From Herminiimonas arsenicoxydans (GTDB lineage: Bacteria > Pseudomonadota > Gammaproteobacteria > Burkholderiales > Burkholderiaceae_D), in NCBI GenBank assembly GCA_000026125.1, contig CU207211.1, positions 2,046,001-2,110,000 of the forward strand: a stretch of DNA of 64,000 nucleotides. Reading direction: 5' to 3'. Positions 1-64,000 of the stretch are shown here, piece after piece. The notes beneath the pieces are model-generated. The model was not told the DNA's origin. It was given only the letters and a program-made list of their open reading frames with translations, and made no database searches. The position numbers were made by a program, and so were the translations under genes. The first letter of the stretch is position 1. Every line of letters starts with the position of its first letter.

Positions 1-757
1 TGCCGCCATACACCACGCCGTCGGCCGAGCATTCGGTGACCGGAGTACCCAGCACGACCTCGACCCCGAGTTTTTCGAGTGCCTGGCGCGTATAGGCCGA
101 AAGATCCTCTGGAAAGACCGACAACAGACGCGGGCCAGCCTCGATCAGTACAACCCGCGATGTGCTCGGGTCGATCGAGCGGAAGTCACGCGCCAGCGTG
201 TCTCGTGCCAGCTCGGCGATGGTTCCGGCCAATTCAACCCCGGTGGGACCACCACCGATGATGACGAACGTCTGCAGCGCGGCACGCTGCTGAGGATCGC
301 TCGTGCGCTCAGCTTCCTCGAAAGCCGCGAGGATTCGGCCCCGAATGGTCGTGGCATCTTCCAGCGTCTTCAACCCCGGCGCGAAAGCCCCCCATTCGTC
401 GTGTCCGAAGTAGGCATGGGTAGCACCTGTCGCGAGCACGAGCGTGTCGTAGGTTTGCCGCATTCCATTGTTGAGAATGACCTGACGCGCGTCCTGGTCG
501 ATACCTTCCACTTCCGCCATCAAGGTGTTCACTTCCGGGCGATTTCGGAAGAGATAGCGAATAGGCCAGGCGATCTCGGATGTCGAAAGTGACGCACCTG
601 CGACCTGGTAAAGCAAGGGTTGGAACAGGTGATGATTGCGCCGATCGATGATCGTCACATCGACCTCGACACCAGCAAGCTGGTTGGCAACCTCGATCCC
701 GCCGAAGCCCGCTCCGATAATGACGACGTGATGTCGGTTTTTGGAGGTCTTTGTCAT
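1..757 (-). CDS. ndh: Type II NADH dehydrogenase (partial, C-terminus off window)
   Basis: FAD-dependent membrane-associated oxidoreductase that passes electrons from NADH to quinone without pumping protons. About 252 residues are visible, read leftward off the window edge. The N-terminal FAD-binding Rossmann motif VVIIGAGFGGIEVA lies near residues 11-24, FQPLLYQVA typical of the NDH-2 family near residue 45, and a second NAD(H)-binding motif FVIIGGGPTGVELAG near residue 165. The ATG at 757 has an AGGAGA ribosome site upstream. It is the last visible gene of the formaldehyde operon, 16 bp after fghA. I infer that it reoxidises NADH made by formaldehyde oxidation; the family assignment is firm, the role is inference. 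Confidence 0.85.
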   Translation of the reverse strand, partial: MTKTSKNRHHVVIIGAGFGGIEVANQLAGVEVDVTIIDRRNHHLFQPLLYQVAGASLSTSEIAWPIRYLFRNRPEVNTLMAEVEGIDQDARQVILNNGMRQTYDTLVLATGATHAYFGHDEWGAFAPGLKTLEDATTIRGRILAAFEEAERTSDPQQRAALQTFVIIGGGPTGVELAGTIAELARDTLARDFRSIDPSTSRVVLIEAGPRLLSVFPEDLSAYTRQALEKLGVEVVLGTPVTECSADGVVYGG

Positions 758-773
758 GACCTGATCTCCTCTC

Positions 774-1604
774 TCAGCGTTTCAGCGCCGATGCGTGGTG
801 TGCCATATGCTCGCCAATGAAGCTGGCAATGAAGTAGTAGCTGTGGTCGTAGCCTGGGCGCAGATTCAACGTGAGCGGGTGCCCCGTCTCGTCGCAGGCT
901 TTGCGCAGCAGGTCGGGCTGAAGCTGGCTCTCCAGGAACTCGTCGCCCAAGCCCTGATCAACCAGCAACGGCAAACGCTCCTGCACGGTGCGAATCAGCT
1001 CCACGGTGTCGTACTGCTTCCACACTTCCCGATCGCTGCCCAGGTACGCCTCGAAGGCCTTGTGCCCCCAGGGAACCTGGGTGGGGGCGACGATGGGCGA
1101 GAAGGCCGAGACGCTTCGATAACGGCCCGGGTTGCGCAGGGCGATGACCAGAGCGCCGTGTCCTCCCATGGAATGGCCGCTGATGCTCCGCTCCGCTGTC
1201 ACGGGAAAGTGGGCCTCGATCAGCGCCGGCAATTCCTGCACGACGTAGTCGTACATCCGATGATTCGCAGCCCAGGGTTCCTGTGTGGCGTTGACGTAGA
1301 AACCCGCCCCCTGTCCGAGGTCATAGGCAGGATCGTCGGCAACGCCTTCGCCGCGAGCACTGCTATCGGGCGCGACGACGGCAATGCCATGTTCGGCCGC
1401 GTAGCGCTGGACGGCGGCCTTGGTGATGAAGTTCTGCTCGGTGCAGGTGAGGCCTGAAAGCCAGTACAGCACCGGCACCTTGCCGTGCTGTGCCTGCGGA
1501 GGCAGATAGACGCCGACCTTCATCGTGCAACCGAGCGTCGTGGATTCATGCTGATAAACGTCCTGCCAACCATCAAAGCTGGCGTGATGTTCGATGCGTT
1601 CCAT
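774..1604 (-). CDS. fghA: S-formylglutathione hydrolase
   Basis: Cytosolic serine esterase that hydrolyses S-formylglutathione to formate and glutathione, the second step of glutathione-dependent formaldehyde detoxification. It is 276 residues, the normal length for the FghA/FrmB (esterase D) family. The nucleophile elbow SGHSMGGHGAL holds the catalytic serine near residue 147, and GYDHSYYF near the C-terminus supplies the catalytic histidine. The oxyanion region SGLTCTEQNF is also family-typical. The ATG has GGAG eight bases upstream. It lies in the frmR-frmA operon but is separated from frmA by the VOC and DUF3422 genes, and is followed at 16 bp by the NADH dehydrogenase gene. Confidence 0.95.
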   Translation of the reverse strand: MERIEHHASFDGWQDVYQHESTTLGCTMKVGVYLPPQAQHGKVPVLYWLSGLTCTEQNFITKAAVQRYAAEHGIAVVAPDSSARGEGVADDPAYDLGQGAGFYVNATQEPWAANHRMYDYVVQELPALIEAHFPVTAERSISGHSMGGHGALVIALRNPGRYRSVSAFSPIVAPTQVPWGHKAFEAYLGSDREVWKQYDTVELIRTVQERLPLLVDQGLGDEFLESQLQPDLLRKACDETGHPLTLNLRPGYDHSYYFIASFIGEHMAHHASALKR

Positions 1605-1662
1605 GTAGTTCTCCTATGTTCAAAGGAACGGCGCAGCTCTCGCGCGCCAGGACGGCAGCTCG

Positions 1663-2997
1663 TCAGGAAGATTTCTCTTCCGCTGCCGTGTCGCCGTGGG
1701 CGTGTCTGATCCTGCGCACGATCCACCAGATCGTCAGCATCACCGCAGGCACCAGAACCGCCATCACCGGCGCCACGCTGTCGTGAACCATCGGAATGCC
1801 CTTGAGCAAATAGCCGAGAAGACTCACGACGTAATAAGAAATTGCCGCGACCGACAGGCCTTCGACGGTTTGCTGAAGGCGCAATTGCATCTTGGCCCGG
1901 TTGTTCATCGACGCAAGCAGATCGCGGTTCTGGCGTTCAAGCTCGACGTCGATCCAGGAACGCAGCAACGCGATGGCCCGGGTCAGCTTGTCGGAGAGCT
2001 TGGTCTGGCGCTCCTTTACGGATTGGCATGTCCGCATGGCGGGAGCGATGCGACGCTGCAGGAAATCCGCCCAGGTGCAGTACCCGGATACGGCCTCTTC
2101 CGAAAGCGCTGCCAGCCTTTCCTCGACGATCTCGTAGTAGGCACGACTGGCGCCGAAGCGATAGAGATTCGCCGCAACGCCAGCTTCCAGTTCGGCAGCC
2201 AGGCCGGTCAATTCGGACAGCAGCACGTCGCTGTCGCGCCGTTCCACCAAGCTCGTACACATCTCGTCGGTGATCGCCGCAAGGCGCGACTCCATGCGCC
2301 GCAGCTCCGACGTCATCGACCGCGTCAACGGCAAGGACAGCAACGCCAAGGTACGGTAGGTCTCGATCTCCAGCAGACGTTGAGCCAGCGCACCCGCCCG
2401 CGCCGGGGTCAAATCGCGGGCAAGGACGAGGATCTGCGTCAGGCCATCCTCATCCTGTCGGAAGTCGGTGAGGATGGCGGCAGAGCCGTTCTCCACCAGC
2501 GAGTAGCACAGGCTGGCAGGATCGAAGCGATCGGCCTCCTTCTCCGTTTCCGGCGTCCATGGAAGAAGTCTCAAACGGATGCCGGATACGACCGGGCCGG
2601 GAGGAACAAATCCATGCTTGAACGGATTTTCGCCGCACGGCTCTCCCGTCTCGGAATCCAGCGAAGCGCACCAGAGATACGTTGAGAACTCGGTGTGCTT
2701 TTCACAGTGCAGGTCTCCTTCGTCCCATGTCACGCCGTGAAGCGGCGTAGCATGGTCGGGTTCGGCAACGCCGAAGCGATGAGACAACTCGCTCATCGCC
2801 ATCTGATCCTTGGCCTGGTCGCCTTCGGTCATGAAAGCGAGCTGCAATATGCCGCGCGGGGCCTGAATCAACAGATGCGGGCGCGCATGCACTTCACCCA
2901 CGGCGGCAGCACGATCGGTGTAGGCCGGCATGCCGTACACGGTGGCGGTCGGGGTGGGTTGTACGGTCGTCGTATTTATGTTGGCCGGCTCTTTCAT
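1663..2997 (-). CDS. DUF3422 family membrane-anchored protein
   Basis: Protein of 444 residues matching the DUF3422 family, whose function is unknown. The N-terminal two thirds are soluble, with conserved-looking stretches EVHARPHLLIQAPRGILQLAF and HGVTWDEGDLHCEKHTEFST, followed by a helical, probably coiled-coil region around residues 230-390. Two hydrophobic segments (SVAAISYYVVSLLGYLL and MAVLVPAVMLTIWWIV) near the C-terminus suggest membrane anchoring with a short basic cytoplasmic tail. I chose the ATG at 2997 over an upstream in-frame start because GAGG precedes it with good spacing. It sits inside the formaldehyde operon between the VOC gene and fghA, so a role in formaldehyde stress is possible but only inferred. 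Confidence 0.75.
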   Translation of the reverse strand: MKEPANINTTTVQPTPTATVYGMPAYTDRAAAVGEVHARPHLLIQAPRGILQLAFMTEGDQAKDQMAMSELSHRFGVAEPDHATPLHGVTWDEGDLHCEKHTEFSTYLWCASLDSETGEPCGENPFKHGFVPPGPVVSGIRLRLLPWTPETEKEADRFDPASLCYSLVENGSAAILTDFRQDEDGLTQILVLARDLTPARAGALAQRLLEIETYRTLALLSLPLTRSMTSELRRMESRLAAITDEMCTSLVERRDSDVLLSELTGLAAELEAGVAANLYRFGASRAYYEIVEERLAALSEEAVSGYCTWADFLQRRIAPAMRTCQSVKERQTKLSDKLTRAIALLRSWIDVELERQNRDLLASMNNRAKMQLRLQQTVEGLSVAAISYYVVSLLGYLLKGIPMVHDSVAPVMAVLVPAVMLTIWWIVRRIRHAHGDTAAEEKSS

Positions 2998-3043
2998 AAC
3001 GACCTCATTTCTTCTTGGTTGAAAAACACGCTTCAAAGCAAAT

Positions 3044-3078
3044 GCCCGCAGCCATGCGTTTCGCACATGGCTGCGGGC
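3044..3078 (-). repeat. Perfect 13-bp inverted repeat between VOC and DUF3422 genes
   Basis: GCCCGCAGCCATG at 3044-3056 pairs perfectly with CATGGCTGCGGGC at 3066-3078 around a 9-nt loop. In the transcribed (minus) direction no T-run follows directly; the next T-rich stretch is about 18 nt later. It could be an RNA processing or stability hairpin within the operon, or a weak attenuator. Confidence 0.7.
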
Positions 3079-3100
3079 CGATCTTCATGAGCAGACACCG

Positions 3101-3137
3101 CTCTACACGGTCCGTCTAATAGGCTCGCCGTGTAGAG
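3101..3137 (-). repeat. Perfect 10-bp inverted repeat, second hairpin of the pair
   Basis: CTCTACACGG at 3101-3110 pairs with CCGTGTAGAG at 3128-3137 around 17 nt. It lies in the same 182-bp gap as the stronger hairpin at 3044-3078, just downstream of the VOC gene. No T-run follows on the minus strand. Operator or RNA hairpin are both possible. Confidence 0.6.
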
Positions 3138-3179
3138 GCTTGTGCTGGCCCTTTCAGAACGCCCTCAGCTTCCTAGCTT

Positions 3180-3578
3180 TCAGACGAAGGTGTACGAGCA
3201 GACCTTGTTGCCCGCCGGATCACGCAGGTAGGCCGCATAGGCACCCGGCAGGTGGCCACGCGGGCCAGGCTGGCCCTCGTCGGTGCCGCCTGCGGCAAGG
3301 CCGGCGGCGTGGAAGGCATCCACTTCGGCGGGAGTGGCGGCCGCAAAGCCGACCGTCACGCCGTTGCTCGAAGGCGCTTCACCATTGCCCGGACGGGCGA
3401 TGATGAAAGCCGGCTTTTCGCGACCGAAAAGCACCCATCCGTTGCCGAAAGGACCGAGGTTCTTGATGCCGAGAGCACCCAGGGCGGCGTCGTAGAACGC
3501 GGCCGACTTCTGGACGTCGGCGGCGCCGATGAAGACGTGCGAGAAGATGCCGTCGCCGGAAATGACAGGAGTGGACAT
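3180..3578 (-). CDS. VOC-superfamily (glyoxalase-like) protein
   Basis: Small cytosolic protein of 132 residues with the vicinal-oxygen-chelate fold. FSHVFIGAADVQKSAAFYDAAL at the N-terminus and AYLRDPAGNKVCSYTF at the C-terminus are the usual paired beta-alpha-beta-beta-beta signatures, including the DPAGN turn. It begins 43 bp downstream of frmA, with AGGA before the ATG, and is clearly in the frm operon. VOC genes are seen beside adhC/frmA in other proteobacteria; the substrate is not known, and handling of a glutathione adduct or another aldehyde is speculation. Candidate metal ligands cannot be fixed from sequence alone. Confidence 0.85.
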   Translation of the reverse strand: MSTPVISGDGIFSHVFIGAADVQKSAAFYDAALGALGIKNLGPFGNGWVLFGREKPAFIIARPGNGEAPSSNGVTVGFAAATPAEVDAFHAAGLAAGGTDEGQPGPRGHLPGAYAAYLRDPAGNKVCSYTFV

Positions 3579-3621
3579 GGTTAGTTTCCTTGATGGTTGG
3601 TGTTGAATGGATAGTGGGTGA

Positions 3622-4755
<1,134 letters not shown>

Positions 4756-4790
4756 CTAAATTTGCCCTCACCGAGGGCACCCTGGTGCCT

Positions 4791-5066
4791 CTACCGCAGA
4801 TAGGAGCGGACGATAGAGATGGTCTCGTCAATGGACTTGTTCTGCGAATCGCTCCTGATTTCGCTACTGGGAAACTCTTCCCGCAGATAGCTCTCCAGAA
4901 CCGTTGCCATCAATCCGTTGACTGCCCCACGAACGGCCGCAAGCTGCTGAAGAATTGCAGGACATTCCGCACCTGCATCAAGCGCTTGCTCAAGAGTCGC
5001 TACCTGACCTTTGATGCGCCTGATGCGCGTCAGTGCTTGCTTCTTTTCTTCCGGGCTGTGTGGCAT
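4791..5066 (-). CDS. frmR: Formaldehyde-responsive repressor FrmR (CsoR/RcnR family)
   Basis: All-helical DNA-binding repressor of 91 residues. In E. coli FrmR formaldehyde crosslinks the N-terminal Pro2 to Cys35; this protein has both, starting MPHSPEEKK with Cys35 in GAECPAILQQ. The RIRRIKGQV helix and AAVRGAVNGLM core are diagnostic of the family. I chose the ATG at 5066, not an in-frame start farther upstream, because it gives Pro2 and has AGAGGTG seven bases upstream, and because the longer version would overlap the promoter and operator. It is the first gene of the formaldehyde operon and very likely represses itself, frmA and the following genes. Confidence 0.93.
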   Translation of the reverse strand: MPHSPEEKKQALTRIRRIKGQVATLEQALDAGAECPAILQQLAAVRGAVNGLMATVLESYLREEFPSSEIRSDSQNKSIDETISIVRSYLR

Positions 5067-5097
5067 CGAACACCTCTCTACTTGGGTACACCGCCGC

Positions 5098-5122
5098 ATT
5101 ATACAATACTCCCCCATAGTAT
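5098..5122 (-). promoter_or_regulatory. frmR core promoter with FrmR/RcnR-type operator
   Basis: On the minus strand a perfect TATAAT (5103-5098) is preceded directly by TACT-AT-GGGGG-AGTA (5122-5106), an inverted repeat flanking a G-tract. This is the arrangement known for RcnR and FrmR operators (TACT-G6-AGTA type). Repressor bound here would cover the -10/-35 spacer. No good -35 hexamer is visible. Confidence 0.8.
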
Positions 5123-5238
5123 ATGCGGCCGAACTTCGCCACAAAATCTGTGCTCTTCGAGCACGCTTACAGGCTAGTACAGATTTGTTCCCAAGAAGCG
5201 CAAAACATTCAAATTAATGAATATTTCTTGCATGTATC

Positions 5239-5309
5239 GACAGCATCGGGGCAAGTTCAAAACTGGTCAAACTGGAAAAATCTATGCGCAGATAGACGTG
5301 GCCTATCTA
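5239..5309 (-). promoter_or_regulatory. Shared 71-bp promoter element, copy A (upstream of frmR)
   Basis: Reading on the minus strand, this stretch matches 12952-13022 (plus strand, upstream of fdhA) at 60 of 71 positions without gaps. It holds half-sites ATAG (5306-5303), CTAT (5295-5292), ATAG (5285-5282) and CAGT (5274-5271) spaced 7, 6 and 7, then TTGACC (5270-5265), a 17-bp spacer and GATGCT (5247-5242). It reads as an activator-dependent promoter. Transcription from it would cross the FrmR operator before frmR. Confidence 0.75.
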
Positions 5310-5348
5310 AGCCGACTCATCGAACTGAAGCTAACAAGATGAGACCGG

Positions 5349-6239
5349 CTAGGCGACCTGACGACCCGAATACCGAGCCTTCCGCAGTGCAGGCAACATC
5401 TGGCCGTCCCAGTCACGATCGACCGCAACCTGGGCCTGTTCCTGGTTTCGTTCGAGTGCTTCAACGTCAAGATCACCGATCGCCCATGTCTGCGTGCCGC
5501 AAGTCGTCGCGAGAATGCCATCATCCGGGAATCCACGATCCATTGGTGCATAGATCGTGGCCTCGCCAGTGTTCGTGTCCAACGCCGGACTCCAGTCAGC
5601 AGCTCCGGTCGTCACGGCCTGCGCGATGAACATTCGGTTCTCCAGCGCCCGCGCCATGCAGCCCACACGGACCCGGGTTGCACCTGCTTGGGTGTCGGTA
5701 CAGCTCGGGACCAGCAGCAGGCGCACTCCCGCCTCTCTCTGGGCTCGCACGGGCAATGGAAACTCACTGTCATAGCAAACAGCGATGCCGGCACGCACAC
5801 CGTTCAGGTCGAACACCTTGAGTTCGTCGCCACCTTCGATGACGCCGGTGTCCTTCTCGAACCCCGTCAACTGCAGTTTGTCCTGGTAGTCGCGTGTACC
5901 GTCAGGCGCAAACCACCAAGCTCGGTTGCGGTAGCGGTCCAAACCAACCTGGGTCAAAAACGTACCGGCCTGAATGGTCATGCACAACTCGCGCGACAGG
6001 TCGGCATACAGTGCCAGCCAAGCAGGCTGCAAGGCCTGCAGCGCGGCCAGAGAGGCGTTGAAATCACGGCGGATGCTAGGCTTGAACGTTGCAGCCAGTT
6101 CGAGGGATAGATACTCGGGCAACACGGCCAGTTCCGCTCCGCCACGGCGCGCCTCCTCCAGAACCAGTCGCTGCCGCGCAGCAAATGCCTCGAAGTCCGT
6201 CGGCTTACCCACTGCATATTTCGCAACTGCTACTTTCAC
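5349..6239 (-). CDS. Carbon-nitrogen hydrolase (nitrilase superfamily)
   Basis: Cytosolic amidase/nitrilase-fold hydrolase of 296 residues. The Glu-Lys-Cys triad is visible: Glu in LAVLPEYLSLE, Lys in DYQDKLQLTGFE and the nucleophile in AVCYDSEFPLPVR. The substrate cannot be named; an omega-amidase or aliphatic amidase role is possible. I chose the GTG at 6239, which overlaps the TGA of the upstream GNAT gene as GTGA and has GGAG eight bases before it, giving the family-typical start MKVAVAKYA, rather than a GTG nine codons earlier. It ends a three-gene minus-strand operon (SnoaL-GNAT-nitrilase). Confidence 0.85.
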   Translation of the reverse strand: MKVAVAKYAVGKPTDFEAFAARQRLVLEEARRGGAELAVLPEYLSLELAATFKPSIRRDFNASLAALQALQPAWLALYADLSRELCMTIQAGTFLTQVGLDRYRNRAWWFAPDGTRDYQDKLQLTGFEKDTGVIEGGDELKVFDLNGVRAGIAVCYDSEFPLPVRAQREAGVRLLLVPSCTDTQAGATRVRVGCMARALENRMFIAQAVTTGAADWSPALDTNTGEATIYAPMDRGFPDDGILATTCGTQTWAIGDLDVEALERNQEQAQVAVDRDWDGQMLPALRKARYSGRQVA

Positions 6240-6844
6240 TTCGCGTTCTCCAGAGAGTGCAGCCACATCGTGAGCGTCTGCTCGGTTTCGGTCGGCTCAC
6301 CCACCTCCTTCCAGGGCAGCGTAACCTTCATGTCCGACTGTCGCACGTAGCCACGACGGGTCCAGAAGGCATCATTACTGCGGTAGTTGGAAGGACGCCG
6401 GGGATCGTCGTCTGCTCGATCCACCGACGCGAACGATGTCCACTGCATGCCGCCCAACGAACGGGCATGCGCTTCGCGTTCGTCAAAGAAGCGATGGCCC
6501 AGGCCAAGGCCCCGAAAGGCTGGGAGCAGGACTGATTCGCCGCAGTAAAACACTGCCTCCATCGGGATTCCTCGATCGGCGAACGGTACCTGGAAGGCCG
6601 GCTCCGTATCGCCGAGCGGCAACCCCGTGGACGCACCCACAACCACGTCATCAGCGAGCACGAGCACCAACAGGCTGTCTGCCGAACGGGCGTACATGGA
6701 AAGGTAGTGCTTCTCGTATTCGATGTCGCCCTCGTACAGGTATGGAAAGCTGCGGAAGACCTTCGCCCGCAGATGTGCCACGGTGTCGAACCATTCGGCA
6801 ATGTCCGGCCCACGACGAACCAGCACCTGCACGTCGCTGGTCAT
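6236..6844 (-). CDS. GNAT-family N-acetyltransferase
   Basis: Protein of 202 residues with a GNAT fold. LLVLVLADDVVVGASTGLPL corresponds to the central strands and GESVLLPAFRGLGLGHRFFDERE to the acetyl-CoA pyrophosphate-binding loop, whose usual Q/RxxGxG/A appears as RGLGLG. The C-terminal FWTRRGY is also typical. The ATG at 6844 is one base downstream of the SnoaL gene's stop, so the genes are translationally coupled. Its stop overlaps the nitrilase start. GNAT and nitrilase genes recur as neighbours in bacteria, but the substrate is unknown. An in-frame longer version from 6943 would overlap the upstream gene by 98 bp and is disfavoured. Confidence 0.82.
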   Translation of the reverse strand: MTSDVQVLVRRGPDIAEWFDTVAHLRAKVFRSFPYLYEGDIEYEKHYLSMYARSADSLLVLVLADDVVVGASTGLPLGDTEPAFQVPFADRGIPMEAVFYCGESVLLPAFRGLGLGHRFFDEREAHARSLGGMQWTSFASVDRADDDPRRPSNYRSNDAFWTRRGYVRQSDMKVTLPWKEVGEPTETEQTLTMWLHSLENAK

Positions 6845-6845
6845 T

Positions 6846-7253
6846 TCAGGCGTCCCCTCCGACCTGTGCGATCCAGTCGCCGAGGTTGTAGTAGTTGGTG
6901 ACACGAGCGATCTTGCCATCGCGGATCTCGAAGAACGCGCCACCCGGCAGCACGTAGCGCTGGCCCTGGGCGTCCGGCAGCCCGTCGTCCGTCACCTTGT
7001 ATTCGCCATGCACCACGTACTCCGCGCCTGCGCGCAGGCCGTCGGCGCTGACCATCACCACGATCCCGCGGAGTTGCTCGCCATAGCAGCGGTCCATGCG
7101 CTGCAGGAAGGCGCGGAAGGCTTCGCGACCGACCTCACGAGCGCCCTGGTTCAAATCGTGCGCGACGTCATCGGTCAACATTGACAGCATGGCCTCGCGG
7201 TCACCGCGGTTGAAGGCGTCGTAGTAGGCAGTGATGAGAGTCGCAGCGTTCAT
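6846..7253 (-). CDS. SnoaL/NTF2-like nuclear transport factor 2 family protein
   Basis: Small alpha+beta-barrel protein of 135 residues. The opening AATLITAYYDAFNRGDREAMLSML, the DGLRAGAEYVVHGEY strand pair and the ending DGKIARVTNYYNLGDW are typical of SnoaL-like polyketide cyclase or ketosteroid-isomerase-related proteins. Function is unknown. The start at 7253 has GGA upstream and begins the family core; longer in-frame versions run into the promoter and LysR gene. It heads the SnoaL-GNAT-nitrilase operon and is divergent from the LysR gene at 7408, which probably regulates it. Confidence 0.82.
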   Translation of the reverse strand: MNAATLITAYYDAFNRGDREAMLSMLTDDVAHDLNQGAREVGREAFRAFLQRMDRCYGEQLRGIVVMVSADGLRAGAEYVVHGEYKVTDDGLPDAQGQRYVLPGGAFFEIRDGKIARVTNYYNLGDWIAQVGGDA

Positions 7254-7331
7254 TCGCGTTCCTTGTTGGGTTGTTCGGAGCGGAGCATTCCGGGGTGCTG
7301 TCAGTCTGGGCAACCGCGCCTCCCTTGTATA

Positions 7332-7358
7332 TGGAATTGTTGCGATTTTATAATTCCA
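7332..7358. promoter_or_regulatory. Probable LysR operator in the divergent promoter region
   Basis: TGGAATT (7332-7338) and AATTCCA (7352-7358) form a perfect 7-bp inverted repeat with 13 bp between them, an LTTR-type dyad containing T-N11-A-like spacing. A third related half-site (TGGAACAATT) follows at about 7364. It lies between the SnoaL operon and the LysR gene, where an autoregulated LysR protein would be expected to bind. Confidence 0.65.
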
Positions 7359-7407
7359 CCATCTGGAACAATTAACGAGCGGCGAAACCGACCATGAGGC
7401 GTGCGTC

Positions 7408-8313
7408 ATGAACAAGGAAATGGAACTACTGCGCATCTTTCGGGTGGCGGCCGAAAGCAGCAGTTTTCGCGATGCAGCCGTCCGGCTGGGGACTTCTCCG
7501 CAAGGTGTCACCCGTGCCATCCAGCAACTGGAGCAACACTACGGCGAGGTGTTGTTTCATCGAAGCACGCGCCAGGTGCGCATCACCGCCTTCGGCGAAG
7601 GGCTGTTAGACCAGGTGCGCCCGGCATTGGAGCGGTTCGAGGATCTGTGGCGAACGCCTGGCTCCGACCAGCAGGCATCCCTGTCCGGTACGGTTCGCAT
7701 CACCGCACCGCACAGCTTGGGCACCAGAGCGGTGCTGCCGGCACTGGAGCGCGTGGCCGCGCGTCATCCCGACATCACGCTGGATGTGCGCCTGTCCGAT
7801 CGCATCAGCAATACGGTTGACGAAGGGATTGACGTCGGAATCAGGGTCGGATTCATGCGTGATAGCCGCTTCGTCGCACGCAAGGCAGCCGACATGAAAC
7901 TTCCGATCGTTGCCGCTCCGCGCCTGATCAAGAAAGTGGGCGTACCTGAAAACATCGATGCGCTAAGCAGCCTGCCAGCTACCGTGGCCTTGGATATCAA
8001 TACCGGCCGTCCCTGGCCTTGGCACTTCAAGGCGGGACGCCAGTGGACACCTGCCGCACCCACTCTCGTCGCCGACAATGCCGACATGGAAATGGGAGCG
8101 GCGCTGGCCGGGATCGCGTTCGCGCAACTGGCGGACTACATGGCCGCCCCCTACATTGCCAGCGGGAAGCTCGTGCGAGTGTTGGAGAGCGAAGAACCTC
8201 CGGCATGGGGGTTGTACGTCTATCGGCCTCAGCGTGGCCCCATTCCGGGAAGGGTTCGAGCGGTATTTGATGAAATGCTGGTCGCCGTTGGATCGTTGCC
8301 AGCTTTGCGCTGA
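7408..8313 (+). CDS. LysR-family transcriptional regulator (divergent from SnoaL-GNAT-nitrilase operon)
   Basis: LysR-type regulator of 301 residues. The N-terminal winged helix (residues 1-62) contains FRDAAVRLGTSPQGVTRAIQ as the recognition helix region and VLFHRSTRQVRITAFGE as the wing. The effector domain starts near residue 90 (GTVRITAPHSLGTRAVLPAL) and is of the CrgA/AaeR-like subfamily. ATG 7408 has GAGG eight bases upstream. The gene is divergent from the SnoaL operon, with a palindrome at 7332-7358 between them; by the usual LysR pattern it controls that operon and itself. Confidence 0.9.
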   Translation: MNKEMELLRIFRVAAESSSFRDAAVRLGTSPQGVTRAIQQLEQHYGEVLFHRSTRQVRITAFGEGLLDQVRPALERFEDLWRTPGSDQQASLSGTVRITAPHSLGTRAVLPALERVAARHPDITLDVRLSDRISNTVDEGIDVGIRVGFMRDSRFVARKAADMKLPIVAAPRLIKKVGVPENIDALSSLPATVALDINTGRPWPWHFKAGRQWTPAAPTLVADNADMEMGAALAGIAFAQLADYMAAPYIASGKLVRVLESEEPPAWGLYVYRPQRGPIPGRVRAVFDEMLVAVGSLPALR

Positions 8314-8463
8314 CACGTCGCAAGACACTGAAAGGCACACGCCCTGGAAAGCGGGGCACTGAGCCTTGGCGGCTCGCCCCTCCGGTTGAATGATGAGCCG
8401 ACCGTCTGCCCGCTTGCGCCAGGTGCAGATCGGTCGGCCATGCAACCCTATGCCGGCAAACGA

Positions 8464-10440
8464 TTAGATGTAAATGAATTGCCGGTACAAACCATCCAAC
8501 TGACGACGAATATCTTCGACGCGCTGCTCGTCACCGGTATCGGTAAATTCGAGTAGCTGCTGTTCCTTGGCAGTGATCTGATCGCAAAGGTCGGACAAAT
8601 TCTCGCAGAAAGCCTCGGAGTGAACGGTGGGCTCCTCCGTATTCGTCTCTTCTCCTGCTAGTTTTCGCACAGACGAGGCCGGAGAAATCCCATTTTCCTC
8701 GTTAAAGGCAATTTGAAGCTGCCTGCGCCTATTGGTTTCATCGATCGCCTGTTTCATCGCCGGAGTCACCGCGTCGGCGTACAAGATCGCCTTGCCGTTT
8801 TCATTCCGAGCGACTCGACCTATCATCTGAATGAGAGCATGGGCCGAACGCAAGAATCCTGCACGGTCTGCATCGAGAATAGCAACCAATGATGCCTCTG
8901 GAATATCCAGCCCTTCGCGCAAAAGACTAATCCCAATCAAAACATCGAACTCTCCTGCGCGCAGGCCATTGATGATCTCAACACGATCCTCCGCTTTTAT
9001 GTCCGAATGCATGTAGCGCGCTCGAATCCCGTTGTCCGTCAAGAAATCCGTTAGCTCTTCTGCACTGACCTTCGTCAGCGTAGTCACGAGCACGCGATTT
9101 TTCTTCTTCACGCACTTCGATATTTCGGCAAGCAGGTCATCTATGTATCCGTCCGCTTTCCGCACCTCAACCTTGGGATCAAGCAGTCCCGTTGGTCTGA
9201 TAACTTGTTCGACAACCCTGTCTTTCGACACCCTCAGCTCGTAGTCTCCCGGAGTAGCGGAAACAAAGATGGTCTGAGGCTTGACCTTCTCAAATTCACC
9301 AAAGTTCAACGGGCGATTGTTCTTAGACGAAGGCAAGCGGAACCCGTAATCTATCAACGTCTCCTTGCGCGCCTGATCCCCCCGGTACATTGCGGATATC
9401 TGTGGCACCATGACGTGGGATTCATCGACGAACAGAAGCCCATCTTTCGGCAGGTAATCCAGCAATGTGATCGGAGGCGAGGCCGGGTCCCGTTCGCTGA
9501 AGTAGCAGGAATAATTTTCCATGCCCGAACAATAGCCTACCTCGCGCATCATCTCCACGTCATGCGTGATCCGCTCGTACAGCCTGTTTGCCTCGACCAA
9601 GCGATTATTCCTGTTCAGCTCGGCAACCCGCTCTTCCATATCAGCGAGTATCTTCTTGGACGCGGAATCTATTTTATTCGTGGGCGGTGCAAAAAGCGTC
9701 TTTGGCGAAACCAAGTAATGGTCAATTGCCCCAAGCGTTTTACCTGTAACAGGGTCTAGCCATTGAACAGACGCAACAGAGTCATCCAGCAGTTCCACCC
9801 GAACTGCCCTATGCTCGGAATCAGCAGGAAAGATATCGATCACATCACCTTGAGCGCGAAACGTTGCACGTTTGAGAGTGCGCTCAGTGCGATCATATTG
9901 CAGCAGAGCCAAACGACGAATCAGCTCTCTCTGGTTTAGTTTGACCCCAGGGGACAGAGCGATCTGCAACGCTCGGTACGCCTCCGGGTCACCCAGGCCG
10001 TAGATTGAAGACACCGAAGCGACGACGATCACATCGCGGCGCTCAATCAAGGATTTGGTCGTGGACAGGCGTAGGCGCTCAAGGTGATCGTTGATGGCCG
10101 AGTCCTTTGGAATGAAACGATCGGTGCCCGGCATATAAATCTCGGGCTGAAAATAATCGTAGTAGGAAACGAAGTACTCGACAGCATTCTCAGGAAAGAA
10201 GTGCTTCATTTCACCATAAAGCTGCGCGGTCAATGTCTTGTTAGGAGCCAAGATCAACGTGGGCCGCTTCAGACGATGAATCACATTGGCCATCGTAAAG
10301 GTCTTACCAGAGCCGGTGATACCCTTCAGCGTCTGGTGTGTCGCACCTTCTTCTATGTCCGATAGCAGGCGCGCTATCGCCTCTGGCTGGTCCCCCGCCG
10401 GCGTATAGCTGGAGTGCAGAATGAACGTACCGGTTGACAT
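8464..10440 (-). CDS. uvrB: Excinuclease ABC subunit B (island-borne UvrB)
   Basis: DNA-damage-recognition helicase-like subunit of nucleotide excision repair; 658 residues, full length. Walker A GITGSGKT is near residue 41, the damage-verifying beta-hairpin YYDYFQPEIYMPGTDRFIP near residue 93, the Walker B LLFVDESHV near residue 333, helicase motif VI QMIGRVARN, and a C-terminal UVR (UvrC-binding) helix pair. AGGAG precedes the ATG by seven bases. It lies inside the island and looks more AT-rich than the flanking cargo, so I take it as an acquired copy, probably additional to a housekeeping uvrB that is not in this window. No clear LexA box is visible upstream. Confidence 0.93.
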   Translation of the reverse strand: MSTGTFILHSSYTPAGDQPEAIARLLSDIEEGATHQTLKGITGSGKTFTMANVIHRLKRPTLILAPNKTLTAQLYGEMKHFFPENAVEYFVSYYDYFQPEIYMPGTDRFIPKDSAINDHLERLRLSTTKSLIERRDVIVVASVSSIYGLGDPEAYRALQIALSPGVKLNQRELIRRLALLQYDRTERTLKRATFRAQGDVIDIFPADSEHRAVRVELLDDSVASVQWLDPVTGKTLGAIDHYLVSPKTLFAPPTNKIDSASKKILADMEERVAELNRNNRLVEANRLYERITHDVEMMREVGYCSGMENYSCYFSERDPASPPITLLDYLPKDGLLFVDESHVMVPQISAMYRGDQARKETLIDYGFRLPSSKNNRPLNFGEFEKVKPQTIFVSATPGDYELRVSKDRVVEQVIRPTGLLDPKVEVRKADGYIDDLLAEISKCVKKKNRVLVTTLTKVSAEELTDFLTDNGIRARYMHSDIKAEDRVEIINGLRAGEFDVLIGISLLREGLDIPEASLVAILDADRAGFLRSAHALIQMIGRVARNENGKAILYADAVTPAMKQAIDETNRRRQLQIAFNEENGISPASSVRKLAGEETNTEEPTVHSEAFCENLSDLCDQITAKEQQLLEFTDTGDEQRVEDIRRQLDGLYRQFIYI

Positions 10441-10814
10441 TAGATATCTCCTAATTGAGCTACTTCAATTTGTCCTGATGTATCGGCTATTTCGGAAGAC
10501 CTATAGCAGTACCAAACTGGGGTGTAAATGACGGCGATCCTGCCACGCCCCACCTGGGCGTAGGCGTCGCCAACATGATAGCCCAACACACGGGCGGGCT
10601 TCCCAGTGCATATCCGCCGAGCGCCACGACGTCAGCCAGCGGCCCGTCTGCCAATGCACCTGGAGCTACTCGCCTCGTTCAGCGCCGACATCGAGTCGTG
10701 GCGGGCGAGATTGCTCTGTACGCCCCATGTGTGGCGGCGGCTCCCGCCGATGCGCGCCTTTGCCTCTCTCAGCCATCAAGACGAGACGCCGGAGGCGTGG
10801 AGCTACGTCACCTG
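10441..10814. other. 374-bp gap without a supported gene
   Basis: Holds the uvrB promoter region. A 70-codon plus-strand frame at 10606-10818 has protein-like composition and might be a relic of a mobile-element gene, but it has no recognisable motif, no clear ribosome site and overlaps the end of the DUF488 gene. Confidence 0.4.
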
Positions 10815-11246
10815 CTAAAGATGCACGATCTCAACATTCGGCCATTTGCCTGCAAGGTACTCGGCCACTAGCCTCCGATGGCAGTGATGGGGCTTGTCTT
10901 CGCTGCAAAGCAGGCAACTGTTATCAATCTTTTCTTTATCGATTGACTCAATCTTTCGGGACGACATTAAATCCAGAAACTTCCTCGCGTAGATATCCCA
11001 ATCTCCCCCTTTTATTTTATATGCCTCGAACATGTCCTTGGTTGGAGCAAGTGCTGGCAGGTGCTCATATTCCATCCCACACAACGCCTCGGAAAAATAC
11101 CGAAGATCCTCGCGCTTTGCGAAGCCGGCCAATTGCGAAACATTATTCAGACGAACATCGACTAGGCGTTTGGCACCAGAATCACCTAATTTGGTGAAGA
11201 AGGATCGCGCGGAGGTCTTAGTGAATCCAATCGTGAATATCTTCAT
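10815..11246 (-). CDS. DUF488 family protein
   Basis: Protein of 143 residues of the DUF488 family (unknown function). Family signatures are the opening IFTIGFTKTSARSFF, VDVRLNNVSQLAGFAK, and the C-terminal cysteine/histidine motif CLLCSEDKPHHCHRRLVAEYL, which may bind metal or form a redox site. I chose the ATG at 11246, ten codons inside a longer frame, because it begins the family core. It is transcribed toward uvrB but 374 bp away, so the two are probably not coupled. DUF488 genes are common on genomic islands and next to restriction or stress genes. Confidence 0.85.
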   Translation of the reverse strand: MKIFTIGFTKTSARSFFTKLGDSGAKRLVDVRLNNVSQLAGFAKREDLRYFSEALCGMEYEHLPALAPTKDMFEAYKIKGGDWDIYARKFLDLMSSRKIESIDKEKIDNSCLLCSEDKPHHCHRRLVAEYLAGKWPNVEIVHL

Positions 11247-11738
11247 CTGCCTTACTCCACTCGTTCCTTCATCCATAAATGGCTGTTATTGATCTGCCGC
11301 CAGGTACGCCCGTCAATCGCAGCCAAGGAAACGCCGGGGGCATGGCGTACTAGCTACTCCACAACGGCCACGGCAGGCTCCATTCTCTGGCCGCTTCAAC
11401 GACTCGCGGCCACGACCCGAGCAGCTCAAGAGCTTAGCACCGCCTTTTGCGGTTGCGTGCTTCACCACTCCCGCTTCTTCCCTTCCAGAACGCGCCAACT
11501 GCTAAGCTACATGAGGACGACTCGCCCTACAGCGCGAAGCACCTGTGTTCGCGCTATTGGCTGTCCCGTGCGTTGTGGTGCTGGCCGCCGATGACGAGCC
11601 GAGCCTACTGAATGGGCACTGCGCACAACAGCCTTTCATGCGTGCCACCTGCGTGATCAAGGTTGAACGCAGATCGAAGCGTGCACAGGTTTTTTCATAA
11701 AAGTATAAAATTCAATCAACTCTATCAGAAGAAAATCT
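11247..11738. other. 492-bp gap without a supported gene
   Basis: The stretch separates the divergent DUF488 and LysR genes. Short open frames exist on both strands, with no ribosome sites or motifs I recognise. The minus-strand frame at 11313-11498 reads like a fragment of a coding sequence, so an eroded gene is possible. The last 60 bp are AT-rich and probably hold the LysR promoter. Confidence 0.35.
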
Positions 11739-12680
11739 ATGATCGTAAGAAACTTTGAATACTTGCTTGCTTTGCACCGTGAAGGCCATTTTGGCAACGC
11801 GGCAAAAAGCTGCAATGTTTCTCAGCCGACACTCTCCGCGGGCATCAAGCAATTGGAGGAAGACATGGGTGTCGAGATCGTGCGTCATGGCCGACGCTAC
11901 GACGGGCTCACTTCTGAAGGAATGCGCGTACTGTCTTGGGCTCAGCAGATGTATGACGACTGCAAAGGACTGGAGCGAGAAATCTCCGCACTACGGCGGG
12001 GTATAGAGGGGAAATTCCGGCTAGGGATACTCCCAGGAACTGCCGGCGTAGCACCCACATTAAGCATCGCCCTTGCCGAAAAAACACCTTTACTTCAACA
12101 ATCAATTCTGGTCTCCGGCGCTTCTTCCCTGCTGCAGGCGATTCGAGAAAACAATCTGGATATCGCACTCATGCATTTGGAGGATATTCCAGGGGAAGAC
12201 TTCGATACTCACCTTCTGTACCGTGAACGCATTTTCCTTTTTCACGCCGCTAGAACACAGCAACCCCGAAGCACAACGTGGGACCATGTTCTTAATAGAC
12301 AACTGTGCCTGCTGAACTCGGCAGTACCTGAATCCATTCAAGATAGACTGACGCAATGTACCGCACAGACTATTCGCACTGATTCAATTGACGTGCTATC
12401 GGCACACGTGGCGACAGGAAAATATTCGGCAGTTCTTCCGCAATCTCTCGCCGGCCAACTCGCACACATTCCGAATCTCCACGCAATCGGTATCAGTGGA
12501 CCAATGTCACACTCAAATGTCGGATTCGTTGCTGGGAAAAATGCGTTCGAGGCACCGTCATCGCACGCATTGCTCGAAATGGTGCACACCCCAGAACTGG
12601 CCGCCGCTCTTCAATCCGTTATATCGATCCATCGTCGGTTCCAGCCCAAAGCAGACTCATCCCAAAGCCCCTTGAAATAG
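11739..12680 (+). CDS. OxyR-like LysR-family regulator upstream of fdhA
   Basis: LysR-type regulator of 313 residues. Its winged helix NFEYLLALHREGHFGNAA followed by CNVSQPTLSAGIKQLEEDMG is strikingly like that of OxyR (DLEYLVALAEHRHF...CHVSQPTLSGQI), which predicts ATAG-N7-CTAT-type binding. Similar regulators accompany formate dehydrogenase genes in Burkholderiales (from memory). In the effector domain the region equivalent to the OxyR redox loop (RQLCLLNSAVPESIQ) lacks the GHC peroxidatic cysteine, so the inducer is probably not peroxide; I infer formaldehyde or formate. It precedes fdhA in the same orientation, with the shared promoter element B between them. Confidence 0.85.
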   Translation: MIVRNFEYLLALHREGHFGNAAKSCNVSQPTLSAGIKQLEEDMGVEIVRHGRRYDGLTSEGMRVLSWAQQMYDDCKGLEREISALRRGIEGKFRLGILPGTAGVAPTLSIALAEKTPLLQQSILVSGASSLLQAIRENNLDIALMHLEDIPGEDFDTHLLYRERIFLFHAARTQQPRSTTWDHVLNRQLCLLNSAVPESIQDRLTQCTAQTIRTDSIDVLSAHVATGKYSAVLPQSLAGQLAHIPNLHAIGISGPMSHSNVGFVAGKNAFEAPSSHALLEMVHTPELAAALQSVISIHRRFQPKADSSQSPLK

Positions 12681-12951
12681 CGAGTCTCGAAGAGCAACGC
12701 TGTATTGCTTCAACCAGGCAAAGATGGCAGGCACGCCGTGTGCGCCGCTAACAGGCGCCACGTGCTGAGCAACCCATCGAAGGCCACCAGGTCTAGGGGC
12801 AACACGGGCGACAGGAGTACCTGCTGCATGCGGCCTCCTCATGTCTCGCTGGGTCAAGCTGACTATTCCTAGATCAAGCTAGGAGGCGCGATGTAGTGAT
12901 GATCGTTGTCCTCTCCCAGCTAGGAGACGAGCACGGCTCGACGAGCCCGTG
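12681..12951. other. Non-coding stretch with small palindromes between LysR gene and promoter element B
   Basis: No supported gene. A minus-strand frame at 12657-12857 looks protein-like but overlaps the LysR 3' end and has no recognised motif. TCCTAG-atcaag-CTAGGA at 12867-12884 and a hairpin near 12932-12951 (CACGGCTCG against CGAGCCCGTG, one bulge) are possible terminator or operator structures. Confidence 0.4.
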
Positions 12952-13022
12952 TAGATAGATCGTGTCTATCTGCACATAGATTATTCCAGTTTGACCACTT
13001 CTGAGCTTGATCCGATGCTGTC
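12952..13022 (+). promoter_or_regulatory. Shared 71-bp promoter element, copy B (upstream of fdhA)
   Basis: Matches 5309-5239 of the minus strand at 60/71 positions. Half-sites ATAG (12955-12958), CTAT (12966-12969), ATAG (12976-12979) and CAGT (12987-12990) are spaced 7, 6 and 7. The last abuts TTGACC (12991-12996), followed by a 17-bp spacer and GATGCT (13014-13019), whose A2 and T6 match a sigma-70 -10 box. An LTTR tetramer next to the -35 box is the usual activating layout. The predicted fdhA leader is about 120 nt. Confidence 0.75.
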
Positions 13023-13146
13023 AAGACCGCAGAAGGAGACGCGGCCAACGGCTAGGCAGTACCACGATCGTTCTTCTTGACAGCGGTAAGTCTCGTTTCC
13101 CACTTCGATTTAGAAGATGGAAACATTAACGCACAGAGGTGACGAA

Positions 13147-14361
13147 ATGACTCCGACCGGTAACCGAATCGTGACTTTCGAGAAGCCCTTGGAAATGAAG
13201 GTCAACACCTTCAAATTTCCAGAGCTGATAACCCCTCAAGGGAAAAGTGCACCCCACGGCGCTATCCTCAAAATAGTTACCACAAATATCTGTGGCAGCG
13301 ACCTTCACATTTATCGCGGTTCGTTTGCTGTTCCCAAGGGAATGACCATGGGCCATGAAATGACCGGCGAAGTGATCGAAGTGGGATCAGACGTCGAAGT
13401 CGTGAAGAAGGGCGACATCGTTTCCGTCCCCTTCAATGTGGGTTGTGGGCGTTGCTACAACTGCAAGCATATGCGCTCCGATGTATGCGAGAACACCAAC
13501 CCCGAAATCGACTGCGGAGCCTACGGGTTCAACCTCGGTGGCTGGACGGGGGGCCAAGGTGATTATCTCTTCGTACCGTATGCGGATTTCAATCTCCTGC
13601 GCTTTCCTGACAAGGATGCCGCCATGGAAAAGATCCGCGACCTGACCCTTCTCTCTGACGTACTACCCACAGCTTTCCATGGGTTCGCTGGCCCAGACTG
13701 GCCAGCCGCACCGGCCTACGTCGTCGGCGAAAACATCCTGATCTTCGGTGCCGGGCCGGTCGGCAGAGCGGGTGCCGCCTGCGCCAGACTTCTGGGTGCA
13801 GGCGCCATCATCGTTGCCGATTACATTCAAGAGCGGCTGGACCTTCTCAAGCCACACGGCGTGGAAACCATCAACCTTTCCGACGGCGTGCCGATCGAGG
13901 AACATCTCGAACGCATTACCGGGCACAGGGAGGTGGATCGCGTCATCGACTATGTTGGTGTGGACTGCCGCGGGTTTGGCGCGGAGGCTGACAAGATCGT
14001 GGAGAGCGCTGTTACCAACGCAATGCTCAAATATGTCCGCTTCGGCGGAATGACCAGCACGGTCGGTGTGTACTGCGCAAACCCGATCTCGAAAGACCCG
14101 AAAGCCAAGAAAGGCCATATGGATCTGGAATGGTCCAACGCCTGGATCAAGTCGCCGCGAATGTCGGCTGGTCAATCCCCGACGGCCAATTACAACCACG
14201 CGTTAATGCGGGCGATACTGAACGATCGCATGCCTTACCTTTCGCCGATGATGAACACTAAGTTCATCAAGCTCGAAGACGCGCCCGCCGCGTACAAAGA
14301 GTTCGACGCGGGTTCTGCATACAAGTACGTCATCGACCCGCATGGTTCAGTGCGGCAGTAA
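13147..14361 (+). CDS. fdhA: Glutathione-independent formaldehyde dehydrogenase
   Basis: NAD-dependent zinc medium-chain dehydrogenase (404 residues) that oxidises free formaldehyde to formate, like the Pseudomonas putida enzyme of about 399 residues, with which it shares the ordered motifs TNICGSDLH, GHEMTGEVIE, VSVPFNVGCGRCYNCK, GGWTGGQGDY and VPYADFNLL. Catalytic zinc ligands lie in NICGSD and GHE; the structural zinc is held by the CGRCYNCKHMRSDVC cluster; the NAD fold is at IFGAGPVGRAGAACA. The ATG at 13147 has GAGGTG upstream and is preferred to an upstream ATG at 13117. It is a second, parallel formaldehyde route to frmA/fghA on the same island. Confidence 0.93.
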   Translation: MTPTGNRIVTFEKPLEMKVNTFKFPELITPQGKSAPHGAILKIVTTNICGSDLHIYRGSFAVPKGMTMGHEMTGEVIEVGSDVEVVKKGDIVSVPFNVGCGRCYNCKHMRSDVCENTNPEIDCGAYGFNLGGWTGGQGDYLFVPYADFNLLRFPDKDAAMEKIRDLTLLSDVLPTAFHGFAGPDWPAAPAYVVGENILIFGAGPVGRAGAACARLLGAGAIIVADYIQERLDLLKPHGVETINLSDGVPIEEHLERITGHREVDRVIDYVGVDCRGFGAEADKIVESAVTNAMLKYVRFGGMTSTVGVYCANPISKDPKAKKGHMDLEWSNAWIKSPRMSAGQSPTANYNHALMRAILNDRMPYLSPMMNTKFIKLEDAPAAYKEFDAGSAYKYVIDPHGSVRQ

Positions 14362-14864
14362 GTATCCGGCGCGGGCTACGCATCAGGATGTCTCACACTT
14401 TCTGGTGAGAGACATTCTGGCTCCTCTAGTCTCCGGCCAGCAACTGAAGCCGGCGAATATTTTCGCCGGCATTTGTCTGCTGCCCCAAGGCGTTGTGATT
14501 TTGACGGGGTGCTTGCCTTGGCTCGGGCCAGGAGCAGAACCTCAGCAATCCGCAGGTGATGATCAACCGCAGGCGTGTTCGAGCGCCTGGTTCGCAATCG
14601 GTCAAGGGTCGGACGGAGAAGATGCGCGGCATCCATTGATGTGCGTGGCTGAACATAGCCTTCGCCTGATCCTGACCACCCCACGGACTTGATCAGTCTC
14701 GCCTGGTGTTGTGCCGGCCTCGGGCCATCGCACGATCAGCCCAGCCCTGGCTCATTTAGCCAGAAGTTTCCAAAGACGTGGCCGAACTCGCCGCCGCCGA
14801 AATGGCAGTCACTTCTATAGGGAGATAGCACAGTGTTGGATAAGTCGGAACGGGAGGGTGGCCT
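14362..14864. other. 503-bp gap after fdhA
   Basis: Apart from the hairpin at 14449-14470, I see no supported gene. Minus-strand open frames (for instance 14376-14684) have mixed composition and no motif. The final 60 bp should contain the promoter of the LysR gene at 14865. Confidence 0.4.
14449..14470 (+). terminator. Hairpin downstream of fdhA, probable terminator
   Basis: GCCGGCGAA (14449-14457) pairs perfectly with TTCGCCGGC (14462-14470) around TATT, followed by ATTTGT, a weak T-tract. Confidence 0.5.
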
Positions 14865-15755
14865 ATGGAGCTGCGCCATCTTCGCTGCTTCGTAGTTCTT
14901 GCTGAGGAGCTACATTTCACGCGGGCGGCTGAGCGCTTGCATATCGAACAACCACCGCTATCACGAGCCATCAAGGAACTTGAGGACGAGTTGGGCGTAG
15001 TGCTCTTCGACCGAAACCGACGAGGAACAGTTCTGACGGCGGCGGGTGCGGTCTTCTTGCAAGATGTACGCCGTCTATTCACTGTGCTGGAACAGGCTCG
15101 TGAAAATGCCAAGGCTGTGGCATCGGGCTTGCGCGGTAGCCTGCGCATCGCAGTATCAGATGGAGCTATCGATCCACGACTGTCGGCATTTCTGGCTCGT
15201 TGTCGCGCCGAGGAGCCGGAGATCGAAATACGCTTGTCAGAAGTGCCTCTGGCAGAGCAAGTGCGCGGTTTGCGCTCGGGCGACTTCATGATCGGGTTCG
15301 CGCACACGGCCGATGTCGGCGACGGTATCGCTGCCGAGGCAATCTGGCACGACCCGCTGGTGATTGCTGTGCCAGCTCGGCACTCATTGCTCACCTACAA
15401 GGAGGTGCCACTTCAAGAACTCCAAGGCCATCCACTTGTCCTGTGCGACCCGCAGGTATGCGAGGGTTATTGCCGCGAACTCAAGCGGCTGCTCAACACG
15501 TTGGAGCACAAGCTGAATGTTGTCGAGGAAGTATCCTCACTGGACATGATGCTCACCTTGGTCGGCGCCGGCTACGGCATCGGCTTCATGACGGCGACCA
15601 AGATTCCCATCTCTCAACGGCCGGATGTGGTGATCCGCCCCTTGGCGATGGATTCTGCCGTGATCACGACCTACCTGCTTCGGCCCGACGGCAGCAATTT
15701 ATCGGCTTCGGTAGAGCGATTTGTCGTTCGCCTACGCGACTCATCGGACGGTTGA
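14865..15755 (+). CDS. LysR-family transcriptional regulator
   Basis: LysR regulator of 296 residues with a canonical start MELRHLRCFVVLAEELHFTRAAERLHI and recognition helix QPPLSRAIKELEDELG. The effector domain (from GSLRIAVSDGAIDPRL, residue 92) is the BenM/CatM-like type 2 fold. ATG has GAGGG upstream. It is followed by an oppositely oriented XRE gene and then by a protein that resembles only its effector domain; the shared positions include RAEEPE, the S-x-x-MM...GYG-GF/L stretch and TYL-RP. LysR plus XRE pairs of this kind are often found in integrative conjugative elements. Confidence 0.9.
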   Translation: MELRHLRCFVVLAEELHFTRAAERLHIEQPPLSRAIKELEDELGVVLFDRNRRGTVLTAAGAVFLQDVRRLFTVLEQARENAKAVASGLRGSLRIAVSDGAIDPRLSAFLARCRAEEPEIEIRLSEVPLAEQVRGLRSGDFMIGFAHTADVGDGIAAEAIWHDPLVIAVPARHSLLTYKEVPLQELQGHPLVLCDPQVCEGYCRELKRLLNTLEHKLNVVEEVSSLDMMLTLVGAGYGIGFMTATKIPISQRPDVVIRPLAMDSAVITTYLLRPDGSNLSASVERFVVRLRDSSDG

Positions 15756-15777
15756 CGGAGCCTGGCAAGCCAGACAC

Positions 15778-16071
15778 TCAGGGATCGGTGTCGGCACGCA
15801 GATTGCGTTCGGTCGCCGTCATCAGGTCAGCCGCGCTTATTCCGAGTGCCGTAGAAATTTTCAGTATGAGCGGAAGCGTGGGCACGTGCTCACCACGCTC
15901 GATCTTACCCATGTGAGAACGCGAAATGCTTGCCCGAGATGCGAACTCGTCTTGCGCGACTCCTTGAGCGACGCGCGCAGCGCGCACGGCCTGTCCGAAG
16001 GCTAACGCCGACTCGGATTCATACGTCGATGTGCCAGAAGGACGGCCTGGCTGAATTGTTGATTTCTGCAT
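15778..16071 (-). CDS. XRE-family helix-turn-helix regulator
   Basis: Small regulator of 97 residues (from the ATG at 16071). The HTH spans about residues 27-82: FGQAVRAARVAQGVAQDEFA, ASISRSHMGKIERGEHVPTL and LKISTALGISAADLM are a textbook XRE/lambda-repressor-like domain, with a disordered N-terminal tail of about 25 residues. It is convergent with the LysR gene (22 bp apart) and divergent from the effector-domain-only gene. No strong ribosome site is seen; a GTG at 16098 would add nine residues. Possible role: lysogeny-like control of the island. Confidence 0.82.
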   Translation of the reverse strand: MQKSTIQPGRPSGTSTYESESALAFGQAVRAARVAQGVAQDEFASRASISRSHMGKIERGEHVPTLPLILKISTALGISAADLMTATERNLRADTDP

Positions 16072-16190
16072 TAGCAGAAGCGTCAAACAATCTGCCACAA
16101 TTAACCACGTTAAAGATAACGACGTTAAACTTCACTCTTTACTGCGACGCTGGTTTGCCTTTCTGGACAGATCGCTTATTGGGGGCCCTC

Positions 16191-16844
16191 ATGCATGACG
16201 CCACCAGCCAGTTTTCCCATTTCAGGCTTGCTATCGCACCTGGAGTGCCATCCTCTTGCCTCATAACGCTTCTTGCCCTTCAGCGCGCAGAGGAGCCTGA
16301 AGTCACCATCGCGTTCTTTGAGACCTCGGGCGACGACCTGATGACGGGCCTTGAGGAAGGCCGCTACGACGCCGGAATCTCGCTTCGGAACGCTGGTGCT
16401 CCAGCCGTGAAAAGCCAGCCGCTCTGGGTCGAGAACGTGGCCGTTGCAATGCCGCTGGGGTCCCCCTTACTTGCCCAGGCGAAGATCACGCTTGCCGAGC
16501 TTCTGGACTATCCGGTGTTTCGCTGGCCGGCGGAGGCATGCCTACTGCTCGATCAGCGACTGTCTTCCCTTCCGTTGAGCCAACAGAGCGTGCAGCATGT
16601 GACTTCGTTCGAGATGATGGCGCTTTGGGTCACCGCTGGCTACGGTGTGGGGCTCTCGGCGCAATCGCGCATGGAGCGTGCCCATGCGTGGGGGATCACT
16701 ATGCGACCGCTTTCAGACGGCCCCTACGAGATCGTGACATACCTGCAGCGGCCCCACGGACGAGCCAATGCTGTTTCTGAGCGGTTCGAGCACAGGGCAA
16801 TGCTGGTTGCCAGGGATAGGGCGGCTTGCTCGAATATCCCATAG
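16191..16844 (+). CDS. LysR effector-domain-only protein (no HTH)
   Basis: About 217 residues covering only a LysR substrate-binding domain: FRLAIAPGVPSSCLITLLAL, VTIAFFETSGDDLMTGLEEGRYDAG, and SFEMMALWVTAGYGVGLSAQ. It is clearly paralogous to the effector domain of the LysR protein encoded at 14865. The open frame extends upstream to 15930, but that part is antisense to the XRE gene and its translation is Arg-rich and unlike a LysR HTH, so I start at the ATG at 16191 after GGGGG. It could be a decoy or heterodimer partner for the full-length LysR, or a gene that has lost its HTH; neither can be decided here. Confidence 0.65.
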   Translation: MHDATSQFSHFRLAIAPGVPSSCLITLLALQRAEEPEVTIAFFETSGDDLMTGLEEGRYDAGISLRNAGAPAVKSQPLWVENVAVAMPLGSPLLAQAKITLAELLDYPVFRWPAEACLLLDQRLSSLPLSQQSVQHVTSFEMMALWVTAGYGVGLSAQSRMERAHAWGITMRPLSDGPYEIVTYLQRPHGRANAVSERFEHRAMLVARDRAACSNIP

Positions 16845-16962
16845 CCCGCTCTCGCCGAGGCTGCGTTCGGGTAATTACCGCGGCACGCACCTGTTAGCGC
16901 GCCAGTGATAGCGCTTCCATCTTTGGCAATATGATGAATTAACATGGTCTTTGGAGGCACGA

Positions 16963-17931
16963 ATGGTTGGAAGTGGTTGGGACCGAGTACCAATTGACTC
17001 GCAAAGCATCGATGCGCCGCTGTCGCGCGCGGCGGTGTTTCTCACGTTGACGGTCGCCGAGGGCCACGAGGCCCTTCAGGCGGTCGCCGGCATCTTGGAC
17101 GGGCTGGACGACCTGATCAAAACGGTGGGCTTCCGCGATCTCAACGGCCGGCTGTCGTGCATCACTGCGCTGGGATCGGCGCTATGGGACCGTTTCCAGA
17201 CCGGGAAGCGCCCGAAGGAACTACGGCCCTTCGTGCCCATCGAGGGTGCCAAGCACACCGCGCCTGCCACGCCCGGCGACCTGTTCTTTCACATCCGTGC
17301 CGAACGTGAGGATCTCTGTTTTGAATTCGAGCGCCTGCTGCTGGACCAACTGGGCAGCAGCGTGACGGTGGCCGACGAGGTGGTCGGTTTTCGCTACTTC
17401 GACTCCCGCGACCTGCTTGGCTTTGTCGATGGCACGGCCAACCCGACCGGGCACGACATCGGCGCCTCGACGCTGGTCGGCAGTGAAGATCAGGCGTTCG
17501 CCGGCGGTAGCTACTTGGTGGTGCAGAAGTATCTGCACCAAATGCAGCCGTGGGCTCGGCTCGCCAAGGACGAGCAAGAGCGGATCATCGGCCGGGAGAT
17601 CGTCAGCAATGTCGAATTGCCCGACGCGACGAGCGGCCAGAAATCGCACAAGACCCTCGCCACAATCGTGGACGACGACGGCACCGAGCACGACATCCTG
17701 CGCGACAACATGCCCTTCGGCCGCCCCGGCCAGGGCGAATATGGCACCTACTTCATCGGCTACTCCAGGCATCTGTGGGTGACGCAGAAGATGCTGGAGC
17801 GCATGTTCCTCGGCGATCCGCCAGGCATGCACGACCGCCTGCTCGATTTCTCGACGGCGCACACCGGCGCCGTGTTCTTCGCTCCCGCACCGCGCACGCT
17901 GAGCGAACTCGTGGAGGCGGTGCAAGCGTAA
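16963..17931 (+). CDS. Dyp-type haem peroxidase
   Basis: Dye-decolourising peroxidase of 322 residues, close to the family norm for bacterial class B (YfeX-like) enzymes. The signature GFVDGTANP near residue 155 supplies the distal aspartate; EHDILRDNMPFG near residue 243 contains the proximal haem histidine region, and GTYFIGYSRHLW follows. No Tat or Sec signal is present, so it is cytosolic or encapsulated. I use the ATG at 16963 with GGAGG six bases upstream; an in-frame TTG at 16951 overlaps that ribosome site. It is convergent with the integrase gene. A role in oxidative stress is the natural inference. Confidence 0.93.
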   Translation: MVGSGWDRVPIDSQSIDAPLSRAAVFLTLTVAEGHEALQAVAGILDGLDDLIKTVGFRDLNGRLSCITALGSALWDRFQTGKRPKELRPFVPIEGAKHTAPATPGDLFFHIRAEREDLCFEFERLLLDQLGSSVTVADEVVGFRYFDSRDLLGFVDGTANPTGHDIGASTLVGSEDQAFAGGSYLVVQKYLHQMQPWARLAKDEQERIIGREIVSNVELPDATSGQKSHKTLATIVDDDGTEHDILRDNMPFGRPGQGEYGTYFIGYSRHLWVTQKMLERMFLGDPPGMHDRLLDFSTAHTGAVFFAPAPRTLSELVEAVQA

Positions 17932-17955
17932 TGCAGGGGCCACAAGGCCCCTGCA
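17932..17955. terminator. Bidirectional terminator-like hairpin between Dyp and integrase genes
   Basis: TGCAGGGGCC (17932-17941) pairs perfectly with GGCCCCTGCA (17946-17955) around ACAA, immediately after the Dyp stop codon. The T-run is short (GGTTTG), but the stem is very stable. Confidence 0.6.
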
Positions 17956-17968
17956 AGGTTTGAGAGCC

Positions 17969-19912
17969 CTATGCTCCGTCTAGAACTACTGCGCTATCCA
18001 CCAGCCGACGAACGCTTTGCCGCACATCCTCGGGGATGGGGTAAGGGGCAATGGCCTCGGGCATATCCGCATGGTGCTGGTAGTCGCCCATGATGACCCG
18101 GATGATCGCCGGCACGTTGGTCGGCGTGACCGCATCAATGGCCGCGCGGTCCCCCAGGTCAGGGTGCGGCTGGGTCAGCATGCGGTACAGATCCCACGAA
18201 TCCGCGTGCAGGCACTGGTTCATGAGCACCTGGGCCAGCTTGTGCTTGAGCGGCACCAGTTGCCAATCGGGAACACGCTGCCCCCGATTACCCAAACTGA
18301 TGGACAGCAACTTGCCCGCTTTCAGTTCGCGGTTGATCTGGTCCTTGGACTTTCCAGCCAGCTTGCCGAACAGCGGGACCGGCAAGCTGCTTGGAGACTC
18401 GTAGATGGTCAGCATTTCCTCGCGCTCGCGCTGGATCGCGGACACTTCCGGCTCTGGGGCATGCGTCGGAGGCGGCGGCACCTGAGACAGCCGCTGGAAC
18501 GTGATCCCGCCGCTGCTCGGGGTTACGACAATAGGCGTGGCCACGACGGGCGGGACGCCGGGAGGAGTGGGCTCGGCCATCGCGAGGGTCGCATCCACCG
18601 CTTCCTCCACTTCTGCCATCGCCGGCACCCCGTCGATACGGATGGTCAGGTGCGCGCTCGCGGCTTCCACTTCGCCCTGTTCGAGCAGGTCGAGCCGATC
18701 GGCCCAGTCCTGCATCATCCGACGGCGCGGCTCAACGTACTTGGCGTGGTTGTAGGACGAACTCACCTTATTGGGGTCGGAATGGGAAAGCTGCGCGTCC
18801 ACCCAAATCTTCGGGTAGCCAATCTCGTTGAGCGCCGTCGAGATGGTGCCGCGGATGCCGTGGCCGGTCAGGCGCCCCTCATAGCCCATGAGCTGCACGG
18901 CCTTGTTGAGGGTGTTCTCGCTGATGCGCTTCTTGAGTTCGCTGCGGTGTGACAGCAGGTACCTCTGCGCCGGCCGCATCACCCCCAGAAGATAGCGCAC
19001 GATCTCGATGGCCTGCAGGGATAGCGGCACGATATAGGGGGGCACATCCTGCGGCCGCTTCCCTGCCTTGCGCATTTCATCCTGGAGCTGCTTGACGATC
19101 TGCGGCGGGATGATCCACAAGCCCCTGTCGAGGTCGAACTGTTCGGGTTCGGCCAACCGCAGTTCGCCGGTGCGCACCCCGGTCAGGAACAGCAGCCGGA
19201 CGCCAAGCTGGGTCTGCCAGCCACGGGGGTTGTAGAGCCGGAGCTTCTGGAGGAACTCGGGCATCTCGGGCAGGTGCAAGTAGGGGTTGTGGGCTACCGG
19301 GGGCTTGGGTTCGGCTACCACGTCCAGGTCTGCGGCCGGGTTGACCTCCAGCCCCTCGGCGATGACCAGGGCATAACGGAACATCTGGTTGAACCAGGTG
19401 CGGACCTTTTCCGCAGTAGTGAACGCCTTGCGCTTCTCGATCGCCGCCAGGACGCCCAGAAGCTGAGGGCGGCGAATGTCATAGATCGACATCTTCCCCA
19501 GAGTGGGCAGCACGTCTTTGTTAAAGATGCGCAGGATCTGGGAAAGCGTGCTCTGACGGCCTTCCTTGAGTTCCTTACGGCGATGCTCGACCCAAGCATC
19601 GAAGACGGTCTTGAAGGTGTATTCGCCCGCCAGCTTGGCCGCGTGCCGTTTCTGGTCGCGCTCGACCTGGGGATCGATCCCCCTGGCAAGCAGGGCCTGG
19701 GCCTTGTCTCGCTCGGTCCGGGCTTCACGCAGGCTGAGGGCAGGATAGCCGCCCAGGCACAGGCGCTTTTGCTTGCCCAGCCAGTAGTAGCGGAATTGCC
19801 ATGACTTGCCGCCTGCGGCTGAGACCATCAGGCCCAGGCAGTCGTTGTCGGAGAGGGTGTAGCGTTTTCCGGTGGTCTTCGCCTGCCGGACGGTCAGATC
19901 AGAGAGCGCCAT
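17969..19912 (-). CDS. Tyrosine recombinase / integrase with C-terminal Xre-MbcA-ParS-like extension
   Basis: Site-specific integrase of the island, 647 residues. The N-terminal arm-binding domain (DUF4102-like: LTVRQAKTTGKRYTLSDNDC, LCLGGYPALSLREAR) is at residues 1-90, a core-binding SAM-like domain follows, and the catalytic domain (about 215-415) has Arg in LTGVRTGELR, His-x-x-Arg in GHGIRG, and Tyr in YNHAKY. Ordinary relatives end near 400-420. Here a Pro-rich linker leads to a 138-residue domain (510-647) whose SWDLYRMLTQPHPDLGDRAA region resembles the toxin-binding domain of Xre/MbcA/ParS antitoxins. AGGAG precedes the ATG at 19912. The gene points away from the neighbouring tRNA-Gly. 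Confidence 0.9.
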   Translation of the reverse strand: MALSDLTVRQAKTTGKRYTLSDNDCLGLMVSAAGGKSWQFRYYWLGKQKRLCLGGYPALSLREARTERDKAQALLARGIDPQVERDQKRHAAKLAGEYTFKTVFDAWVEHRRKELKEGRQSTLSQILRIFNKDVLPTLGKMSIYDIRRPQLLGVLAAIEKRKAFTTAEKVRTWFNQMFRYALVIAEGLEVNPAADLDVVAEPKPPVAHNPYLHLPEMPEFLQKLRLYNPRGWQTQLGVRLLFLTGVRTGELRLAEPEQFDLDRGLWIIPPQIVKQLQDEMRKAGKRPQDVPPYIVPLSLQAIEIVRYLLGVMRPAQRYLLSHRSELKKRISENTLNKAVQLMGYEGRLTGHGIRGTISTALNEIGYPKIWVDAQLSHSDPNKVSSSYNHAKYVEPRRRMMQDWADRLDLLEQGEVEAASAHLTIRIDGVPAMAEVEEAVDATLAMAEPTPPGVPPVVATPIVVTPSSGGITFQRLSQVPPPPTHAPEPEVSAIQREREEMLTIYESPSSLPVPLFGKLAGKSKDQINRELKAGKLLSISLGNRGQRVPDWQLVPLKHKLAQVLMNQCLHADSWDLYRMLTQPHPDLGDRAAIDAVTPTNVPAIIRVIMGDYQHHADMPEAIAPYPIPEDVRQSVRRLVDSAVVLDGA

Positions 19913-20070
19913 TTCGAGACTCCTAAGTAATGACTTAGGCCCTATGCTCGTCATGGTTCCCGCTCAGCCCCAGCAACTATCCGGTAGCCGCCCCACCCGT
20001 ATTCTTGTGCCTTATTTGGTCACTCAAAAACGGTAGCTGTGGGTGGATTTCCGTGGCACTCGCTGGAATG

Positions 20071-20096
20071 AAAAAAGGAGCCGAAGCTCCTTTTTT
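20071..20096 (-). terminator. Rho-independent terminator downstream of tRNA-Gly
   Basis: GGAGC-CGAA-GCTCC flanked by six A and six T residues; works in both directions. It lies 43 nt past the tRNA 3' end and resembles the terminator after rne at 50891, so it may be host sequence. A second small hairpin (ACAGAC/GTCTGT, 20106-20127) sits between it and the tRNA. Confidence 0.8.
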
Positions 20097-20138
20097 CAAT
20101 GACCTACAGACCCCAGTAGAAGTCTGTGGATCAAAATT

Positions 20139-20214
20139 TGGAGCGGGAGAAGAGTCTCGAACTCTCGACCTCAACCTTGGCAAGGTTGCGCTCTACCAAC
20201 TGAGCTACTCCCGC
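20139..20214 (-). tRNA. glyT: tRNA-Gly (anticodon GCC)
   Basis: A 76-nt cloverleaf reads on the minus strand: acceptor GCGGGAG pairs with CTCCCGC, D-loop AGCTCAGTTGGTAGAGC, anticodon stem-loop CAACCTTGCCAAGGTTG with GCC at the centre, T-arm GTTCGAGAC, and encoded CCA at 20141-20139. It is a single-copy-looking gene with its own promoter, and is the likely attachment site of the island to its left. The gene symbol is a guess by anticodon. Confidence 0.95.
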
Positions 20215-20231
20215 ATCAACAACAGGTGCGT

Positions 20232-20259
20232 ATTATAGATGAATGACTTTGCTTGTCAA
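20232..20259 (-). promoter_or_regulatory. Consensus sigma-70 promoter of tRNA-Gly
   Basis: On the minus strand TTGACA (20259-20254), a 16-bp spacer and TATAAT (20237-20232), both perfect hexamers, lie just upstream of the tRNA 5' end. Confidence 0.9.
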
Positions 20260-20277
20260 GCACTCTACGCGTCAAAC

Positions 20278-20865
20278 TTAAAGCAAATGTCCTGCACTTT
20301 CCTTGATCAGGGGCCACGCCTTGCGCAGGTAATAAAACATCGACCAGACGGTAAGCACGGCAGCAACCCAGAGCAGGATGTCACCCCAGAATTTGAGATT
20401 GATACCCCAGATACTATCGTAATAAAGCAGCATCGGTATCGCCACCATTTGCGCGATAGTCTTGATCTTGCCGAGCGAACTGACAGCAACCGATTTCGAT
20501 GCGCCGATCTGCGCCATCCATTCGCGCAGGGCGGAAATCGTGATTTCACGACCGATAATGATGAAGGCAATGACTGCATTGACGCGGTCAAGTTCGATCA
20601 GCACCAGCAAGGCGCCGGCGACCATCAGTTTGTCGGCCACAGGATCGAGAAATGCACCGAAGGCCGAAGTCTGATTCCAGCGACGCGCCAGAAAACCATC
20701 TATCCAGTCGGTCAGCGCCGCAACAATGAAAATCAGAGTGGCCGCCAGGCCTTGCGTTTTATTGAACGATCCCAGCCAGGCGTCTGGGATATACAGCACG
20801 CCGACCATCAGCGGAATCAGCGCAACGCGCAACCATGTGAGAAGAATAGGGATATTGATGGGCAT
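20278..20865 (-). CDS. pgsA: CDP-diacylglycerol-glycerol-3-phosphate 3-phosphatidyltransferase
   Basis: Inner-membrane enzyme that makes phosphatidylglycerophosphate, committing CDP-diacylglycerol to phosphatidylglycerol and cardiolipin. It has 195 residues, several hydrophobic segments, and the CDP-alcohol phosphatidyltransferase motif D-x2-DG-x2-AR-x8-G-x3-D-x3-D in DWIDGFLARRWNQTSAFGAF followed by LDPVADK (about residues 53-79). It follows uvrC by 68 bp in the same direction; the uvrC-pgsA pairing is common in proteobacteria and is probably one transcript. Confidence 0.96.
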   Translation of the reverse strand: MPINIPILLTWLRVALIPLMVGVLYIPDAWLGSFNKTQGLAATLIFIVAALTDWIDGFLARRWNQTSAFGAFLDPVADKLMVAGALLVLIELDRVNAVIAFIIIGREITISALREWMAQIGASKSVAVSSLGKIKTIAQMVAIPMLLYYDSIWGINLKFWGDILLWVAAVLTVWSMFYYLRKAWPLIKESAGHLL

Positions 20866-20933
20866 ATCAAACTTTACATTTTCATGAATGTGCTGAGTAC
20901 TGCGTAGGCACGCATTGGATGCGCACCCGTAAT

Positions 20934-22790
20934 CTAATGCAATTGCTTGTAAATGTCTTCTGCCAATTGCCGCGAAATGCCTTCGACCGACGATAAATCC
21001 TCGACGCTGGCATCCACCACACCGCGCAGGCCGCCAAAGCGCGCCAGCAATTTCTGCCGCCGCTTGGCACCTATGCCCTCTATTTCTTCCAGCCGCGAAG
21101 TCTGCCGCGCCTTCGCGCGCTTGGCGCGCATGCCGGTAATGGCAAAGCGATGTGCCTCGTCGCGAATTTGTGCAATCAGCATCAGGGCGCCGGATTCCTT
21201 GCCCAGCTCCTGCGGCGCACGCCCGTCGACGAAGACCAGCGTTTCCAGCCCGACCTTGCGGCCTTCGCCTTTGGCAACGCCAACGATCAGGCTGATATCC
21301 AGCCCCAGCTCGACAAATACCTGGCGCGCCATTTCAACCTGGCCTTTGCCACCATCGATCAGCACGACGTCAGGCATCACGCCGTCGCCATTGGCCACTT
21401 TTTCATAGCGGCGCATCAGTACCTGCCGCATGGCTGCGTAATCATCACCGGGGGTGATGTCGTTGATGTTGTAACGACGGTATTCGCCATTCTGCATCGC
21501 GTGATGATGGAACACCACGCATGAAGCCTGCGTCGCTTCGCCCTGCGTATGGCTGATATCGAAACACTCGACGCGGAATGCTTCGATGTCTTCCACGTCT
21601 ATCTTCAATGCATCGACCAGCATGCGCGTGCGTGTTTGCTGCGAGCCCTGTTCCGACAACAGGCGCGCCAGCGAAATCTCGGCACCCTTCTGCGCCATCT
21701 CCAGCCATTGGCGGCGTGGTCCCTGCGGCTGGAAAATCAGATTGATACGGTGGCCGCACTGCTGCATCAGGGCCAGCATCAGCTCCGGTTCATCGATTTC
21801 CGTATTCAGAATCAATGTTCCGGGTATGAATTTGTCGATGTAATGCTGCGCCAGAAAAGCCTTCATCACTTCTGCAGCCACCGACTCTTCTGCATTCGTC
21901 AGCACATTATCGACATGCGTCGGAAAATACGCGCGATCGCCCAGATGCCTGCCGCCGCGCACCATCGCCAGATTGACGCAGGCACGTCCGCCCTGCACGA
22001 TCACCGCAATAATATCGATATCGGCATCGCCGCCGGTGTCCATGCTTTGTTGATGCAGCACGCGTGACAAGGCATTGATCTGGTTGCGTACCAGCGCAGC
22101 CTGCTCGAACTTCAGTTCTTCCGCATACGCCAGCATCTTGGCCTGCAACACTTCCAGCACTTCTGTCTGTCGCCCGCGCAGGAATTTTGCCGCGTTATCC
22201 ACATCGAGCGCGTAATCTTCCTGACTGATGTAGTTGACGCACGGCGCACTGCAGCGATGGATCTGATGCAGCAGACAAGGCCGTGTGCGGTTGGCGAAAA
22301 CGGAATCTTCGCAGGTACGCAACAGGAATACCTTCTGCAATATCTGCATCGATTCCTTGACCGCCCAGCCGCTGGGGAAGGGGCCGAAATACTGATTTTT
22401 CTTGTCCACCGCACCGCGGTAATACGCCATGCGGGGAAATTTCTGGCCGGTGATTTTCAGGTAAGGATAAGACTTGTCATCGCGGAACAGGATGTTGTAA
22501 CGCGGCTGCAGAGTCTTGATCAGATTATTTTCAAGCAGCAGCGCTTCGGCTTCGCTACGCGTAATCGTGGTTTCCAGCCGCGCGATTTTTTCGACCATCA
22601 GCGCCGTGCGCGGACTGGCGAGATTTTTCAGGAAGTAACTGGATACGCGCTTCTTCAGATCGCGCGCCTTGCCGACATAAAGCAAATTATTCTCGGCATC
22701 GAAATAACGATACACGCCCGGCAGATTCGGCAGCTTGGCTACCGTATCCAGCACGATGGCACGCGGATCTGGAGTCTCGATGTCAGACAT
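20934..22790 (-). CDS. uvrC: Excinuclease ABC subunit C
   Basis: Endonuclease that makes both incisions around UvrB-bound lesions; 618 residues. The GIY-YIG nuclease domain is N-terminal ([21 protein letters not shown], residues 21-41), the UvrB-binding UVR helix lies around 205-240 ([21 protein letters not shown]), the second nuclease domain holds [11 protein letters not shown] and [11 protein letters not shown], and helix-hairpin-helix repeats ([16 protein letters not shown]) end the protein. It stands between nagZ and pgsA. It would pair with UvrB made from the island or from an unseen housekeeping gene. Confidence 0.97.
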
Positions 22791-22831
22791 ATTTCACTTG
22801 GCTGTCCATTAACAAAGCACAGCAAACAGCG

Positions 22832-23905
22832 TCAAGCCGCAGCCAGTGACAAAGCGGTTTTCTTCGCCGCGAGATAACGCACTTCCTGCTGCAAGGCAGC
22901 CCACGCCAGAGCTGGTGCTTGGGGCGTCAATGCGGCAATACGCGCTGCCGATTGCGTCATCGCCTTGCTATCCTTGATCTTCAATCCGGCCAGTAATTGA
23001 TCTGCCTTATCCGGGGAATTGCAGATCAGGATCATATCGCAGCCGGCTGCCAGTGCCGCATGCCCACCGTCCACCACATTGCCGGCGACACTCGCACCTT
23101 CCATACTCAAGTCGTCACTGAAGATAAGACCGTCAAAGCCGAAATCCTTGCGCAGCATCGTCAACCATTTTCGCGAAAAACCAGCTGGATGTTTATCCAC
23201 TTTAGGATAGATCACATGCGCTGGCATCACGCCAGCCAGGCTCAAGCCCAGATACTTATAAGGTGCAGCATCTTCAGCCAGAATATCTTTCAACTCACGT
23301 TCATCGACGGGAATCTCCAGATGCGAATCCGCTTTCACAAAACCGTGACCGGGAAAGTGTTTGCCGCAGTTCAGCATACCCGCCAGCATCAAACCGTGAT
23401 TCAAGCTTTTTGCCAGCAGGCTCACCACCCGCGCATCGCGATGGAAGGCGCGATCGCCGATCACACCCGAGGCACCGTAATCCAGATCGAGCACAGGCGT
23501 GAAGGACAGATCGACGCCGCAGGCACGCAATTCCGCCGCCAGTACGTAACCAACTTCTGTGGCTGCCTTGGTCGCAGCCAGCACATCCTTGTCCCACAAT
23601 TCACCCAATTTGCGCATCGCAGGCAAATGCGTGAAACCATCTGTCTTGAAACGTTGCACCCGACCGCCCTCATGATCGACTGCAATCACGATACCAGCGC
23701 GCGCGCCATGGATAGCCGCCGTCAACTCTGTCAGTTGCGCGCGATTTTTGTAATTGCGCGCAAACAGAATCACTCCACCAGTCAGTGGATGTTGAATGCG
23801 ACGAATATCGTCGGCCGATAGTTCTGTCCCTACCACGTCCAGCATGACCGGCCCAAAACCCGGGCTGAATCTTCGGGTCGGTGTTGAAGTTGTTGTAACG
23901 TTCAT
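22832..23905 (-). CDS. nagZ: Beta-N-acetylhexosaminidase (family GH3)
   Basis: Cytosolic glycosidase that removes N-acetylglucosamine from anhydromuropeptides in cell-wall recycling; 357 residues. The GH3 signature [14 protein letters not shown] (near residue 178) contains the His and Asp of the mobile catalytic loop, and [12 protein letters not shown] holds the catalytic aspartate. The first eleven or so residues (Thr/Ser-rich) are not conserved-looking. Its start overlaps the acpS stop by 4 nt, so they are translationally coupled. Confidence 0.95.
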
Positions 23906-24294
23906 TTTTTCTCCACAATCACAAAAGCGACCGCGTATTCGACTTCATCTGTAATCGAAACCTGGGCAGTCAGTCCGTTTTCCTGCATGAATTCTGCCAG
24001 CTTGCCGCTGGTGACAACGATCGGTTGGCCGCTGGGCGCATTCAGAATCTGCGCGGCACGCCATGTCATCGGCATGTGCATGCCCAAACCTATCGCCTTG
24101 GAAAACGCTTCCTTCGCCGCAAAGCGGGTCGCCAGAAAGCGCAAGCCGCGCGCGGCCACCTTGGCCTTGCGCCTGTGATACTTTTCCAGCTCTTCGACAC
24201 CCAGCACGCGTTCGGCGAAACGATCGCCATGCCGCCCCAGCGCTGCTTCTATGCGCGCGATCTTGATGATGTCGGTACCTATGCCGTAAATCAT
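23902..24294 (-). CDS. acpS: Holo-[acyl-carrier-protein] synthase
   Basis: Transfers 4'-phosphopantetheine from coenzyme A to Ser in the DSL motif of AcpP; here the substrate gene acpP is 13 kb away. 130 residues, the usual length. The two family motifs are [16 protein letters not shown] at the N-terminus (Mg2+-binding Asp) and [13 protein letters not shown] near residue 57. ATG overlaps the pdxJ stop by 4 nt and its stop overlaps nagZ, an arrangement pdxJ-acpS-nagZ that is common in betaproteobacteria. Confidence 0.96.
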
Positions 24295-25058
24295 CGCTGC
24301 CGTCCGCTCAATCGTGCGGCCGTCATGATCGCCTTCATTTCACGCACTGCATTTTGCCAGCCGACGAACACTGCATGAGCCACAATCGCATGGCCGATGT
24401 TCAGCTCGGCAATATCCTGAATCGCCGCAATCGCCTGCACATTAGTGTAATGCAGTCCGTGACCGGCATTCACCTTCAAACCGCGTTTTACACCTTCATG
24501 AACGCCCTGCTTGACGCGCTGCAATTCCATCTGCTGGCCGGCTTCGTCATGCGCGTCGGCATAACGTCCAGTATGCAATTCAATCACCGGCGCACCAGCT
24601 TCGGCGGCGGCCTGAATCTGCGCCACATCGGCATCGATGAACAGGCTCACACGTATGCCTTCACCCTGCAATTGCCTGATTGCTGCAGATACTTCCGAAA
24701 AATATTTAACGATATCGAGACCGCCTTCGGTGGTGACCTCTTCGCGCCGCTCCGGTACCAGGCAGACATCCTGCGGCTTGATACGACAGGCAAAATCGAT
24801 CATCTCGCTCGTCACTGCCGACTCCAGATTCATTCGTGTGCGTAGTTGCGGACGGATCAATTCGACGTCGGCATCCCTGATGTGCCGCCTGTCTTCGCGC
24901 AGATGCAATGTGATCGCATCGGCGCCGGCTTCTTCAGCCTGCAAGGCGGCCTGCAAGGGGTAGGGATACACCGTACCGCGCGCATTGCGCAATGTAGCGA
25001 CGTGGTCGATGTTGATACCGAGATCGATGATGGATGATTGTGGCTGGAGAAAACTCAT
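24291..25058 (-). CDS. pdxJ: Pyridoxine 5'-phosphate synthase
   Basis: TIM-barrel enzyme condensing 1-deoxyxylulose 5-phosphate with 3-amino-2-oxopropyl phosphate, the last ring-forming step of DXP-dependent vitamin B6 synthesis. 255 residues. Signatures include [36 protein letters not shown] and [14 protein letters not shown]. It begins 13 bp after recO and overlaps acpS by 4 nt. Confidence 0.97.
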
Positions 25059-25071
25059 GTTGAATATTCCG

Positions 25072-25926
25072 TTAAAGCTGCAGCAGGTCTATCAGTATCT
25101 GGCGCGTATTCAGGGGCGCGCCATTCAAATGATGCGCGAGCAGAAAGCGCATCAGAAATTTGCTTTGCATTTGCGTGGCCGCATCGCTGTAATCTTCTTT
25201 TTCCATATCCAGCAGGGTCTTGCCGGCAACGTGCGGCCAGGTATCGGCCGGACGCGCCGGGCGTGGGCCGCGCTCGGGATCGACCACATAATTTATCCCG
25301 CCGAGCAAAGGATTGCGCGTGGCGGTGCAGATCTTCCAGTCGCCGGAAACGCCGCTTTCCTTCAGCAGCGCACGCTCGAATTTGCGCAGGACGATGGCCG
25401 CCGGCTCATCGTGCGCCAGCTGATTCAAGGCACTGACGTAATGATTGAACAAGGCGGGATGAGAGTCGTCACGCGCGAGCAGTTTGACCAGTAATTCATT
25501 GAGGTAAAAACCGCACAGGAGCGCCGATTTTTCAAGGGGTAAAAGTCCGCCTACCCATTCGGCTGAAGTCAGCGTACGCACTTCAGCCTTGCCGCTCCAG
25601 CTCACCGACAGCGGCTGAAAAGTTTGCAGGACGCCGCGCAGCTTGGAATGCGGACGTTTTGCCCCCTTGGCTACCAGCGCAATACGACCATGATCGCGTG
25701 TAAACACATCGACGATCAGGCTGGTTTCCTTATAGGGGTAGCTGTGCAGCACGAAGCCGGGTTGTTCGGCGATGCGGCTGTCTTTTTCCAGAGTGCGTGG
25801 GCGACGCGTGGTAGTTTTGGCAGGCGTTACAGCAGTCTGGACAAGGCCGGCATCGCCGCTGCTCGCCAACTGTTCGTCAGCGGAGGCAGCAAATGAAGAA
25901 TCGACCTCGACAATGAGTGCGGCCAT
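25072..25926 (-). CDS. recO: DNA repair protein RecO
   Basis: Mediator that anneals DNA and helps load RecA onto SSB-coated strands in the RecFOR pathway. 284 residues, about 40 longer than many RecO proteins because of a Ser/Ala/Thr-rich N-terminal extension of roughly 50 residues before the OB fold ([32 protein letters not shown]). The helical C-terminal half contains the typical Y-x-N-E-L stretch ([15 protein letters not shown]). It lies 12 bp after era in the same transcript. The extension may instead reflect a start farther downstream, but no better ATG with a ribosome site is obvious. Confidence 0.93.
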
Positions 25927-25938
25927 CTTGAGTCGGTT

Positions 25939-26841
25939 TTATTCGTAACCGTATGCGCGCAGGCCGGCTTCGTTATCGGCCCAGCCCGATTTGACCTTGA
26001 CCCAGATCTCCAGATACACGGGACCGCCGAACAGGCGCTCCATGTCGAGTCGCGCCTGGGTGGAAATATCCTTCAGGCGCTCGCCCTTGTTGCCGATGAC
26101 CATGGACTTGTGCGTATCGCGTTCGACCAGAATGGCGGCAAAAACGCGGCGCAGATTGCCTTCAAGCTCGAATTTTTCAATCAGCACGGTGCTGGTATAA
26201 GGTAATTCATCGCCGACGAAACGGAACAGTTTTTCACGCACGATTTCAGCAGCAAGAAATTTTTCGCTGCGGTCAGTGATATCGTCTTCGCCGAAAACAG
26301 GCGGATTTTCCGGCAAGTGCTTCTTGATTTCGCCTTGCAGATTTTCCAGCTGGAAACGCAGTTTTGCAGAAACCGGCACCACCGCCGTGAAGTCGCGCTT
26401 GGCTGCAATTTGCTGCGCAAACGGCAACAGCACCGCTTTGTCTTTGACGCGATCCGATTTGTTGATCACCAATATGCATGGCACATTCTTTGGAATCAAA
26501 TCCAGCACTTGCTGATCGGCCTGGCCGAATGTGCCCGCCTCAATGACAAACAGAATCACATCTGATGCAGTAAGCGTCGTCGTCACAGTGCGATTCAGCG
26601 TCTTGTTCAGCGCATTAGAATGACGCGTCTGAAAACCCGGCGTATCGACATACACAAACTGCGCATCGTCCACGGTTTGAATGCCGGTGATGCGATGCCG
26701 CGTGGTTTGCGCCTTGCGCGATGTGATGCTGACCTTGGCACCGATCAGTTCATTCATCAGCGTCGATTTTCCGACGTTAGGGCGACCGACGATCGCGATA
26801 TAACCGCATCGAAAGTGAGACAGTGCGGTAGATTCAGTCAT
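25939..26841 (-). CDS. era: GTPase Era
   Basis: Essential GTPase that binds 16S rRNA and helps mature the 30S subunit. 300 residues. G1 [10 protein letters not shown]2 region [10 protein letters not shown]3 DTPGF and G4 NKSD are in order in the N-terminal GTPase domain; the C-terminal KH domain has [20 protein letters not shown]. Its ATG overlaps the rnc stop as ATGA. The rnc-era-recO order is conserved widely. Confidence 0.98.
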
Positions 26842-27824
26842 GCAATTTTGGAATGGGAAGTGGTGGAAGATTTGTTTGCTGCATGGTCAGATGCAGCGTC
26901 GGATGTTTGTTCTGCATGCGCTTCGGCAATCAGGCTTTTTTGTGCGTCTGATGGTTTGTCCTGTTGCGTTGCCAGATCGGATTCTGCTTTTACCTCAGCC
27001 TTGGCGCTTTTTGCGTCGGCCTTGCTCGAGGATTTTAATGCTGGCACCACTTCATTGAGCGGTGGTGCATCAGGCTGCACGGTCGCGATACCTGCCAGTT
27101 TCAACTGTGCAGTGCGCGGTTTGCTCTTGCGGCTGGAGCCAGGCGTTTTGACCAGTGCAGCCTGCACGGCTTCCAGCGCCAGTTTGGCCGCGGCCTGTTC
27201 GCCTGCGCGACGGCTGCCGCCGGTGCCGAATACCTGTATGTCCAGCTTGGGCACCAGGCATTCGATTTCGAATTCCTGATTATGCGCAGCACCATGCGTG
27301 GCGACGACATTGTATTGCGGGAGTGCGATTTTCTTGCCTTGCAGGTATTCCTGCAATAGCGTTTTTGCATCCTTGCCCAGCGTTTTCGGATCGACGCTAT
27401 CGAGTATCGGAATGTAGAGCGCACGGATCACATCGCGCGCGGCATTGAAACCTGCATCGAGGAAAATGGCTCCGAACAGCGCTTCCAGCGTATCGGCCAG
27501 AATGGAGGGACGACGAAAGCCCCCGGATTTCAACTCGCCTTCGCCCAGGCGCAAAAACTGCGACAGTTCCAGACGCTGGGCGATTTCATACAAGGATTGC
27601 TGCTTGACGAGATTGGCGCGCAAACGCGACAAATCGCCTTCATCGATCTTGCTATAGCGATCGAACAGCAAGGAAGCCACCACGCAATTCAAAATGGAGT
27701 CACCGAGGAATTCCAGTCTTTCGTTATGCACGCTGCTATGGCTGCGATGCGTCAGGGCCTGCTGCATCAGCACAGCATCCTTGAACGTATGGCCTAGCCG
27801 ATTTTGCAGTAACGTTACATCCAT
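26838..27824 (-). CDS. rnc: Ribonuclease III with long C-terminal extension
   Basis: Double-strand-specific endoribonuclease that processes rRNA precursors and many mRNAs. The nuclease domain (1-150) carries the signature [13 protein letters not shown] and second-site acidic residues in [15 protein letters not shown]; a dsRNA-binding domain follows (about 155-225: [34 protein letters not shown]). The protein is 328 residues against about 225-260 usually; the extra 100 are Ala/Ser/Lys/Glu-rich and probably disordered. It is 20 bp after the DUF4845 gene and overlaps era. Confidence 0.97.
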
Positions 27825-27844
27825 TTTATTGATCGCTTCTCGCC

Positions 27845-28237
27845 TTAAGGGGCAGCTTTTTTCTTTAGTTTGTTGTCGTTGGTCGAGCCGGCATAATCGA
27901 TCAGCAGGCTAGCCGGGCCGACGAGTGGAATAATCTTCTGGTAGGCGAAACTGATATCGGCCACATCGCCATTCTTGATGATTTCCAGATCATTGCCAGT
28001 GATGGCATCGATATAACCAACTTCGGCCTGCCGATTGAAGGCGGCGCGCATTTCAGGAATGGAGCCGCCAGTAGCCTTGACGCTGGCAATAGCCTTCTTG
28101 ATCGAGAAATATTCGGTCACTGTCGGCGTCACCTTCAGCGCGAGCACTGCAATCAAGCCGACGATAGCCAGGACCAGAATCAATCCTACCAGAGTGACGC
28201 CTTTCTGCTGACGATGCATGCCTGACGATAATGCCAT
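27845..28237 (-). CDS. DUF4845 single-pass membrane protein
   Basis: Protein of 130 residues with one N-terminal transmembrane helix ([22 protein letters not shown], residues 13-34) resembling a type IV pilin-like start without a processing motif I can be sure of, followed by a small periplasmic domain. DUF4845 proteins occur between lepB and rnc in many beta- and gammaproteobacteria; function is unknown. AGGAG precedes the ATG by seven bases. It is part of the lepA-lepB-rnc transcript. Confidence 0.85.
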
Positions 28238-28255
28238 GTACTCGCTCCTGAAGAA

Positions 28256-29179
28256 TTATTGAAAACTGCCGATACGACCAAGATTATTCGGGAAACTGTT
28301 CAAGTTCAACCAAATAAAAAATGCTTTTCCGACAATATTTTTGTCCGGCACAAAGCCCCAGTAACGACTATCCAGACTGTTATCCCGATTATCGCCCATC
28401 ATGAAATATTGTCCAGCCGGGACTTTACAGGTAAATCCTTCTGCATCGTAAGTACACAAATCGCGATTCGGAAAATCATGCGGGTTGGACACATAGGATG
28501 GAGCACGCGGATTATTCAGGATTTGATGCGCCACACCATTCAGATTTTCGGTCAGCAGCTTAGAATAGCTCAGCGTCTCTTCATCCAGATAATCCGGCAA
28601 TGGCTTGTAAGAAACTTGCTTTCCATTAACAATTAAGCGCTTGTTACGATACGTCACCGTATCGCCAGGCACACCGACCACGCGCTTGATATAGTCCAGC
28701 GTCATGTTTTCCGGATATTTGAAAACCATCACGTCGCCGCGTTGCGGGTGGCCGACTTCGATGATTTTCTTGTTAATGATGGGCAAGCGTATGCCGTAGG
28801 TATATTTATTGACCAGAATCAGATCGCCAACCTGCAGCGTCGGCACCATGGATGTCGACGGAATCTTGAACGGTTCGTACAGAAAGGAGCGTAGGCCGAA
28901 CACCAGTGCAATCACAGGGAAAAAGCTGCCCGAATACTCTATCCACGTCGGCTGGCGCATCAGGCTGGCTTGCAGCGCGGCGCGGCCATTATTGTCGGGC
29001 TTGATCCCCTCGCCTGCCAGCTTGGCATTGCGCGCATCGAATTCGGCCAGCACGGCATCCGCCCTGGCACGACGTTTTTTCGCCAGATAAAAGACATCCA
29101 GAACCCAGACGACGCCTGTTCCCATCGTCAGAACAAAGAGGATCAGTGAAAAATTGCCCAACAGGTCTTGCAATGTCAT
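28256..29179 (-). CDS. lepB: Signal peptidase I
   Basis: Inner-membrane serine protease that removes signal peptides from Sec and Tat substrates. 307 residues, with an N-terminal TM helix ([20 protein letters not shown]), a basic cytoplasmic loop, a second TM ([19 protein letters not shown]) and the periplasmic catalytic domain. The catalytic Ser is in PSTSMVPTL and the general-base Lys in [11 protein letters not shown]; the [14 protein letters not shown] box is near the C-terminus. ATG overlaps the lepA stop as ATGA. Confidence 0.98.
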
Positions 29180-30969
29180 TTATCGTCCACTTGTAGAATT
29201 GCCAAAAACGCTTCCTGCGGAATCTCGACCGAACCCACCTGTTTCATGCGCTTTTTACCGGCTTTTTGTTTTTCCAGCAGTTTTTTCTTGCGGCTGATAT
29301 CGCCGCCATAACATTTCGCCAGCACGTTCTTGCGCAGCGCTTTCACGTTTTCCCGCGAGATGATGTTGGCGCCGATGGTGGCCTGAATTGCGACGTCGAA
29401 CATCTGGCGCGGAATCAGTTCACGCATTTTGGACGCTACCTGGCGGCCGCGATACTGGCTGTTCGAGCGATGCACGATGATGGCCAGCGCATCGACTTTT
29501 TCGCTGTTGATCAGCATGTCGACCTTGACCACATCGGAAGCGCGATATTCCTTGAACTCGTAATCCATGGACGCATAACCGCGCGAGGTCGATTTCAATT
29601 TATCGAAGAAGTCCAGCACGATCTCGGCCATCGGCATTTCGTACACCAGTTTCACCTGGCGACCGTGGTAGCTCATGTCCATCTGTATCCCGCGCTTGGC
29701 GATACACAGCGTAATCACAGAGCCTACATATTCCTGCGGCATGTACAGATTGACGGTAACGATAGGCTCGCGTATTTCCTCAATTTTGGATGGCTCGGGC
29801 ATCTTGGATGGATTGTCCACCTTGATCAGGCTGCCATCGCCCATGATGACTTCATACACAACAGTCGGCGCTGTCGTGATCAGGTCCATGTCGAATTCGC
29901 GCTCGAGACGTTCCTGCACGATCTCCATGTGCAGCAAACCGAGGAAGCCGCAACGGAAACCGAAGCCGAGCGCTTGCGAGACTTCAGGCTCGTACATCAG
30001 CGCTGCATCATTGAGCTTCAACTTCTCCAGCGAATCGCGCAAGGCATCGTACTGGTTGGCCTCCACCGGGAACAGGCCGGCAAACACTTGCGGCTGCACT
30101 TCCTTGAAACCCGGCAAAGCTTCGGCGGCTGGACGGCTTGCCAGCGTCACGGTATCGCCCACCTTGGCGGCTTTGAGTTCCTTGATACCAGCGATGATAA
30201 AGCCGACCTGCCCGGCCGACAACGACGGCAGTGATACCGAGCGCGGCGCAAAGATGCCGATGCTTTCAACCAGATTGACGGAGCCGCTCGCCATCAAGCG
30301 GATTTTTTCTTTGGGTTTCAAGGTGCCGTTGACAACACGGACCAGCATCACGACGCCGACGTAATTATCGAACCAGGAATCCACGATCAGCGCTTGCAGC
30401 GGCGCATCCGGATCACCCTTCGGCGGCGGCACCTTGGCAATCAGCGCCTCAAGCACATCGGCCACACCCAGGCCGGTTTTGGCCGAACATTGAACGGCAT
30501 CGGTCGCGTCGATACCGATCACGTCCTCGATTTCCGCCATGGCAGCCGGTGGATCGGCATTCGGCAAATCGATCTTGTTGAGTACTGGCACCACTTCGAC
30601 GCCCAGATCCAGCGCCATATAGCAGTTCGCCACCGTCTGCGCTTCCACGCCCTGCGATGCATCGACCACCAGCAATGCGCCTTCGCAGGCGGACAGCGAA
30701 CGACTGACTTCATAGCTGAAATCGACGTGACCCGGGGTATCAATCAGGTTCAGGTTATAGACCTGCCCATCGCGCGCCTTGTACGTCAGCGCAGCGGTTT
30801 GTGCCTTGATCGTGATGCCGCGCTCACGCTCGAGATCCATCGAATCAAGAACTTGCGCCTCCATTTCGCGATCGGACAAGCCGCCGCACAATTGAATGAT
30901 GCGATCGGCAAGCGTCGACTTACCGTGGTCGATATGGGCGATGATGGAAAAATTGCGGATGTTGTTCAT
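29176..30969 (-). CDS. lepA: Translation elongation factor 4 (LepA)
   Basis: Ribosomal GTPase related to EF-G that affects translation initiation and elongation under stress. 597 residues: GTPase domain ([32 protein letters not shown]), domains II and III, an EF-G-V-like domain ([18 protein letters not shown]) and the unique C-terminal domain ending [13 protein letters not shown] chose the ATG at 30969, which gives the family start [12 protein letters not shown]; an in-frame TTG six codons upstream is unlikely. No clear Shine-Dalgarno sequence is visible, and a terminator-like hairpin ends only about 16 nt upstream. Confidence 0.97.
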
Positions 30970-30985
30970 TAACCAGGTTGCACAC

Positions 30986-31027
30986 AAAAAAAGCGCTCAG
31001 TGCTGGGATATTTCCCCAAGCGAGCGC
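30986..31027 (-). terminator. Terminator or attenuator between glutaredoxin-like gene and lepA
   Basis: On the minus strand GCGCTC and GAGCGC (31027-30993 with a 22-nt loop containing a second small GGGA/TCCC stem) are followed by seven T residues. It ends 16 nt before the lepA start, so it would either end the mucD transcript or attenuate lepA. Confidence 0.65.
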
Positions 31028-31123
31028 CTTGTTACAGAGGGAGGACGGCCCGACATTTTACCGTATTTCAGAGGTGAAAGCCCGTAAATTCCAGGCCTGC
31101 GAGCCGGCAAGGTGAAATTTCCT

Positions 31124-31405
31124 CTATAACTCTTCCCTGCGGACATCCGACTCAGCGCCAGCCACAAATGCCCGTACCGCCGCTTCATCGAGGAAATAAT
31201 GGCACAGTTGCTGCGCCGGCCGGGCGCCTTTGCCGGCCACCAGTACCGGTACCAGTTCATCATATTGCGCAAGCAGCAACGCATCGGCATCCACATCGAC
31301 GACAGAAACGGAATGTGCTTCGCTGATGTTGAGCGCATGCAAGGCCGCCAGCATGTCATCGCACAAATGACAATAAGTGCGCGAATAAAGGGTAAATTTG
31401 ATCAC
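31124..31405 (-). CDS. Glutaredoxin-like protein (DUF836)
   Basis: Small thioredoxin-fold protein of 93 residues. TLYSRTYCHLCDDMLAAL carries a CxxC redox motif near residue 12 (C-H-L-C), followed by VVDVDADALLLAQYDELVPVLV with the cis-Pro turn. Such proteins are called glutaredoxin 2 or DUF836 family; the substrate is unknown. It lies 68 bp after mucD in the same direction and is common at this locus in Burkholderiales. Confidence 0.87.
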   Translation of the reverse strand: MIKFTLYSRTYCHLCDDMLAALHALNISEAHSVSVVDVDADALLLAQYDELVPVLVAGKGARPAQQLCHYFLDEAAVRAFVAGAESDVRREEL

Positions 31406-31473
31406 GGTCGAATTCCATGCAAAAGAAAAGGCTGCAAGCTTTTCAGCAGGCAGCCTTGTCTCTGAAAACGTGC

Positions 31474-32949
31474 TTACTGGACGTGCGGCTTGATGGTAAC
31501 AAATTGCGACGAGTCGCCACGGCGCACCAGTAGCAAGGCCGTTTTCTTGGGATCCAGTTTTGCCACCAGTGCATTGAACTGGCGTGCATCCTTGATATCC
31601 GTATTATTCAGGCGCAACAGAATGTCGCCGGCACGCAAGCCGGCACGTGCAGAAGAATTTTCCGCCGACTCGACCAATACACCGCCATCAATTTTCAATT
31701 CCTTGACTTGTGCTGGCGTGAGGTCGCTGACGACCAGGCCCAGCGTATTCGCCACCTGCTCCGGCTTGGCTTTTTTCACCTCCGGTTTGGCGGCCTTCTC
31801 CGGCTCAAGTTCCGTGATCATCACATTCAGATCGCGCATCGCGCCCTTGCGCCACACGGTCAAGGTAGAACGGGTACCCGGCTTGGTGCTGCCGACCACG
31901 CGCGGCAAGTCACTGGAACGTTCAACTGCGACACCGTTGAATTTCAGGATCACGTCACCGGCTTCCACCCCTGCCTTTTCCGCCGGGCCGCCCGCTTCCA
32001 CACGCTGCACCAGCGCGCCTTGTGCACGCGTCAGGCCAAGCGATTCGGCAACATCCTTCGTCACTTCACCAATCTGCACGCCGATACGGCCGCGCGTCAC
32101 TTTGCCGCTGGTACGCAACTGATCCGAAACCCGCATCGCCTCATCCATGGGCACCGCAAACGAAATGCCCATGTAGCCGCCGGAACGGCTGTAGATTTGC
32201 GAGTTGATACCGATGACTTCGCCGCGCATATTGATCAGCGGGCCGCCGGAGTTGCCCGGATTGACGGCTACGTCGGTTTGAATCAGCGGCAGATATTCGC
32301 CGGTATCGCGCGCCTTGGCCGACACAATCCCTGCCGTCACCGTATTGTCCAGCCCGAACGGCGAACCGATGGCAATCACCCATTCGCCGACCCGGATTTT
32401 ATTCGAGTCGCCCACCGTCAGACGCGGCAGATTACTGCCATCGATCTTGACCAATGCCACGTCAGTGCGTTTATCGGCGCCGATGATCTTCGCCTTGAAT
32501 TCGCGCTTGTCGGTCAAGGTGACATAGACTTCGTCCGCGCCATCAACCACATGTGCGTTCGTCATTACATAACCATCAGCCGAAATAATGAAACCGGATC
32601 CGACTCCGCGCGGCACTTCTTCCTCGGCCTCTGCATCTGGCTTGTTGCGGCCGCGTGGCGCTGGTTGCTGCTGGCGCGGAGGAATCGGTACGCCAAAGAA
32701 ACGACGGAAGAACTCCTGCATTTCCTCATCTTCGCTGGTCGAATTACCCTGATTCACTTTGGCCTTTTCGGTCGTGCGGATATTGACGACTGCAGCACCG
32801 GTTTTTTCAACCAGATCCGTGAAATCGGGCAAGCCTGCAACAGACGGCGCCGCCATCGCCGATGGCGCCAGACCAGTCGTGACCGGAACAAGAAATGCAC
32901 TTGCGACGCCAAGCAAAATAACGGAGAGTTTTTTCTGGACTGTAAGCAT
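31474..32949 (-). CDS. mucD: Periplasmic serine endoprotease DegP/MucD
   Basis: HtrA-family protease-chaperone of 491 residues, secreted by an N-terminal signal peptide (VILLGVASAFLVPVTTGLAP). The catalytic triad is His in MTNAHVVDGADE, Asp in KRTDVALVKIDG, and Ser in NPGNSGGPLINMRG. Two PDZ domains follow (about 285-375 and 390-490). The N-terminal region has a Gln/Pro/Arg-rich insertion near residue 85. It degrades misfolded periplasmic proteins and indirectly damps sigma-E signalling. I chose the ATG at 32949; a GTG four codons upstream is possible. Confidence 0.96.
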   Translation of the reverse strand: MLTVQKKLSVILLGVASAFLVPVTTGLAPSAMAAPSVAGLPDFTDLVEKTGAAVVNIRTTEKAKVNQGNSTSEDEEMQEFFRRFFGVPIPPRQQQPAPRGRNKPDAEAEEEVPRGVGSGFIISADGYVMTNAHVVDGADEVYVTLTDKREFKAKIIGADKRTDVALVKIDGSNLPRLTVGDSNKIRVGEWVIAIGSPFGLDNTVTAGIVSAKARDTGEYLPLIQTDVAVNPGNSGGPLINMRGEVIGINSQIYSRSGGYMGISFAVPMDEAMRVSDQLRTSGKVTRGRIGVQIGEVTKDVAESLGLTRAQGALVQRVEAGGPAEKAGVEAGDVILKFNGVAVERSSDLPRVVGSTKPGTRSTLTVWRKGAMRDLNVMITELEPEKAAKPEVKKAKPEQVANTLGLVVSDLTPAQVKELKIDGGVLVESAENSSARAGLRAGDILLRLNNTDIKDARQFNALVAKLDPKKTALLLVRRGDSSQFVTIKPHVQ

Positions 32950-32976
32950 TTTTTCACACACTCAAAAAGCTGATGA

Positions 32977-33993
32977 TTATTCGGGTTTGAATTCTATCGA
33001 ATTGGCCACCTGTTTGATGGCCTCCGCAGGTACTTCACCTACCACTGTCAGCCAATGCTCGCCATGACGCTTGCCGACGATATTCATCGCACCTTGCTGC
33101 ATCGAACCTTCGGTACGGCTTTGTGATGCAGATTCAATGAAGACAGAGATTGCCGCCAAACCATCCGAGTAGACAATCTGCGAAACTTCGCGCTGCGTCG
33201 GCGCTGCATTTCCGGCTGTTGCATTTGCCGGCGTATCGGTAATCAAGCGTTTCATTTCACGAATTTTCTTGAAGCCTGCAGGCATGTTCTTGGCTGACCA
33301 GCCCGAAATCTTAGTTTCGCTCATCACGGTATTTTCAACCCGCCAGCCATGGGTATTCTTGAAACTGGGTTTCACGCGGCTGGGGTCGACATGGCCGATG
33401 ACCAATTGCGTAAAGGCGATCTGTTCGACCACATCGTTTTTCTCGTTGATGGTTTGCGCCTTGAGCAAAAGACCTGTCGATTTTTCCGACCACAGCTTGT
33501 AGCCATAACGCAGCTTGTCTTTCGGCTCCAGAATGATGGCCTGGCAATCAAAACCGGCAACGCGACCAGTCTCGCCTTTTTTCAGCTTGTAGTGTTCTGC
33601 CAGATCGCCCGGGCTTGCGCGGAGGATTGCAGGAAACACATCCGGCGTCACGCGTTTCTCTACCCGTATCGATTTGCTCTCCGGAACATAACAGGTAATT
33701 TCTTCATTGTTGCGTATGTATTCGCGCGGCTTGCCATCGAGAATTTCAAGTTTTTCGACCTCGTTTTTACCATTCAGAATATGAGTGATACGGGAAGTAC
33801 GGACATGATTACCCTGCTGATACACAAAGGTGCCCGAATAACTCAATTTCTGCGCCGAAGATTGAATTTTCTTCAGCCAGGCATGCGTGTCTTGCTGCGC
33901 GCCCGATGGCTCAACGCTCTGTGCGTGAGAAGTAAACGCAAGAAGGCTGGAAAAAAGAACAACCAGTCTGAAAATTCCTAAAGTCTGCTGCAT
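32977..33993 (-). CDS. rseB: Sigma-E regulatory protein RseB/MucB
   Basis: Periplasmic protein that binds RseA and protects it from proteolysis until envelope stress releases it. 338 residues with a signal peptide (FRLVVLFSSLLAFTSHAQS). The N-terminal lipoprotein-like domain (LSYSGTFVYQQGNHVRTSRI) and the C-terminal MucB domain (GWSAKNMPAGFKKIREMKR, VYSDGLAAISVFIE) match the family. It lies 5 bp after rseA and 27 bp before mucD. Confidence 0.95.
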   Translation of the reverse strand: MQQTLGIFRLVVLFSSLLAFTSHAQSVEPSGAQQDTHAWLKKIQSSAQKLSYSGTFVYQQGNHVRTSRITHILNGKNEVEKLEILDGKPREYIRNNEEITCYVPESKSIRVEKRVTPDVFPAILRASPGDLAEHYKLKKGETGRVAGFDCQAIILEPKDKLRYGYKLWSEKSTGLLLKAQTINEKNDVVEQIAFTQLVIGHVDPSRVKPSFKNTHGWRVENTVMSETKISGWSAKNMPAGFKKIREMKRLITDTPANATAGNAAPTQREVSQIVYSDGLAAISVFIESASQSRTEGSMQQGAMNIVGKRHGEHWLTVVGEVPAEAIKQVANSIEFKPE

Positions 33994-33998
33994 GTCAA

Positions 33999-34574
33999 TT
34001 ACTTATCCGAGTCAACAGCGAACGTAGCCGAGCGCGCATATTGCGCAGTGCTATAGACGGAAGGTGAGAAACGCTGATGCGCCAGCAAATATTCATCTAT
34101 GCGCGGATCGCGCAACACATCGCCCTCGTGGCTGGCGACGGTCACCGTTTCCGGTCCGGCAGCAGCCAGTACGACAGGCGCAGATGCCGAGTGAGAAGCT
34201 ACAAGCGGCGCATGCTGCGGCATCATTTGCGGCACGGTCAGGAAGGCAGCAACCGCAACGGCAGCCACCGCCATGCCCGGCATTGCGAAACGTTTCAGCG
34301 TACTTTCCCGACCGCCGCCTATACGCTTTTCCACCGGCACCATGATGGTCGGCTCGGCCTCAAGACTGGCAAATATCCGTGCAGTAAAAGCAGTATCAGG
34401 CTGCAGATTCAAATCGTCGGAGCGCAGGGCATCGCCAATCTGGTGATAAAGAGTCCATGCCTCACGGCCATCCTGCTGACGCAACGCAGCCAAGGTGATC
34501 TCGAGATGCCCATCGGACAATTCGTTATCAGCAAAAGCGGAAATCTGTTCACGCGTCATATTCGTCGTATTCAT
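33999..34574 (-). CDS. rseA: Anti-sigma-E factor RseA/MucA
   Basis: Inner-membrane anti-sigma factor that holds sigma-E inactive. 191 residues: the cytoplasmic sigma-binding domain has the family start REQISAFADNELSDGHLE and WTLYHQIGDALRSDDL; a transmembrane helix lies near 95-115 (GMAVAAVAVAAFLTVPQMM); the periplasmic part ends with LLAHQRFSPSVYSTAQYARS, which should bind RseB. Encoded right after rpoE with a 60-bp gap. Confidence 0.93.
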   Translation of the reverse strand: MNTTNMTREQISAFADNELSDGHLEITLAALRQQDGREAWTLYHQIGDALRSDDLNLQPDTAFTARIFASLEAEPTIMVPVEKRIGGGRESTLKRFAMPGMAVAAVAVAAFLTVPQMMPQHAPLVASHSASAPVVLAAAGPETVTVASHEGDVLRDPRIDEYLLAHQRFSPSVYSTAQYARSATFAVDSDK

Positions 34575-34634
34575 CGCTACCTCGAAAAAATTAAGGCTAC
34601 CCCTGTACTTACAGCAAAAGCGTTTATTTATTTT

Positions 34635-35237
34635 TCACCAACGTTTATCGAGCGCCGTATCCAGCAACGGCCTTAATTTTTCCGAGATCGCCTCGCGTGC
34701 CCGGAAAATCCGGCTACGCACTGTGCCGATAGGGCAACCCATCGACACGGCAATTTCATCGTAACTCAAGCCTTCGATCTCTCGCAGGGTAATTGCCATA
34801 CGCAACTCCTCTGGCAACTCTTCCATCGCAAGATTCAACGTTTGCGCGATTTGCTTCGTAGCCAATAGCGATTCTGGTGTGTTGATATCTCTTAGGTGCT
34901 CGCCGTCGTCAAAAGTTTCGGCCTCTTCGATATCAGCTTCAGTTGATGTCGGCGCACGACGTCCCTGAGTAACCAAATAATTTTTTGCAGTGTTGATACC
35001 GATGCGATAAAGCCAGGTATAAAACGCTGAATCACCGCGAAACTGCGGCAATGCCCGATACGCCTTGATGAATGCTTCCTGTACCACATCCTCAGCCTCA
35101 GCCTGGTCGCGCACAAGCCGCGAAACCAGTCGCATCAATTTTCGTTGGTATTTGATCACTAGCAGCTCGAAAGCTTTTTTGTCGCCACGCTGTACGCGCT
35201 CGACAAGGAGCTGATCAATATCGCGTTCTGTCGTCAA
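34635..35237 (-). CDS. rpoE: RNA polymerase sigma factor RpoE (AlgU-like)
   Basis: Extracytoplasmic-function sigma factor for envelope stress, 200 residues. Region 2 contains LMRLVSRLVRDQAEAEDVVQ and EAFIKAYRALPQFRGDSAFYTWLYRI; region 4 is LPEELRMAITLREIEGLSYDEIA followed by MGCPIGTVRSRIFRAREA. The start is TTG at 35237: the nearest ATG is out of frame and immediately meets a stop, and no in-frame ATG precedes it. A GGGA lies six bases before the TTG. It heads rpoE-rseA-rseB-mucD and has a sigma-E-type promoter upstream. Confidence 0.97.
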   Translation of the reverse strand: MTTERDIDQLLVERVQRGDKKAFELLVIKYQRKLMRLVSRLVRDQAEAEDVVQEAFIKAYRALPQFRGDSAFYTWLYRIGINTAKNYLVTQGRRAPTSTEADIEEAETFDDGEHLRDINTPESLLATKQIAQTLNLAMEELPEELRMAITLREIEGLSYDEIAVSMGCPIGTVRSRIFRAREAISEKLRPLLDTALDKRW

Positions 35238-35280
35238 TCCATTCCCTTGTTATTTTGCAACACGCACGCGGTTCGCATTA

Positions 35281-35306
35281 TTGACTTAGCGAAACGCGAT
35301 TGGTTC
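35281..35306 (-). promoter_or_regulatory. Predicted autoregulatory sigma-E promoter of rpoE
   Basis: On the minus strand GAACC (35306-35302), a 16-bp spacer and GTCAA (35285-35281) match the sigma-E consensus (GAACTT-like, 16 bp, TCTAA/TCAAA-like). It lies 44 bp before the TTG start. Autoregulation of rpoE from such a promoter is usual. Confidence 0.7.
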
Positions 35307-35319
35307 AAAAAATCCAGAA

Positions 35320-35820
35320 TTAATCCCCGCCTTGACGCTGGATTTCGGTGTCTGCATGACGTGACACTATCCAGCGACAAGCAAGCAGCACTGCCTTGAA
35401 ACTCGCGGGAGAAACCGAGTCCGGCAAAATCGTCACGACAACAGTTTGCTGCTGGTCATTCTGCAAATGCAAGAGTAACAAACCTGACCATAGTGTGGAT
35501 ACCGGCAGCAAATGCACCACCTCGCCTTCTACACTATCGTACCCGGACGGCCCATTCTTTTGTCGCTGCAGAATGCGAATCTGACCAGTGCCTGAAATGT
35601 GGATGACATATATTTTCCGGCGCCACATCACATGAAAAAACACATGCAATGCCACCGCAATACACATCACAGTCAATGCGATTCTTGCCGCGATCGGCAG
35701 CGTTTCCATGCGACCGGAAGCAATAAGCCCGGCAATAAAAAACAGTATCACAAGCATCCCGCCCACCAGCAAAAACAATCGCCTGGATGGCTGCACTACG
35801 GCAGAGACTGCGATGGACAT
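35320..35820 (-). CDS. YgfX-like membrane protein
   Basis: Protein of 166 residues with two adjacent transmembrane helices (LFLLVGGMLVILFFIAGLI and IALTVMCIAVALHVFFHVMW) followed by a soluble domain rich in beta strands (YVIHISGTGQIRILQ, LLLLHLQNDQQQTVVV). This two-helix plus beta layout matches the YgfX/CptA family, which in E. coli is described as a membrane partner of SdhE; here no sdhE-like gene is adjacent. It lies between the fabF terminator and rpoE. Confidence 0.65.
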   Translation of the reverse strand: MSIAVSAVVQPSRRLFLLVGGMLVILFFIAGLIASGRMETLPIAARIALTVMCIAVALHVFFHVMWRRKIYVIHISGTGQIRILQRQKNGPSGYDSVEGEVVHLLPVSTLWSGLLLLHLQNDQQQTVVVTILPDSVSPASFKAVLLACRWIVSRHADTEIQRQGGD

Positions 35821-35832
35821 GTGTGGTTGAAG

Positions 35833-35865
35833 TAAAAAATCCGGTCAGCCTTGAAAGGTGACCGG
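35833..35865 (-). terminator. Rho-independent terminator after fabF
   Basis: TCCGGTCA (35839-35846) pairs with TGACCGGA (35858-35865), 11-nt loop, followed on the minus strand by a run of six T residues. It closes the fab operon. Confidence 0.9.
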
Positions 35866-35872
35866 ATTTTTA

Positions 35873-37114
35873 TCAGGCTTTACCAAAAATCAGGGTGCCG
35901 TTGGTACCGCCAAAACCGAAGTTATTTTTCATGGCGTACTGCATCGGCATCTCACGCGCCGTATTGGCGCAATAATCGAGATCGCATTCCGGATCCTGAT
36001 TGAGGATATTGATGGTCGGCGGCGAAATCTGGTGATGCAGTGCAAGCACTGTGAATACCGATTCAAGCCCACCCGCACCGCCAAGCAAATGACCGGTCAT
36101 CGATTTTGTCGAATTCACGGTCAGTTTCTTCGCATGTGCGCCAAATGCGGCTTTCACTGCATCTGTTTCATTTTTGTCGCCCAACGGAGTCGATGTGCCA
36201 TGCGCATTCAGGTACTGCACTTGATCGGCTGCGATTTCCGCGCTCTTCAAGGCGTTGGCCATGCTGCGACGCGGACCATCCATGTTCGGCGCGGTGATAT
36301 GATAGGCATCGCCGCTCATACCGAAGCCAACCAGCTCTGCATAGATTTTCGCACCGCGCGCCTTGGCATGCTCATATTCTTCCAGCACCATGACACCGGC
36401 ACCTTCGCCAAGCACGAAGCCGTCACGATCCTTGTCCCACGGACGCGAAGCCGTCGTCGGATCATCATTGCGTGAAGACAGCGCACGGGCGGAAGCGAAA
36501 CCGCCCAGACCCAATGGCGAAATGGTCGATTCTGCGCCGCCGGCAATCATCACGTCTGCATCACCGTATTCAATCATGCGACCGGCTGTGCCGATCGAAT
36601 GCAAACCGGTGGTGCAAGCCGTTACCACTGCCATGTTCGGACCCTTCAAACCATAAATGATCGAAAGATGGCCGGAAATCATGTTGATGATAGACGCCGG
36701 CACAAAGAACGGGCTGATACGACGAGGGCCACGGTTGACGAGTTCGGCGTGCGTGTTCTCGATCAGGGGCAAGCCACCGATGCCGGAACCGACGATGACG
36801 CCGATACGCTCGGCATTTTCCTCGGTCACAACCAATCCGCAATCCTGCCAGGCTTGCATACCTGCTGCCACGCCGTAATGGATGAATGTATCCATGTGGC
36901 GCGCTTCCTTACCGGGAATGTAGTCCTCGATATTGAAGTTTTTTACTTCTCCAGCAAAGTGCGTGCTGAAGGGAGTCGCATCAAACTTGGTAATGGTAGC
37001 TATACCGGATTGTCCTGCAAGGAGGGCATTCCATGCATCAGCAACATTGTTACCAACGGGAGAAACACAACCTAGACCAGTGACTACGACACGACGTTTA
37101 CTAGAGCGGCTCAA
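35873..37114 (-). CDS. fabF: 3-oxoacyl-[acyl-carrier-protein] synthase II
   Basis: Condensing enzyme elongating acyl-ACP with malonyl-ACP; 413 residues. The active-site Cys is in [10 protein letters not shown], and the two catalytic His residues are in [11 protein letters not shown] and [11 protein letters not shown]. The start codon is TTG at 37114, with AGGAG six bases upstream and no closer ATG, giving [15 protein letters not shown]. It follows acpP by 29 bp and ends the fab cluster. Confidence 0.97.
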
Positions 37115-37143
37115 GCAATTCTCCTGGAGTCGTTCAACAAAAC

Positions 37144-37386
37144 TTAGGCTGCTTTGACGTGTGCCTTGGCGTAATCGATCGCCTGCTGCACGGTAGTGAT
37201 TTTCTCAGCTTGTTCGTCAGGGATTTCCATTTCGAATTCGTCTTCGAGTGCCATCACGAGCTCAACGGTGTCGAGCGAATCGGCACCCAGATCGTCCACG
37301 AAAGACGATTCGATTTTGATGTCTGCTTCGGCGACGCCCAGTTGTTCAGCGACGATCTTCTTAACGCGTTGTTCGATATCCGACAT
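37144..37386 (-). CDS. acpP: Acyl carrier protein
   Basis: Small acidic carrier of fatty-acyl chains, 80 residues. The phosphopantetheine attachment site is Ser in [16 protein letters not shown] (near residue 38), modified by AcpS. The start is ATG with a purine-rich GGAG upstream. It sits between fabG and fabF with a 126-bp gap before it, suggesting its own promoter as is usual for this highly expressed gene. Confidence 0.98.
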
Positions 37387-37452
37387 GTTTTAACTCCAAT
37401 GAGTGGTTACAGAAAGTGCGCGCATTTTAGCAGGTTTGCGCACTGAAAATTT

Positions 37453-37498
37453 ACTTTTAGCTTTTGTCGCCAATAAAACAGGAACTTCAGCTAAAAGT
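37453..37498 (-). repeat. Perfect 10-bp inverted repeat between fabG and acpP
   Basis: ACTTTTAGCT (37453-37462) and AGCTAAAAGT (37489-37498) flank 26 bp in the fabG-acpP gap. It is AT-rich and not followed by a clear T-run; an operator or mRNA processing hairpin is possible. Confidence 0.55.
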
Positions 37499-37512
37499 AC
37501 CTAATTACAACA

Positions 37513-38256
37513 TTAATTCATGTACATCCCGCCGTTGACATGCAAGGTGGTACCCGTAATGTAACTCGCCTGAGGCGATGCAAGGAAGCTGACAGCCGCA
37601 GCGATGTCTTCCGGCACACCCAAACGCCCTAACGGAACCTGTTGCAGCAAGGCAGAAATTTGCTGTTCGCTTAATGTTTTGGTCATATCGGTATCGATAA
37701 AACCAGGCGCCACGCAATTGACAGTAATGTTGCGGCTGCCAATTTCACGCGCCAGCGCACGACTCATGCCAGCCACTCCTGCCTTGGCTGCAGCATAATT
37801 CATTTGACCCGCATTACCAGTAGAACCCACAACCGATGTAATGTTAATAATACGACCATGCTTGGCTTTCATCATGCCGCGCAAGACGGCGCGCGACAAG
37901 CGCCCCACCGAGGTCAGATTGGTCGCAATCACGCTGTCCCACTCTTCATCTTTCATGCGCATGGCAAGCTGATCCTGAGTGATACCCGCATTATTGACGA
38001 GAATGGTTACCGTACCGAATTCCTTCTGGATTTCGTCGATTAACGCCACCGAGCGCGCAGCATCGTTGACATCCAGCACCACACCCTTGCCGCTTTCGGC
38101 AAGATATTCCGAGATGGCGGCCGCGCCGGATTCCGACGTTGCCGTGCCGATTACTTTCACGCCCTGCTTCGCCAATGCCTGCGCAATTGCACGGCCGATG
38201 CCGCGCGATGCGCCGGTTACGAGGGCAACCTGACCTGCCAATTCAACTGTAGTCAT
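37513..38256 (-). CDS. fabG: 3-oxoacyl-[acyl-carrier-protein] reductase
   Basis: NADPH-dependent short-chain dehydrogenase that reduces beta-ketoacyl-ACP; 247 residues. The cofactor motif is TGASRGIGRAIA near residue 15, NNAGITQDQLAMRM follows, and the catalytic Ser-Tyr-x3-Lys is in ITSVVGSTGNAGQ and NYAAAKAG. Its ATG shares one base with the fabD stop (TAATG), so translation is coupled. Confidence 0.98.
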   Translation of the reverse strand: MTTVELAGQVALVTGASRGIGRAIAQALAKQGVKVIGTATSESGAAAISEYLAESGKGVVLDVNDAARSVALIDEIQKEFGTVTILVNNAGITQDQLAMRMKDEEWDSVIATNLTSVGRLSRAVLRGMMKAKHGRIINITSVVGSTGNAGQMNYAAAKAGVAGMSRALAREIGSRNITVNCVAPGFIDTDMTKTLSEQQISALLQQVPLGRLGVPEDIAAAVSFLASPQASYITGTTLHVNGGMYMN

Positions 38257-39188
38257 TATTTCAATAGCTCCAAAACAGCATCCAGCGATACTTGATCGAC
38301 AATGGCGTGGCCAGTCAGCTCGCCATTGATACGCTTGGTCAAACCGGCCAGTACTTTACCTGGTCCGCATTCAACCACATCTTTCACTCCTTCGGCCGCC
38401 ATCTTCTGCACCGTCTCAACCCAGCGCACCGGATTTGCTGCCTGACGTACCAGCGCATCCTTGATGCTGTCCACGTCGCTGACAACGGCAACATCGACGT
38501 TATTGATCAATGGAATTTGCGGCACGCTGAATGCCACTCCAGCCATGTATTCGCGCAAACGATCCGATGCGGGTTTCAGCAGGGATGAATGGAAAGGCGC
38601 GGAGACCGGCAGCACCAGTGCACGCTTGGCGCCCTTGGCCTTGGCAAGCTCGCAAGCACGTTCGATTGCTGCCTTGTGCCCGGCAATCACGACTTGCGCC
38701 GGCGCATTGAAATTAACCGCTTCAACGACATCACCCTGCGCGGCTTCTACGCATACGGCAAGCACGTCGGCATCGGACAAACCGAGTATCGCTGCCATGC
38801 CGCCCTGGCCGACAGGAACCGCTTCCTGCATCGCCTTGGCACGAAAGCGTACCAGCGGTACAGCATCCTTGAACGGAATAACACCGGCAGCCACCAGTGC
38901 AGAATACTCACCCAGACTATGACCTGCGACGAGCGCCGGCGTTTTGCCGCCAGCCGCAATCCATGCGCGATACATTGCAACGGCCGCTGTCAGCATCACG
39001 GGCTGTGTATTGGTCGTCAGATCGAGTTCTTCTTTTGGACCTTCTGCAATCAACCTGGCCAGATCGAACTGCAAAGCGTCCGATGCTTCAGCCAGCGTTT
39101 GTTGCACCACGGCGTTGTCGGCAAAGCCGTTCAACATACCGATCGCTTGCGACCCTTGCCCTGGAAAAACGAATGCAAATTTGCTCAT
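38256..39188 (-). CDS. fabD: Malonyl CoA-acyl carrier protein transacylase
   Basis: Loads malonyl groups onto AcpP; 310 residues. FVFPGQGSQAIGM opens the protein, the nucleophile Ser is in VAGHSLGEYSALVA near residue 92, and His in LPVSAPFHSSLLKPA near residue 200 completes the dyad. It is between fabH (58-bp gap) and fabG (1-nt overlap). Confidence 0.98.
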   Translation of the reverse strand: MSKFAFVFPGQGSQAIGMLNGFADNAVVQQTLAEASDALQFDLARLIAEGPKEELDLTTNTQPVMLTAAVAMYRAWIAAGGKTPALVAGHSLGEYSALVAAGVIPFKDAVPLVRFRAKAMQEAVPVGQGGMAAILGLSDADVLAVCVEAAQGDVVEAVNFNAPAQVVIAGHKAAIERACELAKAKGAKRALVLPVSAPFHSSLLKPASDRLREYMAGVAFSVPQIPLINNVDVAVVSDVDSIKDALVRQAANPVRWVETVQKMAAEGVKDVVECGPGKVLAGLTKRINGELTGHAIVDQVSLDAVLELLK

Positions 39189-39226
39189 GTTATTTTTTAA
39201 TTTGAATAATCAACAGATTTACGCGT

Positions 39227-39254
39227 GCATGTAATTGCACGTGCGATTACATGC
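39227..39254 (-). repeat. Inverted repeat overlapping the fabH stop codon
   Basis: GCATGTAAT (39227-39235) and ATTACATGC (39246-39254) form a perfect 9-bp hairpin that includes the fabH stop. In the minus direction it lies in the fabH-fabD gap and is followed about 25 nt later by AT-rich sequence. It may slow exonucleases or adjust read-through. Confidence 0.5.
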
Positions 39255-40233
39255 GTGCCAGCACGGCACCCCAGGTAAAGCCGCCGCCTACGCCTTCCAT
39301 CATGACGTTCTGGCCGGGCTTGATACGGCCATCGCGCACGCCGACGTCCAGCGCCATGGGAATCGAAGCAGCCGAAGTATTACCGTGCTGATCAACCGTC
39401 ACAATCATTTTATCCATGCTGAGGCCGAGTTTTTTGGCGGTGCCTTGCATAATGCGGATATTGGCCTGGTGCGGAACTATCCAGTCGACTTCGGATGCAT
39501 CCATTTTTGCAAGCTGTAAAACTTCATTGGCGACCTTGTCCAGCAATCCGATCGCCAGCTTGAATACTGCCTGACCATCCATATACATGAAAGCGCTACC
39601 TTCAAGCACACCATTGCTGATTCTTCCTGGCCCGCAAAGAATATCGCCATAGCTGCCGTCTGCATGCAGCTTGGTCGCCAGCACACCAGGCTCCTCGGAC
39701 GCAGTCATGACGACCGCACCGGAACCGTCGCCAAACAGCACGCAAGTCGTTCTATCCTTGAAATCGATGATGCGCGAAAATACTTCGGCACCGATCACCA
39801 GAACGTTTTTGTGCGAACCGGACTTGATGAATTTATCGGCTGTCGCAAGCGCATACACGAAGCCGCTGCACACTGCCTGCACATCGACGGCGGCACACCC
39901 ATTCGTGACGCCCAACTTGCGTTGCACCACGCATGCGGTGCTCGGGAAGCCGCCGAAAAAATCCGGCGTCGAAGTCGCCAAAATGATCAGGTCGATATCG
40001 TTAGCTGCCAATTTGGCCATGTCCAGCGCGCGTTTTGCCGCCTCAACCGCCAGATCGCTCGACTGCATATCAGCATCGGCATAATGGCGCGCGGAAATCC
40101 CGCTGCGCGAAACAATCCACTCATCGGATGTTTCTATGCCATCGAGAGCAAGCCGTTCTATTAAATCCTGATTGGTGACGCGGTTAGGCGGCAGATAGCT
40201 GCCGGTACCGATAATTTTGCTATAGAGAGTCAT
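39247..40233 (-). CDS. fabH: 3-oxoacyl-[acyl-carrier-protein] synthase III
   Basis: Initiates fatty acid synthesis by condensing acetyl-CoA with malonyl-ACP; 328 residues. The active-site Cys is in [13 protein letters not shown], His in [11 protein letters not shown] and Asn in [13 protein letters not shown], the full Cys-His-Asn triad. It follows plsX by 13 bp. Confidence 0.98.
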
Positions 40234-40246
40234 GCGGTTTTCTGTT

Positions 40247-41320
40247 CTATTGTTCTGTTGCAGTAACTGAATCTTCAGGAAGCGGCGTCAGCGCCGATTG
40301 CGGCATCAGGTCAGCGATTTTGGTCGAAATACGCGCCAGCACATCATATTTGGCCGCATCGAAAGCGCGCTTGATCGCCCATTGATAACCGTAGGCATCG
40401 GCACCGCCATGGCTTTTGAAAACGAGGCCACGCAAGCCCAGCAAACTGCCGCCATTGTAGCGGGAAGGATTCAGGCGTTGTGAGATTGCCTTCAAGGCCG
40501 AACGCGCAATCAAGGCGCCCAGCATCGTCAGTGGATTTCTTTTGAATTCGGTCGTCAAAACGCTTTTCACGAAACGTCCCAGACCTTCCGATGCCTTCAA
40601 GGTCACATTGCCGACGAAGCCGTCACAAACGACGATATCGGTCGTGCCTTTGAAGATGTCGTTGCCTTCAACATTGCCGTAAAAATTCAAGGTGCCGCGC
40701 TCATGATCGGCACGCAGCAGTACAGCCGTCTGCTTGACGATGTCATTGCCCTTGATATCTTCTTCGCCGACATTCAGCAAACCGACCGTCGGCCGTGGCT
40801 TGCCTTCCATCGCCGACACCAGCGCAGAACCCATCAATGCGAATTGATGCAAATGCTGCGGCTCGCAATCGACATTGGCGCCGAGATCCAGCATATAGGT
40901 CGGGCCGTCTTTTTGATTGGGGAGAATGCTGCAGATGGCGGGACGATCGACGCCAGGAAGGGTCTTGAGCACGTAACGCGAAATCGCCATCAAAGCGCCC
41001 GTATTACCCGCTGAGACACAGGCGTCGGCCTGCCCCTGCTTGACGAGATTGATTGCCACACGCATGGAAGAATTCTTCTTGCGGCGCAATGCAGCTTCAA
41101 GGGTGTCGTCCATCGTGACGACTTCCGTCGCATTGACGACTGACAGACGTGGATGTTCGCCTGCCTTGTGTTTTTTTAATTCCGCCCAAAGCTGATCCGC
41201 CAGCCCGACCAAAATCAGCTCGGCGTCTGGCTCGCTTTCGACGAACGAAATGGCAGCGGGAATCGTGACCGCGGGGCCATGATCACCACCCATGCAGTCG
41301 ATAGATATTTTTATTGTCAT
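40247..41320 (-). CDS. plsX: Phosphate acyltransferase PlsX
   Basis: Converts acyl-ACP to acyl phosphate, used by PlsY to begin phospholipid synthesis; peripheral membrane enzyme of 357 residues. The start [12 protein letters not shown] and the motifs [16 protein letters not shown] and [16 protein letters not shown] are family hallmarks. It follows rpmF by 148 bp with a terminator between them, so it probably has its own promoter. Confidence 0.97.
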
Positions 41321-41408
41321 TGGCTTGACTCGTGCCTCACTCTAGCCGCAATTATGGGCCAAATTCGGGCTTGATTCAAAATGACGCACTGTGCTGTCTC
41401 GGCACATG

Positions 41409-41442
41409 AAAAAACGGCGCAAAGTTTACACTCATCGCGCCG
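41409..41442 (-). terminator. Terminator between rpmF and plsX
   Basis: CGGCGC (41415-41420) pairs with GCGCCG (41437-41442) around 16 nt and is followed on the minus strand by a T-run (TTTTTTC). It lies 27 bp after rpmF. Confidence 0.75.
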
Positions 41443-41468
41443 CTTTCTTTGCCTGAACGACAAACAAA

Positions 41469-41651
41469 TTATTCGTCGTTTTTGGTTTTCAGGACTTTAC
41501 GACCACGGTAAAAGCCGTTCGGGCTGATGTGGTGACGCATGTGCGTTTCACCCGTGGTTTGCTCAACGCTCAGTTGCGGAGCAACCAGGAAGTCGTGCGA
41601 ACGATGCATACCGCGTTTCGACGGTGTCTTTTTGTTTTGTTGAACAGCCAT
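41469..41651 (-). CDS. rpmF: 50S ribosomal protein L32
   Basis: Ribosomal protein of 60 residues. The N-terminus [20 protein letters not shown] is the L32 signature; [18 protein letters not shown] is in the C-terminal half. The usual four-cysteine zinc ribbon of C+ L32 forms is absent, as in many betaproteobacteria. It lies between yceD and plsX, the conserved arrangement. Confidence 0.98.
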
Positions 41652-41774
41652 GATAACTCCTAAACCTTAAGTTCTAAAATTTTAACACATCCGGTTTGCA
41701 AACCAACGCAAAATCCGTAATCCTTGCCACACATTTTCAATACGTCCGCTCAACACGCAACGATTGCAAAAAAT

Positions 41775-42272
41775 CTATTGTTTCATGCCCTTCAGCACAT
41801 CGAACGGTGATGGCTTTTTTGTCACCATCAAATCATTCAGTGCCGCATTATTCGGACAGACATCGTGCTTGGGCGCCAAAGGCAAGGCCAGCAAAGCCTC
41901 ATCCTCAATCAACTCCATCACATTCAGCGCCTTCGACCCGACAATCACATCTATTGTATCGTCAGCCAGCAAGGCATCGATCTCGTCAGCACGCTCTTCG
42001 TCTTTTGCCAGAATCAATATCGATTCCGACTCAATCGCGAATTTCAGCGGCGTCATGCAGCGTTGACACATCAACTCAACCGAACCGGAAACCGACATGA
42101 TCAGTTGCGGATGATTCAGCGTATCGGAACCGCCTTGCAAGGACCAATGCAGGGATGCAGACGTATTCACGGTTTCTGCCGCAAGTCTTGCCATACTGGC
42201 GACGGGAACATCGCCTTCGCGCCGCTCTTTAAGCCGGCTGAACTCGAAGGCATCGATTACAAAAGCGCTCAT
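41775..42272 (-). CDS. yceD: YceD/DUF177 family protein
   Basis: Protein of 165 residues of the DUF177 family, which is linked to 23S rRNA accumulation and is found before rpmF in most bacteria. Signatures are LMCQRCMTPLKFAIE with a CxxC pair near residue 75, and DALLADDTIDVIVGSKALNV. The C-terminus has EALLALPLAPKHDVC. It is divergent from the Maf gene. Confidence 0.92.
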   Translation of the reverse strand: MSAFVIDAFEFSRLKERREGDVPVASMARLAAETVNTSASLHWSLQGGSDTLNHPQLIMSVSGSVELMCQRCMTPLKFAIESESILILAKDEERADEIDALLADDTIDVIVGSKALNVMELIEDEALLALPLAPKHDVCPNNAALNDLMVTKKPSPFDVLKGMKQ

Positions 42273-42378
42273 AGGCTTAGTCGAACCCGGAAAACCTGCG
42301 ATAATAACAGCCTTTTCCCTTACTCGTCAAAGTGTTAGCGCACTTTTATTGAGCGGTCGTTCAAATAAACTTCAAATA

Positions 42379-42993
42379 ATGCCCTCATCTTCCCAGCAAG
42401 CACGATTGATACTCGGTTCCAGTTCGATTTACCGCAAGGAATTGCTGGCCCGGCTAGGATTTCCCTTTGAAGTCATGGTACCGAATATCGATGAAACCGC
42501 AATGCCGGGCGAATCGCCTGAAGCGACTGCCTTGAGGTTGGCGCAGCAAAAGGCGGCGGTCATCGCTGCAAAAGTACCAAATACGATAGTCATCGGCTCG
42601 GATCAGGTAGCCACGCTGGATGGCGAGCAGATCGGCAAACCTGGCACACATGAAAATGCCCTCAGGCAATTGCAGAAAATGCGTGGGCGCAAAGTGACAT
42701 TTCATACCGCCCTATGCCTGTTCGATGGACGAACCGGTATAGCATCGCCACAAATCCAGCTGGAAAACATCCAGACTTTCGTTACCTTCCGCCATTTGCC
42801 TGACGCCGAACTCGACGCCTATTTACGCATAGAGCAACCTTACGATTGCGCAGGCAGCGCGAAAAATGAAGGTTTGGGTATTACCATAATCGAAAAAATT
42901 GAAAGCAGCGATCCGACTGCATTGACAGGTTTGCCCCTGATCACCCTCACCAGCATGCTGCGGCAAGCCGGCATTGCTTTTTTCCATCCGTAA
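42379..42993 (+). CDS. Maf-family nucleoside triphosphate pyrophosphatase (YceF-like)
   Basis: Enzyme of 204 residues that hydrolyses non-canonical or methylated nucleoside triphosphates to monophosphates. ILGSSSIYRKELLARLGFPFEV near the N-terminus is the Maf phosphate-binding start, DET follows in VPNIDETAMPG, and IGSDQVATLDGEQIGKP is the metal/base site. The SIYRKELL pattern suggests the m7GTP-type YceF clade. I chose the ATG at 42379; no good ribosome site is visible. It is divergent from yceD, the usual neighbour of yceF. Confidence 0.9.
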   Translation: MPSSSQQARLILGSSSIYRKELLARLGFPFEVMVPNIDETAMPGESPEATALRLAQQKAAVIAAKVPNTIVIGSDQVATLDGEQIGKPGTHENALRQLQKMRGRKVTFHTALCLFDGRTGIASPQIQLENIQTFVTFRHLPDAELDAYLRIEQPYDCAGSAKNEGLGITIIEKIESSDPTALTGLPLITLTSMLRQAGIAFFHP

Positions 42994-43041
42994 CGGCCAG
43001 ACCCGGCTACGCACTCAACCATTCTTGTTTCTATCCAGCAT

Positions 43042-43794
43042 ATGCCCGGCATTCTCTATCTTATCCCCAACACATTAGGCCAGACTGAAATCGACGCTGC
43101 CGACCCGCTCGCGCATATCATCCCCGTCGAAGTGCAGGCCATAACCGCCAAACTGGATTACTTCATCGCTGAAAACGCCAAGACCACGCGCGCGTTTCTC
43201 AAGTTAATCGGCACACGTAATGCACTGATAAAACCGATACAGGAAATTTGCATCGCCGAATTGAACGTCAACACTGACACAAAGAATTTACCTGCCTTGC
43301 TGGAACCAATATTAGCAGGGCAAGATGCCGGACTGATCTCAGAAGCTGGTGTACCGGCTGTTGCAGATCCGGGGGCAAATCTGGTACGCCTGGCACATGC
43401 TCAAGGCATTCAAGTCAAGCCTTTAGTAGGCCCGTCTTCTTTATTGCTGGCTGTAATGGCGAGTGGTCTGAGCGGGCAGAATTTTGCATTCAACGGCTAT
43501 TTGCCCATCGATGCTGTTACGCGCATCAAGCGCATCAAACAACTCGAAGAACGATCACGTGCAGAAAAGCAGACTCAATTTTTCATTGAAACGCCTTATC
43601 GCAATGCGGGCATGCTGGAAAATCTAGCCGCCCACTGCAGCGGCAATACATTGATCAGCGTCGCTACCGATCTGACCTTGCCCTCCGAAAATATCCAGAC
43701 GAAAACAGCGGCAAAATGGAAAGCCGAATGCTCATCCGGCAAGATGCCTGATTTCCACAAAAAACCGACGGTATTTTTATTGCTCGCAGAATAG
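43042..43794 (+). CDS. RsmI-like SAM-dependent methyltransferase
   Basis: Tetrapyrrole-methylase-fold protein of 250 residues. DAGLISEAGVPAVADPGANL corresponds to the DAGxPxISDPG motif of RsmI, and VGPSSLLLAVMASGLSGQNF to its P-loop-like second motif, followed by FNGYLP. RsmI methylates C1402 of 16S rRNA, but true RsmI proteins are about 280-300 residues with a C-terminal domain; this one is shorter and its N-terminus (IPVEVQAITAKLDYFIAENA) differs. It is probably a paralogue of unknown target. It starts 48 bp after the Maf gene and is probably co-transcribed with it. Confidence 0.85.
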   Translation: MPGILYLIPNTLGQTEIDAADPLAHIIPVEVQAITAKLDYFIAENAKTTRAFLKLIGTRNALIKPIQEICIAELNVNTDTKNLPALLEPILAGQDAGLISEAGVPAVADPGANLVRLAHAQGIQVKPLVGPSSLLLAVMASGLSGQNFAFNGYLPIDAVTRIKRIKQLEERSRAEKQTQFFIETPYRNAGMLENLAAHCSGNTLISVATDLTLPSENIQTKTAAKWKAECSSGKMPDFHKKPTVFLLLAE

Positions 43795-43815
43795 AAAAAT
43801 TCTTGACGGGTAAAC

Positions 43816-43864
43816 GCAAAACGGCGGTGTTTCACCGCCGCTTTGCCTGTCTCCGAAGGAGACA
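43816..43864. terminator. Tandem hairpins between convergent genes (RsmI-like and sppA)
   Basis: CGGCGGTG-TTT-CACCGCCG at 43822-43840 has T-rich sequence on both sides (TTTTGCGTTT on the minus strand), and TGTCTCC-GAA-GGAGACA follows at 43848-43864. They close the Maf-RsmI unit and the sppA unit. Confidence 0.7.
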
Positions 43865-44066
43865 TGAGGAGAGGTCAAAAGACCTTCATGTTTTACATCG
43901 ACACGTTGCCAAAATGCGAGCGGTTGCAATTTTTCACTTGCAGACGTTGTTGCATTCACATCTTCAGATGTCGGTAACGCTTTATTAATATAGCCCGCCG
44001 CAAGCAAATTGCAAGTCGATTCCCAGCCATTGGAAAAATAATTTACACTGCTTTCAGCAGAGAAAA

Positions 44067-45071
44067 TTATTTGAGGCTGGGTGCCGTTTGCGCAGCAAAC
44101 GATTTGACTGCAGACTCACCGGCTGCCGCACCAAATTTCCGCAACACCCGATCAGACAAACCTTCGCGCTGCGTGTAATCGACAATATTGGTCGCTTTGA
44201 ATTCATCGCGCGCCACGCTTTCGACAGTACCGAAACCATCTGCCAAACCGAGTTCAACCGACTTCGCACCGCTCCAGAACAAACCGGAGAAAATTTCCGG
44301 CGTTTCTTTCAGGCGTTTGCCGCGACCTGTGCGCACGACATCGATGAATTGTTGATGAATTTCATTCAGCATGCCTTGCGCATACTCTTTCTGCTTTTCA
44401 GTTTGCGGACTGAACGGATCCAGGAATCCCTTGTTTTCACCAGCCGTCAGCAAGCGTCGCTCCACCCCGAGTTTTTCCATCGTGCCAGTGAAACCGAAAC
44501 CATCCATCAATACGCCGATCGAGCCTACGATGCTCGCCTTGTTGACGTAAATACGATCGGCAGCGGAGGCTATGTAATACCCGCCAGATGCGCAAATTTC
44601 ATTCACCACCACGTACAGGGGCTTCTTTGGGTATTTTTTGCGCAGGCGCGTGATCTCATCGTTGATGATGCCGGCCTGCACCGGGCTGCCGCCCGGGCTG
44701 TTGATTTGCAGGATCAGTCCAACAGAGCCCGGATCTGCATACGCCTTGGTCAGCGCTGAAATAACCGTTTCTGCATCGCCGGCGCCTTTCGCTTCTATCG
44801 TGCCCTCGATCTTGATCAACGCGGTATGCGGGCCGACATTTTCCATATCGCTGACGCTTGGACCAAAACTGGTCCACAAGGCAAACGCAATCAGCAACAA
44901 GGTCGTGAATTTGAAAAAGATACCCCAGCGGCGACGCGCACGCTGTTCCTTGATCGTCGCAAAGGCCAGTTTTTCCAGCACCTCACGTTCCCAGCCTTCT
45001 TTTTTAGGTATGGCCGGAGTTGCGGCCTGCCACGACGGAGGTTGATTCAATTGGTCGCTATCGTTGCTCAT
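44067..45071 (-). CDS. sppA: Signal peptide peptidase SppA-type (S49 family)
   Basis: Inner-membrane serine protease of 334 residues that digests released signal peptides, of the short (SohB/36K) type. A single TM helix is near residues 48-68 (IFFKFTTLLLIAFALWTSFG). The catalytic dyad is Ser in CASGGYYIASAADRI and Lys in NKASIVGSIGV; NSPGGSPVQAGII is the oxyanion region. It is followed by no other gene before the tandem hairpins at 43816 and is preceded at 29 bp by the Rieske gene. Confidence 0.93.
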   Translation of the reverse strand: MSNDSDQLNQPPSWQAATPAIPKKEGWEREVLEKLAFATIKEQRARRRWGIFFKFTTLLLIAFALWTSFGPSVSDMENVGPHTALIKIEGTIEAKGAGDAETVISALTKAYADPGSVGLILQINSPGGSPVQAGIINDEITRLRKKYPKKPLYVVVNEICASGGYYIASAADRIYVNKASIVGSIGVLMDGFGFTGTMEKLGVERRLLTAGENKGFLDPFSPQTEKQKEYAQGMLNEIHQQFIDVVRTGRGKRLKETPEIFSGLFWSGAKSVELGLADGFGTVESVARDEFKATNIVDYTQREGLSDRVLRKFGAAAGESAVKSFAAQTAPSLK

Positions 45072-45100
45072 GTCATCACTTTTTTTTGTTCCGCGCTGGC

Positions 45101-45499
45101 TTATGCGCGCGCGGGTTTTACGTATTCATCTGGCTGCCAGAATACCTGATTATCTTTTTCCATGACTTCTATCCGGCGCAAGCTCCGGCCGCGACAGGGT
45201 CCTCCCTCGCAACGCCCGGTTTCGGGCGTATAGACTGCGCCATGCGTGGAACAGATCAGGTACAAACCGCTCGACTCAAAAAAATCACCTTCGTTCCAGT
45301 CCAGTTCTATCGGAACATGGGCACACCGGTTCAGATAAGCCCGCGCAAGGCCGCCATAACGAACGACAAAACCGGTCGCATCGTCGCCACCAGCAGTCAC
45401 GGGGAAACGTATCCCTTTACCGCCCTCTTCGAGAGCGGATGCGTCACAGATGGGAATAAGCACAGTAGTCAAAGCTATTATCCGTTTGTGCCCAGCCAC
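45101..45499 (-). CDS. Rieske [2Fe-2S] domain protein
   Basis: Small soluble protein of 132 residues consisting of a single Rieske domain. The cluster ligands are Cys and His in NRCAHVPIELDW and Cys and His in LICSTHGAVYTPETG, the CxH...CxxH pattern. It may act as a ferredoxin-like electron carrier; the partner is unknown. The listed GTG start overlaps the gph 3' end by 22 nt; the conserved domain begins at LIPICDAS, so an alternative start up to twelve codons later cannot be excluded. The order rluC-gph-Rieske-sppA is conserved in Burkholderiales. Confidence 0.88.
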   Translation of the reverse strand: MAGHKRIIALTTVLIPICDASALEEGGKGIRFPVTAGGDDATGFVVRYGGLARAYLNRCAHVPIELDWNEGDFFESSGLYLICSTHGAVYTPETGRCEGGPCRGRSLRRIEVMEKDNQVFWQPDEYVKPARA

Positions 45500-46137
45500 G
45501 CATGCAACTCGGCAACCGAGTTTGCCGCATAGAGCGGATTAAGCGCCTGCAACTCAGCCACTGTATGCGCACCGTAATGCACGGCGATACCGGATGCACC
45601 GGCATTCTGCGCCAGCAGCAAATCATGCGTGGTGTCACCTATCATGACCGTGCGTTTCATGTCCTGCCCCAATTCGCGCGTCAATTCCTGCAACATCGCC
45701 GGATGCGGCTTGGAAAAAGTTTCATCCGCACAGCGCGTTGCGTCGAACAGCGACAATAATTTTGATGCATTCAGCGCCCGGTTCAAACCGACACGACTCT
45801 TCCCGGTTGCCACGGCAAGGAAATAACCTTGCTGCGAAAGATCGTTCAGCATTTCATGCACGCCATCGAACAGCACCAGGCCACCGTCCTGATTCAGGTA
45901 GTGATAGCGATAACGCTCGACCATACGCGGATAATATTTGGCGTCAATATCCGGCAGTGCCACTTCCATTGCATTTTGCAAACTGAGGCCAATAACGTGC
46001 GATGCCGCCTTTTGGTCAGGGATAGGCAAACCAAGATCCTTGGCTGCAGCTTGTATACAGTTGACGATCACCGCAGTGCTATCCATCAAGGTGCCGTCCC
46101 AATCGAAAACGATAAGATCAAATTGCTTTCTTGCCAT
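45478..46137 (-). CDS. gph: HAD-IA hydrolase, phosphoglycolate phosphatase-like
   Basis: Phosphatase of 219 residues. The HAD motif I is FDWDGTLMDS near residue 10, motif II is AVATGKS with the conserved Thr/Ser, and motifs III-IV are the Lys in TFSKPHPAML and IGDTTHDLLLAQNAG. The alpha-helical cap between residues 20 and 80 marks subclass IA. The likely substrate is 2-phosphoglycolate, by analogy with Gph; other small phosphates are possible. It is 74 bp after rluC. Confidence 0.87.
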   Translation of the reverse strand: MARKQFDLIVFDWDGTLMDSTAVIVNCIQAAAKDLGLPIPDQKAASHVIGLSLQNAMEVALPDIDAKYYPRMVERYRYHYLNQDGGLVLFDGVHEMLNDLSQQGYFLAVATGKSRVGLNRALNASKLLSLFDATRCADETFSKPHPAMLQELTRELGQDMKRTVMIGDTTHDLLLAQNAGASGIAVHYGAHTVAELQALNPLYAANSVAELHAWLGTNG

Positions 46138-46211
46138 TTACTTCGGCAGCACACGCTGCCAGCTCCTTTTCCCGATATCTATGAGTCTTGAACTGACTCG
46201 CGATTATTTAA

Positions 46212-47192
46212 TTAACTGGATGTCTTTTTCAAACTTTTGAGAAAGCGTTCGCACTCTGGCGGCAGCGGCGCATTCAGCGTCACCGGCTTGCCGCTTTCCG
46301 GATGAATGAAGGTAATTTGATGCGCGTGCAGAAACATGCGTTTCAAGGCAACGCGCTCGCCATTGGCTTTCTGCAATTCACGATTCAATGCAAAGTCGCC
46401 ATATTTGTCATCGCCGGCAATTGCAAAACCGCTGGAGGCCAGATGTACGCGTATCTGATGCGTGCGGCCGGTTTTCAATTCTGCTTCCAGCAGGGCGAAT
46501 TCGCCATAACGCTGAATCAGATTGAAGATCGTGTGCGACTCCATGCCATCGGCCTGCACACGGACACGTCGCTCGCCATCCGCCGTCGAATATTTGTGCA
46601 AGGCTAATTTAATATGCTGGCGCGCATTCTTCCAATCGCCGTGCACTAATACTAAATAGCGTTTGTCCGGTTCGCCGCCCCGTATCTGCTCATGCAAATT
46701 TGTCAATGCCGAACGTTTTTTAGCTAGCACCAGTACACCGGAGGTGTCCCGATCCAGCCGGTGCACCAATTCCAGAAACTTCGCATCCGGGCGAGCTGCG
46801 CGCAATTGTTCGATCACGCCATAACTGACACCGGAGCCACCATGTACGGCAACCCCTGCCGGCTTGTCGATCACCAGCAGATGATTGTCTTCAAGCAATA
46901 TCTTGAATTCTGCGCCGGGCGCAGTGGATGGTGCTTTTTCTGCAATGCGGATAGGCGGGATACGCACAACATCGCCTTCAGTCAGGCGATAGGTTTGATC
47001 AATACGACCCTTGTTGACGCGCACCTCACCGGAACGCAACACACGGTAGATGTGACTTTTCGGCACGCCTTTGCATATGCGCAGCAAAAAGTTATCTATA
47101 CGCTGACCGGCTTCTTCTTCGGAAATGGTGACAAGCTGAACTTGGACCGAAACTTGAGATTGGACCTGCGACGGGCGGGTGGGGTATGGCAT
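46212..47192 (-). CDS. rluC: 23S rRNA pseudouridine synthase RluC
   Basis: Makes pseudouridines at 955, 2504 and 2580 in E. coli 23S rRNA. 326 residues: an N-terminal S4 domain (GQRIDNFLLRICKGVPKSHI, RSGEVRVNKGRID) and the RluA-type catalytic domain with the catalytic Asp in VHRLDRDTSGVLVLAK and GRTHQIRVHLAS. I chose the ATG at 47192 (MPYPTRPS), with AGAGG upstream; two in-frame alternatives lie farther upstream (ATG 47231 and TTG 47255) but overlap the divergent rne promoter. Divergent from rne, as in E. coli and many proteobacteria. Confidence 0.94.
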   Translation of the reverse strand: MPYPTRPSQVQSQVSVQVQLVTISEEEAGQRIDNFLLRICKGVPKSHIYRVLRSGEVRVNKGRIDQTYRLTEGDVVRIPPIRIAEKAPSTAPGAEFKILLEDNHLLVIDKPAGVAVHGGSGVSYGVIEQLRAARPDAKFLELVHRLDRDTSGVLVLAKKRSALTNLHEQIRGGEPDKRYLVLVHGDWKNARQHIKLALHKYSTADGERRVRVQADGMESHTIFNLIQRYGEFALLEAELKTGRTHQIRVHLASSGFAIAGDDKYGDFALNRELQKANGERVALKRMFLHAHQITFIHPESGKPVTLNAPLPPECERFLKSLKKTSS

Positions 47193-47239
47193 TTCAGCCT
47201 CTTTCCCTGAAAATCTCGCTAAGTCCTTCATTTTGAATA

Positions 47240-47928
47240 TATAATCGTTTCGCAATGGTCACAAACCATTGCTGGTGTAAGAATAAAAAGACATTCTACA
47301 CAGGGGCGTCTTCATCGGCCTCGCCAATTTGCAAATTCGATGGAAAAGATGTGTATGCAGCGCCCCTGTGCGAGTCAAGGTTGCACCGTTGTTGTAATCG
47401 GATAACGCGCAAGGGTGTTGGTCAAGAATGTTTGGATTGTAAGGATAAGTCTGGCAAGCTCGCCGTTTAATGGAAAGCTTGCTGGTTGATGTGGTTCAAC
47501 TGTTTGCCGATTTGCCATGTTTCATATGGATCAAGTACTGTGTTCGCCCCCTGCAAGTTTCGTTGCGCTCGATTTATTCGACGCGCACGATGCGGAGCTA
47601 GCGAACATTCGGCAATCTTTTTACTGCATCCGCGCCCCGTTGTGACCACAGCGCGTCTGCGCTAAGTATCACACACCAAGGCAATTCCCTCCTCAAGCAC
47701 TCCTGCCCGGCGTACATCCCTGTACTGATGCTGTAGATGGCGCTTATTGCCGTCAATGCAAGATAGAAACGCTCAGCGAGCCGCAATTCGCTGCGATGTT
47801 CCCCAATGGCCACGATGCTATTGCCGCTCATCGCTTCACGCCGGCCCGCCAGATGCCTTCTGCCTGCACTTGATGTCTCTGGGTAACGCTATGGCTTTAA
47901 ACCGACCTTAGGGTCACGGAGCTTTTAC
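47240..47928 (+). promoter_or_regulatory. rne promoter and long structured 5' leader
   Basis: TATAAT at 47240-47245 would start a transcript near 47252, where an 8-bp hairpin (GCAATGGT/ACCATTGC, 47252-47272) begins. A long-range perfect 10-bp stem follows (CACAGGGGCG 47299-47308 with CGCCCCTGTG 47361-47370) and then GCAAGCT/AGCTTGC (47454-47482). The leader is about 670 nt, with no supported gene. In E. coli the rne leader lets RNase E cut its own mRNA; the same is likely here. Confidence 0.7.
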
Positions 47929-50850
47929 ATGAAACGCATGTTATTTAATGCAACGCAACAGGAAGAATTGCGCGTTGCCATTGTCGATGGGCAAAAACTC
48001 ATCGATATCGATATTGAAACAACCGGACGCGAACAACGCAAGTCCAATATCTACAAGGGTGTTATCACCCGCATCGAACCCTCGCTCGAAGCCTGCTTCG
48101 TCAGCTACGGTGAAGATCGCCACGGCTTTCTGCCATTCAAGGAAGTCGCACGCACTTACTTTAAAGAAGGCGTCGATGTCCGTAACGCTTCGATTAAAGA
48201 TGCGCTGCGCGAAGGCCAGGAAATCATGGTCCAGGTCGAAAAGGAAGAACGCGGCAATAAAGGCGCTGCACTGACTTCTTTCGTTTCGCTGGCTGGTCGT
48301 TACCTGGTATTGATGCCTAACAATCCACGCGGTGGCGGTGTATCGCGTCGCGTCGAAGGTGAAGATCGCCAGGAATTGCGCGAAACAATGGATAAACTGG
48401 ATTTGCCGCAAGGCATGTCCGTGATTGCACGTACCGCCGGCATCGGCCGCAACGTTGACGAATTGCAATGGGATTTGAATTACCTGATGCAATTGTGGCG
48501 TGCGATTGAAGGCGCGGGTCAATCCGGCGCTGGCGCATTCCTGATCTATCAGGAATCATCACTGGTAATTCGCGCAATCCGCGATTACTTCCAGCCCGAT
48601 ATCGGCGAAATTCTGATCGACACTGACGACATCTACGAACAAGCCCAGCAGTTCATGAGCCACGTGATGCCGGACATGGTGCATCGCGTCAAACGCTATC
48701 GCGACGACGTGCCGCTGTTCTCGCGCTTCCAGATCGAACACCAGATCGAAACCGCGTACTCGCGCACTGTTCCGCTGCCATCCGGCGGCGCGATCGTGAT
48801 CGATCACACCGAAGCGCTTGTTTCAGTCGACGTCAACTCGGCACGCGCTACTCGCGGCAGCGACATCGAAACCACTGCATTCCATACCAACTGTGAAGCC
48901 GCTGAAGAAGTAGCCCGCCAATTGCGCTTGCGCGATCTGGGCGGCCTGATCGTCATCGATTTCATCGACATGGAGAATTCGAAAAACCAGCGCGAAGTCG
49001 AAACGCGCCTGAAAGACGCTCTGCACTATGACCGTGCCCGCGTCCAGATGGGCAAGATCTCGCGCTTCGGCCTGATGGAATTGTCGCGTCAGCGCCTGCG
49101 TCCATCGCTGTCCGAAGGCAGCCATGTCACCTGCCCTCGTTGCAACGGCACCGGCCACATCCGCGATACCGAATCGTCCGCATTGCAAGTCCTGCGCATC
49201 ATCCAGGAAGAAGCGATGAAAGAAAATTCGGCATCTATCCACGTGCAAGCGCCGGTCGATGTCGCAGCCTTCCTGCTGAACGAAAAGCGCGGCGAAATCC
49301 TGAAGATCGAAACGCGTCACCGCGTCTCCGTCATCCTGATCCCGAACAAGCATCTGGAAACCCCGCACTACAAGCTGGAACGCATCAAGCACGACGATCC
49401 ACGTCTGGAAGAAGTACAAGCCAGCTACGCGATGACCGAGCAAGCGGATACCGACATCAGCTACGACAAGCGCCTGAAAGTAGAGGCCAAACCACGCCAG
49501 GAAGCAATGGTCAAAGGCATTACGCCGGATCATGCACCCGTCGTTGAACGCAAACCGGTAGAAATGGCAACAGCTGCTGCGCCTGCCGAAAAAGGTTTCT
49601 TCCAGAAACTCATGGCCTTCTTCAGCGGCAGCCCGGAACAGCCAAAAGCAGCACCGGCCCAAGCTGTTCAGGAAGACAAGAATCAACGCAACCAGCGCGG
49701 CGAACGCAAAGACGGCGGCCGCAATCAGCGCAATCGCAGCCGTGGCGGCCGCGGTGGTCGTGAGCGCGGTGAAGAGCGCGAAGAAACAGCGACAAAACCG
49801 GCACCGGCAGCAAGCGAAACGCAAAATGCTCGTCCGCCTCGCCCTCCTCGTGAACCACGCGAACCGCGTGAACCACGTGACGGCAATGAAGGACGCCGCG
49901 AACGTACTCCACGTCCACCGCGCGAAGAGCGCAAGGAAGTCGTTGCTGAGGATGCATCCTTGTTGCCAGTTGACGCAGTAGTTGCCACTACCGCAGCAGC
50001 CAGAACAACACCGCCAGCGGCTGAAGCTAACGGCAACGTTGCTGTCGTACTGGATGAAAACGGTATTCCGGTAGAAGCCGTTGAAGGCGAAGAGCAACCG
50101 CGTCGTCGTCGTCGTCGTGGCGGCCGTAACCGTAATCGTCGTGATCGTGACAATACCGAATCCGGTACTGAAAACGAAAGCAATGAAGATGGCGTAGTTG
50201 CGCTGCAAGATGACAGTTTGCAGGATGAAGCAGCTCAGACTCCAGCCACAGCACACGTAAGTGCAACGGAAATGGCGTCAACCGTCGCCAGCACAGTCCG
50301 CCAGGAAACAGTCGCACACGTAACGGAAGCCAGCATTGCAAGCGAAGCGCCAGTCAGCGCATTGACATCGGCAATCGCTGCACCGCTGATTCCGCAAGAA
50401 GTGATGCCTCAGGCCGAACCTGAAGTTGCAGCACCAGTTGTTGCCGTACCTGCTGCTCCGGCGCCGGAACCGGAACCAGTCGTTGCTGCACCAGCATTCG
50501 TTGCCGTTGAAGCAGCGCCGGTCGTTGAAGCAGTGCCTGCTATCGAGCCGGCACCGGTTGCCGCTGTCACACCTGCGCCAATGCCCCAACCAGCGCCCGT
50601 CATTGCTCCAGTCCCGGCCCCTGTTGCGACAGTCTCAGCCGCTCCGGCAGCAAGCACGAGTAAAGTTGATGACTTGAGCGAAGTGCTGCAAAGTGCCGGT
50701 TTGGTATTGGCGTCCACCGATCCGGAAAAATTGCGTGCAGCACAGGAAGAAGCTGCAAAGTTTGTTCCGCCACCACGCGTACCGCGTGAACGCAAACCAT
50801 TGCCACCGCAATCGACGGAGCCTTTGGTGCAAATGGAAACAAAGCGATAA
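47929..50850 (+). CDS. rne: Ribonuclease E
   Basis: Main endoribonuclease of mRNA decay and scaffold of the degradosome; 973 residues. The catalytic half (1-500) has an S1 domain (KGVITRIEPSLEACFVSYGE, DRHGFLPF), the 5'-sensor/RNase H-like regions, catalytic Asp residues in VSVDVNSARATRG and GLIVIDFIDME, and the zinc link CPRCNGTG near residue 401. The C-terminal half is disordered, with Arg/Glu/Pro-rich stretches (RNA-binding), RRRRRRGGRNRNRRDRD, and a long Ala/Pro/Val tail, ending in a conserved-looking LVQMETK. GGAG precedes the ATG. Confidence 0.97.
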   Translation: MKRMLFNATQQEELRVAIVDGQKLIDIDIETTGREQRKSNIYKGVITRIEPSLEACFVSYGEDRHGFLPFKEVARTYFKEGVDVRNASIKDALREGQEIMVQVEKEERGNKGAALTSFVSLAGRYLVLMPNNPRGGGVSRRVEGEDRQELRETMDKLDLPQGMSVIARTAGIGRNVDELQWDLNYLMQLWRAIEGAGQSGAGAFLIYQESSLVIRAIRDYFQPDIGEILIDTDDIYEQAQQFMSHVMPDMVHRVKRYRDDVPLFSRFQIEHQIETAYSRTVPLPSGGAIVIDHTEALVSVDVNSARATRGSDIETTAFHTNCEAAEEVARQLRLRDLGGLIVIDFIDMENSKNQREVETRLKDALHYDRARVQMGKISRFGLMELSRQRLRPSLSEGSHVTCPRCNGTGHIRDTESSALQVLRIIQEEAMKENSASIHVQAPVDVAAFLLNEKRGEILKIETRHRVSVILIPNKHLETPHYKLERIKHDDPRLEEVQASYAMTEQADTDISYDKRLKVEAKPRQEAMVKGITPDHAPVVERKPVEMATAAAPAEKGFFQKLMAFFSGSPEQPKAAPAQAVQEDKNQRNQRGERKDGGRNQRNRSRGGRGGRERGEEREETATKPAPAASETQNARPPRPPREPREPREPRDGNEGRRERTPRPPREERKEVVAEDASLLPVDAVVATTAAARTTPPAAEANGNVAVVLDENGIPVEAVEGEEQPRRRRRRGGRNRNRRDRDNTESGTENESNEDGVVALQDDSLQDEAAQTPATAHVSATEMASTVASTVRQETVAHVTEASIASEAPVSALTSAIAAPLIPQEVMPQAEPEVAAPVVAVPAAPAPEPEPVVAAPAFVAVEAAPVVEAVPAIEPAPVAAVTPAPMPQPAPVIAPVPAPVATVSAAPAASTSKVDDLSEVLQSAGLVLASTDPEKLRAAQEEAAKFVPPPRVPRERKPLPPQSTEPLVQMETKR

Positions 50851-50858
50851 GACCTGTT

Positions 50859-50915
50859 CATCCCGCAAAAGCGGGATGTCCGGTTGCAAAAAAGGGAGCC
50901 GAGGCTCCCTTTTTT
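50859..50915 (+). terminator. Tandem hairpin terminator after rne
   Basis: CATCCCGC-AAAA-GCGGGATG (50859-50878) is followed by GGGAGC-CGAG-GCTCCC (50894-50909) with A-runs before and TTTTTT after. The second is a classic bidirectional intrinsic terminator between the convergent rne and ribH genes. Confidence 0.9.
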
Positions 50916-50968
50916 ATTTCCTCGTTTTCTTCTGCCGCTAGCTGCAAAAGCCCAGCAACAAATAAAAC

Positions 50969-51472
50969 TTATGCTGCAATACGCTCCTGCGTCATCGCGT
51001 CGATCTGCTGCAGGCGCTGGATGGTATCGGCACAAGCATGCGCAGCTTCCTTCCCCTTCACCAGGAAATGCTGGAAGAAAAAGCCCTGATGTTCGTCGTG
51101 CGAATGGAAATGATGCGGTGTCAGTACGGCTGAAATCACCGGCACTTCCGTTTCCAGTTGGACCTGCATCAAACCGCTGATGACCGCTTGCGACACAAAT
51201 TCGTGGCGATATACTCCGCCGTCCACTACCAGGCCTGTGCCGACGATGGCAGCATAACGGCCGCTTTTGGCGAGCACTTTGGCATGTAGAGGAATTTCAA
51301 ATGCTCCTGCTACCTCGAAGAAATCGATTACATCTGCAGAATAGCCGCGCGCAGCCATTTCTTCGACAAATGCGATACGGCATTGGTCAACGATTTCCTT
51401 GTGCCAGCTGGCTTGAATAAAGGCGATACGACGTGCTGCGGATTTTGCTTTGATGTCGATAGCGTGCTGCAT
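50969..51472 (-). CDS. ribH: 6,7-dimethyl-8-ribityllumazine synthase, type II
   Basis: Condenses 5-amino-6-ribitylaminouracil with dihydroxybutanone phosphate, the penultimate riboflavin step. 167 residues. RIAFIQASWHKEIVDQCR, FEVAGAFEIPLHAKVLA and PVISAVLTPHHFHSHDEH match the decameric RibH2 type known from Brucella and Mesorhizobium rather than the icosahedral type (which usually has GxLTxEN here). It is monocistronic, preceded by an FMN riboswitch, so expression falls when FMN is plentiful. No other rib gene is nearby; a second, housekeeping ribH probably exists elsewhere. Confidence 0.93.
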   Translation of the reverse strand: MQHAIDIKAKSAARRIAFIQASWHKEIVDQCRIAFVEEMAARGYSADVIDFFEVAGAFEIPLHAKVLAKSGRYAAIVGTGLVVDGGVYRHEFVSQAVISGLMQVQLETEVPVISAVLTPHHFHSHDEHQGFFFQHFLVKGKEAAHACADTIQRLQQIDAMTQERIAA

Positions 51473-51574
51473 TGTGAAGCTCCTGTTTGCAAATTAAATA
51501 ACAGGGCATGGAATATCAAGCGGGAATGGCAAACGCACATGACCGGAATATACCGGTGCGTCATGAATCATCCC

Positions 51575-51741
51575 GTTCTCTATCATCCGGACTATGACCG
51601 TCGGCCTCGGGATCACACCGAGTCTGCTGACCTTGCTGAAGAAATCCGGCAACCGGATGGAAGCTCCAGCAAGCGCTCGCGGGCTAGACACGCAAACTGT
51701 GTCATTACCGCCGGTGGGGAATCGCACCCCGCCCCGAGAAC
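51575..51741 (-). ncRNA. FMN riboswitch (RFN element) controlling ribH
   Basis: On the minus strand the closing P1 helix GTTCTC/GAGAAC (51741-51736 with 51580-51575) surrounds the conserved RFN core: GGGGCGGGGTGCGATTCCCC, then ACCGGCGGTAATG, and near the 3' end AGCCCGCGAGCGC, GATCCCGAGGCCGACGGT and GTCCGGATGATAGAGAAC. These match the known aptamer nearly base for base. It lies about 100 nt before the ribH ATG. The expression platform is not obvious; there is no clear terminator, so translational control is likely. Confidence 0.96.
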
Positions 51742-51845
51742 GTAAAAAATGATGCAATGAATCACTGAAAAATCATGCGATTCATTACATCAGCAGCCAT
51801 GAATTTATCATGATTCAAAAAATGTTGCTGGCAACCACTGAATAT

Positions 51846-53315
51846 CTATTCCTTATCATCCAGCAAATCGCCCAGCGGCAAATCCACGCCCAGGAGCTGC
51901 TGCGCAGCCTCGCTTGGCAATGCCTCTACCGACTTCAGTTTGCGCGTCATCTGGCGGCTTCTGGTCTCGGCCTGTTCGATGTTTTTCGCCGCCCGTTCCA
52001 GCGTCGCCTTGGTCGCGGCCAGTACATCGCCGAATTTGCCGAATTCGGTTTTGACTGCGCCCAATACTTGCCAGACTTCCGACGAACGTTTTTCCAGTGC
52101 CAGCGTGCGGAATCCCATTTGCAGACTGTTCAGCAATGCCGACAAGGTCGATGGGCCGGCAATGCTGACACGATGCGTACGTTGCAGATCATCGGCCAGA
52201 CCGGGCCTGCGCATGACTTCTGCATACAAGCCTTCCGTCGGCAAGAACAGGATCGCGAAGTCGGTAGTCAGCGGCGGCGACAGATATTTCTCGGCGATTT
52301 TTTTCGCTTCACCACGCACAACGGCTTCCAGCTCTTTTCCTGCCAACAGCACGCCATCTGCATCGGCACGATCTGCCGCTTCCGCCAGGCGTTCGTATTG
52401 TTCCTTCGGAAATTTTGCATCGATAGGCATCCAGATCGGCGTGTGGCCATCATCGTTGCCCGGCAATTTGATCGCAAATTCGACGCGTGCGCCACTGCCC
52501 GGTATCGTTTCCACATTCTTCGCATACTGATCCGGTGTCAACACCTGTTCCAGCAGCATTTCCAGTTGCACTTCACCCCAGGTGCCGCGCGTCTTAACGT
52601 TGGTCAGCACGCGCTTCAGATCGCCGACACCGATTGCCAGCTGCTGCATTTCACCCAAGCCTTGATGCACTTTTTCCAGCCGGTCTGAAACCAGCTTGAA
52701 CGATTCGCCCAAACGCTGTTCCAGAGTGGCATGCAATTTTTCATCGACGGTTTTGCGCATTTCTTCCAGGCGCGCACCGTTATCGGTTTGCAGATCCTTG
52801 ATCTTCGCTTCCAGCGTGGCGCGCACTTCGGCCATCCGTTGCGCATTGGATTCCGTCAGCGTCGTCAATGTTTGATTCAGCGTATCGCCGAAACGCTTGA
52901 GGGCACTTGCCTGCTCTTCCCGACCGGTCTGCGCCTGCAGGGTAATGGCCTGGCGCATGGCTTCCAGTTGCAGCCCATTGACTTCATTCAATTTGGCGAG
53001 TTGTTGCGCGAACGAATCGATCTGGTTGTTTTGCAGCGTAGCCACGCTCGTCAATTGCGTTGCCAATGCCTGCTGGAATTGCGTGAAATTACTGCCCAGT
53101 TCCTGCCGTGTCGCCTGTGCGGTCGATTGCACCTGCTCGCGCAGCTCGCGTTCCATGCGTTCGCTGCCTTGTTGCTGATGGCGCTGCAATTCGTTTTGCA
53201 AAGTAGCCAGTTGCGGCATGATATCCACGGCGCGGTTGCGCAACATGGCGACGATCTGCAGCGCAATGACAACGACTGCCGCGAGCAGCAAAATAAGAAA
53301 GTGCAGTTGTGTCAT
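51846..53315 (-). CDS. rmuC: DNA recombination protein RmuC
   Basis: Membrane-tethered protein that limits recombination at DNA inversions; 489 residues. An N-terminal TM helix (LHFLILLLAAVVVIALQIVAML) precedes a long coiled-coil region (about 30-235) and a nuclease-like C-terminal domain (DLKRVLTNVKTRGTWGEVQLE, IPIDAKFPKEQYERL, TDFAILFLPTEGLYAEV). I chose the ATG at 53315, seven codons inside the longest frame, because it starts the TM helix directly. Confidence 0.93.
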   Translation of the reverse strand: MTQLHFLILLLAAVVVIALQIVAMLRNRAVDIMPQLATLQNELQRHQQQGSERMERELREQVQSTAQATRQELGSNFTQFQQALATQLTSVATLQNNQIDSFAQQLAKLNEVNGLQLEAMRQAITLQAQTGREEQASALKRFGDTLNQTLTTLTESNAQRMAEVRATLEAKIKDLQTDNGARLEEMRKTVDEKLHATLEQRLGESFKLVSDRLEKVHQGLGEMQQLAIGVGDLKRVLTNVKTRGTWGEVQLEMLLEQVLTPDQYAKNVETIPGSGARVEFAIKLPGNDDGHTPIWMPIDAKFPKEQYERLAEAADRADADGVLLAGKELEAVVRGEAKKIAEKYLSPPLTTDFAILFLPTEGLYAEVMRRPGLADDLQRTHRVSIAGPSTLSALLNSLQMGFRTLALEKRSSEVWQVLGAVKTEFGKFGDVLAATKATLERAAKNIEQAETRSRQMTRKLKSVEALPSEAAQQLLGVDLPLGDLLDDKE

Positions 53316-53378
53316 GTAAGTGTATGTCCGGGGCAAGGCAAATCAAATCGGGAACAGCCAAGGCACAGATGCGACTGC

Positions 53379-53789
53379 CTAACCATGTGTGTTGCGCATC
53401 CAGTCGGCGGTTTCTGCAAAGGCCTTTTGCAGATGTTCCTGCAAGGATGGAACGATACCGACGTCCTGCATCGCCATTTCCATGCAGCGCAGCCATTGAT
53501 CACGTTCATCGGTAGCAATTGCATAAGGCAGGTGACGTGCGCGCAGACGCGGATGACCGAAGCGCTCGACAAACAGATTCGGGCCGCCAGTCCAGCCCGA
53601 CAGGAACCAGAATAATTTATCGCGTGAACCATCCAGCGTCGTCGGATGCATGCCTCGTATCCCGGCAAAGGCCGGCTCCAGATCCATCAGGTCGTAAAAC
53701 CGATCGACCAGCGCACGCAAGCCGCTTGCGCCGTCCAGAAGTTCGTACAGGGTGTGCTGTTGATTTTCTTCAGTAGTCATAGCCTGCAT
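53379..53789 (-). CDS. Truncated haemoglobin (group II)
   Basis: Small globin of 136 residues. TLYELLDGASGLRALVDRFYDLM, FAGIRGMHP and KLFWFLSGWTGGPNLFVERFGHPRLRARHL contain the proximal His (RLRARHLP) and the Trp/Gly pattern of group II (TrHbO) proteins. These bind oxygen tightly and may detoxify NO or reactive oxygen. It ends 63 bp before the rmuC start, in the same direction. The start could be the ATG at 53789 or 53780; neither has a strong ribosome site. Confidence 0.85.
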   Translation of the reverse strand: MQAMTTEENQQHTLYELLDGASGLRALVDRFYDLMDLEPAFAGIRGMHPTTLDGSRDKLFWFLSGWTGGPNLFVERFGHPRLRARHLPYAIATDERDQWLRCMEMAMQDVGIVPSLQEHLQKAFAETADWMRNTHG

Positions 53790-53855
53790 GATAACGCATC
53801 GCTATGCGGCAGGACACGCTTGCAGAAACGACTGCACACTTGTAAATACCATGTT

Positions 53856-56387
53856 TCAGGTCTCGCGCAAAGTTTGCAGTGGCGGTTGATTCAACACATG
53901 CCGCAAGCCGACCCAGCCACCAATAAATGCACACGCCGAACCGATGCCCACACCTGCCAGCCACACCACAGGACTGAACACCCAGGCGAAGTCGAAGACG
54001 AAATGCGCCAGGCTCCAGCCAACTGCGGTAGCGCCCGTCGCGGCAAGAAAACCCGCCAGCCCGCCAACCAGAAGAAACTCTATCCATTGCGAGTGCGACA
54101 ATTGCTTGCGCGTCGCACCGAGCGCCCGCAACAAACCCGCCTCGCGCATACGCTCATCCTGCGAACCCACCAGCGCAGCGTATAAAACCAGCATGCCGGA
54201 TGCCAGCGTGAAGAGGAACAGGAATTCGACTGCCGACACCACCTGGTCAACGACTTCCTGTATCTGCTTCAGCACGCTGCCTATATCGACCACCGTCAGA
54301 TTCGGGAAGTCGCGTGTCAGCTGGTTTTCCCACTTGACATCCGCTGCCGGCAAATGAAAGGCCGTAATCCAGCTTTGCGGCATATCCTTCATCACCGCAG
54401 GATTGATGATGACAAAGAAATTCACCCGCATCGAGCCCCACTCCAGCTTGCGCAGGCTGGTGACAGGCACATCCACCGTTTCACCGGCGATCTCGAACTT
54501 CAGGTGGTCGCCAAGTTTCAACTTCAGCGTCTTTGCCAAACCCTCCTCCACCGAGGCTTCGGGCTTGCTGTCGTCGTACCAGCGTCCGGCAGTAATTTCA
54601 TTCTGCTCCGGTATGTCCCGCATGGTGGACAGATTGAATTCGCGATCAACCAGGCGCTTGGCGCGATCTTCAATAAAGGTTTCACCGGTAATCGGCACAT
54701 CGTTAATCGCCAGCAAGCGGCCGCGTATCATCGGATACAGATCGTTGCCGCTGATTTTATGCTGCGCCAGACGCGCTTCGAACTGCGTTTTCTGATCCGG
54801 CTGGATATTGATGACGAAACGGTTCGGTGCATCGGGCGGCGTCGCGTTACGCCATGCACTGACCAGATCGCCCCGTATCACCGTCAGCAGCAACAAGGCC
54901 ATCAGGCCTAATGCCAGTGCGACGACCTGCACCACCGTCGCGCCAGGCCGGCGCTGCAACGCCGTCACGGCAAAGCGCCAGCTCGGATGGGCGATCGCGC
55001 CCCGCAAGGACTGCAGCGACTTCAAGGCCAGCCAGCTGATCAAGGCAAAAACAGCGAGCCCGCCCAGGAAGCCGACAGCCGTCAGCAAACCGAGCTTTAC
55101 ATTACCTGCCTGCCACAACAGCAAACCGATGAAGGTCAGCAAGCCCAGCACATAGGTCGCCACCGTAATCGGCTGCGGCAACTCCTGCTCGCGCCGAATC
55201 ACGCGATTGTGCGGCACGTTGCGCAATTGCAGAATCGGCGGAATGGCAAAGCCGATCAACAGCAGCAAGCCGGTTGCCAGCGCCTGCAGTGCCGGAATGA
55301 ATGAGGCTGCAGGCAATTCCTTGGTGACGAGTTTTCCCAGCCATTCAATCAGGACGAAATGCGCGGAAAAGCCGATCAGAACACCGATCACACTACCCAC
55401 CACGCCGATCAGCAGGAATTCGATCAGATACAGCGCCGTCACCTGATTTTGCGTCATGCCCAGGCAACGCAGCATCGCGCAGGCATTGACATGGCGCACC
55501 ATGAAGCGCCGTGCCGCCATCGCGACGGCAACTGCGGCCAGCATTGCCGACAGCAAACCTACCAGCGACAGAAACTGCTCTGCGCGCTCCAGCGTGGCGC
55601 GCATTTCCGGCCGGCCGGATTCCAGCGATTCGGTACGCATGCCTTTGATATTCTGGGTATCGATGGCAGCCTGCACCTTTTGATCGAAAGCCTTTACATC
55701 GGCCGGCTTGCCGGCAAGCAGCAAGCGATAGCTGACACGCGAACCGTTTTGTACCAGATTGGTTGCAGCCAGATCGGCTTGCGACAGCATCACGCGCGGT
55801 GCAAAGTTCATGAAGCCGGCGCCGCGATCCGGTTCAAAAGTCAGGACTTTGGCAATCGTGAAAACCTTGTCGCCCAGCTTCAGCGGACTGCCCACTGTCA
55901 CATGCAGACTATCCAGAATAGCGGCGTCGACCCACACCGTTCCGGCGGCAGGAATTGAATCGGTAACTACACCATCACTCTCGGGCTGTTCCGACACCTT
56001 GACCTTGCCGCGCAATGGATAACCATTGCTGACTGCCTTGATGGATGCCAGCCTGGACACGGTTTGTTCACCCTCGCCGGCAATGGCCATGCTGGGAAAA
56101 ACAACCGTTTCAGCCAGTTCCAGGCCGCGCTGCTTCGCGTCATTACGCAAGGCCGCTGCAATCGGTTCATCCGCTCGAATCACCATATCCGCGCCCAGCA
56201 ATTGATGGGCATCGCGATTCAAGCCGGTACGCATGCGATCGACAAAGAAACCGACCGACGACAAGGCCGCCACCGCCACGATCAGCGCCACCAGCAGGAA
56301 GCGCAGTTCGCCGGCACGCCAATCGCGCTGCGTCATACGAAAAGATTGAACAAACATCAAGGCATTCGCTTTCTGGATATGCTGCAT
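53856..56387 (-). CDS. Large FtsX-family ABC transporter permease
   Basis: Inner-membrane protein of 843 residues with the duplicated FtsX/MacB-type permease plan: one N-terminal TM helix (FLLVALIVAVAALSSVGFFV), a large periplasmic domain, then grouped TM helices around 270-480 and 715-830. It resembles the YbbP permease, which usually has a YbbA ATPase beside it; no ATPase gene is adjacent here. The substrate is unknown, with a lipoprotein or lipid role often inferred. The start may be the ATG at 56387 or the one at 56357 (MFVQSFRM). Confidence 0.88.
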   Translation of the reverse strand: MQHIQKANALMFVQSFRMTQRDWRAGELRFLLVALIVAVAALSSVGFFVDRMRTGLNRDAHQLLGADMVIRADEPIAAALRNDAKQRGLELAETVVFPSMAIAGEGEQTVSRLASIKAVSNGYPLRGKVKVSEQPESDGVVTDSIPAAGTVWVDAAILDSLHVTVGSPLKLGDKVFTIAKVLTFEPDRGAGFMNFAPRVMLSQADLAATNLVQNGSRVSYRLLLAGKPADVKAFDQKVQAAIDTQNIKGMRTESLESGRPEMRATLERAEQFLSLVGLLSAMLAAVAVAMAARRFMVRHVNACAMLRCLGMTQNQVTALYLIEFLLIGVVGSVIGVLIGFSAHFVLIEWLGKLVTKELPAASFIPALQALATGLLLLIGFAIPPILQLRNVPHNRVIRREQELPQPITVATYVLGLLTFIGLLLWQAGNVKLGLLTAVGFLGGLAVFALISWLALKSLQSLRGAIAHPSWRFAVTALQRRPGATVVQVVALALGLMALLLLTVIRGDLVSAWRNATPPDAPNRFVINIQPDQKTQFEARLAQHKISGNDLYPMIRGRLLAINDVPITGETFIEDRAKRLVDREFNLSTMRDIPEQNEITAGRWYDDSKPEASVEEGLAKTLKLKLGDHLKFEIAGETVDVPVTSLRKLEWGSMRVNFFVIINPAVMKDMPQSWITAFHLPAADVKWENQLTRDFPNLTVVDIGSVLKQIQEVVDQVVSAVEFLFLFTLASGMLVLYAALVGSQDERMREAGLLRALGATRKQLSHSQWIEFLLVGGLAGFLAATGATAVGWSLAHFVFDFAWVFSPVVWLAGVGIGSACAFIGGWVGLRHVLNQPPLQTLRET

Positions 56388-56790
56388 TCAGCTTCTCATG
56401 AAGCGAGGCAGACACGGGAAATGAATCTAGGAAAAACAAGCACGTACAAGATTAGCGCAAAAATACCGGTGTCGCAGATGCTGCAAAAAACGCATCCGGC
56501 TGAGGAAGATATTTTTGTTTGAGCTCGGTGTCAATGAAGACGGCCCTGACACTGTTGCACATGAGATCTTTGCAAACGAAAAGTCTTATTCTACGTGACC
56601 CCTGATGCGGGCCGGCATTCTGCGCATTGATGGAAGGCAATTGGAATCTTTGTCAGATACCCCGGTCAGTATTATATTGAAAACGGAGCGTCAATTCTCA
56701 TGCTCCCCGCTCGCATATTTAATCAGCAATACGGGACAGCAAGGCGTTTTTCAACGCAGGCGACAAGAAACAGCAGGAAGAGGAAAGCGA
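56388..56790. other. 403-bp divergent region without a supported gene
   Basis: Between the ABC permease gene and the gene at 56791. A short minus-strand frame (56452-56640) has unlikely composition. TATTAT near 56670 may belong to the promoter of the downstream gene. Confidence 0.4.
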
Positions 56791-57075
56791 ATGACATTCC
56801 ACAAGAACCAGTTCGGCGTACCGCAGTATCCTTACGACGACGCCCGCAGATTATTTGTACTGGCTTCCGCCATCGATTTGCTGGAACACCCGACCGCTAC
56901 CGCGATCGACGATCTGACCGGCATCGACAAGAAGATCATAGACAGCGAGGTCGACAAGTTGCGCGAACAATACGGCATGGTCATCCATAAGTTCGGCGAG
57001 ACCTATCGTATTGAATCGTGGGGGGAGGTTCTGAATAAAGCGGGCGTTGCCAAGGTAATGAAGCCGGAAGATTAA
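56791..57075 (+). CDS. Small winged-helix-like protein
   Basis: Protein of 94 residues that I do not recognise by name. The pattern LFVLASAIDLLEHPTATAID followed by DLTGIDKKIIDSEVDKLREQ and YGMVIHKFGETYRIESWG reads as a MarR/winged-helix-like fold (helix, helix-turn-helix, short wing). The ATG at 56791 has GGAAGAGGAAAG upstream; the frame extends farther upstream but with no conserved-looking sequence. It ends 24 bp before the RES gene 3' end (convergent). It may bind DNA; no target is evident. Confidence 0.75.
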   Translation: MTFHKNQFGVPQYPYDDARRLFVLASAIDLLEHPTATAIDDLTGIDKKIIDSEVDKLREQYGMVIHKFGETYRIESWGEVLNKAGVAKVMKPED

Positions 57076-57099
57076 CCATCCGCCGCTGCCGCTGAAAAT

Positions 57100-57789
57100 T
57101 CAAAGAGTGATGACCCGAACTTCGGGATGCGGCGTGCCGGACCAGGTAAGTTGATACGCCATGCCGCGCCGCACATTGCCCACCAGTGCGGGGCGAAAGC
57201 AGGCCAGATTGGTCCCGCCAGCGTGCCGGACGCTGGGATAAATGACTCCCAGCGATCCCTCTTCCAGCAATTGCATCGCCAGTTTTTGCGAAGCGACATA
57301 GCTGTCAGGCGCCAGGCATTTTGCATAACGACCAGCACCACGCAGATCGTGGAACTCACTGTTGAAATCCGCCAGCAGATTCTGATAGCGCACGCTATCG
57401 TCGAAACGATCGATCTCGTGATATTCCACCGTCTTGTGGAAAATGATTTCGTCGAGCGCAGTCTCGATATCGAAGCCGCAATACCAGGCGCCGCGTTCAT
57501 CGCTGTTGAAGCGGCTGCCTTCCGGCCGCGCATACGCAAATGCTGCGTTAATGATGCGAAAATTCGGCACGCCAAATACCAGTTCGTCCACGCCGATTCC
57601 GCTTGCGCGTCCATGCTCGGCAATCAGCCTTTCATTACTGGCATTATCGAGCTCAAAGATATCCGCCAGATGCGCATCACTGTCTGACAGAGGAACCAGC
57701 ACCGAATCCTCGCTACCGACAAAGCGCGATGGAATCAGCCGGCAAGTATCGAACTGGCGCAAGGGCACTATCGGCAAGGCAGCCTTCAT
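57100..57789 (-). CDS. RES-domain toxin (NAD+-degrading)
   Basis: Toxin of a type II toxin-antitoxin pair, 229 residues. The RES domain is named for Arg, Glu and Ser residues; visible equivalents are RLIPSRF at residues 17-23, RFNSDERGAWYCGFDIETALDE with conserved Arg/Glu residues near 105-125, and the C-terminal GVIYPSVRHAGGTNLACFRP. Known RES toxins are NAD+ phosphorylases that deplete NAD+. I chose the ATG at 57789, whose A is the last base of the antitoxin stop (TAATG), so translation is coupled; a longer frame runs through the antitoxin. Confidence 0.88.
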   Translation of the reverse strand: MKAALPIVPLRQFDTCRLIPSRFVGSEDSVLVPLSDSDAHLADIFELDNASNERLIAEHGRASGIGVDELVFGVPNFRIINAAFAYARPEGSRFNSDERGAWYCGFDIETALDEIIFHKTVEYHEIDRFDDSVRYQNLLADFNSEFHDLRGAGRYAKCLAPDSYVASQKLAMQLLEEGSLGVIYPSVRHAGGTNLACFRPALVGNVRRGMAYQLTWSGTPHPEVRVITL

Positions 57790-58226
57790 TACAATCCGCC
57801 ACGGCGGGCATCGAGCAATTTCCGCACGGTCTGCATCCCCAGCAAGCCGCCCGCCTGCATGTAAGCCAGCGGTGTCTGGCCGGAAAAAATAACATTCTTG
57901 TTGGCCAGGTTCACCCATTCATCGGCCAGCTTGTCGCCATACAGGATGTGCAAGGCCTTGTAGATCCCGATCAGATACGAAATACGGGTAATGCGATCGA
58001 CTTCGAGCACACGATCCGGATTCTTTTTCCATTCATAGAACGCACTGCTCGACAGCCCGCCCAGCAACTCGCGCGCATCTTCATCGCGCACCTTCCAGGC
58101 TTCTACAAGGCGAAAGAACCCTTTCAGCGCAGAACGGGACAGACGCTCCCGCTCCGACTTCACATTCAAGTCAACCAGCCCGGCCGGTTCAAATCGGCTT
58201 TTCGGATACGTGTATGCAGCGCTCAT
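57789..58226 (-). CDS. Xre/MbcA/ParS-type antitoxin
   Basis: Antitoxin partner of the RES toxin, 145 residues. An N-terminal Xre-like helix-turn-helix (SALKGFFRLVEAWKVRDEDA, GLSSSAFYEWKKNPDRVLEV, RISYLIGIYKALHILYG) is followed by the DUF2384 toxin-binding domain (ADEWVNLANKNVIFSGQTPL, GLLGMQTVRKLLDARRG). The ATG at 58226 has GGAGG upstream; earlier in-frame ATGs would read through the operator. It probably represses its own promoter. Confidence 0.9.
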   Translation of the reverse strand: MSAAYTYPKSRFEPAGLVDLNVKSERERLSRSALKGFFRLVEAWKVRDEDARELLGGLSSSAFYEWKKNPDRVLEVDRITRISYLIGIYKALHILYGDKLADEWVNLANKNVIFSGQTPLAYMQAGGLLGMQTVRKLLDARRGGL

Positions 58227-58239
58227 ATTTCCTCCGTTT

Positions 58240-58259
58240 ATGGACATAATATACTCCAT
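58240..58259. promoter_or_regulatory. Operator palindrome in the Xre-RES promoter
   Basis: ATGGA (58240-58244) and TCCAT (58255-58259) flank an AT-rich core that, on the minus strand, contains the possible -10 box TATTAT. It lies 14 bp before the antitoxin start and is the expected autoregulatory site. Confidence 0.6.
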
Positions 58260-58375
58260 TTAAGGTAATTCAAGAATGAGCACAAGGCTATACGGCTTTT
58301 TGCTGCCAGCTTAAGAAACATTTAAGTTTGCTCTCCTAAGCTTCCGGCATTCAATAGCCAAATGACGAGGTTGCG

Positions 58376-59092
58376 ATGAACGAGCAAAGCGAATTCAAGG
58401 TGCGCGGAGCACCATCTGGCTTCGCCCTCGGTCTCGGCGTAGCGGCTGTCAGTCATGCCAAAGCAAGGACAGGATTGAAAATCCTGCTGGGTTTCATTTT
58501 TCCGCTGATACTTTTTTTTGCACTCGCTACAGACATTGGGCACGGCAAAATTTATCCGTTTGACCACTCTTTTCTATTGATGCTGCATGCACATGCCACG
58601 CCATTTCTGGATCGATGGGCGTTAGGTATCTCTGCTGTCATCAGCGTATTCAGTTTTCTTGTTCTGATATATCTATGTTGCCGGCGCTTGTGGCACACCG
58701 CCTTGTTCTGGTTACTTGCTGTCGGCGGCTCGTCTGTTCTCAACTTCATCGCCAAAAATGTCATTCAGCGCAGCCGGCCTGACTTGTGGGCGCTCGTATC
58801 ACCCCAATCCAACTTCAGTTTTCCCAGCGGGCATACGACAGAAGCGATGGCCATTGCCGTCGCCATGGTCGTGTTGCTGCATGCCAGCCGGTACATCCGC
58901 GCTATCTGGATGGCAGTCTGCGCTTTTGTGCTGCTGGTCGCGCTCTGCCGCATGTACCTCGGTCTGCATTATCTATCTGACATCGTCGGTAGTTGCCTCT
59001 TGGCACTGACATGGGTAGTCGGACTGAGCATCCTGTTCGATGTCTACGGCCGGACATCGCAGGGTTCGCCGGTTCTATGGCTGGATCGCTGA
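58376..59092 (+). CDS. PAP2-family membrane phosphatase
   Basis: Integral membrane lipid phosphatase of 238 residues. The three PAP2 motifs are present: K-x6-RP as KNVIQRSRP near residue 127, PSGH in FSFPSGHTTEAM near residue 150, and SR-x5-H-x3-D as CRMYLGLHYLSD near residue 195, with Cys in place of the usual Ser. About six hydrophobic segments surround them. Likely substrates are undecaprenyl pyrophosphate or phosphatidylglycerophosphate, or lipid A phosphates given the neighbours. It is 114 bp upstream of the PmrA-like gene. Confidence 0.9.
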   Translation: MNEQSEFKVRGAPSGFALGLGVAAVSHAKARTGLKILLGFIFPLILFFALATDIGHGKIYPFDHSFLLMLHAHATPFLDRWALGISAVISVFSFLVLIYLCCRRLWHTALFWLLAVGGSSVLNFIAKNVIQRSRPDLWALVSPQSNFSFPSGHTTEAMAIAVAMVVLLHASRYIRAIWMAVCAFVLLVALCRMYLGLHYLSDIVGSCLLALTWVVGLSILFDVYGRTSQGSPVLWLDR

Positions 59093-59206
59093 AAAAATTG
59101 TTGCCGGATTGCCTTATTCACTCTTTCTTAACGTAGCTGTCGCTAGCCTGTCGCCATCAGACAGCCTTGATACGCTAGGTTTGATCTGGGCAAACCGGAG
59201 CATGGC

Positions 59207-59869
59207 ATGCGCGTTTTACTGATAGAAGACGATCCGATGATAGGCGAAAGTCTGGAAGAAGGACTACGCAAAGAACAATACGCAGTTGACTGGGTCAGGG
59301 ACGGCCACGCTGCCGAACTCGCCATCTGCTCTCACACTTATGACATCGTGTTGCTGGACCTGGGCCTGCCGGGCAAACAGGGGCTCGCCGTACTGACCAA
59401 CTATCGTCGCAAGCACGGTGAGGCTGCCGTTCTGATCATTTCGGCCCGCGATGCCACTGCCATGCGCGTGCAGGGGCTGGATAGCGGCGCCGACGACTAT
59501 CTGGTCAAGCCCTTTGACCTGGATGAACTGTTCGCCAGAATGCGCGCCTTGCTGAGACGCCGCTCGGGTCGTGTCAGCTCCGAACTGATATACCGCGAAC
59601 TGACCATGAATCCGGCCACGCATGAGGCCGCCTTCAACGGTGCATCGGTACATTTTTCGGCGCGCGAATTTGCGCTGCTGCTGGCACTGATAGACCCACC
59701 GGGCCGCGTCATGTCGCGAACCCAGCTGGAAGAGCGCCTGTATGGCTGGAATGAGGAAATAGAAAGCAATACCATTGAAGTTTACATACACGGCTTGCGC
59801 AAAAAGCTGGGGACGGATTTCATTAAGAACGTGCGTGGCGTCGGCTACAAGATCGGGTTGCCGTCATGA
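59207..59869 (+). CDS. OmpR-family response regulator (PmrA/QseB-like)
   Basis: Cytoplasmic DNA-binding response regulator of 220 residues. The receiver domain has the acidic pocket LLIEDDP, the phosphorylated Asp51 in DIVLLDLGLPGKQG, Ser/Thr in LIISARD, and Lys in DDYLVKPFDLDEL. A winged-helix OmpR domain follows (LTMNPATHEAAFNGA, IEVYIHGLRKKLG). GGAG precedes the ATG. Its TGA overlaps the sensor kinase ATG. The closest families are PmrA/BasR and QseB. Confidence 0.94.
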   Translation: MRVLLIEDDPMIGESLEEGLRKEQYAVDWVRDGHAAELAICSHTYDIVLLDLGLPGKQGLAVLTNYRRKHGEAAVLIISARDATAMRVQGLDSGADDYLVKPFDLDELFARMRALLRRRSGRVSSELIYRELTMNPATHEAAFNGASVHFSAREFALLLALIDPPGRVMSRTQLEERLYGWNEEIESNTIEVYIHGLRKKLGTDFIKNVRGVGYKIGLPS

Positions 59870-61260
59870 GGACAATACAGCGACAGCTTCTTACCTATCT
59901 GTTCGGCGGCATGCTTTCCGCCACGCTGATTGCCGGGCTTGCCGTCTACGTGCAAGTACGCACCGAGATGAATGAAATGTTCGACTACCAGCTCAAGCAG
60001 ATCGCTGGCGCGCTGCCGGCACACCTCTCTGCCGGCCACGACCTGCCAATCGACGACGATCCGGACCAGGAAATATTGGTGCAGATATGGAGTACCAAGG
60101 GAGAGCTGATTTTCACCTCTGCACCAAACATCCAGCTCCAGCAAATCGAAGGTTTCGGTTTCAAGTCGCTTTCCCTGAGAGGCAAGCGTTGGCGCGTCTA
60201 TAGCGAAGCCGATCAGGACCGCATCATTCAGGTCGCACAACCCAAGGCCGTACGCAACGAAATGGCGGCATCAATGGCCTTGCGTTCGCTGCTTCCATTC
60301 CTGGTAATGATCCCTGTACTGGCACTTTTCATCTGGATCGTCGTCGGCCGCAGCCTCTACCCTCTCCACCATCTCGCAAGGGCCATCGGCCGGCGCTCGT
60401 CGAATGCACTCGAGCCCTTGCCGGGCGAACGCTATCCGCCCGAGTTGCAGCCAATGCTGGCGGCACTCAACGACTTGCTGACGCGACTGGATCAGACACT
60501 GGTGACACAACGCGCATTCGTCGCCGACGCTGCACACGAACTGCGCACACCACTGACGGCATTGAAGCTGCAACTGCAACTGGTAGAAAGGGAAAACGAC
60601 GACCGTCAGCGCGCGACAGGCTTCAGAAAGCTGCACGAGCGCCTGAATCGCGCCACCCATCTGGTGCAGCAGTTGCTGACGCTGGCACGGCATGAGTACC
60701 GCATTGCAGATCGATCGAGCCAAAAAATCGATCTGCGGCAATTGACCGCGCGCGTGGTTTCCGATTACGCGCCACAGGCAGAACACAAAGGCGTGGACCT
60801 GGGTATCGCAATCAATGACGATCAGGGTAGCGATGCCGCCATGATCACGGGTAACCAAGACAGCTTGCGCATCCTGCTCGGCAATCTGGTCGACAACGCT
60901 GTTCGCTATACCCCATCCCACGGACGTGTTGATGTAACAGTAAATACAAGTACCGCCGATCACACCGTGCTATTACGCGTCAAGGATAACGGCCCCGGCA
61001 TTCCGGTGCAGGATCAGGAGCGCGTGTTCGACCGCTTCTATCGGCGCGACGGAACCGGTGAATCAGGCAGCGGCCTCGGTCTTTTCATCGCAAAAACCAT
61101 TGCTACCCAACACGAGGCCACGATAGAACTGTCTACAGCAGACAGTAAGGGCGGGCTGATCGTCACCGTGCGATTCCCGCTCTTGTGCACAAGTCAAACC
61201 GGCTCTGTGAGCCCTGTTCCCGCAACGATCGCCAAGGCCAGCGTATCTCCTCTTACCTGA
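59866..61260 (+). CDS. Sensor histidine kinase (PmrB/QseC-like)
   Basis: Inner-membrane sensor kinase of 464 residues paired with the preceding regulator. N-terminal TM helix (LTYLFGGMLSATLIAGLAVYV), a periplasmic sensor of about 110 residues, a second TM (LLPFLVMIPVLALFIWIVV), the phosphoacceptor His in FVADAAHELRTPLTALK, then N (LVDNAVRYTP), G1 (VKDNGPGIP) and G2 (GSGLGLFIAKT) boxes. The periplasmic part has several Asp residues (HDLPIDDDPDQE), which may bind cations or peptides, by analogy with PmrB/PhoQ. Confidence 0.94.
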   Translation: MRTIQRQLLTYLFGGMLSATLIAGLAVYVQVRTEMNEMFDYQLKQIAGALPAHLSAGHDLPIDDDPDQEILVQIWSTKGELIFTSAPNIQLQQIEGFGFKSLSLRGKRWRVYSEADQDRIIQVAQPKAVRNEMAASMALRSLLPFLVMIPVLALFIWIVVGRSLYPLHHLARAIGRRSSNALEPLPGERYPPELQPMLAALNDLLTRLDQTLVTQRAFVADAAHELRTPLTALKLQLQLVERENDDRQRATGFRKLHERLNRATHLVQQLLTLARHEYRIADRSSQKIDLRQLTARVVSDYAPQAEHKGVDLGIAINDDQGSDAAMITGNQDSLRILLGNLVDNAVRYTPSHGRVDVTVNTSTADHTVLLRVKDNGPGIPVQDQERVFDRFYRRDGTGESGSGLGLFIAKTIATQHEATIELSTADSKGGLIVTVRFPLLCTSQTGSVSPVPATIAKASVSPLT

Positions 61261-61267
61261 GAACTCC

Positions 61268-62746
61268 ATGGATCAGCAAGTAGTCCCTGCATTTGAACCT
61301 CACGCAGTGCCGGCAAACCATCGAACGCGCAGCATATCGCTGCGACTATCGCAAAATTACCTGTGGTGGCTGCTGGGCACTGCACTCGCGCTGCTGGCAT
61401 ATCGTATCGGCCTGATGCTGGTGCTGCCGCTGGCCGACACGACCGAAGCACGCTACGGCGAGATCGCCAGACTGACTGTCAGCAACGGCTTCTGGTTGAT
61501 GCCGCACATCGATCCGCACACGCCCTTCTTTGCCAAGCCACCGCTGTCCACATGGCTCAGTGCGGTCTCGATGATGCTCTTCGGCGTCAACGAATTTGCC
61601 GCGCGTCTGCCGGCGCTGCTGGCATCGCTTGCTGCGCTATGGCTTGCATGGGCATTTGCAGCCGAATTGCAGATCCGGCAACGCTGGCTGGTGGCGCCGG
61701 TGCTTGCCAGCTCCCCTTTGTTTTTTCTCTGTGCAGGAGCCGTGATGACGGATGCAGTGCAACTGATGCTGATCAGTGCCGCACTATATTTTGCATGGCG
61801 TGCACTCAAAGCGACGGCCGACCGGCAGGCAGGACGGCGCTGGCGCCTGGCTTTCTGGTCGATGGTCGGATTGGGCGCCCTTTGCAAGGGATTGGCCACA
61901 TGGGCATTGATCGGCCTGCCGCTCCTTGCCTACGTCCTCATCGAAAGACGTCCGCTACAAATATTCAAGGATATTTTCGACTGGGCAGGCGTCGTCATTG
62001 CGTTCGGCATTTTCATGCCCTGGTATATCGCGGCGGAATATTACAATCCCGGTTTCATTAATTACTTCATCGTCGGCGAACATTTCTCGCGCTTCCTGGT
62101 GCCGGGATGGAAAGGCGATCGCTACGGTATAGCGCAACGGCAACCGTTAGGAGCAATCTGGGTATTCTGGGTCATCGGAATATTGCCGTGGATAGGCATA
62201 TTTGCGACTGAAATGTTCCGGATATTTTTCAAACACCGCAAGGAGTTGCAGCCCGTAGAGCGTTTCTTGTGGTGCGCGACACTCGCACCGCTGCTGTTTT
62301 TCACATTCAGCAGCAATATCATCTGGACTTACGGGTTGACTGCCGCCTTGCCGTTTGCAGTGCTGGCTGCACGCTGGCTCGATAATGCCCCCAAACCAAC
62401 ACTGCGCCGCACGAGCATTGCCGTGCTTGCCATTACGCTGCTATCAATCATCTGCGGCCCTGTCATTATCAGCAACGCCAGCAACAATTCGGATCGCGAC
62501 CTGATCGCCGCATACCATCATGCAAGCAAGCACAGCGGCACCGAATTGCTGTATCGCACACCGCCTGCGTATTCTTCCATCTACTACACGAAAGGAACGC
62601 TGGAGTACCCGCCTGACCCCACGCGTCCGCACGATGCTCACAAAACATATGTCGTGATTGACCGTAAAGATGTCCAGATGCAATCGATCAACCCGAGCCG
62701 GATTTTATTTACGGGAAAATTTCGCGCTTTAATCGCACCGGAATAA
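61268..62746 (+). CDS. arnT: ArnT-like lipid A aminoarabinose transferase (GT83)
   Basis: Polytopic inner-membrane glycosyltransferase of 492 residues, GT-C fold. TTEARYGEIARLTVSNGFWLMP (the conserved acidic start of the first periplasmic loop) and FFAKPPLSTWLSAVSM are signatures of the ArnT/PMT family, followed by many TM helices (about 10-12) and a small C-terminal soluble region. ArnT moves 4-amino-4-deoxyarabinose to lipid A. It follows the PmrAB-like pair by 7 bp, so likely forms a polymyxin-response operon; no other arn genes are visible here. Another sugar donor is possible. Confidence 0.8.
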   Translation: MDQQVVPAFEPHAVPANHRTRSISLRLSQNYLWWLLGTALALLAYRIGLMLVLPLADTTEARYGEIARLTVSNGFWLMPHIDPHTPFFAKPPLSTWLSAVSMMLFGVNEFAARLPALLASLAALWLAWAFAAELQIRQRWLVAPVLASSPLFFLCAGAVMTDAVQLMLISAALYFAWRALKATADRQAGRRWRLAFWSMVGLGALCKGLATWALIGLPLLAYVLIERRPLQIFKDIFDWAGVVIAFGIFMPWYIAAEYYNPGFINYFIVGEHFSRFLVPGWKGDRYGIAQRQPLGAIWVFWVIGILPWIGIFATEMFRIFFKHRKELQPVERFLWCATLAPLLFFTFSSNIIWTYGLTAALPFAVLAARWLDNAPKPTLRRTSIAVLAITLLSIICGPVIISNASNNSDRDLIAAYHHASKHSGTELLYRTPPAYSSIYYTKGTLEYPPDPTRPHDAHKTYVVIDRKDVQMQSINPSRILFTGKFRALIAPE

Positions 62747-62796
62747 AAACCGCTTGAGGTGCACTATGTGCCGCCATTGACTGCGGCTGGCTCGCG

Positions 62797-63024
62797 CTAT
62801 TGGTTGCCGACCAGTTTCCTGTCTATGTACAAGCGCCCCTGCCGCAATGCATGCAAGGCCGCCTCCTCGGAAGAATCGAATATTGCATCGGTCACGCTGA
62901 TGCTGACTCCGGGAATACCGTGCTGCGCGATATGAAAGCTGCCTACCCACTTGCCGGTGTCGTGCTTTTCACTGGTGCCGTGGACAGAATAACCGTGATG
63001 CTGCTCAACATCTGTATGGCTCAT
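62797..63024 (-). CDS. Small conserved-looking protein, unknown function
   Basis: Protein of 75 residues, not recognised. It opens with a His-rich, polar stretch (SHTDVEQHHGYSVHGTSEKH) and then has a core GKWVGSFHIAQHGIPGVSIS with alternating hydrophobic residues, ending in AALHALRQGRLYIDRKLV, which suggests a small beta-then-helix domain. The ATG at 63024 has GGCGAGGAG upstream. It points away from the arnT 3' end (convergent). Confidence 0.65.
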   Translation of the reverse strand: MSHTDVEQHHGYSVHGTSEKHDTGKWVGSFHIAQHGIPGVSISVTDAIFDSSEEAALHALRQGRLYIDRKLVGNQ

Positions 63025-63252
63025 GATAACTCCTCGCCGTTACTTGAAATTGCGCCAACTGCTTCAGCCTACTCGCATTTTTACGGTTGCGTGTTGCGTC
63101 TGAACACTGCAAACAAGCCGCAGCATTCAAGAACCACGTCCTCGTCTGATCGCTGAACCAGTTGGCGGCAATTGGGAACAATTTTGATGAGATGAAAATA
63201 GACGCGTGAACATGCGCGTCTGTTACGTGTAAATTTTGTAGATTGGCAATTA

Positions 63253-63290
63253 AAAAGAAGCGCAAGACAAACTCGTCTTGCGCTTCTTTT
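63253..63290. terminator. Strong bidirectional terminator
   Basis: AAAAGAAGCGCAAGAC (63253-63268) pairs perfectly with GTCTTGCGCTTCTTTT (63275-63290) around AAACTC, and T-runs follow on both sides. It lies just downstream of the small gene at 63331 (minus strand). Confidence 0.92.
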
Positions 63291-63330
63291 ATTTTTACCG
63301 AATCTGCCGCAGGCAAGCTACGGAATTTAT

Positions 63331-63504
63331 TTAATGGGTATTACGCTGCTCTTCGCGTAATTCATTCACTGCAAATTCAGATTCCGGATCCAGATTCTTA
63401 TCCGGCGTTTCCGTGTTGTCACGCTTACCTTGTTGTCCTGAATTATTCTTTTTGTCGCCGGATTTATCAGCCTTTTCAAACGATGTCTTGCCTTGCTTCG
63501 CCAT
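63331..63504 (-). CDS. Small disordered hydrophilic protein
   Basis: Protein of 57 residues, not recognised. Almost entirely Lys/Asp/Glu/Asn/Gln/Ser (AKQGKTSFEKADKSGDKKNN), with no hydrophobic core, so it is probably intrinsically disordered. The ATG at 63504 has a strong AGGAG seven bases upstream, which argues that it is real, and a strong terminator follows. Its composition recalls stress-associated or late-embryogenesis-like bacterial peptides, but that is speculation. Confidence 0.7.
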   Translation of the reverse strand: MAKQGKTSFEKADKSGDKKNNSGQQGKRDNTETPDKNLDPESEFAVNELREEQRNTH

Positions 63505-63698
63505 GAAATTCTCCTTTATTGATGATTGATGAATAGTCATGCAATCGATACTAGGTGATGGCGACATGGATTCCAATCAGACAAAAGGAAATTGAACGTC
63601 AGATTACAGGTAAGCGCGCCAGTGCAACCCTACGCAGCTAAATTTTGCAGAAAGGAAAATCTCTTTCAGTTCAATGACATACCTTACTAGCGCAACGG

Positions 63699-63719
63699 TT
63701 ATCCACAGGACTATCCACA
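63699..63719 (+). promoter_or_regulatory. Pair of DnaA-box-like 9-mers
   Basis: TTATCCACA (63699-63707) is a perfect DnaA box; CTATCCACA (63711-63719) differs at one position. A weaker inverse match (TTATCCCCG on the minus strand) lies near 63725-63733. The surrounding 396 bp (63505-63900) has no supported gene. Confidence 0.6.
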
Positions 63720-63900
63720 TATTCCGGGGATAACTTATGTCGCCAATCAACTTTTAAAATCGTGGCGACGAAAAATAAAGCTGCGACTTCCAACAAATCC
63801 GCTTGCAACTATTTCGTTAAAGAAAAAATCAGCAGCAATTTGAGTGCGAATAATTCGCAGCGCTCAACTCGCCATCATGTGCGAGCCGTTAGAATGTCGC

Positions 63901-64000
63901 ATGAAAAAAATACTGCTGTCGCTTTCTCTTCTCATCCCGTTTTCTACCTATGCGAAACAACCCAACCTGCTTGATGAACTATCCCAGCTAATCCAGTCAA
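63901..64000 (+). CDS. Start of a secreted protein (partial, cut by window edge)
   Basis: Thirty-three codons are visible. The ATG at 63901 begins MKKILLSLSLLIPFSTYAKQ, a classic Sec signal peptide with a predicted cleavage after TYA, followed by the mature start PNLLDELSQLIQS. A competing frame at 63762 lacks a signal and is disfavoured. The product is a periplasmic or secreted protein of unknown identity. Confidence 0.65.
   Translation, partial: MKKILLSLSLLIPFSTYAKQPNLLDELSQLIQS

Follow-up and report, generated by a model that had tools for sequence, protein, structure and literature searches.

In this work, we have analysed an element that lies before the genes of two formaldehyde routes in a window of 64,000 nucleotides of Herminiimonas arsenicoxydans DNA (the whole stretch under analysis; Table 1). 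In the glutathione-dependent row an FrmR equivalog adjoins frmA, the arrangement of an FrmR system. The glutathione-independent route is represented by fdhA, whose likely start, the ATG at 13147, is preceded by AGAGGTG and agrees with the annotated Aeromonas copy. Its product scores 425.3 bits against TIGR02819, below the curated cut-off of 636.95; the name fdhA rests on the annotation of relatives in plasmid records (82–99.8% identity), and formaldehyde is the putative substrate.

Table 1. Positions of the element copies, their predicted promoter parts and the genes of both routes in the window
Feature	Positions	Strand	Remarks
Copy A	5239..5309	-	upstream of frmR-frmA; weak extension to 5323
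Copy A half-sites	5306-5303, 5295-5292, 5285-5282, 5274-5271	-	
Copy A predicted promoter	-35 TTGACC 5270-5265; -10 GATGCT 5247-5242	-	predicted start ~5235
Copy B	12952..13022	+	upstream of fdhA; weak extension to 12936/12937
Copy B half-sites	12955-12958, 12966-12969, 12976-12979, 12987-12990	+	
Copy B predicted promoter	-35 TTGACC 12991-12996; -10 GATGCT 13014-13019	+	predicted start ~13026
Proposed proximal frmR promoter	5098..5122	-	FrmR-operator-like dyad ATACTATGGGGGAGTAT (5122-5106) and TATAAT (5103-5098)
LysR1, LysR-type regulator	11739..12680	+	313 aa; HTH_1 and LysR_substrate domains
fdhA, glutathione-independent formaldehyde dehydrogenase	13147..14361	+	longest frame from 13117
frmR, formaldehyde-responsive repressor	4791..5066	-	NF008464 156.9 bits, cut-off 133
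frmA, S-(hydroxymethyl)glutathione dehydrogenase	3622..4731	-	TIGR02818 725.8 bits, cut-off 543.95
VOC/glyoxalase-fold protein, frm row	3180..3578	-	PF00903 and PF18029
DUF3422 protein, frm row	1663..2997	-	PF11902
frmB/fghA, S-formylglutathione hydrolase, frm row	774..1604	-	TIGR02821 418.2 bits, cut-off 281.7

The initial annotation had described two copies with 60 of 71 bases identical and no gaps, each oriented toward its own gene and each keeping the half-sites next to TTGACC-N17-GATGCT, and our direct recount agrees on every one of these points. Chance similarity of the copies is ruled out by the binomial tail, calculated with the window's base composition (1.7e-25 for one comparison, and still 6.9e-16 when 64000 x 64000 comparisons are allowed for), and by shuffled controls, since a 46-letter pattern of the element with up to three mismatches matched only copies A and B and gave nothing in 100 shuffles. 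Once the copies of relatives are included (BLAST), the repeat reaches 85–87 bp (5239–5323 and 12936/12937–13022). The predicted leaders would be about 121 nt for fdhA (start at 13026) and about 169 nt for frmR (start at 5235).

The element reads ATAG-N7-CTAT-N6-ATAG-N7-[CG]AGT and abuts TTGnnn-N17-nATnnT; its 7-6-7 half-site spacing and its imperfect fourth half-site, CAGT, are additions to the earlier description. In promoters of LysR-type activators a recognition dyad lies near -65 and a second site reaches the -35. Here the dyad centres fall at -64 and -43 relative to the predicted start, and the element has the layout of a putative LysR-type activator promoter. In a gapless alignment of 17 rows, AtAG, CtATCT, ATAGA, TTC and AGTTTG are conserved, as is AT..T in the -10; in the 11 distinct rows that we recounted, this A, T and T never vary. 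A scan for consensus sigma-70 promoters found none at either copy, the -10 being weak.

Where else does the element occur? The own genome has two clear copies only; two further sites with 2–3 mismatches have no match to an island protein nearby, and, against four matches of the reversed control, we take them as chance. Across a collection of 84,980 genomes the exact pattern was found at 11 sites, 7 before frmR and 4 before fdhA, all within this island, while viral contigs gave no match to it. In each of two samples, 398 Pseudomonadaceae genomes and 65 genomes of the genus of G751, a search with up to two mismatches found 6 sites spread over three genomes, and the reversed control none. Eleven of these 12 sites precede frmR or fdhA, where the initial annotation had expected related copies to lie, and the other one, in L053, precedes a ZIP-gshA-frmR row. 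None of the sites found in the collections scanned stood before unrelated genes, and we saw no sign of a general repeat or common promoter. LysR1 was found in the identical three genomes that carry the element, both among the 398 Pseudomonadaceae and among the 65 of the genus of G751, and in a sample of 399 genomes from the order around the own genome the single hit was the own genome. Of the plasmid records, 13 have a LysR1 relative, and these include every one of the 11 that carry a close FdhA. E. coli genomes gave no hit for the lysR1-fdhA stretch.

In relatives whose LysR1 is 53–62% identical, the half-sites and their spacing are kept upstream of either fdhA or a ZIP-gshA-frmR-frmA row. 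The copies before fdhA in the alphaproteobacterial plasmids match the core of the element at 29/43 (Shinella), 26/43 (S. hankookensis) and 27/43 (gentR) bases, and the L053 copy, before the row whose gshA and ZIP transporter were assigned by reading the open reading frames, at 32/43; none of these was reached in 200 shuffles. In gentR an SDR gene separates lysR1 from the element, which remains with fdhA. On these three plasmids fdhA alone has the element, frmA standing without it. The reverse case is L049 (LysR1 87% identical), where the element lies between the divergent lysR1 and frmR and no fdhA match was found within the 18 kb examined. On two Kozakia plasmids a LysR1 relative (46–50%) adjoins fdhA and the element is not significant, the best match (22/43 core bases) being reached by 24/200 and 30/200 shuffles. 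That the element was duplicated, as first suggested, is thus plausible but not proven: it also occurs singly before fdhA in the plasmids and singly beside frmR in L049. Since it stands alone in these other clusters, the island may instead have joined two modules already answering to one regulator.

Which protein reads the element? The initial annotation named no regulator. We consider LysR1 the likely reader and the activator of both formaldehyde routes, because it is linked to the element across relatives that keep half-sites and spacing: lysR1 adjoins the element in ICE-type islands, L049, L053 and the alphaproteobacterial plasmids. The co-occurrence in Pseudomonadaceae, the genus of G751 and the plasmids may nevertheless reflect mere physical linkage. 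LysR1 has an N-terminal HTH_1 domain (PF00126, 51.1 bits) and a C-terminal LysR_substrate domain (PF03466, 53.4 bits), both over cut-off, and its AlphaFold model has a mean pLDDT of 89.8. Among solved structures, OxyR 4x6g is the closest to LysR1, both in profile and in fold comparison; against the OxyR equivalog NF008361 LysR1 scores 73.4 bits, where the cut-off is 329. OxyR carries the redox cysteine motif GHCxRDQ in its regulatory domain, which appears in 4x6g, a C199D mutant, as GHDFRDQ; the LysR1 sequence contains neither GHC nor RDQ and lacks this cysteine motif. Cys207 of LysR1 is conserved in fewer than half of the relatives (22 of 47). As a tentative and rather doubtful extension, LysR1 might be an OxyR-related cysteine sensor of formaldehyde or S-hydroxymethylglutathione, with Cys190 and either Cys25 or Cys75 as candidates; a single operon in mobile islands would then answer to two independent sensors of formaldehyde, LysR1 and FrmR.

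If host OxyR read the element, the formaldehyde genes would be tied to the peroxide response. We find this improbable, as 395 of the 398 Pseudomonadaceae genomes, most of which are expected to carry OxyR, lack the element, and as the element adjoins lysR1 across islands that differ in gene order. The element does share the four-half-site layout and the ATAG/CTAT letters of OxyR operators (ATAG-N7-CTAT-N7-ATAG-N7-CTAT). OxyR sites are described with ATAG-N7-CTAT half-sites (PMC5720770, PMC8787470), two such pairs standing 7–10 bases apart (PMC8787470); the linker of the element, however, is 6 in 17 of 17 aligned rows, which sets it outside that range, and the putative LysR1 targets are formaldehyde genes. 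Reading by one of the other LysR-type proteins of the island (7408–8313, 14865–15755 or 15930–16844) is more improbable still: all three share the island with both copies, but tblastn at 1e-12 found none of them in the element-bearing L035–L039, L042 and L049, L053 has only a 31% match to 7408–8313, and the protein at 15930–16844 shows no HTH domain, whereas LysR1 is present in each of L035–L039, L042, L049 and L053.

It is also unlikely, though slightly less so than reading by OxyR, that copy A is a non-functional leftover and the fdhA copy alone matters. Between copy A and frmR there lie a hairpin and a proposed FrmR-type promoter, whose dyad, which we take to be a putative FrmR site, and TATAAT are the same or similar in L050, L016, L049 and L053, and the alphaproteobacterial frmA genes do without the element. 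The letters of the FrmR operator did not turn up in the literature text consulted. Against a leftover, the frmR-type copies of all island variants agree at the invariant positions, and in L049 an frmR copy that matches copy A at 59 of 71 bases persists beside lysR1. A tract of the frmR leader that lies beyond the element is likewise conserved, so that conservation at the frmR copy is not specific to the element. The initial annotation had one element drive both routes; what stands is that both are preceded by a promoter-like element which they share and which is conserved, whereas it is probably not the sole driver of frmR-frmA, because the conserved dyad and TATAAT sit between it and frmR. 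Copy A would thus probably be a second input at frmR, beside the nearer promoter, and this distal promoter may contribute little, since the hairpin and the FrmR-like site intervene.

We propose that a LysR1 tetramer would occupy ATAG-N7-CTAT near -64 as its recognition site and ATAG-N7-[CG]AGT near -43 as its activation site, adjoining an activator-dependent -35/-10. Once induced, probably by formaldehyde itself or one of its thiol adducts, LysR1 would bring RNA polymerase to fdhA and to the distal promoter of frmR-frmA-VOC-DUF3422-frmB. FrmR repression would be retained at the proximal frm promoter, so that the frm row would have two inputs and fdhA one.

The formaldehyde island itself is already published. 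ICEPni1 VR4 (PMC7466150) and cluster C30 (PMC7156236) resemble it in gene content, with formaldehyde and Uvr genes carried on integrative conjugative elements; according to the accessible parts of both reports, islands of this kind sit on transferable elements of bacteria from the environment and from hospitals. Gene content and transfer are the subject of these parts, in which this promoter and regulator do not appear. Like the FrmR-frmRA systems of E. coli and Salmonella, the island's frm row has frmR, frmA, frmB and an FrmR-operator-like dyad before frmR, to which it adds an upstream predicted LysR-type promoter common to fdhA. Another LysR-type activator on an fdhA gene is GalR of Pseudomonas sp. 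NGC7, which controls galBCD-fdhA2; as far as the accessible text goes, induction there belongs to syringic/gallic acid catabolism, the binding sites are other and frmA is constitutive (PMC12314914). Our literature search, from which subscription papers were excluded, found no description of the element promoter or of LysR1, which does not imply absence from print, and the word LysR does not occur in the main text of a 2022 review of formaldehyde metabolism.

If the reading by LysR1 is true, a regulator and its site would be named for the mobile formaldehyde islands, and the glutathione-dependent and -independent routes would be switched on together. The gshA and ZIP row of L053 would be consistent with FrmA being provided with glutathione and zinc, and LysR1 would be a candidate formaldehyde sensor.

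Direct comparison confirmed the claim of the initial annotation that the elements upstream of frmR-frmA (copy A) and of fdhA (copy B) agree at 60/71 bases without gaps, each facing its own downstream gene. Over all position pairs in the window the chance expectation of this match is ~7e-16, and the repeat lengthens to 85-87 bp in alignment to the copies of relatives. A BLAST search of the own genome, a single contig of 3,424,307 bases, returned the two copies and, at E 0.27, two matches of 16 bases; a relaxed pattern gave 2 additional sites with 2-3 mismatches, versus 4 matches for the reversed control.

Counted from the predicted start, 7 bases past the -10, the first pair of half-sites forms a clean dyad TAG-N7-CTA, i.e. 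the T-N11-A of LysR-type sites, and the second pair an imperfect dyad. By the rule for how LysR-type recognition and activation sites are laid out, the predicted arrangement is one of this type. OxyR sites consist of ATAG-N7-CTAT pairs that stand 7 (PMC5720770) or 7-10 bases (PMC8787470) apart, whereas here the pairs are 6 bases apart in 17/17 aligned copies of the element.

Features of the element, the island and related loci
Feature	Position	Strand	Remarks
Copy A	5239-5309	-	upstream of frmR-frmA
Copy B	12952-13022	+	upstream of fdhA
Half-sites (from predicted start)	-71/-68, -60/-57, -50/-47, -39/-36		ATAG, CTAT, ATAG, CAGT
Putative core promoter (from predicted start)	-35/-30, -12/-7		-35 TTGACC, -10 GATGCT
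lysR1	11739-12680	+	directly 5' of copy B
ATACTATGGGGGAGTAT site	5122-5098	-	range includes the adjoining TATAAT; between copy A and frmR
Hairpin	5150-5164	-	perfect 6-bp GTGCTC-GAA-GAGCAC, terminator-like; between copy A and FrmR-like site; imperfect in L049
frmR leader stretch	5181-5214	-	34 bases outside the element, strongly conserved with L049
Half-site pattern match	14814-14839	-	3 mismatches; just upstream of LysR gene at 14865
LysR-like frame	15930-16844	+	substrate domain, no HTH domain in Pfam; Aeromonas relative annotated substrate-binding domain protein
80-base stretch past integrase gene	20138-20218		several matches ~100 bases apart in Aeromonas plasmid (L016 27282-27858)
ZIP transporter and gshA	L053 5883-8628	-	between element and frmR; both identified by reading ORFs
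Verticiella island DUF488 gene	L052 5939-8828	+	in pieces across ~2.9 kb, which suggests an insertion

An exact search with a 33-base pattern in a genome collection of 84,980 species gave 11 stretches, spread over 7 genomes (three Pseudomonas, Thauera, Pandoraea, Pusillimonas and Verticiella), 7 upstream of frmR and 4 upstream of fdhA. Three genomes match at frmR only; their fdhA copy carries one base change inside the pattern, so all 7 have both copies, as does an Aeromonas caviae plasmid. When up to 2 mismatches were allowed, 6 sites turned up in 3 of 398 Pseudomonadaceae genomes (3 upstream of frmR, 3 of fdhA) and 6 in 3 of 65 genomes from the genus of genome G751 (2 upstream of fdhA, 3 of frmR, 1 heading the row L053); the reversed pattern gave 0 in both samples. 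Presence upstream of many unrelated genes, named beforehand as the refuting outcome, was not seen in the scanned genomes.

We propose that the element is read by LysR1. The best 120 of its 489 protein matches include relatives down to ~45-50% identity, and tblastn found relatives in 13 plasmid records, of which the Aeromonas one and 8 others were inspected. Plasmids of Shinella, two Sphingomonas without insertion, Sphingomonas sp. gentR, Methylobacterium and Sphingobium share the order frmR-lysR1-fdhA-frmA-VOC-fghA-oxidoreductase-DUF3422-uvrB; in the last three of these, lysR1 is followed by an SDR gene. Two Kozakia plasmids have lysR1 upstream of fdhA. The DNA upstream of fdhA matches 29 (Shinella), 26 (S. 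hankookensis) and 27 (gentR) of the 43 core bases, each reached by 0/200 shuffles; in gentR the element remains with fdhA although the SDR gene is present. Regions upstream of frmA in these three, and upstream of frmR in two alphaproteobacterial plasmids, scored no better than shuffles, and the two Kozakia fdhA regions failed the test (scores reached by 24/200 and 30/200).

Element and LysR1 co-occur perfectly in both samples (3/398 Pseudomonadaceae, 3/65 genomes from the genus of G751), which would also be expected from physical linkage alone. The most telling rows are L049 and L053 from that genus: the downstream genes vary and the regulator is constant. At L049 (LysR1 87%) lysR1 and frmR diverge with one element in between, and the 18 kb examined held no fdhA match. 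At L053, whose LysR1 is 61% identical, the element comes after lysR1 and heads genes for a ZIP transporter, gshA, frmR, frmA, DUF3422 and frmB, with 32/43 core bases (0/200 shuffles). Genome G751 has two LysR1 clusters, L048 and L049: one is the island in its usual form, the other is shorter and holds frm genes only.

LysR1 has HTH_1 and LysR_substrate domains, and its closest solved relative by profile is P. aeruginosa OxyR (4x6g, E 7.4e-28), also rank 1 in Foldseek (TM ~0.53). It is not classed as OxyR because it scores 73.4 bits against a family cut-off of 329, and neither the GHC nor the RDQ motif was found in its sequence. Among 47 aligned sequences Cys25 and Cys75 occur in all, Cys190 in 46 and Cys207 in 22; we conjecture that LysR1 responds to formaldehyde via cysteines.

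Dyads with TATAAT similar to the ATACTATGGGGGAGTAT site occur in L049 and L053, and similar dyads lie upstream of frmA in the alphaproteobacterial plasmids; such dyads are putative FrmR operators. Since such a dyad with TATAAT lies between copy A and frmR, and since formaldehyde is known to relieve FrmR repression in both Salmonella and E. coli (PMC4528141, PMC8879981), the frm row is probably served by two promoters, of which the distal would depend on LysR1. The distal leader of ~169 nt would run across the FrmR-like site, and the hairpin could weaken this transcript. For fdhA, a LysR1 promoter only is probable.

In other islands, frmR-type rows match copy A at 68/71 and copy B at 61/71, and fdhA-type rows copy B at 68-70/71 and copy A at 57-59/71. 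The copies cluster by downstream gene, not by island, and therefore predate the spread of island variants. Either copy may have arisen by duplication of the other, or two modules under a common regulator may have been joined; copy A differs at 11 of 71 positions from copy B and at 12 from the L049 element, which favours neither.

The fdhA product falls short of the curated score threshold for its family, and its name, glutathione-independent formaldehyde dehydrogenase, is taken from the annotation of close relatives. Integrative conjugative elements carrying formaldehyde and Uvr genes are already published (PMC7156236, PMC7466150), and in the open-licence literature searched we found no description of this promoter pair or of LysR1. 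The proposed arrangement is of an ordinary kind, a LysR-type regulon with two promoters; its new part is one LysR switch common to both formaldehyde routes, on top of FrmR.
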